A DNA stretch of 64,000 nucleotides from Hydractinia symbiolongicarpus (taxonomy: Eukaryota > Cnidaria > Hydrozoa > Anthoathecata > Hydractiniidae): assembly GCF_029227915.1 (NCBI RefSeq), contig NC_079882.1:5580001-5644000 (forward strand), read 5' to 3'. Position numbers and translations under genes: made by a program. The notes beneath the pieces were generated by a model. The model saw nothing but the letters and a program-made list of their open reading frames with translations. It did not search any database and had not been told where the DNA came from. Shown here in pieces: positions 1-64,000 of this stretch. Position 1 is the stretch's first letter. Each line of letters opens with the position of its first letter.

Positions 1-600
1 TTCACGACGGCGACGACGTCTTTTTTGTTATTAAACATTACCGCCATATTTAAAAATGATTTGAACTACTTGATATACGTTATCTATGTAACACGTGTAA
101 ACAAAACGTAGCATATGTGGACAAAACTGCACGTAAAATATAAAAATTTAACTCTTGTCCTTACTAAAAGAATACGAACATGTAAATGCAGCCTAAAAGG
201 TTGATGTTATCGAAACGCTACAAAAGAAATTTGATACACTATTTAATACACAAATTAATGGCCAATAAGGTATAGCTTTGCTGGAAGTAATCCAAAACGT
301 TTTAGCGGAATAGTTGTTAACTTGGCTAATTACATCAAATTCAATTTGATTTTGTTAACAAACAATTCCAGCCATGTAGGTAATTATTTTTGTTAAAATA
401 AATTTTTTTTACACTAAAATTGTGTCGACGAACAAATAGATTTTTTGTTTTTATTTACGATTGTGTTTCATAACAATGGTCCATGAAAAGATAGTGAATA
501 TCTGCTAGTTGATAGTAAGGTCTTTAGAATGTCAAAATTTTTAATTGAATATCTTGTCTGATCCCTGTGGTTTACATACTTAAACAACGGGAGCTGGTGC
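1..600. other. Upstream non-coding region
   Basis: AT-rich sequence with no supported coding exon. It lies directly upstream of the possible alternative first exon of the mosaic secreted protein gene, so it may hold that gene's promoter. I did not recognise a specific element. Confidence 0.4.
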
Positions 601-677
601 ATGTCCAGTTTAAAAAATGCTAGATATTATGCAACATGCGTGGTTGTTTTACTCTCAATTTTTGTAAGCTTTAAATG
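601..677 (+). CDS. Possible alternative first coding exon of the secreted mosaic gene
   Basis: An ATG at 601 opens 25 codons ending in a hydrophobic signal-like stretch (CVVVLLSIFVSF), followed by a strong donor, gtaagt, at 678. The exon ends in phase 2. The acceptor ending at 1200 continues open and in the same frame into the ATG at 1241, so splicing would add about 39 residues before the main start. If it is used, the protein would carry two hydrophobic segments in a row. Otherwise it may be a 5'UTR exon or an alternative-promoter exon. The frame match could arise by chance one time in three. Confidence 0.4.
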
Positions 678-1240
678 GTAAGTGCTAGCCGAGACAAGTT
701 AAATATATGCTATTGTATAAGCGTAACATTTATAAGCATCCGTAGTGACGTTTAAGTTGTAATTACTGATATTCAAAACTCAAATGCGATATTTTTATTT
801 GAGTACATATTATGAGCCATTTTCCACAGGATTTTTTTTAACAAAGCTATCCCACCCCCCGAGACAAGTTGCATAAATACAACGGATAAAGAACGAGAAA
901 CAGGAAACATTATTAAAACATGGTACCCATGGAGCCAAACGGCCTAGCAATAAGGCATTATAAATTTTTAACAACTTTTGTAATTAATTTTTCACTTTCA
1001 TAATAAGCTTTCTCAACTGTATGTGTATTAAAATTTATCAAAAGATATGCAAATATAAACTTGTGTACACAGCAGTATCACTCGCTCTTCATGTGTTTTG
1101 CTTTGCTCGAACACCTGAATAAACAAACAAATCACCAGTCTTCAAATCATCTTTTAAAAATAATGGTAGAATCCAATATTAAATTTTAAACTTGTTTCAG
1201 GTCGTTTTTAGCACGTTTTTTATTCAACAGCTTCTACACC

Positions 1241-4200
1241 ATGGTTTATTCGGTTACTTGGTGTACATTGCTTGTTGTTTTTTCAACCTATTTTGTCGTA
1301 ATTGAGACCTGTGGTGGAGGGAGCAAAAAGTGCTCATGGACAACCTGTAGAACTCAGTACACTTCGTTTTCTCCACAGCCATCATCTGGCAGGTGCGTAT
1401 GGCAAAAGAGCATAGCAAAGCATATATACTCAACACATTCAAGAGATGGTGGATGTCCGGGCAGTTCAAAGTGTACCGGGAGTGATAAATCCAGATATTA
1501 CTGTACGTTGCTGTTGTTTTTATTAATTTTAAAGTATTTTTTTCTGAAGGATTCAAAATACCACTAAGTGGTGACGAAAACAAGTGACGACGATATAACG
1601 CAATATTGCAGCATTTAAATCTATCCCGTCTTACTAACATTTATAAATGGCTTTTATAATACTTTGCTATGACCCATCCTTTTGATCTTACGGATTGTTG
1701 CTTGAGTTCTTTTACGTATACACAGGCCGCTGTTAATGTATATTCTACAACATTGTTTTGAAGGTATTGATCTTCTCTATATTAAAAGTACCCGTAATCT
1801 GTCTGTTTGTACGCAAAAAAAAACTCGTAATAAGAAAATACAAAAGGGAAAATGCGATATATTTTTATCCACTTTGTTGCAACTGGTGATTTTCTGTGAA
1901 ATTTTAAGGACAGGCGAACCTGTGAATATTCCATGGGCTAACGACTAGTTTCCTTTATTAACAACCGTATTTGTCTGTTTGTCGGCTTAAAAAAGTCGCG
2001 ATAATAACGAAATAGCAAGATCCTTAAAAGGAATCATATTTTTACTTTGTTTTTGCGCTCTTAGTTTACTTAATCTTTTTTGGATACAAGATTGAAGCAA
2101 CTCTATTGCTTAGAAAAGAAAAGTTTTTGATTCTTGTTAAGAAGATTTAGTTTATGTTTTTGTTATCTTCACAAGTACGAACTGCAACTTAGTTGTGGCT
2201 AGCTAAGCTAGGATTATCTTCAACTAAAAAGTAAAAAAATTTCACTTTTTAATAGCCAAATACAACTGGTCATATTTCATAGTTTTGTTAAAAACAATTG
2301 GTTTTGTAACGACAGGCTGTAGTTGGGCTGTGTTTTTAATTAAACTGACCATTAATTTTGAAACTCTGGGTAATTGTTTTAACACGATAATGGTCTGTAT
2401 TTTTTACATTATAGGATACATGAAAGTATTTTGAAAAGGTTTTAAATGGTTTGCTTGTAATAAGTGGTTCACCCAGTGGCACTCACGATAAACTTTTATA
2501 TGAAATTATTCGACAAAAAAAAAAAGCTGCTCGCCTATGTTTTCACTAAGACGGGGGTAACAAAAACCTGTTTCTATAATAATAAACGTATTCTGTCTGT
2601 TTAAAATAGTTCACCCGCAGCTTTATTTTGCTCCCCTTTTCCCCCTAGGTAGGATCTCACAATTCAATAACATGAATTCAAATAATAACTTTGGTTAAAG
2701 TCCATCCACGTGTTCCAAGAAATAATACAGTAGAAAGTTTTGTGTTCGGTGTTTTGCCTCTAAGGTTTCTTAAAAATTGCTACTCCTACGGCAATTATGG
2801 TTAGCTAAGTTTAAATGTTTATGCCTATGTTACTTGCTCAGGTTCGTGCAAGCAGATTAGACATTGCTGGTGGGCAAGTTGGCAGGCATGGACCGGTAGC
2901 GTTTCTCATGGCAAGTGTGGCACTCAAAGGAGATACAGAAAAGGAGAAAAAAGTTACACTTATGCTGGAAAGGAATCTAATTGCAATGGAGTTGTCACCA
3001 AATGTCCTCGTGACATTGATGAAGAGAGAAGGACTTGGTGTAAGACTGATTTGTTTGCTTATGATCAGCATATTGTATTTTGATCTTTAAAGGAATCTTT
3101 TCAGCACCCCTATTATAAATAATACAGGGTATTTATTATACCTTTGTTGACAAGGTTAACTAACGGTGCTTTCTCTGCTATAAAGTGGATTAAAACATAT
3201 AGACCAAACAAAGAACAAGTTTCTTTTTTGTATCATTAAATGCAAAGAGAGCATCAGAAATTTCATAACAACTTTACGAATGTTTTATGTGTAGACTGTT
3301 TCTAATCATAGGCAATTGCAGAAAAGCAGAAACATGTACGTCTGGTCAGTGGACAGGCTGGTCACCATCAGTAAATAATGGCAAATGTTTGAAACAACTG
3401 AGATATCAAGACAAAATCCCCAAATATAGATATATTCAACAACAAAGTAATTGTTTTGGAATCAATCCTAATTGTCCACCGAGAATTACAGACAGCAGGA
3501 CTTTTTGTAGGTAGTTTAAAATTGATTTGCTGAATATCAACATACGTGCATATTATGAGAAGGAAACATTTTTAGACGCCTCTCTACACGAACGCAAAAT
3601 TTTATAAAAATACATGTTACAGTGTTACCTATCTCATGCTGCGTTTAGATGACTCACTTTAATATTCCGAGAAACCTCCAATCTAAAGTGACTTAACTCC
3701 TTTTTTGTTTTCACTGCTCGCTAGGATTTTAAAAATACTCATAAAAGATTGCAGTCTTAACCATCTTTAGTGTAAATCATAAAGTTGAAAATTGACATCC
3801 CATTTTCCCTTAAGTTGGAGCTAACCTACATATTTGTCTTCAGGTCGATGCCCGTATAAAGAATGCATAGAAGGTAGTTGGACCGCGTGGGAACTTCACA
3901 GTTGGACAGGAAATTGTCCCACTGAAAGAAGATTAAAGAAATACAGATCGATTACAAAATACAAAGATTCTTACGGAAACTGTCAAGGCATTGGACCACA
4001 GTCATGTCCCGATCCTGTTGGTGCCACCAGAGAAAAAGGTAAATGCAAAAACGTATAAGGTAAAAGGTAGAAGTACAGTATTTCTCATTTTCCCGCCATT
4101 TTAACAGCATTTAATTAATGAGAGGCTAAGAGTATTAGCTAGCTACCGATGAGATTTTTGACAGGTAAAAGAAAACACGATTAATAATTTGCATTCAATG

Positions 4201-7200
4201 GTTAAGATTTTTTTTCGTCATAATGTGTTTTTTTTTAGAGATCACGTGTGCAAAACTTCCAGTTCCAGTTAACGGTGCTCATATGAACCCTGCGTGTGAT
4301 GGTGTTAACAGCAAATGTAAAGCCATATGTCAGATTTCATGTAACAAAACATTCATATTGGAAGGCAACAGATATTTGACGTGTCAAGGCGATGGAAAAT
4401 GGAGTGGTGTTCAGGGAAAATGCAAAGGTTTTGTGTATCAATGAATAAAATAATAAAATCTGTTCCTTTTATAAGCTTCACTGGAACATATTAAATAAGA
4501 TATTAGGAGAAATATTTTTTATTATTTGGTCAACATTTTTCTATTGTTACATCTTTGCATATCATTACCTATCAACTTGCCTATTAACTTTTAAAAATGT
4601 ATTAGGCCATAATAAAGGAATGCGTTAAAAATAACGATTAAAAATGTGCTTTTGTATCTGGTCAAGCCTAAAATTTGTGGCGAAAGATATTGGTTAGGTT
4701 AAAAAAGTAAGAAAAAAAGAGATTACTTGGTATAGAAGTAGGGATTTGGAGGGAAAATATATGACTTTTTTATTTTCCCAGAAAAATGTTATCAGCGCAA
4801 AAAAATACTTCTTCTTCATTGAGTTATGAATTTAAATTTTTTTCTTTAATAATGCATCGGAAAATGTATTTTTCTAAAAATATGTCAAATTAATTTAAAC
4901 TTTTTAACATGGCGAAAGTTCACTTCACGTCGGTCAAGCATCAAAGTGCTCAACATTGCGCAATATTTAGAAGCGCTGTATGTTTCAAAGTAAAAATCAA
5001 TTTTAAAGTTTTTATTGGCGCTAAAAGTTAAATAACGTATTTTCGTGATTTCGACAAATTAATTTTCTCGAATTGCCGCCATTTTGAGTTCGTGTAAGCA
5101 TTCCTGTTGTCAATGGACAGTGTTAAGTACGTCGTGCTTTGCAATCGAATTGGACTTTCCTCTTCACTTTGGTTTAAAATTTAGATGCTCAACCACCTGT
5201 TATAACTTGTCCTATAATCCATCCTTTCAACAACACTCCAAATGAAAACTATGGAATAGTCGACCTGCCTGATGCAACGGCGACCGATAATACAGGTCTA
5301 AAGCCTACAATTACGATGGATAAAACATCTCCATTAAAAGTCTTTATTAATTCTCCCGTGAAAGTTCGATACACGGCGACTGATGACTCTGGAAATAGTA
5401 AATCTTGTGAAGTAACTATTGAAGTAAAAGGTAAAAAAATAACTAATTTTAATGCTGCAACCTTGTCCCCATAGCTGATCTTCGTACTACTAATACGACA
5501 CCTTTCCACTTTCTTTATCTAAATTTCTTAATGTCTTTTTTACCAAGCGCCTATCATTTTGACCCTTGGGGACATTCAAGTTTAGTGAAAAAAATGTTAG
5601 TCAACAATCATGCTGCTTCAATTCTTACAGTTGCTTGAATAGTCAAATCATGTTTTATGTAATATTATCTTTATTTTTTCAATAGATACTGAACCACCTA
5701 AAGTGGTCAGCTGTCCGCATGACAAAGTTTTCCAAACAGGAAAAGTACCCATGCAAGTATTTTGGGGTGAGCCGCAATTTTATGACAACGCTGACAAAGA
5801 TAATGTCAATGTCCATCCAAGTCACGTCAACGGTGACAATTTTCAACGAGGAAAACATCTTATCACATATCTTGCGCGAGATAAAGCATTGAACTACGTA
5901 AAGTGTACCTTTTCAATTCAAGTAGAACGTAAGAGATTTAATTTTGAGTGTTTATTTGCCAGCTTGACCGTAGTAGAACAGAAGTTGAAACACACAAATA
6001 TCCTTAACAAAACCATTTTAAACCCTCCACAGATTGTAAAAAACTTCCAAGGCTTACAGACTCTAAATTTCTTTCTATGGGCTTTCTTATGTCACGGAAA
6101 TACTCCTAATATTCTCATGCATCGTACCTACTTTTCTGAGGAGTTATATTATTGTTTAGTAATGCAGTGTCCAGTGTACGACCCACCAAAGCATGGCTCA
6201 GCGAGTTGTAATATAAGAAAAGACGGAGTTGTCGAGACTCATATCTGCACGGTTTCATGCAAGCAGGATACTTGGTTTATGAAGGGACCGAACATCCCAA
6301 CCTTATATCATTATTATGTGTGTGGGGAACATGGTCAATGGAGAGGTCAAAATACCTTTAATCCTACCAGCCCAACAAATTTTGTACCAATTCCTAAAGG
6401 TCAAACTCCCTGGCCTGATTGTGCCAGTAAGTACAATATTTAAATAAACATAAAATTGAAATAGTAACCAAATTTTTCTGCAAAATACAACCAATATCTT
6501 TTGCTTAGTTATAGTTTTAGTCATTTAGAAAACAATAGATTATCCCATAGTCCGTTAATGTTGGTACCCATTGTTTTACTCGATGGTTTTCATTTTCTGT
6601 CACCATAGCTACATTAAAGAATGAAAAGTAGAACAACACCCCTTAAAATCTGTATTTTCTTCTATTAGTTGGAAATGCTCCAGACGGTGTGACCATGGAG
6701 TTTCAAGTGTTTGGCAGTAGCTGTAAAGACAATACTGATAAGTTGAAGAAAGATTTCATCGCAGCGATGAAAAATGATATCATCATTAACAACTTATATT
6801 GTCTCAGTAGCGCAACACACTGTGTTATTGAGAATTTTGTAGTATACTGCGCAACTAAAAAGAAACGAAGCACTGGTGGCTCTACCAACCAAGTTGTCAT
6901 TAAATTTACGCTCGCAGTTCGAGATAAAAAACCATCTACACAAAAACTCGAAATGAAGAAGTTAAACGCGATGACGCAATCTCTGAATAATCAAAAATCA
7001 ATGTTGCTCGACAAGGTGTGATATCTGCATTTTTGACTGCTTAGAATAAAAATCAAATTGATACTTTAGCTTATTGGACATCTGTAGCAACTTAACAAAT
7101 AAGAACTTTAAGTTTACTAGAACCTGCAATATTTATAAGATATCCAAGGTAAAAAACTGGAGTATGTCGACAGTACATGTTATGTTTTGATTTTGCGTTA

Positions 7201-10200
7201 AGAACAATGACATGCGCACGCATCTCAGTAGGTTCAAAAACAAAAGACCAGGATTCATTCAAGCATATATAAAATAAACAATGCGTGCAAGAGGCCAACA
7301 AAACACCTTGATGTTTTAGGTTAAAAAGGTCGCACCAAGCCTTCTGAAGGCAACAGCCACAGTTGATGCACGAAATGCAGAAATATCATGCAAGCCTGGC
7401 TATGAGTACAAAATTGTTGACGGTAACCAGGATGCAAGTGAAAGAACTAAATGTTGTAAGTGCGAATTAATTTGGAAGTCAAGTTTTTAAAATCAATCTA
7501 TTTCAGTATTTTTGCGATGGAACCAACAATTTTTGGTATAAGACTAAGAAAAAGCCAAGACACTTTTTCCAAAAAAAAATTGAAAAAGAAGGTTTGCACC
7601 CTGCACAAGGCAAATGTATATTTGACTTAATTTTGATTAGACGGTAAGGTTAATCACCACTAAACTGATTTATTTTTTTCTCAAGTAAAATGTCCACGTG
7701 GTACGTATTATGATCAAAAGACAAAGCAGTGTGCCGTATGCAAAGTTGGCTACTATCAAGAAAATGAAGCCTCGCTTTCATGCAAAAAATGCCCAACTAA
7801 AACTTCAACCCATGGTTCGCTTTCACATGACTACCACCAGTGTCGGGGTTAGTATATAATATACTTTGTCAGACAAAATGTTTAAAAATAAAACAGTTAT
7901 AAATTTGAACTAGTGTAAGACGAATTTTACTTACATTCAAGGTTTTGAAAGAGTCCAATTTTTTAATATCTTTTTCAATATTTTTTGGTTTTTTGTGGTA
8001 AAGTTTATTTTAACTTGCAAGAGTAATAATTTTTCAGCAATTTGCCAACCTGGAACATACTCATCAACTGGCTTGGCAACTTGTCTCGCTTGCCCTATGT
8101 CAACATATCAACCGCTAGAAAACAGCACATCTTGTATTGCATGTCCATCTGGAAAAGTGACGTCACATATTGGATCAACATCTATTCAACAATGTTCGCA
8201 GCGTAAGTAGTGGCAGGTTCGGCTCCATGCTCCTAAAGTTTACTATTCTTTATTTCTGTAAAGACTTGGAATGAAGTTGATCAACATCAACAATCTGACA
8301 CGTGTTTAAGATATCAGTAACTTTTGTGCACGAAAAACACTAATTTCCTGTCCTCTTGTATTTTTTGATGGAAAATCGAAAACTCATTTTTTAATCAGCC
8401 TGAATTAGGTAGTTTTAATGACTATAAAAAAAGATAAATCTTAATCAATTCTTGTAAGTTGCTTTTGTCGTGATTTTTTAAAATTTTTAAATCCTCCTCA
8501 AAAACTATTTTATTTTCACTGCACGCACAGCACGAGAATAGATTCTCACAAATGAAAAAAAGATTATTTTAAAAATCATATTGTTTTTACTGCATCATTA
8601 GATTTGAAATTACCATGTAATCCTTAATTGATGTCTATTTCCTCTCGTCTCCAATAGTTAAGCTTAATGACAATACTGATTTTCATCCATTGGCAACAAT
8701 TTGGTAATTAGACAATATAATTAAACAAACCTACGTAATTTGCGGGCTGGTAAAAAAAGAATTGCCTTCATCAGAACTTCATTACTTGTCTGAATATTTT
8801 CCCGTGTGTCGTATGCAAACTAACACTTTTACATTTTGCAGAAGCGATAGACATCTTTTGTCACTGTTTATTCAGTTGCAGGATAAAAATACAAATTCAG
8901 ACAACATTAACTTCGACCTAGTTTAGTTTTAAGCAACTTCGTCCTCAGGCTATTTTGCTTATATTGCCAGTAAATATGTACACTAGCCTTAAGTATCCAG
9001 TAGTCGAATGATATGTTACGCCGAAATTAAGCCTTTTAAATGTACTACAGAAAAAATCTTCTATAGCGGACATCTTTTTAACCTAGGAGGACAGATTTTC
9101 TAACCTCCTGGTCCAACGCACAATATTTTGAGGAACGGATGAGACAACGGTAAAGCTGTCATATAACAAAACCTATTTTTAGGCTATATTTTCCTCTAAA
9201 AACCGGACTTTTTACACACTTGCGGTCGATTTTAACATTTTCTAGTATCTGAGAGCAGGATTTTGAAACAATGTAAACCAATTTGGGAAGTACATATACG
9301 TAGTACACACTTCTCTATGGCAGACAATTTCCTCGGGACCCCAATGGTGTCCGCTATAAAGGTTTCACTGTTGGTGTCCAACCCAGCGTCCACGACATTT
9401 ATTGATGTCTCACTACTACACAAAATCAACACAATGTCGTCGTTCATTGGAGAAAGTTGTTAACAAAAAGATGTTGAAAATAATAACCAGAAAAGGTTTT
9501 TTTTACACGACTAGCTAAATAAATTTTAGAAAAAATTGCGTAATGGCATTTAACGTCATTAACTCGCACGTGGTTATTTCTGAACGCAATAGTCTGCGGT
9601 GATAGTTAGTTCATGTAAAGTATTTCATTCGGAAAAATTTAAAAACAACGCGTCTTCATCGATAGTGATCGTGCAAGAGACGAAGACCCTTTTTCAAATC
9701 TTACCCCTTCCCGGGCCCACAGAAAAGTTATTTCTGACATACTACTCACTATTCTTTACGTACTAACGAAGATAAGTCTGTGACAACAGGTAGAAAAATT
9801 TGTGTTGGATGTTGAGGGATGTCCAGAAAGACAGCCCATTGTATTTTAAAACTTTGCATTTTAAATTAACTTAAAACGTCTGACTTTGTTTGATAGTTGA
9901 TACTGATATTTGCTTCAAGCCTCGCGTTGCTTGTTGCTCATTCGCATTCTAAATTAAAATAAATGTTGCGCATAGCTATCGTTTTACAAAAATAAAAAAA
10001 AGTTCGCAAAAAACACTTACGCTATTCCGTACTCTTTCCTTTTCATTTATGCGCTGTTGCTATAACCCCTCTACCTTTGCGTAAAAACGTGATTATGCAG
10101 CAATTCTGTTTTAAAACATTTAAAAAGAAAGATGTTAAATCCTACCTCCATGTTAAAATTTACAGTGTTAAACACGTTTTTTCCTGCTTCTTTAGCTGGC

Positions 10201-11556
10201 GTTGATGTGGTGATTCATTCTGAAGGGTTTGGTGATCCAGGAAAAACAGGATTAAATGGTGTCTCTACGATCACTGTGAACGGACAAGATTACTCCCCTC
10301 ATAAAAGGGGTTTCAATTTTGTTGTTCTTGACGCTTTTACAGGTAAAGATTGTAAGCGTTTGTTATAGTACTTTGAACTAGTTAGGTATTTTAACTGATG
10401 TGCTTGTTGCGTGAAATCGTCCATCTAAAAGGGTCCAAAGTATTTGTTATGTTAATAAATTTTAAAATTTAATTTTTCAAAGACAGCATTGGCCTTAAGT
10501 TTTCGTCCCAATAACCCCCCCCCCCCCCTCCAAAAAAAGAAACCTTGGCAACGAGGTTGCTTATAGATAATGATTCTATTTTTTTAAATTTCAGGAAAAT
10601 TTTTACAAGCAAACGCGTTTGATTGGCATGGGGATTATGGTAGTTGTGGAAAAACATATAACTGGATTTCAAACTTAAAAGATGAGTATGTAAAAATTTA
10701 TTTTCATATTAATTGGTACTGGTACAAAACACAAGCTGATTCATGAAACAAGTTAACCCTTTCCGTACCGGAAAGTCTTACCGCATTTTCCAAAGAAAAG
10801 AAATCACAGGTTTTGCTGCGCCGCCCTGCACTGCCTCATAATTACTTAATCTTGTAGTGAATTCAGTCTATTTTCAGAAAGTTAGAGTGTCACAAAGTCA
10901 CTAGATTTGGACATATGATTTTTTCAAAGCGGTAACCAAGATCATCCGCCCTGCGGGTGAGACATAATAGAAGGGTTAATAAACGTTCTTGTTGACAAAG
11001 CCTTAAAATCTATGACTCAGCTTACTTATTATATTATTGGCAAAAATTATCCTTCAGCCGAAAAAAAAAACTGTAAGGTAAAAGTTACGTGAACGTTTTT
11101 TTTGACCGACGTTTCGCTTGTGTTAATTATGTTACTTACTTAAACATTTATGATGAACGAAAAGTCAGAACTTTAAATAGCATAGAAAAGCACTTAGGTA
11201 AAGTATGAAATGATGTGGTTAATGCTCATAGATCGTATATATAAAAGAAATTTAGCTCTTTTTCTACTGCCAAATGGATGTTTTGGTAATACTCGGCATT
11301 CTGACATTTTTTCATATATAGGGTTATTGTTTTGGCTGCTATACAAGATGAGGCAACTTCAGCTGCACACTATGTCGAATGTTTTAAAGCACTCGAGATC
11401 ATTGGTGGAAAACGTCCATTTCAAACGGAGTACCGTTCATCTTTTGCTTTGATTGGCTACAAAGGCAAACGCGTTGTTGATTGGGTGAAACAGAAGAAAA
11501 GCTATTTTGGAAGAGGCCCAACCGGCTTAAAGGACAGTATAAAGTTGTTGAAGTGA
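1241..11556 (+). CDS. Secreted mosaic protein: 4 TSP1-like, sushi, 2 HYR, sushi, 2 GCC2/GCC3, ILEI/FAM3 domain
   Basis: Exons: 1241-1502, 2842-3039, 3312-3506, 3844-4038, 4239-4427, 5185-5430, 5686-5928, 6160-6426, 6669-7015, 7320-7455, 7686-7847, 8038-8202, 10196-10342, 10595-10685, 11322-11556. They join in frame to 1025 aa. Most are symmetric phase 1-1, typical of shuffled extracellular modules. Order: signal peptide (to about 25); four six-Cys TSP1-like repeats (to 283), three with W-x-x-W; sushi (284-346); HYR (347-428, 429-509); sushi (510-598); Lys-rich SEA-like segment (599-714); linker with a Cys pair; two ephrin-receptor-like Cys modules (760-868); ILEI domain (869-1025) with FNFVVLDAFTG, FDWHG, QDEAT and a terminal RSSFALIGYKG. 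The HYR/sushi/GCC2 block resembles SVEP1-type proteins; ILEI domains occur in FAM3 and CEMIP proteins. Start chosen by its signal peptide; an upstream in-frame exon is possible. Likely an extracellular adhesion or signalling protein, partner unknown. Confidence 0.85.
8203..10195 (+). other. Large intron of the mosaic gene
   Basis: This is a 2-kb phase-1 intron between the second GCC2/GCC3 exon and the first ILEI exon. It is AT-rich and has short random open frames on both strands near 9230-9460. I saw no further domain exon in it and no recognisable mobile element. Its size at the boundary with the ILEI part fits a domain fusion, but this is inference. Confidence 0.4.
10753..10979. mobile_element. 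Short piggyBac-type MITE candidate (TTAA-flanked)
   Basis: A 227-bp segment is bounded by TTAA at both ends and starts CCCTTTCCGTACCGG. It ends AGAAGGG before the second TTAA, so the termini are inverted only over about CCCTT. It has a GC-rich interior start and end in otherwise AT-rich intron DNA. Target-site TTAA plus terminal CCC is the hallmark of piggyBac elements. The terminal repeat is short, so this is weaker than the copy at 19530. Confidence 0.45.
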
Positions 11557-14500
11557 AGAAGCTTAATACCAACGCTTCCTTATTGTAAAAATTAAATGAT
11601 GCAGAAAAATTAAAAGTAAATATTTCCATCGTACTTTCTGAAGAGGCTGAGTTAGTAATTATAAGACGATCAGCAGGTTGTTTGTTTTCCCCTTGTAGCT
11701 TCAAGCTTGTAGTTTGCAATGTTTTGTGGAAGTGGAAGTCATAGAACTGAAATTGTATAGGGTAGAGTTCATCGGTTTCTCTAATTTGCATTATTATGGG
11801 GAAGGGGACATAAAGCGCCCAAGGAACATACAAATTTTTATATCTTCTGAAATACTTGCTCAATTGTTATAAAACTTTGTGACTACTACTATTTTATGAT
11901 TGACGTTTTCTCCAAAATTTTTTGATTTGACTAGTTGATTCTGTAACGACTTATTAGACATTGCTCAAAACCACCATAAGTAAACCTTCTAAAATGAAAA
12001 ATGGTATATATTCTAATCTAGTGATTATGAGCATGAAAAACGTGTTTATGTTTTTAAATTTTACCATTTTGGGTAATTATTGCAACATGTCGAATACGTA
12101 AAATCCGGGTGTTTCGGAATTTAGGTCTATTTTTATATGTGCAAAAAAACAAAAAGTACGTTTGTTATAAACTATTTGTATTACTAACAGAAAATCAGAA
12201 TAGAATGCTAAATATTTCTCAGAGGGTTTTTAAACACGATTTTGGAAGGTAATGGTATTTTACTAGATTTTAAAATAGCTGATTACGTCATACAAAAGTT
12301 CTGAAGTTAGCTACAAAATAATTAAGCTAATGAATTGAATTTCTTAGGCCAATAAAGTGTGTGCAAGCTCCATTGGGCAAGGCACGGAAGCAGTCATATG
12401 TCAATTAGTTCTCGACCCGCAAACGTTGAACTGTTTCTCTACAATTCAATTAAAATAACCGAGCAACAAGAACCTTCAATGGACACAAAAAAGGTTTTAA
12501 ATTTTCGGAGTAGAACAAAAATTTGGAGCAGATGCTCAAGATTGGAACAAAAAAATTAAAAAAAAAAGTCTTTTGGAGCTGAAAAAAATCAATAAAATTG
12601 AATTTAAATTCCGAGCCACAAGTGTTTGAGTTTTCCTTGTCTCAGAAATTACAAAACAATAAAGTCATTTTCGGTAATTTGTCTCATACAGCCATTGTGA
12701 AGTGAATAATATACGTAGAAAGAACGTTTCAGATGTTCACGACTGTTTAACCTTAGAGAGGACCCCAGCTGTGAAATTCATTTTTGACCGAGGATATGAA
12801 AATGTTAGGAACATATAATACGTTTAAGCATGTGACTAAGTCAGCAATTCGTGACAGTAATATTAATGTAAGCAATTTTTTTAGTAAAGTGTGTATGGAA
12901 TAGTTATTACTTAGGACGACGTATTTATATAAACAAATATTTTGATGTCATTTTAAATAATAATAATATACAATAACATTTATTAGCATATAACATTCAA
13001 CAACTAGGGGCTTGGTGATAAGGCTCAATGCCTTCTACTTGTTCCTGCCATTTTATTGTGATAATCTATCTAAATATGGATAGTCAATTTTGTCAATAAA
13101 AATTTTTGGCGCACCACTTTTAATAAACGAACCATAATTTCTACTAACTATAGAACTCCATAATGACGTGTTTAACTGTACACCACGAAAAAAAATGAAA
13201 GAAAGCATCCACACGGGTGGCTAATGGAAAGCTTTTTATATTCAGATTGGTTCAGAAGTAAGTAGTATCACAAACATCCAAATTTGCCAAACAAACAATT
13301 ATTTGCTGTTGAGAATTCCTTTTGATAGGTGGATAACGAAAATCTGACGTTTGAATAATAAAAAAAGTTAAATTAAGGCTAAAATACACGGTAAGTTTAA
13401 ACGGACCGTTTACTGGTAAGAAAAAAACTTATAAGCGTAGTTGCAGGTAGTATACCTGTCTTCATGTCAAGATAAAATGTATAAGTTTTTTTAAAAACTC
13501 TCTTTTCACAATGAGTATCAAAGAAAGAACACGTATATCTTCCATAGTTTTGTTGTTGCATGTCACATTTTGAATTTTTAAACTGACAATTTTGAAAAAC
13601 CGTATGAGGAGAAAGCTGACACAGCTTAAAAATTACGTATTTGATTACGATCAAAGTGGCACATGACATTCTGCAATGCTGGTGGAATTAAATGTGCAGT
13701 TTCATTCCCGTGGTATAACGAAAAGAATTGATGCAGATATAAAAATTCCCTTAAACGTGAATCCCATCTGCTGAGAAAAATGCGATCTAAGGTGAAATAA
13801 GACCTGTGGGATCGAGGTTGGAGACAGATGTTTAAATGCTTATTTGGAACTTTTGGAGTATTTATGATGTGCATCCCTAAATTCGATTAATCCATATTGA
13901 TCTACACTGTCTAGAAAATATTGATCTCTGTCCATTCAATTACGAAAGTTCATCACAATCACATTATGCTTGTACTTTTCACCTGACATTTTATAGCCTT
14001 GGATTAAAATTTTGTCCATATAAAATCGAGGTCTTAATAATTTCAGTAAAATGATAAATTTTGATGTCATGTTTATTGGAAACATTGTTTATCTTTCATA
14101 ATTTTGACGTCATGCATGCTAATTTTTACCAAAAGTAAAGCAATTTATTTTTGGACTACAAGACCAAAAGGTTTTTTAGTGACAAAAAAAAAAACGGTTA
14201 CTTTGATATATAGTCAACTTTATGTTCAACATAAAACGTACACCGTACACAATCGCCAGGTGACAAATGAATATGCTCTAAAAACCACTCCCAACACATG
14301 TGACAAGAAAATTCGATGTTTGATCCGAGTCCATCAATTCCAGCGTTCCTGTCTGTCGAATGTCACAACTAACAGAACATGACAAAAAATGCCTTAACAA
14401 AATGCAGTGGTGAACATTCTTAACTTCAAACCTTAAACCAAATTTCCACTTAAAAAAATGATACCTTATCGGGGAATAAAAAGTCGGGAAAAAGTGACGA

Positions 14501-14701
14501 AATTTTAACCCGACGAAATTTTAGCCCCACTTTTTTCCCCGATGAAATACGCGTATCGAAATCCGTCGGAATTGGTCGAACAAGCTTGATCTATTTGTCG
14601 ACATGTGTTGATGCTTGAAATTTTTGTAGTACGTGTTTCGTAGTACATTAAACAAAAACAAAATCGCCAATATTCATCTACAAACTTGGCACCAAAACCA
14701 A
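11557..14701. other. Intergenic region between mosaic gene and tRNA-Leu
   Basis: AT-rich sequence that should contain the 3'UTR of the mosaic gene just after 11556. Open frames here (for example 13397-13874 minus) are short, have no recognisable domain and no plausible splice context. The only distinct structure I saw is the foldback at 14469-14544. Confidence 0.45.
14469..14544. repeat. Small foldback with internal tandem 16-mer
   Basis: The left arm TCGGGGAATAAAAAGTCGGG (14469-14488) is an imperfect inverted match of the right arm at 14525-14544. The spacer holds two near-identical 16-mers, GACGAAATTTTA(A/G)CCC, at 14496-14527. It may be a degenerate foldback transposon or a piece of a dispersed repeat. 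No coding role is apparent. Confidence 0.5.
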
Positions 14702-14785
14702 GTCAGGATGGCCGAGTGGTCTAAGGCGCTGCGTTCAGGTCGCAGTCTACTCTTGTAGGCGTGGGTTCGAATCCCACTTCTGACA
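14702..14785 (+). tRNA. trnL-CAG: tRNA-Leu (CAG anticodon)
   Basis: This is a complete class II tRNA of 84 nt. The acceptor stem GTCAGGA pairs with TTCTGAC, including one G-U pair, and is followed by discriminator A. The D-arm is GGCCGAGTGGTCTAAGGC. The anticodon stem CTGCG/CGCAG encloses TTCAGGT with anticodon CAG at 14736-14738. A long variable arm follows, and the T-arm GTGGGTTCGAATCCCAC contains both B-box invariants. It closely matches animal leucine-CAG tRNAs. There is no intron. A T-run (TTTT, near 14790) just downstream can serve as the RNA polymerase III terminator. Confidence 0.97.
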
Positions 14786-15766
14786 TAACATTTTCGTTAC
14801 GGCGTAACAATTTTTTTTAAACTGTATATATATATGCTGTATTACATATTTTTTAAATTTTACACAAAGTCAAAAAATTAAAGGCCAAAATTCTCTAAAA
14901 TTATTCTGAAACTAAATATAAAGCAAACTAGAGCAATTCATGTTACTTGAACTTAAAGATTATATTTGAGCACATCTCAATTCCATCATTTTTGAAATAC
15001 GATCCTCATTCAAAATGACAGACGTGTTGTGGGCTTGGTGTGTGAACTTGTTTTGTTTATCAGCTAAGTTTTACAAACGTGTGTTATTTGATATTAATTT
15101 TATGTACACATAGATGTATATATATTTTAATTAAATTTTTATTTACTGTAACGATGATTTTTGTCTGAAATTGTTGATTTTAGCGTGTTTGACATTATAG
15201 AATTTCAGTAGCCGGTCAGAAAATTTTTTTGCTATTTGCCACATGATGCGTGTTCAAAACACAAGGAGAAAGGAAACGTGATGAGTGGCTAGACATTTTT
15301 TTATAAACAATATTTGATATCCTAATTAATTACATAAAGCTGGCTAAACGTTACAACGAACTTTTATTCAAACTTATTGTTTTTTTATTATCATCATGAT
15401 TTCATTTGTGATTTTTTTAATAGCGCCGTAAGTGGAAATTTTTATATAGCTATAGCTAGCTAAATGTATAAAGTAAAGTTTTTTACGTGACATAAAATGA
15501 GTGCAATATTTTTAGTTATTGGTACTTATACACCAACTACATTTTATATTTAATGAGTGATTTACTTGTTTTAGTATGAGGTATAAATGATCATAACTAC
15601 CTCTAAATTCAGTAAGAATAATGTTTACATCACAGGAACAGTTGTTTATATGTATATTGTCTATCTTTTACCCAAGGGAAAATTAAAAAAGGATATATCC
15701 TGCAATTTTGTTGTATAGGTAGCTAGCTATACATATATGAATATATAAATAAGTAACTTACAAAGG
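14786..15766. other. Intergenic region upstream of the repeat-protein gene
   Basis: AT-rich, with many AT dinucleotide runs (14825-14840, 15725-15745). An in-frame TAA at 15746 lies just before the proposed start at 15767, so the first exon does not extend further upstream in this frame. The promoter presumably lies here, but I see no diagnostic element. Confidence 0.4.
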
Positions 15767-18700
15767 ATGGGAGGCAAGTATTCAGTTGTGCAAGATTTAT
15801 CAGGGGATGGACAGAAGGATCAGGTATAATTATTTTAATTATATATATATTTTATATACACAATTTTTTAGAATCAGAATAATTTTTTAACATGAGCAGT
15901 TGATATTCATATAAATTATTAATTATAATTGGATAGTGGTGGAATGAATCATTCAGGGAAATTGTGAAAAAGCAGTTGCAACATTCAGGTTATAAGAACC
16001 TTGGCAGTAAAGATTTTTTTCAACCATCTATATTATACTTGTTTTTTATTTTATATGTATTTTTATATAATATATGTGTTTTTTTCCTATTTATTAAGAA
16101 CCAAATTAGGATTGAGGCTGGACTTGCTTATTTTTTAAACAGTTTTTATTATTATATGTATATATACATTTTATAGATTTATTTACAGCTTCTTACTTTT
16201 TAGGCCATAATTTGTGGCAAAAATGTATATATATACTTTAATTCATAATCTTGTAAACATACTTGAAACTGGGCAAGTTGTTGAGATCTAGATTTTTCGT
16301 TCCTTTTAAAAAAAAGTATGTAAGGTAACATATCTATCTGTTCTAGTTTAAATCTATGATTTTATGATAGTGTCTGAATTGTGCTAATTTGTCTGGTTTA
16401 GCTATTTTGAGTATAATATACTTTAAGATAAATTATGTTCAACATGATCAAATCATGCACATGTTAGCACATGTGGTTTTAAATAATTGTGAAAATAAAG
16501 GGTTATCAAACCAGTATAATACAAAATTATTCCCACCCCTACATTTCCTTCAAGTAGCCCGCGGCATTGTCATTTTTATCAGAAACACATTTGCGAGATG
16601 CTGAATAAAGGAACTAATTTGTTTTAAAAATTAGATTTGTTTGCTCCTCTTTTTGGAAAATTACGATGGTGCAAAAAGCAAACGAAATCAGACAATGTTT
16701 TCATTTTTGTAGCAGGACTAACTATTTCAACAGTTGAAAACTATATACATTTTTCTCATCTTCAACACCAACACCAACAGCTTGCCAGCTGTTTGTAAAT
16801 TCTTGCTGTTAATTTTGCACAGATGGGTTGTAATATTTACTGTTCAGTAGAGTTAACATTAATTTAAAGTTTAAAAAAGAAAAATATTTATCAGAAATAA
16901 TGTAATTTATAATTTAATGAAATAATTCAGAAGTTTATTTCAGACATCAATTTCTCTATTAAGACAAATAATATGCACCTTCCTCTTTTTTTAAGCCATG
17001 CGGTGATCCGAAATGTCAAAGACCATCGTGTATTGGTAACACTTGTGGGATCCCTGGATGCCAGCGCCAATCTTGTGTTGTAAGTAGAAATTTTTTTGTT
17101 TATTTAGAGAAAGAAATCTTGACAGCATCAACCATAATTGCTCATTAATGATATGGATGCAAACTACACACAAATTTTTAAATCCAATAAGCCATGATGT
17201 ATTTCCATCTTAGGTTCCTTCAAAGGAAATCCAGTATAATGGAGATGAGAATGCAAGAAAGAATCGTCCTAAAGAAGAAAAGCCATGTGGCAATCCAAAA
17301 TGTCGAAGGCCGTCATGTATTGGTAACACTTGTGGTATCCCAGGATGCCAGCGGCCGTCTTGTATGGTAAGGAAAAAACTTGTTGGTGTTGATGTAAGCT
17401 CTAGATTATAAACTCTATTTTAAATGAAAAGTCAAATTCATACTTTATTTTAATCTTAGGTTCAGCCAACAGAAACTCTTACTAATGTAGTGGATAATGA
17501 CAGCAATGACCTTCCTAAAAGGGATGTTGTACTAGAGGAGGAGGAAAATGAGAAAATCCCTGTTATTGCATCACAACCAGAGGTAGAAGATGTTAAAGAA
17601 GCACCAATTAAATGCACACCCTCATCTCTTGAGTCTGAAGCTGCACCACGAGAGAAACCAGAAATAATTGTTCCAGTTGATGACGTTGTACAACAACCAG
17701 TTGTTCCTGTTCCAGCACCACGTGTCTCCTCCCAGTCACTTCCATCTAATGAGAAGCCTAATGCCTTGCAACAAGATGTTAACAATCAAACCCCTGTATT
17801 TATACCGGTTCCGGTCCCTAGAAAACAGAGTACTAAGAAAGAACCTGAAGATTTTTCAAAAAAAGCACAACCAGAAGATGATGACATTTCCAAAGCTGTA
17901 CCAACTCATATTTCTACAATGAAAGAACCATTAGCAGGTAAGTTTTAACATTTAAAAGATCCTACTAATTATCGGCCTATCTCCATTTTGCCAATTCCTA
18001 TGAAAATTTTTGAAAAGTTAGTGCATGAGCAAATGTCTCATTTTATTTCTGAGCACAACTTCCTGAATGACAGACAGTCCGGATTTCGAAAACTCTTTTC
18101 CACAGAAACTGCAGTAGTCGATGTCTCTGATTTTATTCTTACTGAGCTTGACCAACATAACTTTGTTTGTGCTGTGCTCATTGACCTTAAAAAAGCTTTT
18201 GACACTGTTGATCATAAAATTTTGTTAAAAAAACTATGGTGTTTTGGCATCAGAGATGCTGCCTTTGACTGGTTCGAGTCCTACTTAACGGGCCGAATGC
18301 AGCTGACTCTTGTAAACGACACAGGATCAGATCTGCTTCATGAAGACGCTTTTGGGGTGCCGCAGGGATCTGTGTTGGGGCCCCTGCTCTTTCTTTTGTA
18401 TATTGATGACTTAAAATCTGTCATCAATTCAAACTACCACCATCTATATATATGCAGATAATACAATAATTATTTCGTCTCATAAAAACTTGGATACCCT
18501 TGTCTCCCAGGTCGAGTTAGAACTTTCGCAAGTCGACCTCTGGCTGAATAATAACAAAATGACTATTAATACGGACAAAACTGAAACAATCTTTTTCGGC
18601 GACCACAGCCAGTTAAAAAAAGTTGAGAACAAAACTATCAACTATATGGGTATTCCTTTGAAGAGGAGCGAAAAAGTTAAATATCTTGGGGTAACATTTG

Positions 18701-21700
18701 ATCAAAAAATGCAATGGGAAAAGCACATTAATGACATAAATAGAAAAATACTAATTAAATATTCTAAAATTAGAACCATTGCATCCTGTTTAACACCTCA
18801 CACAAAAAACCTTTTAATTAATGCACTTGTCATGCCATATTTCAACTACTGCTCCTCGGCATGGGCTTGTGCCACCCAAGGTAGATTGGGAAAACTAGAA
18901 AAACGATTAAAATGTGTCCGTACCTTTCTTGGGAAAGAGAGGGAATATTCAATGAATAATTTACTCATCAAAAACGATGCCATATTAGTTTTCAAAGCCA
19001 TGAATCACATTGCTCCTGATTACATGCGCTCAAAATTCCTTTTGACAAAAAACTGTCATAATCATCAAACAAGAGGAGCTTCAAAAAACAGGTTCACACT
19101 TCCCTTGGTCAACACGGAATTTGGCAAAAAAGCCTTCCCATTTAGAGCTGCAAAAGTGTGGAATAATCTTACAGACCAAGTGACCTGTGAAGGAAGTCTG
19201 CTTCCGTTTAAGACTTCCATCTCTAATGTATTTGGCAAATTCTAATGGAGATCACTTTTTAACTTTTTAATTTTTGTTTTTCATTCTTTTTCTTTTCAAT
19301 TTTCACAGATTATAAATGTTACTATGTTTTATTGAGCTGAGGTAGTCTAAGGTTTATCATTTTTTGTTTCTTTTTTGTTCTAGTGGCCCCCAGTGGAAAC
19401 AATCCACTAACTATAGGTTTTTGTGATTTTCTGGGCTAGCCACTTTAAATATTTATTATTATTATTTTCATTATTTATTTTATTATTAATAATTGTTCTT
19501 GGTTGGCTGATCCACTAGAACATTCTGTATTAACCCTATTCGCTCCGGGGTTTTTCGAACATACTATGACCAGGGGGGGCGGATTCCACTCCCCCCTCAA
19601 TAACTTTTCATAGGATTGTTCAAATTGAATCAAACTTGGCACACTTATAGTACGTCATAAAAGGAACAAAATGGCGGCAATAAATGTTTGCTTGCGTCAG
19701 CAAATTTTTTGTGACGTCATCAGAAGCTTGAAAATTGTTAAAAATGCCACTATCTGCTTAAAATATAATTACTTTTGTTCTAGAGCGAATTTTTACATTC
19801 TGTTTGAAGTTTCTGAAAGCTAAATAAAATGTTTTTAACATATCTTCCGGTTTTTACATGGATCGAATAAAAAATTGCCAAAAATTGCCTGAAAATCCGT
19901 TTTTTCCCGATTTTCGGGTAAAATCCGACAAAATCGGGAAATCGGATTAGTCACGTGTCAAAATTATTCAAAATGATTCTTCTTGACAAAACAAAGTTGT
20001 GTTGCAAGTTTCAAGTTCTAAGGATAATCCTAACAGGAGTTATTATATTTTCCTCATTATAAGGATTTCATAGAGATTTTAGGGGTAGTTTCGAGTAATG
20101 GCCAATATCAAAGCCTCTGAATGGTATGGGACCTAAAAATTTAGCATGCAGGTGTCTAATAGATAAATGTTGAAACTCAGTAAGTATCATAGCCATATAA
20201 GAAAGCAATCAGGAGTTATTAAAAAAAAAACCGTCAGGGGGGCGGAATCCGCCCCCCGGACCGAATAGGGTTAAGCAATTTTTGCGTTACTTTTGCACAA
20301 GGCGAGTGATTAAGTATTCAGAATGATTGTAATCATTCAATGTAGGTATAATGAAAATAAACCTTTCAGAAAAATGATGTAATTTTCCTTATGTTCAAGC
20401 GAAACATGAAATTTTCTGCCTGGTGAATGCCACCTAACCTAAAAAGCACTAGACAAATGCTTTACACTTTTTGCCAATGTAATAAAAAAAGGAATTCAGC
20501 CATTTGTAATTTTTCATATTTTGTTGGATTTGATGACGTCCTTGACATTTGACCAAGTTGTTACTTTATCCTGGGTATTATTTGTGGTGCCATGTACAAT
20601 TGTAGAACTACCCCTATAAGAATAGCTGGATGTGTGAAATTGTATACTGGATTTAACTTTTTGATGATTTGCATTTATTAAAAAAAAGCAACCAAAAAAC
20701 GAAAAAAATCGAGCAACTTCAACTCCAAGCAAATTTTATTATAAAAGTTTTTTGATAGAGCTATGGACATTTGATATCTATAGTTGTTTGCATAAATCAG
20801 TATTAATAATGCAGTTGGATCTTATCAACCATCCCGAAAATTAAAAATCATAAGGAAAGCAACTTCACCTACTTGTGCAAAGATGACAAACCACTACATA
20901 GACAATTTTAAAAATATTGTGTGTAAGCAAAATTTACTGAGAGAAAATTATTGTTAGGGAATCTTTGTCTATTTCTATCTGACAAAATTAATTATTTTCG
21001 TCAATATTAGCAAAAATTGGATCAAGGAAAAAATATCCCTCTTTTATTTATGCCATTTTATAATTGTTTCAGTGTTTGGTTCTTATAGAAACTGTCAGTC
21101 TTTGTGGGACTGAAAAGTGATGGATAAAAGCTAATTCAGTTCCTTGTCAATTTGATTTATTAGATATAAGTCATAGATTTATAAACCAGTACTAATTTTA
21201 AAGAAAGAACCAAAAACTCAGTTAAAGTAAATTTTATATTTTTTTGCAGACACTGATAAAATTGAGCAATCGGATGTGCCAGAAATGATACCTTTTATAA
21301 TGCCTGAACAGGAAACACTAGAAGAGCCTGTTGCTGCATCAGTGGAATCAGAACCGCTTCCAGTGCAGCAAGACCTTGCAGATTTACCAACACCTCAAGA
21401 GAGAACAGAACCTGAAAGCACTTTTGGTCCTGACCCTGTGGCATTGCCTATCATGCCTGAATTTAAATCAACAACACTAGTTTTACCTGAACCTAATGCA
21501 ATACCCGAAAAATCCGAAAATTCGCCCATTGGCATACAAACAATTAAATCAGAGCCGCTTCCAGTGCCCCCAGAATTGATGGATTTACCAACAAGTTCAG
21601 ACACAACAGAGCCTGAAAGCACATTTAATCCTGACCCTGTGATATTGCCTGTCAAAGCCGAAGGGCAGCTACCAAAGATTCAACCATCACCAATAATCTT

Positions 21701-24700
21701 ACCAAGGCCAAAAAATCCCAATCAGGTACCTATTGTTGAAGACCTGGTCAATTCATCCATTGTAGAACCACCACTAAGGTTAAAACCATTTCCAGTGAAG
21801 CAAGAACCCTTTCCTGATTCACCAAAACGTGCAGAAATGCCACAACCCGAGGAAGAATATGGTACCATTGACTTACCACCTGGAGAAAGAGAGGCAACTG
21901 CAGCACCTGAAATAACTAAACCATCGCCAGTAATTTTACCGGAAACAGAAGTGCCCACTGAGATACCTGATGTTCCAACTGTTAAAGAACCTACAAAGTC
22001 ACTGGTTGATTTCCCACCAGTAGAATCAGGGGCACCTTTCATACCTAAAGTAAGTGCCCCATCAGTAGTACATTTACCTGAACCAGAAATGCCCACTGAG
22101 ACACCTGTTGTTCCAACTGTTGAAGAACCTACAAAGTTACCAGTTGATATACCAACAGTGGAATCGGAGGCACCTGCAGTAACTGACCCATCACCAGTAA
22201 TTTTACCTGAACCAGAATTAGCCACTGAGACACCTAATGTTCCAACTGTTGAAGAACGTATGAAATCACCGATTGATTTAGCACCAGTAGAATCAGAGGA
22301 ACCTGTAGCACCTAAAGTAACTGACCCATCACCAGTAATTTTACCTGAACCGGAAGTGCCCACTGAGACACCTGATGTTCCCACTGTTGCAGAACCTATG
22401 GAATCACCAATTGATTTACCACCAGTAAAATCAGGGGCACCTTTGATACCAAAAGTAACCGATTCATCACCAGTAATTTTACCTGAACCAGAATTACCAA
22501 CTGAGACACCTGTTCTTCCAACTGTTGAAGAGCGTATGAAATCACCGATTGATTTACCACCAGTAGAATCAGAGTCGCCTGTAGCACCTGAAGTAACTGA
22601 CCCATTACCAGTAATTTTACCTGAACCGGAAGTGCCCACTGACACACCTGATGTTCCAACTGTTGAAGAACCTATGGAATCACCGATTGATTTACCACCA
22701 GTAGAATCAGAGGCACCTGTAGTAACTGATCCATCACCAGTAATTTTACCTGAACCAGAATTACCCACTGAGACACCTGATGTTCCAACTGTTGAAGAAC
22801 GTATGAAATCACCGATTGATTTACCACCGGTAGAATCAGAGGAACCTGTAGCACCTAAAGTAACTGACCCATCACCAGTAATTTTACCTGAACCGGAAGT
22901 GCCCACTGAGACACCTGATGTTCCAACTTTTGAAGAACCTATGGAATCACCGATTGATTTACCACCAGTAGAATCAGGGGCACCTTTGATACCTAAAGTA
23001 ACTGATCCATCCACTGTAATTTTACCTGAACCAGAATTACCCACTGAGACACCTGATGTTCCAATTGTTGAAGAACGTATGAAATCACCGATTGATTTAC
23101 CACCAGTAGAATCAGAGGCACCTGTAGCACCTAAAGTAACTGAACCATCACCAGTAATTTTACCTGAACTGGAAGTGCCCACTGAGACACCTGATGTTCC
23201 CACTGTTGCAGAACCTATGGAATCACCAATTGATTTACCACCAGTAAAATCAGGGGCACCTTTGATACCAAAAGTAACCGATTCATCACCAGTAATTTTA
23301 CCTGAACCAGAATTACCAACTGAGACACCTGTTCTTCCAACTGTTGAAGAGCGTATGAAATCACCGATTGATTTACCACCAGTAGAATCAGAGTCGCCTG
23401 TAGCACCTGAAGTAACTGACCCATTACCAGTAATTTTACCTGAACCGGAAGTGCCCACTGACACACCTGATGTTCCAACTGTTGAAGAACCTATGGAATC
23501 ACCGATTGATTTACCACCAGTAGAATCAGAGGCACCTGTAGTAACTGATCCATCACCAGTAATTTTACCTGAACCAGAATTACCCACTGAGACACCTGAT
23601 GTTCCAACTGTTGAAGAACGTATGAAATCACCGATTGATTTACCACCGGTAGAATCACAGGCACCTGTAGCACCTGAAGTAACTGACCCATTACCAGTAA
23701 TTTTACCTGAACTGGAAGTGCCCACTGAGACACCTGTTTTTCCAACTGTTGAAGAACCTACAAAGTTACCAGTTGATATACCAACAGTAGAATCAGAGGC
23801 ACCTGTAATAACTGATCCATCACCAGTAATTTTACCTGAACCAGAATTACCCACTGAGACACCTGATGTTCCAACTGTTGAACGTATAAAATCACCGATT
23901 GATTTACCACCGGTAGAATCAGAGGCACCTGTAGCACCTGAAGTAACTGACCCATTACCAGTAATTTTACATGAACCGGAAGTGCCCACTGACACACCCG
24001 ATGTTCCAACTGTTGAAAAACCTACAAAATTACCTGTTGATTTACCACCACTAAAATCAGGAGCGCCTTTCATACCTAAAGTAACTGACCCATCACCAGT
24101 AATTTTACCTGAACCGGAAGTGCCCACTGAGACATCTGTTGTTCCAACTATTGAAGAACCTACAAAGTTACCAGTTGATATACCAACAGTGGAATCAGAG
24201 ACACCTGTGGCACCTGTAGTAACTGATCCATCACCAGCAATTTTACCTAAACCGGAAGTGCCCGCTGAGACACCTGATGTTCCAACTGTTGAAGAACCTA
24301 TGGAATCACCAATTGATTTACCACCAGTAGAATCAGGGGCACCTTTAATACCAAAAGTAACCGATTCATCACCAGTAATTTTACCTGAACAAGAATTATC
24401 CACTGAGACACCTGTTCTTCCAACTGTTGAAGAGCGTATGGAATCACCGATTGATTTACCACCAGTAGAATCAGAGGCGCCTGTAGCACCTGAAGTAACT
24501 GACCCATTACCAGTAATTTTACCTGAACCGGAAGTGCCCACTGACACACCTGATGTTCCAACTGTTGAAGAACCTATGGAATCACCGATTGATTTACCAC
24601 CAGTAGAATCAGGAGCGCCTTTCATACCTAAAGTAACTGACCCATCACAAGTAATTATACCTGAACTGGAAGTGCCCACTGAAACACCTGTTGTTCCAAC

Positions 24701-27700
24701 TGTTGAAGAACTTACACCAGTAATTTTACCTGAACCAGAATTACCCACTGAGACACCTGATGTTCCAACTGTTGAAGAACGTATGCAATCACCGATTGAT
24801 TTAACACCAGTAGGATCAGAGGCACCTGTAGCACCTAAAGTAACTGACCCATCAGCAGTAATTTTACCTGAACCGGAAGTGGCCACTGAGACACCTGATG
24901 TTCCAACTGTTGAAGAATCTACAAAATTACCTGTTCATATGCCAGCAGTGGAATCAAAGGCGCCTTTGATACCTAAAGTAACTGACCCATCACCAGTAAT
25001 TTTACCTGAACTGGAAGTGCCCACTGAGACACCTGTTTTTCCAACTGTTGAAGAACCTACAAAGTTACCAGTTGATATACCAACAGTAGAATCAGAGGCA
25101 CCTGTAGTAACTGATCCATCACCAGTAATTTTACCTGAACCAGAATTACCCACTGAGACACCTGATGTTCCAACTGTTGAAGAACGTATGAAATCACCGA
25201 TTGATTTATCACCAGTAGAATCAGAGGCACCTGTAGCACCTGAAGTAACTGACCCATTACCAGTAATATTACCTGAACCGGAAGTGCCCACTGAGACACC
25301 TGATGTTCCAACTGTTGAAGAATCTAAAAAATTACCTGTTGATATGCCAGCAGTGGAATCGGAGGCGCCTTTGATGCCTAAAGTAGCTGACCCATCACCA
25401 GTAATTTTACCTGAACTGGAAGTGCCCACTGAGACACCTGTTTTTCCAACTGTTGAAGAACCTACAAAGTTACCAGTTGATATACCAACAGTAGAATCAG
25501 AGGCACCTGTAGTAACTGATCCATCACCAGTAATTTTACCTGAACCAGAATTACCCACTGAGACACCTGATGTTCCAACTGTTGAAGAACGTATGAAATC
25601 ACCGATTGATTTACCACCGGTAGAATCAGAGGCACCTGTAGCACCTGAAGTAACTGACCCATTACCAGTAATTTTACCTGAACCGGAAGTGCCCACTGAC
25701 ACACCCGATGTTCCAACTGTTGAAAAACCTACAAAATTACCTGTTGATTTACCACCACTAAAATCAGGAGCGCCTTTCATACCTAAAGTAACTGACCCAT
25801 CACCAGTAATTTTACCTGAACCGGAAGTGCCCACTGAGACACCTGTTTTTCCAACTGTTGAAGAATCTACAAAGTTACCAGTTGATATACCAACAGTAGA
25901 ATCAGAGGCACCTGTAGTAACTGATCCATCACCAGTAATTTTACCTGAACCAGAATTACCCACTGAGACACCTGATGTTCCAACTGTTGAAGAACGTATG
26001 AAATCACCGATTGATTTACCACCGGTAGAATCAGAGGCACCTGTAGCACCTGAAGTAACTGACCCATTACCAGTAATTTTACCTGAACCGGAAGTGCCCA
26101 CTGAGACACCTGATGTTCCAACTGTTGAAGAATCTAAAAAATTACCTGTTGATATGCCAGCAGTGGAATCTGAGGCGCCTTTGATGCCTATAGTAACTGA
26201 CCCATCACCAGTAATTTTACCTGAACTGGAAGTGCCCACTGAGACACCTGTTTTTCCAACTGTTGAAGAACCTACAAAGTTACCAGTTGATATACCAACA
26301 GTAGAATCAGAGGCACCTGTAGTAACTGATCCATCACCAGTAATTTTACCTGAACCAGAATTACCCACTGAGACACCTGATGTTCCAACTGTTGAAGAAC
26401 GTATGAAATCACTGATTGATTTACCACCGGTAGAATCAGAGGCACCTGTAGCACCTGAAATAACTGACCCATTACCAGTAATTTTACCTGAACCGGAAGT
26501 GCCCACTGACACACCCGATGTTCAAACTGTTGAAAAACCTACAAAATTACCAGTTGATATACCAACAGTGGAATCAGAGACACCTGTGGCACCTGTAGTA
26601 ACTGACCCATCACCAGCAATTTTACCTAAACCGGAAGTGCCCGCTGAGACACCTGATGTTCCAACTGTTGAAGAACCTATGGAATCACCAATTGATTTAC
26701 CACCAGTAGAATCAGGGGCACCTTTAATACCAAAAGTAACCGATTCATCACCAGTAGTTTTACCTGAACCAGAATTACCCACTGATACACCTGTTCTTCC
26801 AACTGTTGAAGAGCGTATGGAATCACCGATTGATTTACCACCAGTAGAATCAGAGGCGCCTGTATCACCTGAAGTAACTGACCCATTACCAGTAATTTTA
26901 CCTGAACCGGAAGTGCCCACTGACACACCTGATGTTCCAACTGTTGAAGAACCTATGGAATCACCGATTGATTTACCACCAGTAGAATCAGGAGCGCCTT
27001 TCATACCTAAAGTAACTGACCCATCACAAGTAATTATACCTGAACTGGAAGTGCCCACTGAAACACCTGTTGTTCCAACTGTTGAAGAACTTACACCAGT
27101 AATTTTACCTGAACCAGAATTACCCACTGAGACACCTGATGTTCCAACTGTTGAAGAACGTATGAAATCACCGATTGATTTAACACCAGTAGGATCAGAG
27201 GCACCTTTAATACCAAAAGTAACCGATTCATCACCAGTAATTTTACCTGAACCAGAATTACCCACTGATACACCTGTTCTTCCAACTGTTGAAGAGCGTA
27301 TGGAATCACCGATTGATTTACCACCAGTAGAATCAGAGGCGCCTGTAGCACCTGAAGTAACTGACCCATTACCAGTAATTTTACCTAAACCGGAAGTGCC
27401 CACTGACACACCTGATGTTCCAACTGTTGAAGAACCTATGGAATCACCGATTGATTTACCACCAGTAGAATCAGGAGCGCCTTTCATACCTAAAGTAACT
27501 GACCCATCACAAGTAATTATACCTGAACTGGAAGTGCCCACTGAAACACCTGTTGTTCCAACTGTTGAAGAACTTACACCAGTAATTTTACCTGAACCAG
27601 AATTACCCACTGAGACACCTGATGTTCCAACTGTTGAAGAACGTATGAAATCACCGATTGATTTAACACCAGTAGGATCAGAGGCACCTGTAGCACCTAA

Positions 27701-29123
27701 AGTATCTGACCCATCAGCAGTAATTTTACCTGAACCGGAAGTGCCCACTGAGACACCTGATGTTCCAAATGTTGAAGAATCTACAAAATTACCTGTTGAT
27801 ATGCCAGCAGTGGAATCGGAGGCGCCTTTGATACCTAAAGTAACTGACCCATCACCAGTAATTTTACCTAAACCGGAAGTGCCCACTGAGACATCTGTTG
27901 TTCCAACTATTGAAGAACCTACAAAGTTACCAGTTAATATACCAACAGTGGAATCAGAGGCACCTGTAGCACCTGAAGTAACTGACGCATCACCAGTAAT
28001 TTTGCCTGAACCGAAAGTGCCCACTGAGACACCTGTTGTTCCAACTGTTGAAGAACCTACAAAGTTACCAGTTGATATACCAACAATGGAATCAGAGACA
28101 CCTGTGGCACCTGTAGTAACTGACCCATCACCAGTAATTTTGCCTGCACCAGAATTAACCACTGAGACACCTGATGTTCCAACTGTTGAAGAACGTATGA
28201 AATCACCGATTGATTTACCACCAGTAGAATCAGATGCCCCTGTAGCACTTGAACTAACCGACCCATCACCAGTGTTTTTACCTGAGGCGGAAGTACTCAG
28301 TACTGAGACACCTGTTCTTCCAACTGTTGAAGAGCCTACAAAATTACCAGTTGATATACCAACAGTAGAATCAGGGGCACCTTTAGCACCTGAAGTAACT
28401 GAACCATCACCAGTATTTTCACCTGAAGCGGAAGTACCCAGTACTGAGACACGTGATGTTTCCACTGTTGAAGAACCTATTGAAACACCGATTGATTTAC
28501 CACCACTGAAATCAGGGGCACCTGTAGCGCCTAAAGTAACTGACCCGTCACCAGTATTTTTATCTGAACCGAAAGTCCCCACAGAGACACCTGTTGTTCC
28601 AACTGTTGAAAAAGCTCTGAATTCACCGATTGATTTACCACCAGTAAAATCAGAGGCACCTGTAGGACCTGAAGTAACTGACCCATCACCAGTAAGTTTA
28701 CCTGAACCAGAAGTGCCCACTGAGACACCTGATGTTCCAACTGTTGAAGAACCTAAGAAATCAACGATTGATTTACCGTCAGTAGAATCAGAGGCACCTG
28801 TAGAACCTGAAGTCATTAAACCATCACCACTAGTTTTACCTGAAGGAAATAGCAACTCTGTGACAACTGCTGTTAAAAAACCTGATGTAGCATTTCTTCC
28901 CACATCGTCTAAATCAAAGTCTTTGCCGGAGGAGAACGACTTTAGCCCTAGTAATAACGAAATACCTGATATGGATAGTGAAAACGGTGTTGAAATGGAC
29001 CTAGCATCTAATGCTTTCTCTCCAGATAATAAATCTGACAAAAACAAAAAGAAGAGATTTGTATTGAAAAGAAAATCGAAGCAGGGTAGTAAAGTAGCAA
29101 TGCTTAGAATGAAGTTTTCGTGA
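15767..29123 (+). CDS. Giant Pro/Glu/Val repeat protein with two C-x4-C cysteine motifs
   Basis: Exons: 15767-15823, 16996-17079, 17214-17366, 17460-17937, 21250-29123, in phase throughout, giving 2881 aa. Exon 1 begins MGGKYS, an N-myristoylation-type start rather than a signal peptide; an in-frame stop lies upstream. Exons 2 and 3 each encode a motif of six Cys spaced exactly C-x4-C (CIGNTCGIPGC at its core). Exon 4 is acidic and Pro-rich. Exon 5 (2624 residues) is mostly about fifty repeats of 43-46 residues containing VILPEPEVPTETPDVP and PIDLPPVESE, with no Cys, Trp or Tyr that I saw in the array. It ends in a Lys/Arg-rich tail (KNKKKRFVLKRKSKQG). Likely a long, extended structural or linker protein anchored at one end. 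The Cys motif recalls minicollagen Cys-rich domains, but spacing differs and there is no collagen. I do not recognise the family; function unknown. The first exon is the least certain part. Confidence 0.78.
17948..19495 (+). mobile_element. 5'-truncated non-LTR retrotransposon (LINE) with broken reverse transcriptase
   Basis: The sequence from about 17955 encodes the fingers-palm part of a non-LTR reverse transcriptase (NYRPISILP, VLIDLKKAFDTVDH, GVPQGSVLGPLLFLLYIDDL). The frame breaks near 18445 in an AT run just before the YADNT box and resumes to a stop at 19245 with the thumb/C-terminal part. The active-site box reads ADN rather than the usual ADD. A short 3'UTR ends in an ATT-rich tail (19450-19495). 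There is no endonuclease or ORF1, so this is a dead 5'-truncated copy, jockey/CR1-like by its motifs. It begins about 10 bases after the host donor site at 17938. Confidence 0.88.
19530..20274. mobile_element. piggyBac-type MITE (745 bp) with TTAA target site
   Basis: The element is flanked by TTAA on both sides (19530-19533 and 20271-20274). Its termini are inverted: the left end starts CCCTATTCGCTCCGGGG and the right end, read on the other strand, starts CCCTATTCGGTCCGGGG. Both ends then carry a subterminal GGGGGCGGATTCC block. It has no transposase, so it is non-autonomous. TTAA duplication plus a CCCT terminus identifies the piggyBac superfamily. It sits about 35 bp after the LINE tail in the same intron. 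Confidence 0.85.
20275..21249 (+). other. Rest of intron 4 of the repeat-protein gene
   Basis: AT-rich intron sequence between the MITE and the acceptor tttttttgcag that ends at 21249. No exon or repeat is recognised here. Confidence 0.5.
21896..28850 (+). repeat. Coding tandem array, 138/129-bp units
   Basis: There are about fifty head-to-tail units, mostly 138 bp (46 codons), with recurring 129-bp variants lacking the three codons of the APK segment. Every unit keeps frame. Two alternating subtypes are visible: one with EEPMESPIDLPPVE and one with EEPTKLPVDIPTVE. Degenerate units lie at both edges and near-identical units in the middle, as expected from unequal crossing-over. A shortened unit (VEELTPVILPEPEL) recurs near 24710, 27090 and 27585. 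Confidence 0.93.
22390..24020 (+). repeat. 819-bp higher-order duplication inside the array
   Basis: The block starting near 22391 (GAACCTATGGAATCACCAAT) recurs, almost unchanged, 819 bp later from 23210. This equals five 138-bp units plus one 129-bp unit. Further along, blocks near 25057, 25462, 25867 and 26272 repeat at a 405-bp period (138+138+129). Their very high identity shows recent expansion. Confidence 0.85.
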
Positions 29124-29174
29124 AATTGCCGTTTGAATTTTATCGTACTTTGATGTGGGCATGATATGCATGTA

Positions 29175-29180
29175 AATAAA
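29175..29180 (+). terminator. Polyadenylation signal AATAAA
   Basis: AATAAA lies 52 bases after the stop of the repeat-protein gene, in TGTAAATAAACGG, and is followed by a GT-rich stretch. It fits a short 3'UTR. Confidence 0.6.
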
Positions 29181-30583
29181 CGGTGTACATAAGATGTACA
29201 TACCACACAGTGTCAGCGAACGCTGTTTTTATTTTTACATGATTTTATGAACCATTCTTTCGTGGTGGATAATCTTTTAAAGTTTTGGTCTGACATTTTT
29301 TTATTTACTTCCTGTGTCCATTGCCTTTTTTTTGAAGAGGTTCGGATTTTTTTTACGACACAGCTTAGAATTTCTTTCGTATTTGTCTGAACCTTTATTT
29401 TTATAATTCACCATTACTCAGGTGGTCCACATTTGGTGCTTCCATTAAACACCATGGTGGGAGTGGCGTGCGCTTTTGAAAACGGTTGTGTTTATTTAAA
29501 CACCCAAGTTTGCTGAATTTTTTGGCAATTTAAATGTCTTGATTTCAAAACTTTATTTAAATGTGGGATTTTATTCTAACATTGGTGGTTTTCTAATTTT
29601 TCTAATATTTCGTTTGGTGTTTGCTCGTTTGGCGACCGATCTCATCTTGCAGACAAACCTGCGTACCAAATGAACAGTGTCAACCTGCTGTTTAAAGTTT
29701 GATTCTTGTCCAAAAAACGTTCGAAACTCTTTATTGTCCACGTTTATGAAAGTCAGATGGATGACTTCTAATTTTCGACCCATCAAATTATGCCAGACAT
29801 TTAACTTTGTGTCAGGGTTGGAGAGATTAGATCGGTTATTTTTTTATAGTATATTAAATATAATTAATTATTTTAAAAATGTTCCAGAAGAGAATTTGTA
29901 GTATTTAGTTCCAGTTTTTTTGACGAAATTTGAATATAAATTTGAAAACATCTTTTTATAAATGTATTTCTTTTCTAACTAAATACAAATAAATATAAAG
30001 TTAACTAATGCATAATTTTGAAAAAAAAAAAGATCATACGAGATGCGTATCCTAATGACAAGTTACTATGCCAAAGAACGCACGCGAGAGCAAGATCACA
30101 TCTTCGGGATGAAAATTATGTCTTGTGTCGGGTTGTCGCGGAGTTCTTTTTTCTGCTAAATAATCTCGAGCAAAAGCGTATGCGTGACAAAAAATGAAGA
30201 AGTTAATAAATAAATGCTAAAGACTAGAAATTTACCACACGTTGCAAAAATAGGGACGAATGACTTACGAAAGACAGTTAAATTTGATATGGTATATATA
30301 TTATGACCATAGTAGGTGAAAGCAATAGTAGGAAAATTCTAACATGAAGCTAGTACAAAGAGATATATAATTTAACAATCGGGTCTTGAAAAAATTCTGA
30401 TTAAAACGCATGTTCGAATTTCTACATGGTACCCACACAGTTAAATATAACATAAGAATACTAAAAAATAAATTGTGTCAAAGTATCTATAAATAAATGA
30501 GTGAGTATGATAAAGAAACGAAAAAGTGTTTTTGCTTTGTCTTATAGAAGAAATGAGTAACGTATGTGTGTGTGAAAATGTGC
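29181..30583. other. Convergent intergenic region
   Basis: This lies between the 3' end of the repeat-protein gene (plus) and the stop of the alpha-tubulin gene (minus). It is AT-rich, with unconvincing short open frames around 29570-29900 on both strands. It presumably contains the tubulin 3'UTR next to 30583. No mobile element is recognised. Confidence 0.45.
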
Positions 30584-33500
30584 TTAGTATTCGTCATCTT
30601 CCTCATCAGGTTGACTGTTGCCGCCGACTTCTTCGTAATCGCGTTCCAAACCAGCTAAATCTTCCCTTGCTTCGTTAAACTCTCCCTCTTCCATTCCTTC
30701 TCCGACATACCTACAAAATTTTTAGTAAGCTGTTTTATTTTTCGCAAATACTAATTATTGTTCTTTTAAAAAATGAAATTTCGGGGGTCAGATTTTTCAG
30801 ATTAAAATATTTCTCTCCTGGCGAATACCTGGATAGAAATTATTTGCGGATCTGCAAAAATAGACTAAATACGTTTTTGCCTCTTCTAGAAATACTGAAT
30901 CTTTTGCATCCGCAAAAATTAATTTTGCAAATTAAAGGAAAACGTAGTCGTCCGCAAAAAGTATTTTTTTCTTTGACGACTACTATTTCTAGCCGCCATG
31001 TTTCTTAACCATGGTAGAATTGTGCATCGTTGTTAAGTAAATTTGTGTCTCTTTTACACAGGCTGCACTCTTAATACGTTAAAGTGGTCACGTGTTATGG
31101 TCACTAGAGAACATGTCAGTATTTTTTAACCTTCTGTGACGATAATTGATGTTTTTTAAAGTCATAAAGAGTTAAATAGATTCGGAAATATAAATTTTAG
31201 TGAGTCAGTTGTTTCCGTCGTTCTTGTGGCTACATATAGGACAAAAGAGGTGGGAAAAAAAAATGCCGAAAGTTTTAGCCGACGACTTATTTATGTCTTA
31301 CTATTTAATTAGTGAAATTTTAATTGGCATAGACAAAGAATTATAGAAAGAATCCATGTCTAACAAACAGACGATTCGACTTTCTCGATAACACTTACCA
31401 GTGAACAAAAGCTCTCTTTTTGTACATCAAATCAAATTTATGATCCAATCTTGCCCATAGCGAAGCCATAGCGGTTGTGTTGCTCAACATGCACACTGCA
31501 CGCTTGACGGGAGCAAGATCGCTACCTGTTGAAAAAAACATCATTACAGAACCGTAACCATAACCATAACCATAACCGGAATTAAAAGGCCGTCTCAAAC
31601 TGAAAAAAAAAGTTGTATGAAGAAATGATAACCTCTTCACGTACATATATATATTTATATTTTGCCGGCTAAAGCAATAGTTACTTGCCTACAATGAATT
31701 ATTCTAGCAGAATAAAAACGATTTTGAAGAAGATTGTTTACCTTCTTGTGCGTAAAGCGTTTGGTTATTAATTCCAACTTTAAATCCGGTTGGACACCAA
31801 TCAACAAATTGTACAGAATGCATTGCCTTAATTTTTGTGATAGCCGCGTTCACTTCTCTTGGTTGCACGTCGCCACGATACAAAACACAGCACGACATGT
31901 ATTTCCCATCCTTTGGATCGCATTTTACCATTTGGTTCTGGGCTTCAAATACACTTTTTGTAATCTCGCTAACATCAAGAGCTTGATGGTTAGCTTTTTC
32001 TTTAGAAATAATTGGTGCAAAACTAGCCAATGGGAAATGAATTCTTGGGTATGGCACCAAATTAGTTTGAAATTCATTTAAATCAACATTTAATTCACCT
32101 AAAAGATAAAAATTAATCGTCTCAAAACCTTCAATTATTTTAAGGACAGACGTATTTGAACTAAACATTTTTATTTGAATCTTTATAGTAAAAAGTGAAA
32201 TAAACAACATTGCTAGTCAAAATAATCGCTTAGGTGACAACTTTAAAATCTTAAAAGAAAAACCACTTGGATAAACTCCCCACTAAAACACCATAAAATG
32301 CAAAAGTTTGCTACCTTTGTATTGACTAAAAAAAGGACGTTAAGAGTGTGTATTGATATTCGTGGTGTATGTATGAGAAAGGTAGGAAAGTTTTTAAGAT
32401 CAAATACATCATTTAGCTACCATGGATGGCTATTTTGTAAAATTCACATAAAAAGGTTAAAATTGTCATAAATTACAAGGTTGTTTTAGCTTTTAAGATA
32501 TATGCGCAAAAGTTAACTAACCTTCAAATCGAAGAGAAGCGGTGATGGATGATACAACTTGACTGATCAAACGATTCAAGTTTGTGTAGTTTGGTCTTTC
32601 GACATTCAAATTATTTCGACAAATATCATAGATAGCTTCGTTGTCCACCATAAATGCGCAATCGGAATGATCAAATGTAAAATGGGTTGTCAAAACGGAA
32701 TTATAGGGTTCTACAACTGCGGTGGAGACTTGCGGTGCTGGGTAAACTGCAAATTGCAATTTGCTCTTCTTTCCGTAATCAACTGATAAACGTTCCATTA
32801 TTCTTGCAGATAAACCTGACCCTGTACCTCCTCCAAATGAGTGAAATAATAAGAAGCCTTGTAGACCTTCACACATATCCGTCTAAAAAGATTTCATGAG
32901 GTATTAACCTGTTCTGTGTTTCATAAGCTATGTTGCCGAAACCAAATAAGACTTCAATAGATCCGCCTTTTCTATATCAACATTCAACCCCCTTTCATTT
33001 CTTAATCACACCCCAGAAAAAAAAATTCATGGCATAAGAAACCGTTTTTAAATTCAAAAGGTGATTGCCATGAGACATAAAGAATAGTGGAAACTAAGTT
33101 GTAAAATGAAAATGTATATTTCAACTTACAAGTCTTCGAACTTTATCGAGAACTTGATCCACCATGGCCCTACCAACTGTATAATGACCTCGTGCAAAAT
33201 TGTTTGCAGCATCTTCCTTGCCAGTGATTAGTTGTTCAGGATGGAACAACTCTTTGTATGCACCAGTTCTTATTTCATCTAAAAATATTTAATCAGTTCA
33301 ATCAATTAAACAAATAAAGAAGCGAATAACCGATCATACGTATTTCACCCAAAGGACCTTGTCCCGCATAGCAACGGTGGCTTTGGGAACACAAGCATGA
33401 AAGGATATATCTTGTTTGCCGGTCAAAAACAGGGGCTGTTATATACGAAATTTTTAGCTACTCTTTTCTTCCACAAGTTTTCATACGCAACGAAAATTTA

Positions 33501-36500
33501 TGGCGGGAAAGTACTCGATTTATTTAATAGTTATTTGGCCATGACAAAATTTGAATTTTCTGCAGTTAACACAAAAGTGTACAGCCTTTTCGTTAAAATT
33601 TGAAATAAGTTGTGTTTTGACACGTTCTGAAATAATAGAACAGAAAGAACTGGGTTCGAAATTAAAACGTAACAACCTTACCTACGACACTGGGTTCAAG
33701 ATCAACAAAGATTGCTCTTGGGACTTGCCTACCACTTTCCATCTCGGAGAAAAATGAGCCGCTGGAATCACCAGGTTCAGCTTCATGGTCTGCTGAAACA
33801 AGTCCTGATGGCTCAATGCCATGTTCAAGACAATATAATTCCCAGCATGCATTGCCAATTTGGCATCCTGCTTGTCCAATGTGAATGGATACACACTCTC
33901 TCTAAAAAGAAGAAAATATATATAGTAATATTATGCGCTAGTTCTTCTCACAGTCACAAACCCAGCCTCGTTTCCAGGGCATTTTACCTTTATCACTCAC
34001 CACATACTAAGCGACAAAAAAAGCCAGTGTAAATTTTTTATTTGTGCAAATGCAACCTCCTTCTCAGGCTCTGTAAACGAGGTTGGCGCGAAACACGAAA
34101 GTTATTTTATATTAATCCCTTCGTAAAGAAATAATTCAAAATATGATTCACGTCAACCTCGTCAGCAGGGCATTTCTACGCCTACGATATTCCAATAGGA
34201 CTACTACAGAGCCGTCCTGTCAGAATATCATAAGCGTAAGAACGTCCTGGGGACGAGGTTGTGATTCGCGCGTAAAATTCTTAAAAAATATGGAACTAAA
34301 ATTTTTTATAATATCAGATGGCGTATTGCATTTGAACAATCTTTTTGATAAAAATCACACCTCAAGAATTAAAAGCTTAAATCTCTCACAATTTAACAAA
34401 AAGATAAGAACCAGGCTGAGACCCTCCCACCTTCCCTAAAATGTATAATCGAGTTTCAGATGATGATCGTCTCTGAATTCGAAATCTTTTGTTAAAAAAA
34501 AGATTCAATCATGTATTGTACATTATATATTTTTGAGCTGTTGTTTTAGGTCCGAACTTGTTCTTCAAAGAAAAACAGGTAGCTGGATGTTGAAAAAACT
34601 TAAGTCACTCCATTACAAGAACGAGGCTAACATTTTCCTGCTTAATCTATTTATCTAATTATCGTACACCAGAACGAGGCAAGCGGTGACATAAAAGCAG
34701 AGTTGTGCAACAAAGAGAATTTAAAATTTTTTTCCATGAAAATCAAAAAAATATTTCAAAAATTACAAGTTGCTATGGAAATTAGTAATCATATATTCCG
34801 TTTCTTAACTTGTGGTGTACAGCACCGCCACTGAAGGTTGGACATAAAACGACATATTCAAAAAATCAAATTTATTTGTCGGTTGTTTTGACAATAAGTA
34901 AGATGGTTACGTCCGAATTTTAAAAATAATGTTTCTAAACCACACAAGCGCAACCGCAGCAAGGTGTATGGGTTTTCCGATGTAAGAATGGGGTGAATAC
35001 AAATGGAATGTAACCGAGCGCCTTTGTGTCACCAAAAGATATATGTTTAAACCACGAATACGAGTTTTCGTTTATTACCGAACACGTTCGAATTAATAAA
35101 AAATTAACATCTGTTTAAAAAATGATGAGAAAACAAAATGAACGCTACTTCATGAAACGCTTGTAATCTGAAAAATCTAAAGTATTTATAGGTTTACTTG
35201 TAATAAATATTGAACAGGACGTTTTTTTTATTTTATTAATTTATTCCCGCGTCAAGAAAACAAGCGTAGAATAGTGCGGGCGAAATTTAGAACATCTGTT
35301 TTGGAGCGGAGCTTGAAAATAGGATAAAGACCATTGCGGGAGAGCATGAGAAAGATACTAAAAAGAACTACGTAACAAAAGCAAATATTCAATTACATTA
35401 TGTTTTTTCTGAGAAAATGAACTTTCTTTACGCCCAAAAAATAAATTGAATTCCAGTATTCACAACAATCGTAAAGAAATCGACAAATAGAAAAACACAT
35501 GTAAGAAAGCATTCCTCCACTCTTGAATGCTTTTGTGACTCATATTTAAACAAGGACTAGCTATGAATGAAATAATTCCTCTAAATTTATTTACGAAAAA
35601 AATTCTATTAATTAATAAAATTGAAATTTCATCATGCAAAAGTTGGTGTAAACAAAACATAAAAGTTTTAGATTTATTCGCAAACAAAAGCGAATTTGAA
35701 TATTTAAAATGCAAGGATATAAATACCTTTTTGGGGGAGCATTCAACCGAATGTAAATAAATCACAAAAAAATTTATGTAGTGTACAAGTGCACGAGACA
35801 GCGAAGAGAATATTGGTCCAACGAAATCAAAAAAGTTCTTCATTATCGTTATAAGTCAATAAGAACAATAAGGATGGGAATGCTCAAAAATTGAGAACAA
35901 TATAAGAACAGTAGTATGGCTGATCTTTCCTTCAGAGAAACTGACTTTAAGTTTTCCAGTACGAAATCAAATGAAAAGTGAATAAACCAATTGATAAACA
36001 AAAAATTAGTAACAGCCACGAAGATTACAACGGCTAATTTTCTCATTAAAATATAATGGACTTCAAAGTCTGTGCGTGTCAATAATTACGTAACCGAAAC
36101 GCTGTGTTTAATAGGGTTTTAAAATTTATTTATTCTAACCTATTTATTTCTTATTTATATATATTAAAAGCAACGCATATATTTACGACTTTTATTTTGC
36201 TTTTTATTTGCTTCAAAATGTTGGATATCAGCTGATTCTCTGCTGTGTTTGTTTGCCAATTTAAGAAAGAAAGTATTTTGAGTTTTCAGACACAGAAGGG
36301 AGAGGAACACAAGAAAAAAATAAAAAAGTAAAACAAAAAATCTGTAGACGAAATAAAAATAAGAGGAAATAAAAATAATAAATAAAAAATAGAGAGATGT
36401 GTTTTTTAACTCGCACCCAGTTGGTTCACGCTCAGGGGGTGGGATTTGTGGTCAAGATTCAAGCATAAATATATGAAAACTGAAATTAGAATTCAAGAAT

Positions 36501-36882
36501 ACCTTGCAGAAAAAATTAAGGAGGTTCTTGTCATTCTCCACCCAGGGGGTTTATCCCAATGAATGGAGGCTGATTTTTTCGAAAAGCGAACAATAATTAT
36601 TAAAATGTACTACTTTTGACATTTTTTTTTAGAAATTTCCCTTGCAAAAACGCTTTCCCTTCCTTTGCATCAATTTCAAATATATTTATGTTGTTACGAA
36701 AGTGCTGCAACAGAAAAACACACAAATTTAAAACTTTATTAAGAGATCATATTATCTTTCAACACTTCAACGCATCGAGAATAAAAAACAAACTTTCGAG
36801 CAGCAGTTATGTCTACTTTGAACGACAGTCATGTTATGCATAATAAACAAACACAAAAACAATTACACGCTTCACTTACCAT
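30584..36882 (-). CDS. Alpha-tubulin, divergent isotype lacking Lys40
   Basis: Exons in transcript order: 36882-36880 (ATG only), 33901-33682, 33278-33130, 32882-32522, 32098-31742, 31525-31399, 30710-30584. They join in frame to 447 aa, close to the usual 450. The ATG alone sits on its own exon before REC, a common alpha-tubulin arrangement. It keeps MREC, the nucleotide-binding GGGTGSG, the catalytic Glu in LNVDLNEF, the DNEAIYDIC block and a C-terminal EEDDEY ending in Tyr. Differences from conserved alpha-tubulins are clear: the luminal loop reads [15 protein letters not shown], with His where Lys40 is acetylated; GQAGCQIG has Cys at 14; and [17 protein letters not shown] replaces the usual QPPTVVPGGDLAK. 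It should pair with beta-tubulin in microtubules and bind GTP. The divergence suggests a specialised isotype, for example ciliary, nematocyte or germline. That is inference. Confidence 0.95.
33963..34085. mobile_element. CCTCG foldback MITE, copy 1
   Basis: Inverted ends about 120 bp apart: GCCTCGTTTCCAGGGC at the left, and on the other strand ACCTCGTTTACAGAGCC at the right. This end motif (cctcg-cagggc) recurs in the adjacent copy at 34154. There is no coding capacity. Confidence 0.6.
34154..34261. mobile_element. CCTCG foldback MITE, copy 2
   Basis: The left end CAACCTCGTCAGCAGGGC is mirrored by the right end, which reads ACAACCTCGTCCCCAGGAC on the other strand. It is 108 bp long and only about 70 bp from copy 1, so insertion may have been clustered or nested. 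Confidence 0.6.
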
Positions 36883-38083
36883 GATGTTTGAATGAAGTAT
36901 ATATTGCAAACGTTAAATTAAAAAAGAAATGTCTTTTTTAACAAGATAAAAATTATCTTCAGCTCTTGATTTTCTGCAGTCTGTATTCAAAATGTAACGA
37001 ATGTCGAATGCTGCACAGCTTTCGGAAGAGCAGAGAAAACCTCAATTGCGCATGTATAAAAATCTTCAATTGCTATTCGTTGTAGCTGGGTTTTATATGA
37101 ATAAGTTTCTTGAAGACGCTATGACTTGCTCAAAGTCCAATTAAAACAAATTCAGAATAAAAATTAAAGTTATTTTCTTGAAGAACAACGGACAATTTAT
37201 TTCTTTTGTTAAATAAAACTTTAATTTATTGATCTTACTTTTAATAAATGAACGGGATCTAAAAATTCACATCAGTTATCGAACCAATCTCGCAGTTACT
37301 GTACAAAAGCTGGTATTTACAGGTTGGTTGTTTAAGGTGTCAAATACAGATGTTTTAACATACTTTGAGTAGGTCATATTTTATGGACCAATCAAAATAG
37401 AGCAAACAAGAGGTCAGAAATATTACGAATTTACTACATTTTCCTTTCAAATATTGTTGAATCAACCACAGGTTTAAAAGATATTGCGTGTATCCTCAAT
37501 TTAACATTTTTAAAATGGCGTAGTAGAATTTATCTCAGCGGACAGGAAAATTTCTTCTTTTTAATTTTGTTGACGAAACCTACATTGCGAAATGCCAGAT
37601 AAATGTTGCCAAACAAAACCTAATCACCCGACCTTAATGATCATCAATATATGCTGGATAATTAGGATCTAAAACCCATGAAATTAAATTTCGGGTTTAC
37701 TGGACGAGCAGCAGTCATCTGAACAGTTTTAGTGGAATTACGGTGCATCAACCGCCTTATTGGAAAGATAAATGAAGAGTTAGAAAAACTCCTTAAATAT
37801 TTTTAATTTAAAAAATGTTTCAAGGGTTTTTTACTTATTATATAGTAATAATTTAAACACAAACAACTCTACAATATCTGAATGAAGATGAGTACAACAA
37901 AAAACAACAAAAATAAAACATAGGTGTTTAGTGAAGCTATATTCTTTTAAGTTCCGTTTAAAAAGAAACCAAAAAAAGTTCATAACTTCTTTGCCACCCC
38001 ATCAAAGAAGATGTACAAAAGAAAACGGCTGCTTCATCCAGCCACGCCGGATTAATATTTTATCGATATTTCTGACAACATTT
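36883..38083. other. Alpha-tubulin upstream region and ALG8 3' flank
   Basis: This 1.2-kb gap separates the tubulin start codon from the ALG8 stop codon; both genes are on the minus strand. It should contain the tubulin 5'UTR and promoter and the ALG8 3'UTR. Apart from the TATA candidate at 37091 it is AT-rich without clear elements. The plus-strand frame at 37931-38176 overlaps the ALG8 last exon and is not a gene. Confidence 0.45.
37091..37097 (-). promoter_or_regulatory. TATA-box candidate for alpha-tubulin
   Basis: On the minus strand the sequence reads CATATAAAACCC, about 210 bases upstream of the ATG. The position suits a 5'UTR of roughly 180 bases. In such AT-rich DNA a TATAAAA can occur by chance. 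Confidence 0.3.
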
Positions 38084-41000
38084 TTAGGTTGTCTTCTTTT
38101 CGTCTGTATTATCTTCAATCCACAGAATGCGATAAAACAATATCCAGGACCAAAGTACACCAATACTACAGTATAATGACGTTATTAATAATGGTAAAAA
38201 TGGTAGCCTTTGTTGAAAATCGAGTAGCCAGTGTCCCAAAGACGTGTATAAATAGAGTGGAAACAAACCAAGTAGGTATAAAGCTTCATACCACTTTACA
38301 AACGGAATACCAAATATCACTGAGACCGACGATCTAAAAAAATAAAATACTGTGCAACTCAGGGTTTACTTTAATTCCAATAGCTCTATTGAGAAGACTT
38401 CTACGTGAATCAGCTTATTTGCTATATATAAAGCGAACGTCAGTATTAAGCCAAATATAGGAAATTAAAAATTAGTAAAATAGAAATTTTTTAGATCAAA
38501 CGTTAAAGAGGACAAAAAGGTGTCCGCTATATAGAGAGTTACACCTGTCATAGTATTTTCTTTCTGCGAGAAGCATTAAAGAAGAATTACAATTTAAAGA
38601 TTCCGCAAAGGGCGGCGGAAATCAATTATAGAAACCAAAAAATTGAAGTCTTACCCATGTATCTGATACAAAGAAACGAGTGAACAGAGCGTGAAGAGAA
38701 GAAAAATAAGAATCTTTATCGGAGTTTCTATAAAATAAATATGTATATATAACTAGAAATAGTATTAAATGGAGAAAAACTAATTAAATATTACTACCCA
38801 GAATAAAGAGAGTCCAAAAATATTTTTGTCTGTCTCATTCTCTTCAATTTTTCTGGAGATTTCAAATACCTTCCACATACCAACCAAATTTCCAGGACAC
38901 TACATATCCTGAAAACTCAGTGTTACTTAATTTTGCAAATTTTATCAAAAAATCGTAAAAACGAAACTAGTATCCAGGAAAAAGTTGTAATAAAAATACT
39001 ATAGAAAAATTACCTAACAAAATAAATTAGTAACTTTTCTAACCTGCTTGTTCATGCAGCAATGGAAAAAGGGCAAAATGACCAATGATTGACAATATTG
39101 TGAATACACGGGCGAATGCTACAGTTTTAACCGACAAAAGTCTGAAAGATGAATGAAGTCAACATAAAACTTTCAATTCTGAGTAAATTTAAAGAAATTT
39201 TTAAAAATTCTATTTGATGGCCAACTTACGTTAATGGTATGATAATCATCAAAATCGCCTTCTCATGAACATGATAACCAAAAACAAATGAAACGAAAGC
39301 ACATAGTGTAAGACTTGGTAAAAATAAATCTCTTTTGCAAGGTTGATACCATAACTTGAGAAGAGCAGGCTGAAATTAAAAACACATCATAGAAATGTCG
39401 CAACAAGCTCTTACTTAGCTCGCGTATCAATGAATGGTACTGATAAATGAGGAATATATAACAATAAAGATGAAATCCATATTGATAATGTAATATAACG
39501 AAAAAACAATAAAAAAATAGTACACAACATAACAACTTTTATTTTAATACTCAACCAAACACACGGGAATATAAAACAAATTGAAAACTTGCTGTAGACA
39601 TGCACAAACAAAACAAAAACGTCATTGCCACCTGTTGTGACGTCTTTAAGACACAGGGTAGCTGATTTTTTTAGGTATTAATGAAAAATGTCGTAGTTTA
39701 GAGTATGCTATGTTTTGAAAGGAGACAAGTATGACGTCAATACCACCTGTACTGACGTCATGGTCTGTAAATTATGTATTCTGGTCTGTAAATTACACAT
39801 CTGGTACTCATTTTAACTTACACGTGTGATTACTTTCAAATGTTTATCAACTGAATAATTTTTGACTAAAGACTTAGCATAGAAGGAGATAACTAAAAAA
39901 ATATTTATAGCTTACAGAGGGAAATGTAGATAAAAAATCCAAATTTTTTTTTTAGAATCAAAAAGTCCAATAAAAGTTAGGAAAAGTCAAAAAATTTCAG
40001 AGTCTAATAATGAGTACAAAAAAAGATATTGAAAAAAGAAAAAGCCGCAGTCACTTTAAGCCACCCCTCCCTCCCCGGTGCTAATAGGGTTAAAGTCAAG
40101 AGAAACGATTTAATGACAATTTTTAAGTCCTCATACCAGCATAGCGGTAACCGTGATAACAGCGGTGAAGAAAGGACTGATATTCGGTAGCACTGCGAAT
40201 TTTTGTTGCGCAACCAAACCACCAGTCAATGAAGCAACCTGCTCATTTTTTAAAGAAAAACCTAGTCGTGAACCTAAAAAGTAGTTAACAACAATCGTGA
40301 AAAAACTGAATTGAAGAAAATAAACAAAAATACTTTCGCTCTTTACTGAGTCAGTTACACTCGAATACACAAATACCTATAAGTTGCGAATTAAAATCTA
40401 ATTAATCGAACTTACAAAAAAAGGTTTTCAGAGCATACTTTAATTGTAATATATATTTTCAAAGTTTTTAAAGTTCAAATTGAGAAAAGTTAAAAAAGTA
40501 CAGAGAGAGTTTAAATTACTTTTTTAAATAGATTTTATGATATCTTGATATTTAAAATAGAGAAGATTTGGGAAAGATAGCAAGTTTCTGATTAACGCAC
40601 TGATAAATGAAATAATCAAATTTTAGGAGATCTGAGAGATTTCTCAAATGCAAATTTCGGGGAGATAATTTTTGAAAAAATCAAGGATTCTGGAGGAGAT
40701 TTGACAACCCTGAAGAAAAGCCATGTGTTTTTATATTTTCCTCTTTCATCACCCATTGCAACTAACCTGTAATAACGGCAAGCTTATCGAAGCTGTTGTA
40801 GACGGCCCAAAAATTGGCAGCCCAATATGCATGGCAAAGACCACGTTTGACAGGAAATAAACGAGATAACAACTGGTTAAATTGTCCCTAAAAAGAAGTT
40901 TTTAAAATTTACAGTTTCTTCATATAAAAAAGAAATAGATACTTCGTATGAAATTAAAAAGTAACAAAAATTGAAAAAAAAGGTTATAAAAAATGATTCT

Positions 41001-44000
41001 GTGAAAACAAACTTTGTAACAAAGAAATTAAAACGAATTCAGTGGTCATAATTAAAACAATACCATATATATGAACGGGCCTAGAGATAACCCGAACACG
41101 CTAAGAACTAGAACACCCAACTTTACTAAGTTTGCAATGGACAAGTCCAAGATATTGACTCCAAGCATCGCTGTAAAACCTAAAAGAATGTGAAATAGAC
41201 CAAAAGCTTTCACAGTATTTTAATGTGCTACTCCGTTAGTCTAAATTTCTCTCGACATATCACACAGTTAACATCCCGAATTACTGGCAAAAGTAAATAA
41301 TTACAAAACTAAAATTTTAAATTTTATTGCAATATTCGAAGTTTCTTCCTTTTTCGACATTTCAATGCTCTGGCTTTCCACAATCGACTTGAATTAATTT
41401 TTATATTTATATAAAACTGTCGAGCACAAACAAAATAATTCTCGAGAAAATATAAGCCTGAGTTGTTTGGAGCACTTATCCTGATATACATTGTAGATAC
41501 AAAACGGTTTGTATATATTTCAAAATTATAAAGAACAGTCTACTTTTTTTCTAATTTTCCAAATCTAGAATTGACCATCACCAGGTCGCAAACAAAAACA
41601 AGTTACCTGTTTGAGTTGTGTTTCTTTTAAAACAGTAATTTCTCAGTAAGTAAACAAAATAGACAGGAGCGATGTATAAAAAGATATGCTTGAAGTTGAG
41701 CAAGATGGAAAACCAAAATGCACTGAGCAAATAATGATCCTAAAAAAATTAATTAAAAAAAGTATAAATTAAAACGAAAAACGAATTACAGGTGCTATCA
41801 GCTGACAATTTGCAAACTATCAGTGTACGTGGTGAAACAAATTTAGTTTAATAAAGGAAGAAGCACTAAAAAGTATTTCTGTGATCTGCTAAGGCTCTGT
41901 AGACGAACCAAGTTAGAAGTTAACCAGCATAAACAATAAATAACTTGCATTTATATAATTTTCTTACTAGCAGTTTTTATACGTGTGTAAACTCACCTTT
42001 TGCATGTCTGTTATGGACAGGATCAAGAAAGTAAACAGGAAGCCATTGTATTGAAAATGGATATCTTTTAGAAATGTCAAGAATAAAATAAAAACGATAT
42101 AGTGCACCAGAAAGTTTGTTACAAAATACCAAATAACTAATGTGACAAACCTTTTTCCAATTCATTGGTGTTACAAAATGGAAAATAAAATAAGATCCAT
42201 GGCATTCATTGTATCAAGGCGTGATTACATTTTCTGAAACTTCTTGTTGAGTTGAAACTACAATTTTATAAGTTTTTTTCTTGGAGTAACATACACATAT
42301 CGAAAAATTGAAAAGATACGATCAACCATGATTAACCCAGCATTAAGTAGAACTGCAATTAGTATAAACAGTTTCCTGTTTTCATCCTTTTCTTTTCCAT
42401 TATATAATTGAACATACCTAAATATATAAACACAACTGAAAAACATCAATCATGAGGTAGATATGTGTATATACAGATTTTACACAGTTTAACTATTGCT
42501 GTATATTTTACATACTAGCTGTAAGTCCCTTTGAAAAATCCACTTGGTCAAGCGAGCAGTTGAAGAGAGTTTATTTAGAAATTTTAATGATATCATCAAT
42601 GACCATATCAACATGTTTATAAATAAGAGGCACTGTCTCAGGAAAATGTTGCAGTTATGACCTTTGTTAATCTTTTAGTCTTTTTTGTCTTTTTCTTTAA
42701 AAAATTTATTCTAACCGATTACTCCATCAAATGAATGAATTATTGGATCATAAATTTTTTTGATTGCCGTTACAAAAGGTTAAATAATGAACAAGATATT
42801 GAAGAAAAAACAAAGGTATGTCTAGTGTCCTCACTCTGATGCTAAAAGCCTTACAAGACTTCTAGGATCATTGCAATGATAGCTGGTTAAATTCACAAAA
42901 GTCACAAAAAATGCTGAAAATATAACACTTTAATGTTCTGCTTATTAATACGAAAAAAAGATTCAATATGCTAAGATACAAGATCCATGGAATTATGACA
43001 ACCATGCAATGAATTATATCTTAGTCAGAGTTGTGCTGAAAAAATTTATTTTTCTTATGGCTTATTATTATATGGTTAGATATCAAAATTTTCAACTAGT
43101 GCTTTTGTTAGTAATTTTTGCTACTTTAGAATTCAAGTTCACATTATTAAGATGTACAATTCCTGAGCTCCATCAGCTATTAAAGAACGAAAAATAAAAT
43201 GCCAAAATGTAAAAAAAACATTCATTTTTTAGTAGCGGTTAAACATTTAACCATAACTTGCTAGGATGCCATGATAATTACTATCTCGCAAATATATAAA
43301 TTCATGGTCATGTTAAAAGCACAATATTTTAAATTATATTCAAATAGGTTAAAAGTGGGTAAAATATAAAAATCTCTTCCCTGAATGCAAATTTTTTAGT
43401 ATAGCCAAAAATGTTGTTGCTACATTTACCTTGTTTTAAATTTTAAAGTCGAAGCAGTAAACGAACATAGGTAATAACATGAGTGCACTACCAAATTATG
43501 AAAAGCTCTATTGTGTGGAGTTTAAAACGCTGGTTAAATCACGTATAGGTTTATGTCCTTTACATAAACGGTTTATGAGATATTAGGGTGTATAAATCTC
43601 CTTGGATGAAGTTTTGAAACAATTCGGTTGGCCCAGCCCCGAGAAATTAGGCAAATTCTGGTCTTTCCTTGCTCCATGTTACCAACACAGGAGATATCAT
43701 CTATTTTCTGTGAGACCTCAAAATTTTAAGAGCAACACAATGGCTTCAATAATCTTATTCAAGATATTGATGTCAACTGGTACCATTAAAGAAGCCAATA
43801 ATAATTTATTGACCACCTTAGATAAAATGAATACATCCAATTTTCCTGTCACAAACAAATAGACACAGGCCAAGCATTATAAAAAATTATGTGTGGCATG
43901 TTAATTTAATAGAAACTATGCCTAATGATTGATCAGAATTACCAACTATAACATACGGTTTTGTAAATATGCATTTTTAAAAAAACTGTAATTTTAACCT

Positions 44001-44681
44001 TATTATCTAGATATATAATGCAAATAGATCTTCTTACCGTTTTAACGAAAGTAACAGAAATAAATCTCCAGCTATAACAGAAAGTCTTTGGAATAAAACT
44101 GTATTGTTGCTGGCATAATTCAGATTCTTGATAAGCAACATCTGCTTATCAAAGTAATAAGCTACATAAGATAGCACATATTCAAACCAAGCAAAGAATG
44201 GGGGATAATCAAGTGTCCATTCTGATGTTTCCTATAAAATATGGGCTAAATATTATAGAAATAAATATTCTTTTTAATAAATAACAACTTAAATTTAAAA
44301 AACTAGATGATATTGTATGATGCTTTAGTTTACATTAAGAGGAACAGTGCTTTTGAAACTTTGAGTACTGTACCATCAGCAGTTATTTTTTACTGTCAAA
44401 AACAAAAACCAACCTCAAAATACCATCGTGATATTGGCAGGTTTGATGTAATTGCCAACCAATTACGATGAACTTCAAAATCGGTTGAATGGCTGTAAAA
44501 ATAATAAAAATAAGGTAAGAGGGAGGTACCATTATGAATATATGTGTATGAAAACTTGATTTAAACTATATACACACAAATAAGCCTACTTCAATAACCA
44601 TCTCCATTCTGCAAAATACAGAGCCAGAATAACAGTTAGTTTAGAAACAAGTTTAATTTTTAAGCGAAGTGATGCACACAT
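38084..44681 (-). CDS. ALG8: ALG8, dolichyl-P-Glc:Glc1Man9GlcNAc2-PP-dolichol alpha-1,3-glucosyltransferase
   Basis: Exons in transcript order: 44681-44590, 44492-44414, 44231-44038, 42417-42320, 42064-41997, 41739-41607, 41179-41064, 40887-40767, 40273-40137, 39369-39230, 39141-39044, 38727-38655, 38333-38084. They join in frame to 532 aa; animal ALG8 is about 526. This multi-pass ER membrane enzyme of the ALG6/ALG8 (GT57) family adds the second glucose to the lipid-linked N-glycan precursor. Family blocks are plain: [15 protein letters not shown] with the conserved acidic residue in the first lumenal loop, [27 protein letters not shown] across the exon 4/5 junction, [32 protein letters not shown] and HVHEKAIL near the C-terminus. 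The N-terminal exon is short and fits by phase; it is the least conserved and least sure part. No truncation or missing motif. Confidence 0.95.
42418..44037 (-). other. Intron 3 of ALG8
   Basis: A 1.6-kb AT-rich intron between the WTLDYPPFF exon and the next transmembrane exon. A plus-strand open frame at 43602-43862 has no recognised similarity and begins with a non-ATG codon, so I treat it as chance or an old insertion. No transposon ends were seen. Confidence 0.45.
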
Positions 44682-44941
44682 AGTTTGTTTACCTTTATTA
44701 TGTCCTAAATGAATTTATCAAGTGTGCTATAGTTATAAATGTTTGGTAAAAAAAAAAAGAAAAAAAAATGGTTTACGTTTTTTTTGGTTCAGCGTTGAAG
44801 TATAGTATGTCAACACCTGTATTAAGAAGAAGAAGAAGAAAAGGAAAAAGATATATTTTAGAAAACTGATTCTTTTAAAAGATAAAAATATTGTAGATAA
44901 ATAAACTAGTCATGATTTATATATTTAACACTATTTAACAC

Positions 44942-45478
44942 TCTTTGTACCGCAAACCCACTTTTAGTGGTGTTTTCACTAACTTTGTTAGCTTCATCCC
45001 TACTACTTGCAAGCCATACGCTTGGTTTTTACCTTATTGTTTAGATGTGTTTCCTGGGTATCGGGCTTTTCCAAATTTCATGCCGAGGTTAATACTTTAA
45101 AATCATTATTGTTAAGGAATGGATATCTGAGTAATTTCGTTGATTCTTTTATTCACAGCTTTTTAAATAGGATTCAAATTAACAATTATATTAAATATTT
45201 TAGTTGTTCTACCGTATTTAGGTTCTATTTCACTACAGGTCTGTGCTTGCTTAATCAAACTCTTTTTCAAGCATTTCTGTCATCTTTGTGTAGTTTTTAA
45301 GTCTCCTCTTAAGTTGGGAACATATTTGAGGTTCAAGGATCAAATACCTAAAACTCTCGCTTCTAGCGTTGTTTATAAATTTTCGTATAGTAGCTGCAAT
45401 GCTACTTATGTTGATAAAACCAGACACTGCCGTAGTAGGAGACCATATGATGCAGTGTGATCGCCTTGCTAATTTTAA
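44942..45478 (+). pseudogene. Penelope-like retroelement fragment, frameshifted
   Basis: Three frames in succession match the C-terminal part of a Penelope-like element. YRKPTFSGVFTNFVSFIP starts at 44948. A second frame covers 45007-45300 (AEVNTLKSLLLRNGYLSNFV). The third, from about 45299, gives RFKDQIPKTLASSVVYKF and then CNATYVDKTRH, the start of a GIY-YIG-type endonuclease with Gly changed to Asp. The frameshifts near 44995 and 45298 and a stop at about 45478 show it is dead. Only the end of the reverse transcriptase, the linker and the first part of the nuclease remain. It lies about 260 bp upstream of the ALG8 start. Confidence 0.78.
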
Positions 45479-48400
45479 TGACATTTAAAATAAAGGAGAA
45501 ATCACTTCTTAACAAGAACGTAATGAGCTCTCCATTATATTTATTTAATTAAATTTCTTTTGCACACAGTCATATTTATTATACAGTTTTTTGTTTTTTT
45601 TCTTAATGATCCGTGAAGTTGTATATAAATATATAGAGAGATAACATAATTGTAATTGTTAAAATGATCATGGCTGTAGTATACAACTGAAAGCTAGTTT
45701 AAAGAAAAAAAAATATGTCAAAAAAACACATTCTGTTACTGGTAACAAAGCATGGATTAAAAGCTTCCTGACAGATTGTACTCAACAAGTTATAGTATAT
45801 ATAAATAGACTAAAGTTGGAAGAAAAGGCAGTCACTTTTAAAATGCCACAGGGCAACTATAGGATACTGTTCTGTAATATAATCACCTAAAAGAATTGGC
45901 CATATACAATGTATTGAACAGCTACAATGGTGATTCCAAAGAAAAATAAAAAATATTAATTTTGAAAAAAAATTCATATATTCTCACTTCAAAGAGGGTC
46001 ATAAAAAAAGGTCCAGCATGCACAACAAATGTAATTCTACAGCCACAGGATAACAGTAACACTTTTTCCTAACCTAAAAGTATATTCTAAGAAACACAGC
46101 AGAAACCTTTCCTATACTATTTTATCATTAAAGGATATAGCATATTTATTATAAAACAGACGTTAAGCTGAGAATGATGATGATGATGATTATTTTGAAG
46201 ATATTTTGTTTGTGTTTGAATTCATCTGAGTTGCTGGTAAGTGATTTAGTACTCATTCCTTTTCTCTTAATGGCCTCTAAAATCTTCAATGTTTACAAAC
46301 ATCTCCCTTTTTTCTCTGATTAATCCTTAATTACTGATCTTATTTTATTCGTCTTAAGGACAAAAAATAAATAAATAGTGAACTTGTGTGTAAAATGATT
46401 TCTTTTTCTTTCTTTAGGAGCTAGTTGCATCTTTATTTGTATGCAAACATCATGAGATAGCAGACGTTTGCGTATTATGCTCACTATATCGATACATCAT
46501 ATATGAAAAATTACACGAAATCTTTATACTATATAAATGACAAATATGTACAATTACGCCAACAATATTTTGCAAACAATTTCTCAAAAGTATAATATAA
46601 CATGATAAGCTGACCGATTTTGCCCATTTTTTCTTATATATAATGATACATTTTAAATACGAAGAAATTCGTCAATCTGACATAAAAAATCAGCGGAACA
46701 TACTAATACATATATGTACACAAAACATGTTAACGTTTTTTTTATGTCCGAGCAAGCTTGGAGATCAGTTTCATATTGCTATGAAAAGATGCTTTACTGC
46801 AAGTGAAAAAGAATAGAGGAAAACAGTTCTCAAGGGAAAAAAGTCGTAAACCATGTCATTTAAGTTTAATACTTCACAAATGAAAGTAAAACAACAAAAT
46901 CATGGTTTAAAGGAAGAGTTTAGATGCACAACAATAAATCACAAGGATAATTGATTTGATTTGATGGTTACGGACCAGAAAACAACACTTTGAGAAAATG
47001 CATTTCAGTCGACAATTTCCGATTCTTGACGAAAAAGTAGGGATGATTGATTACATTAGAACCTTTGTTAATATTTTGTTTACCCTGGCGGCTATTTGCA
47101 TTATTAAGAAACGATTAAGTTTACTGCTGCTATAAATATTGTTTCTTTTTTATTCGTCCAGATAGCATGTACACAATGCTATCAAGTTATATCTCAAAGT
47201 GCATTCACCACAAATTCAATGGGATCGGAACAAATCCCAAGGATAAAGCAAGATTTATTATAATATGTACAGCCACGAAAAACATTTGGCGTATTTCTCT
47301 GTATAATTAAAGGTTGTTCTTATAGCAAATTTCTCTGTATTTAACACAACAATATAGCGAGCAGAATAAGTGAATATGTGAAATCTGATTCTATATATAG
47401 AGGCCTGTATAGAAAGTGTGAAAGCATAAATGACTGACGTAAGTAGCCAGTTCACGAACGTTTTGTTAAGTTCAAAACATATGTGAGTTACAAATCCGCA
47501 GCAGTGTTTAAAAAAGTGCAGAAATTGTGACAACAATTACTTGCTGAATCTTAACTTTCTAAATTACAAGGGCTGGACCAAGTCTGGCATCTTTTTCTTT
47601 GTATTCGGATAGCTTGTGCTTGCCCTTAGTTTAAGTTGTTCTTGCCTGTTTCTGGTCAGTTTTAGGTAGTCACAACTTGTCCTCCATGGTTGTTTTACAT
47701 TGTTCTAGGGTGTAACCGTTTTTAGGTGTGTACTTCCTTGAAAATTACGTGTTAAGCTTCACCTTTGGTTGCCATCTAGCATTAAATCGTGTTAATTCTT
47801 TTGCCCTAATTTCTGTTCTAAGGGTTAATTGTGTTGAGTATTTAGCGTGAGGACGTTTCCATTATGGGCAAAATTAATTCTGACTTAATTCATTTCATTG
47901 ATTTGATGAAATGAAGCTTTGAAGTTTTAAAACCAAGCTTTAATTTTTTTCGCATGCAAAATAAAAGTTTCCTGCAGGTAAGAAATTTAGCGAAAAAGTA
48001 ATTCATGCAATACTACTTACTATGAGTTAAGTAGCAAAATTTTTAGTGAAGACGTGACTATTGCAACAGCTAAAATGTTCTTTTTATCTTTCCATGTGCA
48101 TCGCCGTTCTGCCATTTTGTTTGTTTTGGTTAGTTCACTGGATGAGTTCTAACTTTTTTAACATACGTGTTGTTGTGACGATTTATGGACTACCCCCTGA
48201 TAAATCTTACTTTTAAATACACGTAAAACAAAGTTGTAATTTATTATTTTATCATCTTCGCAAGAAACATAAATTTTAAGTAAACGATTTAAAGTAAAAA
48301 CAACTAAATTTTGTTATTTTTTGTATTTTTGAATAACCTGAACAGAGAAAATTTAGTCCCCCGGATCACCTACAATATGTGACGTTTGCCGTAATAAAAT

Positions 48401-48574
48401 CCCCACAATGCCACGCAGAACTCCAACATTCGGCAGAATACGTTCTTTTCAAATGTTTTGATTTGAGACGTGGTAGAGAAAGAAAATTTAGTTTCAAGAG
48501 AAGTCGCTGAGGGTATTTTTGTATACCCTTTTGACGAAGAACACAGCAAAGTTTAAGGACAAGATTTTAAGAAA
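45479..48574. other. Intergenic region upstream of SEC61A
   Basis: AT-rich with a short GAT microsatellite near 46170. Open frames are short and unrecognised. The SEC61A promoter and 5'UTR should be in the last few hundred bases. I see no RNA gene or complete transposon. Confidence 0.45.
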
Positions 48575-51759
<3,185 letters not shown>

Positions 51760-54700
51760 GTTGACAGTGACTAGAACATTTGAAAATGCATGTAAATTGT
51801 AGGGTTTTGAGAATTTGATATTGGTGTGAATGTGTGACCGCGTGAAATGAAAGTTGTATTACATCCCGTCTAAAGTGAGAATTCGCCCAGGAACGATTTG
51901 AATCAGATCCTACCTGGGCATGTTTTATACTTTTTGTCAAGTTACATTTAGCCAGCATAAAGGCCAAGTCCATGAGGGTCTTAAGATAGAATTCTTTTTT
52001 TAGATCTTGTCATGCTGTTTTATTGATTTTGAATATTTTATTACCATTTACGAAAATTTTTTCATATTTTTACATTTCATATTGATGGGTGTATTTACTG
52101 TGAGTAGAAAGTTCTTTATAATATCGCAAGTCTCAGCAAGAAGAAATATAAGTTATTGTGACTGGAAAAAGATTATTAATGAATTTATATGTGCTTTTTG
52201 TGTACATATACAAGAGCTACAGTAGCATATCCATGTTTTTATATATTGCCTTATGCGAAGAAGCAAAGTGAACAAACTAACCAGTCCGTCAAAATATTTC
52301 TGCTGAGTCCAGATAAATATTGCCGTTATCTGACTACTTTTTGTCCAATTAAATCGAACGCTCGGTAAATTTTCATAATAGCCTTATACATTTTCGGCCA
52401 AGTGAATGTTATGCATGGTCAATACTTTACATTTGTGGATCGGATTCATTAATTTTTTTTATATTGGACGGCAAAAAAAAGACAAGGCCTGGGGTGCAGA
52501 TTGGGTTAAAGTGCTCCATTGTTTTTGGCTGATGTCATCAGTGGCGCAGTGTTAAACGAGAAGTGAGCAGTGCAGTGAAACATCCTTAATGCGTTCACTT
52601 TTCCCAAGAAGGGGTGAAATAATGTTGTGGACAAAGGTCCCAATTTACATTACCTCCTAGAACTGACCTCTCTAAAGCGCAAACGCCCAACGATGGGGCA
52701 TATGAAGCAATTCTTGTAAAAATTTTGTCTATTTTTCCTAGGACAAAATGTTTTCATTTAGGGACTCTATGATTTTTATTTTTTAAGCATTTTTTAGAAT
52801 TCACTCTATCAGCATTTTTTCTGCGGTAATAACATTTGGTGGGTGTGTATCATACACCGATCTGTTCCAAATTTATTGTTTCATGTCCTGCCAATTTAGA
52901 AGTACTTTTTCCAGTTAGTGTACACCCACATATTCTGCACAGTCTCTCGAAGGGCTCGATACATTAAGTGCTACCTAAACACGATTTTACAAGTAACCTC
53001 AATTCAGCTAGCTACTACCTCGCCTTTGAAAGTTGGGCTGAAAAATAAATGTACAGGTAGTCAGGTCTGTATTTAAGCAAATTCAAACTTTCTTATCGAT
53101 CGAAGAAGAGAAACAGGCCTTTTAAGTTATGTGGAAAAAAATATTCATGATGATTTGTTGAAATTTTTTACAAACTTGTCCAAAACCTCTTTGAAACACC
53201 CAATTTCCGATTTACCAACATCGAGAACAGCCATCAAGTGCAAAGTGTCGTACGTAAAGTTTCAGAAAATCCTCTTAAAAAACCGCTTGCCTTTGCAGAT
53301 CTTTTTAAGTGGTACTATTACATTTCTAAGGAAACTAGAACATTCTAACTCACTATCCCAAAGAACAGAAACAGAATAAAATATAAAAACAAAAGAATAA
53401 TAAGCAGATAGCCAATCAAATTCGTGTATCTTTCGGGTTCCGTTGAGTTACGCTTTGGCGTTGAGTGGAAATTCGGCTTAGTAGTATACTCTTGTCGACA
53501 CATAAATTCAAGTGGAAAATTAACTTTAAAATGCCAAAAATGAACTTTCCATCTTCGTTTTATGTAACTGTAAATCAACTTAAATCGTTCATTTTCAAGC
53601 ATTTGGATTTCTTGTTACTTTTTTTTTTTTTGATAATGCCAATTACAAGTGTTGATATATATAAGATTTTAAATAATCAACAATATAATAATGATATGCG
53701 AGTCTTAAAAAAGTACTTATTGGGCAAAAAGGGGAAGAAAGAGGTGTCCCAGGCCTTGCTCTAGTGAATCTTTCTATATTCTCTGCACGGAATAACCAGG
53801 ATTTTTTTAACCGAGTAGTGGTTTGAGACTTTCAATGTAAATATAGGATAGTCTGCACCCATCTAAAGTCGAGTATTATGCAAAACTTGGAAGAATATTT
53901 TTGATCTGGTCCGATAAACTTTGGTGTCCCTAAATCGTCGTTATGCTTGTGATACGAAAGAATGAAACAGAATTTCAAAAAGTGTAGCTTCATTTTGACT
54001 TCATTTGGGCTGTGTGTTCAGTCTATCTGAATTTAAAAGATGTTTCGAGTGAGCTTAACCGAGAGTTTCTTAGTTAGGTGAGGGCTTATACGTGCACAGA
54101 AGTGTGTTTTACAACCCACAGTTTTTTTGTATCAACAACGCTGAGCTAGATTCATTCTAAGAACGCGATTTATTCCCAACAGTCATTCCTCATGTTAACA
54201 AGCTAATCATTTTAATTTGCACAGTCTAAATACACTCACGCGATGTTTAAAACTCATCATGACTGCCATAATGATTCTCTCCGAACTTACAATTTACAAA
54301 TACGTTTGTAATCTGGCCAAATAATAATCTGTAGTTCGACTTATGACTTTGAAAGTTTGTGTAGGGACTACGTTGAGGGGAAAAACAATAAAAAATAAAA
54401 ACAGATCTCCGCAAAATTAGTGTTGTTAGATATCAAACTATATAGCCGTATCTTTTATAACTTTTATATAGTAGGAATGGCGGAACGACATTAATATTTA
54501 ACAAAATGAGCGGAAAAGTTTTTTTTAATCGTACGTCAAGCGACAGCCGTGAGTGATTTTTTCCGTTATCCCTATTAGCATATTTTAACCCCAAATTTAA
54601 AGATATAACCATTTAAACAAAACAACATATGTTAAACTATTAATCTATGTTAACATATGAAAATATTCAAATTGAAAAAGGGGAGTTTATTAGAATCAAC

Positions 54701-56188
54701 ATTCATTGTGGAACCAACGTAATAATGGCATATGGGACCAATGAAGTTCAGATAACGATTCTTCTTAAATATTCGATAACATTTCTTTAGAAAATTATTT
54801 AGCAGCTATTGCGAAATTTATTAATTTTTTTGTCATTGAATTATTTTTTGGACTGTTACTCACACTTTCTGTTTAAAGCAAAAATTATAGGTTAATAAGA
54901 TCTGATTTTAATTGGTGCACACAAGGTGTCGAAACGCTTTAAATACTGGATACCATTTCCTTTTTGGTAAAAGCATTCCAAGGGAAATCAGTTATGTAAG
55001 TATTGTTTTAAGATTGTAGTGGAGAAAATGCCGTGGTATCTTTCATAGTTAAGCTATCCTGCCAGATATAAACAATTTTGGTGCAACAAGAGGTTAAAGA
55101 GAGGGGAAATTGTTGAGGAGGAAACTGGTAATTTAAACTCTTACCGCATTCGCAGCGATGCATTTTTATGACAGCCCGCCGCGGCATCATTATATAAAAA
55201 AGGGTTAAGACAAATCTTAAAATAATATTCGCAAATTTTTTTTTAGTGTTTGTTTGTTTTGATGTCAGTAGGAATGTCTATCTGTCAATTTGAAGACTAG
55301 TTTTATATAATACCTTTAAAGGTCGTTAGTTCAATATTCGAAATGTTTTAATTTCCAATGCTGTTGCATATTTTTATAAGAACCTGAAAATTTGGGTTGG
55401 AAGTGTTTTGTTTTTACATTTTTCACATGATCAGCATTAAATTTAATTATCCATGATCTTGTAATATATAATGTCCTTTTTCAAGTCATTTCTATAGCTC
55501 TTTGCTTTATTCTGCAAAGAATAAAAAAAAATAAAAAAAAAATACTCCCAAAATCAATCTAAAGCTGCTTCTTCCTTATTGGCGTCACAAATTCTTTCTA
55601 GTAAAAATTTCTCCTTCCCAACTACAATTTCGTAATGTGGACGAATTCTCAGGAAAGTAAAATAACATTGACATTTTAGAAAGTCTATTGTAAATCCAGG
55701 TAGAGATAGAACTTTTCTGTTTTAAAAACTGGCGTATATCCAAATTGGTAGAAGAATTTGTCTCAGTCTTACCTCTGTAGTCGGTAGGCCATTTGGATCC
55801 ACGCTTGTAAAAAACGGCTTTTCTTTGACCAAAGAGGATTGTAATTTTTACCAGTCATAAAGAAGCTATAAAAAAAGTTGACACCAGAAAAGATGGGTTA
55901 AAGCTTGAAAGAAAATTCACTTGCCAATTAAATATCGTTGCGAAACCTAAAACACATTCTGGGAGAAGGTCTTTGACAACCCTAATTTTTCGACTATGTT
56001 AAAGACCGGAAAATTCGACAGGGTAACTAAAATTGTCGCCTTAAAGGAAGTTAAGTTTCTCCCGCTATTAAAGTAACTTGTCAAAAATAAATATTTATCA
56101 CTTTAATTTTGCATAAATTGAATTCATCTATCTCGTTATTTTAACAAATCCAATTATTTGCTTTGTTACCTACTCAAGCTGTTGGAAA
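51760..56188. other. Intergenic region downstream of SEC61A
   Basis: It begins with the SEC61A 3'UTR. The rest is AT-rich and mostly featureless. A 99-codon plus-strand frame at 53465-53764 has a hydrophobic run followed by a basic tail and is listed only as a weak candidate in the findings. ATG plus a donor-like GTGAGT at 54506-54555 could be a first exon, but nothing downstream supports it. Confidence 0.4.
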
Positions 56189-57523
56189 ATGGATCAGCTA
56201 AAGCTTGTTGGATTTTGTTGCGTGTTGTTGATTCTAAATGTTGAAGGTAAGAAAATATTTGTTACCTGAATTTCGTTTATTGTTTGAAGCTTCGAGAGGG
56301 TTTTACAGTCACGAAGTATTAAAAAGGAGGAAATTGTAAACGCCTGGTTATATAGCTAATAGACTAACATTCCATGTGACGAACCTATTAGAAAATACGT
56401 ATTTATATATAAGAAAGTTAGGCAGTGGATTCATTCTAGATGTTTAACCACCTCGAAGAATGACCTCTGGTAGTATTTAGCAGATCTGCAACTTTCTATA
56501 TAAAGAAATTGTCATCTTTGTTTCCATGCTTTTTCCTTCTTTTAATATGACAGAAGTAGCGAAAAATTCTAATTTCAAAGTAAATTTTGCAGTCTTTATT
56601 TCATAATAAAAAGGAAAAAAGGTCTGGGAACAAAGCTTATCATGTTTTTTCTTTTCATTGTTTTTTTGAATTTCTTGGGGCAGGAGTATATACCCACATA
56701 ATTTTTCCTTATTACTTAACTTAAATATCATTTTTCATCTCGTATTATAGGAGCGATTTCTTCTTGCGATGACTTGTTAAAGACATACCTTGAGTTAACT
56801 GGTAAGAACTCTTTGAAATCTAATGTTTTAAAAGTATTTGTCCAATGGCTGACTAAACAAGTAGCAGGCTAATGCATTGTTAATGAGTTTTCAGTCTTTC
56901 AATTCCAATACTTTGCAGTTCAGAACACAAGAAATCGTTATTGCACATAACCGTTCATGTTGAGAAATCCTGCTAGCATTGTTGGATGGACTAGAATATG
57001 GCACGTGTCGTGTAATCTTACGAGAAAAAACAATAAATAAGCGAAGAAATTTTAAATAAATGTCAACAGGAAATTACAAATAAAATATTAGCTTTTATAA
57101 ATTTTTCTTCGAGAAACACCATTATAATTTGATCACTTAGGAATGATTAGGGTCAATATGACAAAATAAGGTTAATGTAAATACACCTTTTCCGAATTTA
57201 TTTTCTTTGATGTGCCGCAGCTCTTTCTCAACCTTTTTAAAAAAAATGAATGTAATTTTCGAAATCCTTACATGAAAATTAATAAATCGTGAAATTTTCA
57301 TATTCATACATCAAACAAACAACCTGCTACAACAGTTTTTTTAATTTTGTACTAATTCACTTTTGCTCGAAGATGAGAAAACATCAAAATTCCAAAATTA
57401 AAAAAAAATGTAATTCGGAAAGCGTGTATTACTTAGTGTAATATTACTGATTGTCCAGGCTATACGCTTTTAAAAGAACAAATCATAGAGTGCAAGCAGC
57501 ACATTCGTACAACTTTAGAGTGA
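56189..57523 (+). CDS. Small secreted peptide or protein, unrecognised
   Basis: Exons 56189-56246, 56751-56801 and 57459-57523 join in phase 1 to 57 aa. Exon 1 encodes a clear signal peptide (LVGFCCVLLILNVEG) and ends at a gtaag donor. The mature part, about 37 residues, starts near AISSCDDLLKTY and has two Cys (in SSCDD and IIECKQH), with helical, amphipathic-looking spacing. The stop TGA at 57521 overlaps a possible GTGAGT donor at 57520, so a longer isoform with further exons is possible. The layout (signal-peptide exon, then short phase-1 exons) resembles the downstream peptide-precursor gene. No known family is recognised. A venom-like, antimicrobial or signalling role would be guesswork. 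Existence of the gene is likely; its exact 3' end is not. Confidence 0.55.
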
Positions 57524-59736
57524 GTTTGGAATAGACTGGACTTTATTTCTAAATCTAAGAACATCAAAAAGAGGTTGCTTTTTTTCTTTCCAACGATATT
57601 ATGAGAACATCTGCTGGTTTTGGAATGCAAAGAAATTGAGACTCTGCGCCTAACTTCAACTAAACTTCAATTAAAAAACAAATATATTATCAGGCATACG
57701 TTTGTGTCACTACTTCCCAGTTTAAAGTTTAAACATTTATTTTATTCATGGATTTAAACTTACCCAAAAACCAGGAGAAAAACAGTAAAAAGAGTTCCAG
57801 CTTCCTTTCTTTTTTGTTAAAGGTGTTTTTAAAACATATTAAAAGTAGAAATAGAATAAAATGGAAAGAACAGATTTGTAGATGCAATGGTTTAAAAATG
57901 AAATTAAAATACAAGGAAAAATGGTTACAAGGAAAAAATCTTTTTTTCATTTCTATCTGGATTTTTCGAATTTATAATTAGAGGGGAAATAATTCCAGAT
58001 TAATTTAGATTTATTTAAAATTGCAGCTTGTTAAAATGTTTGTTTGAAAATTTGAATACGAGCTTTTATTTATATATGTATTCTTTATCTTCACATCAAA
58101 TTCTGGAAAAAAAGGTTCACGCAATGTGCATACACGAACAAACTCAAATATTTCATTTATGTTCATTTTTGTTCAGATTAAGAAATCCAAAACGGTTTTA
58201 GAACGTGCAAAACCTCAGTGAAGTAAAATGGAGGAAAAGGCAGGAATTTTTTTTTTAAAAAAAACAAAATGTCAAAAATAACCTCAGCTTTTTTAAGGAA
58301 GAGGGCGGAGGAGACTAAAAAAGCCTTCTCCCTTTTTTGTAATAACTTCTAAAACCGTTCTAGGGATTGAAATTTGGTGACTTTTTATTCATCATTTTAA
58401 TTACGTTACGCCTGTTGCCATGGTGACTCATCGGTGAACAGATAGTCAGGGAACAAATTTTTTTGTTAAATATTCTTACTCACTGTTGCAAAGTCATATA
58501 AATGTCTAACATTTTTCAAGGTTCGAAAATATAATGATGACGTCAACTTTCGTGACTTTTAGAAGGGTTTTAAGGACCCCTCGTCAATTTAGAGCCCCCA
58601 AATTCCTCCACTTGAATAAGCCTAAGCATTATGCAAAAGGAGATGGAAATGTAGTTAGCATAGATATCCATTTTAAATTCGTAAGTTTTTATTTGAGCCA
58701 TCGCATAGTTTGCAAAGATTCTACCCAAACTTTGAAATGTAAATTTTAACGTTACAATGAAGAATGCATGTAAATTTCCCACAGTAAACAGGTAGCAGCT
58801 ATACCTCTTTGAATCATTTCTCTAACCGGCCTCGTTATCACAATAAGTCTAACATTACCAAGTCCTAGAATTAGAAGAACTGCACATGATAGGGCCATAA
58901 AAGTAGAACTTCATGGCAACAAAATGCGTTGAAAATTCTTCACCACCCACCTTCACCTGCCAAAAAGTATTTCGATTTGACGTTTTACTGTGTTATATTT
59001 TTTTTCTTTTTTTCACTAGTTTGTTTCTTAATATGTATCTACCGAACAACTCAACGTCGGTAATTAAATATTTCTCCAAAGTAACCCCTTTAAATATATA
59101 ATATAATTTTTTTTTTCGCCACATGAGGTAAAAACAGCTGCTGTGAGCTATAAAACATGGACTAATTAAATAATCTTTAGGCGTGGTCTTGAAATGTTTT
59201 TGGTTTCTATAAAATAATAATTTTAGTATAATAAGACTCCTTGGATGCAATAAATATGTTAAGAGAAAAGAAAAAAGAAAAGAAAAATTTCGTGATAAAA
59301 CTTTGGCAAAGTCATTGTCAAAATTAACCTTAAGATAAAATTTCTCAACGTTTTTTATTAGCAAATATTAAAATGCTATTTGCAATAAAATTATTCTTTT
59401 TTTGGAACAAAAAAGAAAGAAACAATTTTGTAACTTTGCTTTGTCTTCATTGTTTGGAAAACAACCAGGCCATTTTGCACAGGTGAGACGACAATTTCTT
59501 ACAGGCACACAATGCAGCTGTATAGAAGGTTAAAGGTTAAATATTTCAAATAGAAATGTTGCAACACAGGTGATAGGTTGCATTTACAGAAATCTGGAAT
59601 TATAAAAGTTTAATTGGAAATATATAGTTTGATATATCTTGAGGGAAAACAATTGAATTTTTGATATATATTATGGGAGAGAGATTTAGTTTCACAGCTC
59701 TTTTGAATTTCCAATTTTGAACATTCTTCCTCCTCT
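57524..59736. other. Intergenic region before the peptide-precursor gene
   Basis: AT-rich. Overlapping frames on both strands at 57729-57981 and 58993-59364 are low-complexity and without similarity. A segment at about 58300-58560 containing TGACGTCA-like and CCATGGTGACTCA motifs looks like a dispersed repeat, but I could not define ends. Confidence 0.35.
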
Positions 59737-59765
59737 TGACGTCATGGATGATAAGGTATATATAT
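59737..59765 (+). promoter_or_regulatory. CRE (TGACGTCA) plus TATA box upstream of the peptide-precursor gene
   Basis: A full palindromic cAMP-response element, TGACGTCA, at 59737-59744 is followed 12 bases later by TATATATAT at 59757-59765. The start codon is at 59831, leaving room for a short 5'UTR of about 40 bases. CRE-TATA pairs are common in neuropeptide promoters, which fits the gene's apparent nature. In AT-rich DNA the TATA alone means little; the eight-base CRE is the better signal. Confidence 0.5.
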
Positions 59766-59830
59766 TTTGGCGAGCAGAATCTTAATGCATTAATTTGTCT
59801 GCAACCAGAGAAGAATTTCTGCAGTTGTGT

Positions 59831-62800
59831 ATGAAGATGACTTTCGTCGCGAAATTATTGGTCTTTTCACTATGTGTTGTATTGGTGTGTAGCTACAAGC
59901 TTGAAAATTCAGGTGGTAAGGAAAAAGGAGAAAATGCTTCTTCTACGTTATTTAATATTAAAAAAAGTTGAATTATTATAGAATAAAATTAGAAATATGC
60001 AAGGCATATAATTAAGCTGTCATCTTTGCATATTATAGCAAAGCAAACACAATTTTTCATAAACTTCAACTACGCAAAAAATATCCATCGGCTGGACTGC
60101 ATTGATATCCGGACATTTAAAATGTTCACATCAATGCTAGCCAAAAATATCAAGCTGCAAAACTCGATTCAACGTTTTAAAATTTAACTGTCAAGAAACC
60201 ATATAAAAGCGGTATAACTAGGTTTTCTAACATGCACGCTATTTACAAGAACTATCTATATCCTGAGATTTACTCAACAGTATGAATGTGCCATGCATAA
60301 GCCCGCAGTCACAATCCTTATTTAAATTACGTAAGTTAGGACATGATTTATCAACCCTTAAAATTTGAGATGGATACTAGTCGTGAAAAGAATTACCAAC
60401 AAAAATAAAATACAATAAAAACGAACATTTAGTCAAAATCTAAACATCTTTTTTTGTCAATAAAAAATAAATACTATGGTTTAACCATAATTTATGTCTG
60501 AATCTGTGTTAGAAAGATCTAAGCGAACACGGTTACAGTAATTACAGCCATTTATTAATATAGTTCAAAACTGCTACTTTATCTCGTATTGTGCCTCGTT
60601 ATTTTATAGATGTCGACAATCATAATTCCGACTCAACCGAAAACCGTAACTTCGAATCGACGGACAATCAAAAACGTGATCTAAGTAAGCAAACTTTTTG
60701 CGTTTTTAATTATTCCAATGCATTAATCTTGACGCAATAAGAAAAGAAAAGCTACCAGGAGCATCTATTTGTTCTAATGTCTAGTACAGATACCTAAAAA
60801 TAAATAACTTTCTATAAGTTTTTTATAGAAAGTTTCAAATAAGAGCTTTGTTAAGCTGCGCCGCCAAGGTTTTTTTATTAGAACGCAATACAGTTTAACA
60901 AAAGTTTGTAGGTTTAGAATTATATGCTGGGAAGAGATTTAAATTTTCATGACTACTATTAATTAAATTTTATTAAGATATACTTTACTTTTGCTTTCTT
61001 CACCATCTTTTTTGGGTTTCGGTGGGTTCAAACCCTGTGCTAATCGTTCCAGCGAGGAATTAAGCCTTTTAAGAGTTGATATTTTAGTTGATTTTCTGAT
61101 AAGGAATTTTCCTGCTCTCACAAATCGTTATCTAAACTGGAACTTCTTTATAAGATCCGTTTTTTTAAAAAAAAATCAGTAAAATTCTTTTCACCTTAAA
61201 TAGAAATCCTAAAACCACTCGGGATTCCTTTGCGTTTTCTTGTTGATGATTAATATAAAGAATAATTTAATAATTTAATAGTTTTAAATAATAAATATTA
61301 GCACACACAAGATTTTAGGCAAACCGTTCTGGTTCGCCCCATGTTCCATCAGACCTGTAATTTCTAGAACCCAGACCCTAGATTACCACGTGCCAAATAC
61401 TCCGCAGGTGTATAGTCAAACTGGATCTCAGGAAGCATAACTATTATTTCAACACTGTTTTGTCCAATTTTTCACATTATTTTATTGTTTATTTGATTCA
61501 GCATCAAGAAACGAGTTAAATCATGCCGAAGACACACGTAAGTCAAAATGACTTGTTATTCTAATTGCTGTAACTCAACAGTCTACTTGTGTTATAAATG
61601 ATACATTTTTTTTCAATGTAGCGTTGAGACTTGGACGTGAAGCAAAACGAAAAACGCGTAAGTTTCGTTAACTTTTGAATAAGAGAGAAAGTGTGTTTCT
61701 GTTCTAGTTATACATTTTCCCAATTTCAAGCATTTTAAGGTAAATATCATTTTTTAATTTCTTGAAAGTTTCTGATATATCTATACATTTACAATTTCAG
61801 CATTAGGGTTTAATCGTGCACGTTGGTTTCCATTAGCAACAATTCGAAGCTACATTGCACGTTTAAAACTAAGTCACGATTTGTTTTCCTTGAAACAATT
61901 CTTTTACTGGCAAAATTGTTTTTTTAGCGTTAAGACTTGGAAGAGAATCTGATCGTGGTCGAAATACACGTAATATTTTTTTTCATTATTATTTTATGAT
62001 ATCCCATAACCAAAACAAGCATACCAAATTGCGTGGTGAACACTGGCTCCACTCTGCAATATACCTTAAAAATTAAAATAATCAAAGTTCAATACTAACT
62101 AACATAAAGACCAGAACTCTTTCAAGAACGCTCTCAATAAGATCTACTGAAACTTTTTCGACGCAATATTTAATTAAGGATTTAAATAGTAGGAGAATGC
62201 ATAAGACACACGCAAACACCGTGCGCTAGACGAGTTGAGCGGTAGACTGATATAATGGTGCAAGTCTGGCTCATATTGTCTACAATAAACCAAATAACAA
62301 ATATATAATAAAATATAATAAAATAACCAAATAACATAACACAACAAAAAAATTCGTTATTACACCTTTTACCCATCCTATGCTCTTTCAGCTTTAAGAC
62401 TTGGCCGTGAATCTGATCAGGCAAGAAACACACGTAAGTCTTGGTTATCTAATGCTGTAAAAATATTTCACAACATTTCGATTCATTTTCTATAAAAAAT
62501 ATTTTAGCCTTACGACTTGGACGCGAATTATATCATGAAAGAAAAGACATACGTAAGTCATGAGTTAAACTCACAGCATCATAGGAATTTATGGTAAAAA
62601 ATGAGATCTCTTTAGACTAAGTTCCAGTTCTGTCGTTAGTTTTCTTTGAACAATAGATGCACAACATATCAGTTGATTGAAATCAACGAAACTTATATTG
62701 CCAAATAACACCTATATTTCTATATAGCATTAAGACTGGGGCGAGAATCGGAAGATGACACTCGTAAGTTCACCAAATCTTTATCTTTTCTAAATAGCCG

Positions 62801-64000
62801 CTCTTTATTTTATTTTCACTGCTTAAAAGCAGGAAATATAACAGCCAACTGATTTTCCCAATCTGATTCTTGATCAAAAGAGATGTAAGGATAGAGAAAT
62901 AAAGAGTTCCACAACAATACTGTATTATTTTATGATAATTCAGAGCGTTGTAAGAATTTATTGCGTTCTTGCAATTTTTAGCGATTTATATTTTTGCCAC
63001 TCCAATTATATTTAGCTTTACGACTTGGACGAGAATCTAACTATGCCAAGGAAACTCGTAAGTTTCTTTTAGATAATAGAAACACAGCATGTAAATTGAT
63101 TGAAATCAAATAAAACTTATAATGCTTAATATCTTTGTTTAGCATTAAGACTGGGGCGAGAATCTGATCGGGCAAGAAACACACGTAAGTTCACCAAACT
63201 TCATTTTTTCTAAATAACTGCATTTATTGGGTCTAAAAATGGGAGCTGAAACATCCCATTGCTTTTTCGGTTAAAACAATTTATATATGAAAAGAGACTT
63301 AAGAAAATCCTATAAGTACATGTCAGTGCAACGAGAGAGATTGCTACAAGGAAAAAACTTTAAATACAACCGCGTACATTGTTGCTTTGTCGAGCATCAT
63401 ATCGTGAAAAAGCAGGTTTTTATTCTGACACTCCAATTATGTTTAGCTTTACGACTTGGACGAGAATCTAACTATGCCAAGGAAACTCGTAAGTTTCTTT
63501 TAAACAAGAGATACATAATATTAACTGATTGAAGTCAATTAAAACATATATTGCAAAATAAGCATAAGATTGGGACGAGAAGGCTCTAATTCTAAAAACA
63601 ACACACGGTCAAGCTTTTTTTGATAAATCACTGTTTGCGATTTACGCTAGGAAATTTACACAGCTTTTCATCTTTAGCATTAAGACTTGGAAAACACTCT
63701 CGTTACGCTGAAGACACATGTAAGTTGCATTTGAAGAATCAATTCCATCTTACAGGCCACTTGAATATACTGTCGTTCTGTTCTAACTGAATTCACAGCA
63801 GGGAGCTATATTTCAGCTGTATTTTGATTTTTCAATGATAATATCAGTTTAATTGCAGCGTTAAATATTAATTATTCCACTAAAACAAAAATGATCACAA
63901 AAATTTGTTATGAAACTAAAGTAGATACATAAACGAAAGATCACTGTACCTATCAATTGCTTCATTGTGTCCTTTTAGCGTTAAGACTTGGACGGCAACA
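59831..64000 (+). CDS. Putative amidated-peptide (PLRL-NH2) precursor built from microexons; 3' end beyond window
   Basis: Exon 1 (59831-59915) encodes a signal peptide (VAKLLVFSLCVVLVCS). Then come an acidic spacer (60610-60684), a linker (61502-61537) and microexons, all phase 1-1: 61622-61657, 61801-61821 (degenerate, PLGFNRA), 61928-61969, 62392-62433, 62508-62552, 62728-62763, 63016-63057, 63143-63184, 63447-63488, 63678-63719 and a partial one from 63979. Except for the degenerate one, each encodes PLRLG followed by Arg (Lys in 63678), then ESDRARNT, ESNYAKET or similar; the leading residue comes from the split codon. LRLG-Arg is a classic amidation and processing site, so about ten copies of a peptide ending PLRL-NH2 are predicted, for example NTPLRL, ETPLRL and DIPLRL amides. 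Basic residues (R, K, RK) three residues upstream could set the N-termini. Probably a neuropeptide preprohormone; the family is not one I recognise. The splice from 63719 to 63979 changes Pro to Ser. Confidence 0.82.
62500..63606 (+). repeat. Tandem two-exon cassettes within the peptide-precursor gene
   Basis: Microexon pairs plus flanking introns repeat: (62508+62728), (63016+63143), (63447+63563). The spacing between equivalent second members is 415 and 420 bp; between first members of the last two cassettes it is 431 bp. Intron stretches also match, for example CACTCCAATTAT before the first exon and TTGATTGAAATCAA between the exons. The first exons at 63016 and 63447 are identical in coding sequence. 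Confidence 0.8.
63563..63606 (+). pseudogene. Dead microexon of the peptide-precursor gene
   Basis: The sequence after the AG acceptor reads CATAAGATTGGGACGAGAAG, where working copies read CATTAAGACTGGGGCGAGAA. One T is missing, which creates TAA in frame, and the donor GT after ACACAC has become GG. It occupies the place of the second exon in the third cassette and must be skipped for the precursor to stay open. Confidence 0.75.

Follow-up and report, generated by a model that had tools for sequence, protein, structure and literature searches.

A predicted precursor of amidated PLRL peptides with one peptide copy per microexon in the hydrozoan Hydractinia symbiolongicarpus

Introduction

What kind of product is encoded by a long series of very short exons, each repeating the same few amino acids? 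The question is raised by a locus of Hydractinia symbiolongicarpus situated in the final 4.2 kb of the window, by which we mean the whole stretch of 64,000 nucleotides analysed here (contig NC_079882.1, positions 5,580,001 to 5,644,000 of assembly GCF_029227915.1). An earlier note on this DNA had proposed a secreted multi-copy precursor with one PLRLG[R/K] motif per symmetric microexon, and the hydropathy of the signal peptide, the open reading frame and the ten copies of the motif all bear this out. The gene very probably encodes a preprohormone for amidated peptides, each microexon contributing one copy; expression in neurons and use of the peptides as transmitters would be in keeping with such a precursor. 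Elsewhere, the window contains a Sec61 alpha stretch whose best PDB matches are SEC61A chains (321.7 bits), which we take to be mammalian. Sushi, HYR and Ephrin_rec_like domains are also encoded in the window; taken with the Sec61 match, they make an animal origin very likely from the sequence itself. A reverse-transcriptase frame is present as well.

Results

The gene consists of a series of exons on the forward strand, in the order of a signal-peptide exon, a hydrophilic exon, a microexon devoid of the motif, and the motif microexons. Exon 1 (59831–59915, product MKMTFVAKLLVFSLCVVLVCSYKLENSG) comprises the initiator ATG and a predicted signal peptide, MKMTFVAKLLVFSLCVVLVCS, followed by YKLENSG, with the cleavage point placed by eye, and ends in phase 1 at the donor GTAAGG. 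Judged from Kyte-Doolittle hydropathy alone, the first 21 residues contain the hydrophobic stretch of a signal peptide: hydropathy peaks at 2.78 at residues 11–21, and all windows are negative from residue 21 on. Exon 2 (60610–60684, 75 nt, donor GTAAGC) encodes a hydrophilic propeptide, and the 36-nt microexon at 61502–61537, which lacks PLRLG, supplies the residues HAEDT together with the C that opens the first Pro codon. Upstream of the gene, a promoter-like stretch at 59737–59765, 66–94 nt 5' of the ATG on the same strand, combines the CRE palindrome TGACGTCA (59737) with TATATATA (59757). This CRE/TATA arrangement is no more than suggestive of a promoter and is given little weight, because TGACGTCA has 7 occurrences in the window.

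The three leading exons are followed on the forward strand by nine complete motif microexons: PLRLGREAKRKT (61622–61657, 36 nt), PLRLGRESDRGRNT (61928–61969, 42 nt), PLRLGRESDQARNT (62392–62433, 42 nt), PLRLGRELYHERKDI (62508–62552, 45 nt), PLRLGRESEDDT (62728–62763, 36 nt), PLRLGRESNYAKET (63016–63057, 42 nt), PLRLGRESDRARNT (63143–63184, 42 nt), a second PLRLGRESNYAKET (63447–63488, 42 nt) and PLRLGKHSRYAEDT (63678–63719, 42 nt). Of a tenth, reading [S]LRLGRQ, only the part from 63979 to the window's end at 64000 is present. The array of at least ten exons of 36–45 nt in phase 1-1 described in the earlier note thus stands in its layout and phase, its count being strictly nine complete exons and one partial. 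Copy counts given here refer to the window; the 3' end of the gene, its stop codon and any further copies lie past 64000. Each of the ten motif exons carries one [P/S]LRLG[R/K] motif, and all 12 visible exon ends are in phase 1. When the 13 exons are joined across introns of 74–817 nt, the spliced frame is free of stops, of which the two alternative frames contain 11 and 16. At 61801–61821, 21 nt encoding PLGFNRA and followed by the donor GTTGGT make a doubtful, degenerate exon, which was excluded from the final model.

The splice sites of the array are uniform. The donor reads GTAAGT in 8 of the 9 complete motif exons, the exception being GTAATA at exon 61928, and such strong donors fit a reliable recognition of very short exons. 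In the Sec61 alpha stretch of the window, the donors of the four introns assigned by eye are GTTTGA, GTATGT, GTAAAA and GTAAAA. We scanned the window for in-frame exons of 30–54 nt running from a pyrimidine-rich YAG to GTAAGT, by criteria chosen post hoc with the array already known. The forward strand yielded 8 matches, all within the array (the microexon at 61502 and seven complete motif exons, the other two, 61928 and 62508, failing the criteria), while the reverse strand yielded 1 and 50 first-order Markov resamples of the forward strand yielded 0–3 each (mean 0.38). The motif is similarly concentrated: LRLG[R/K] occurs 10 times in the six frames of the window, always in the last 5 kb, against 0–2 occurrences in each of 20 mononucleotide shuffles.

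Comparison of the copies reveals unequal constraints on exons, introns and the parts of each exon. With the identical exons 63016 and 63447 left aside as a pair, the other 35 of the 36 pairings of complete motif exons have an identity of 0.78 over the first 18 bases of the exon and 0.54 over the last 12, and the donor hexamer reaches 0.92; the values for the introns are 0.30 (positions −60 to −21), 0.38 (−20 to −4) and 0.32 (+7 to +46). Pairwise codon differences in the L-R-L-G-[R/K] codons amount to 98 silent and 9 replacement changes, and all nine replacement pairs trace to the single Lys copy. The spacer codons show 33 silent and 154 replacement differences, although in this ungapped, position-by-position comparison any difference in length inflates the replacement count. 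Counted as distinct single-base variants, 9 of 10 in the motif codons are silent, whereas of the 45 changes possible there 14 would be (binomial 2e-4); this probability assumes independent variants and no transition bias, and the copies are in fact kin by duplication. The Pro codon split by the junction is spelled in all four ways—CCA, CCC, CCG and CCT—and is replaced once by TCG (Ser). At the protein level the motif is thus maintained except for one Ser and one Lys, while most introns have diverged almost to background.

We reject a chance or unspliced repeat in view of the conservation of exons and donors between intron flanks that are mostly near background identity, as well as of the intact frame and the strong bias towards silent change. 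From this retention of the motif in the protein while most introns drifted, we read the pattern of selection as the signature of a peptide precursor and not of a structural repeat. The same evidence bears on a resemblance to the micro-exon genes (MEGs) of schistosomes, the exons of which are symmetric. A MEG-like product would be a secreted protein, variable and acting whole without being cut, and both a signal peptide and many short symmetric exons are present here. MEGs encode secreted proteins with exons of 3–81 bp (PMC10526429), and the likeness to the array is one of layout only. In the array, what is constrained is PLRLG[R/K], a signature of amidation and cleavage, whereas the spacers vary and contain frame-keeping indels; in a functional repeat protein, conservation of the whole unit would be expected. 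The conserved core thus sets the gene apart from MEGs, and we regard an uncut MEG-like protein as improbable.

The array bears traces of both growth and decay. Exons 62728 and 63016 lie in a block whose duplicate contains exons 63143 and 63447; the two blocks have 352 of 451 aligned bases identical and 120 gap columns. Exons 63016 and 63447 are identical at 42 of 42 positions, and the spacers of 62728 and 63143 differ through frame-keeping indels. As read from this alignment, the array grew, at least in part, through tandem duplication of a two-exon block. Following the second copy of the block, a degenerate motif exon at 63563–63606, assessed by eye, looks dead: it lacks one base, gives an in-frame stop if joined, has a poor acceptor with no pyrimidine tract, and has a poor donor. 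The 21 nt at 61801 may be what is left of a further unit. Decay of parts of the array is suggested by these remains, one clearly degenerate and one doubtful. These two units and the weaker donor of exon 61928 could be taken further, as signs of a silent array—a former peptide gene now partly or wholly non-functional. Such a state is very improbable, as all nine complete motif exons retain frame, motif and GT/AG sites despite the near-background identity of most of their intron flanks.

For a functional precursor, a course of processing can be proposed from the sequence of the copies. Exon 1 would supply the signal peptide, and each motif microexon would supply one immature peptide and a spacer, the Pro of the motif being assembled across the junction from the terminal C of one exon and the CN opening the next. 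The Gly is followed directly by R or K in all ten copies, and an R stands three residues ahead of that basic residue in all ten. Cleavage by a prohormone convertase would follow R-L-G-R, an R-x-x-R site, in nine copies and R-L-G-K (R-x-x-K) in one. A carboxypeptidase would then take off the basic residue, PHM/PAL would amidate the peptide from the Gly, and trimming would bring the N-terminus to the x-Pro motif. Most copies read [T/I]-PLRL-G-R-E, and the best-supported predicted product is TPLRLamide, with 8 copies; IPLRLamide and TSLRLamide are predicted once each. One published neuropeptide annotation script demands three copies (PMC6909153), and here at least three, in fact all ten, have the C-terminal Gly and basic residue. 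A Pfam search of the joined precursor gave no family at E 0.1.

Cleavage of this kind has a precedent in Nematostella, where mass spectrometry places C-terminal cleavage at dibasic and sometimes monobasic Rxx-R sites, and N-terminal cleavage either at Q or where Pro occupies both the second and the third position; in some cases one Pro in either position suffices, often with an acidic neighbour (PMC11087051). The copies of the array agree with these N-terminal rules at the level of the motif only: x-Pro is found in 9 of 10, and the residue ahead of the predicted N-terminus is acidic in 6, while three copies have Asn there and one has Lys. With an acidic residue in no more than 6 of the 10 copies, the position of the N-terminus is not exactly fixed. 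K or R stands one or two residues ahead of T/I in 7 copies, the other 3 having no basic residue nearby, and monobasic cleavage at these sites could yield N-extended forms such as NTPLRLa and ETPLRLa.

Discussion

Since all exons are in phase 1-1, any subset of them joins in frame, and exon skipping or exon duplication would alter the number of peptide copies with the frame preserved. The junctions are equally permissive. The final base is C in 8 of the 9 complete motif exons and in the microexon 61502, the first base is C in all 10 motif exons, and Pro is therefore rebuilt whichever motif exon comes next. The two departures from this rule are exon 63678, whose final base T would give Ser at the following junction codon, and exon 2, which ends in A and would give Thr if joined directly to a motif exon. 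Control of copy number by splicing is possible on these grounds. Tentatively, and with appreciably more reserve than for the preprohormone itself, TPLRLamide may represent a new amidated family whose dose and mixture are set by the splicing of at least ten interchangeable microexons of 36–45 nt, each junction rebuilding Pro and the array gaining and losing units one exon at a time. If so, peptide copy number would be encoded as exon number, and exon duplication and exon skipping would act directly on dose. Gene finders that discard very short exons may miss precursors written exon by exon.

The predicted product was described in the earlier note as an x-TPLRL-amide not matched there to a named family, and the literature searched indeed yielded no named cnidarian peptide of this kind. 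PLRLamide-type peptides were not found in the cnidarian neuropeptide literature searched, though precursor sequences often sit in supplements, outside that search, and neither LRL nor LRLG appears in the main text of the cnidarian papers searched. A search for phrases describing one peptide per exon gave no literature match. Among viral and prokaryote contigs, where animal sequences are not expected, 6 and 50 pattern matches to the precursor were obtained, none of which was confirmed by tblastn. The reverse-transcriptase frame gave 4 pattern matches among viral contigs, again with none confirmed. If the product is as predicted, it adds an amidated peptide with a C-terminus like those of hydrozoan PPRLamides and spiralian myomodulins, and bears on whether RLamides are kin or convergent.

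The C-terminus invites comparison with several peptide families. The hydrozoan X1PRX2amides LPPRLamide, APPRLamide and WPPRLamide (PMC8638164) share the x-P-x-R-L-amide frame with TPLRLamide and differ from it in the first residue, which is variable, and in the third. The array is outside the X1PRX2amide family, as Leu and not Pro stands before Arg in 10 of 10 copies and the PRX core is absent. Coelacanth LPXRFa-2, a vertebrate peptide of the GnIH family, ends in LPLRLamide and so has the same PLRLamide C-terminus (PMC6200920); the resemblance is most likely convergence, and membership of the GnIH/LPXRFamide family is excluded by a C-terminus of RL, not RF, in all ten copies.

The earlier note left out of its account the molluscan myomodulins, which also end in LRLamide. 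The gene might accordingly be seen as one of myomodulin type, encoding LRLamide peptides of a lophotrochozoan and not a cnidarian kind. Spiralian myomodulins have several copies per precursor and share the C-terminal LRLamide, ending in MLRLamide (PMC5996578, PMC7749107, PMC4200219), with RLamide/RMamide and PRXamide as their usual endings (PMC8557429). Here, all ten copies read LRLG[R/K] and would end in LRLamide if amidated, and the K or R shortly before T/I in seven copies makes monobasic cleavage possible. Myomodulin precursors use dibasic spacing, whereas a dibasic site follows the Gly in none of the ten copies and three copies lack a basic residue near the N-terminus. Strict myomodulin membership is excluded by the residue before LRL, which is Pro in 9 of 10 copies, Ser in 1 and never Met. 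A myomodulin-type gene in the wider sense is unlikely, though a good deal less so than a MEG-like protein or a silent array.

In its layout, the predicted preprohormone gene has a precedent in the Hydra GRFamide preprohormone-C gene, in which a signal-peptide exon is followed by exons with one peptide copy each and the peptide residues are completed where exons join; its three known transcripts differ in the exons they include (PMC8638164). The array shares with it the single copy per exon after a signal-peptide exon and the peptide completed at the junction. The view of the earlier note that one peptide per microexon is unusual is weakened by this precedent, which makes the layout less singular. 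The one-peptide-per-exon layout with splice variants is thus already known from Hydra, and what the array would add is the PLRLamide product, which has no name in the literature searched. The Hydra peptides are mostly non-amidated and of the form pQWLSGRFGLxxx, whereas PLRLamide is predicted here (PMC8638164). The Hydra gene has ten exons in all, with a stop in exon two, and the small, uniform exons of the Hydractinia array are perhaps a further difference between the two genes.

Other features of the window

Perfect CRE palindromes (TGACGTCA) are in excess across the 64,000-nt window: seven occurrences, at 8158, 14105, 19712, 39732, 39753, 58538 and 59737, against approximately 0.6 expected by hand calculation from base composition (the window being approximately 33% GC). 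Directly 5' of the predicted peptide precursor gene, inspection by eye points to a second small secreted-protein-like gene model on the forward strand (56190–57520), with an ATG exon MDQLKLVGFCCVLLILNVEG and later Cys-bearing exons SSCDDLLKTYLELTG and YTLLKEQIIECKQHIRTTLE; its junctions 1 and 2 both read by eye as phase 1.

Sushi, HYR and Ephrin_rec_like domain matches at 4169–8207 on the forward strand probably represent an extracellular multidomain gene. A putative LINE-like reverse transcriptase, recognized by eye in two overlapping forward-strand frames (17949–19245), neighbours a single open frame of 2630 residues, read from stop to stop at 21231–29123 on the same strand. This frame is composed of repeats rich in Pro, Glu and Val, with periods of, for example, 69, 138 and 276 nt, and the opposite strand likewise has long open frames. 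Alpha-tubulin-like exons on the reverse strand (31707–32882) depart in sequence from solved tubulins at several places and may belong to a diverged or decaying copy.
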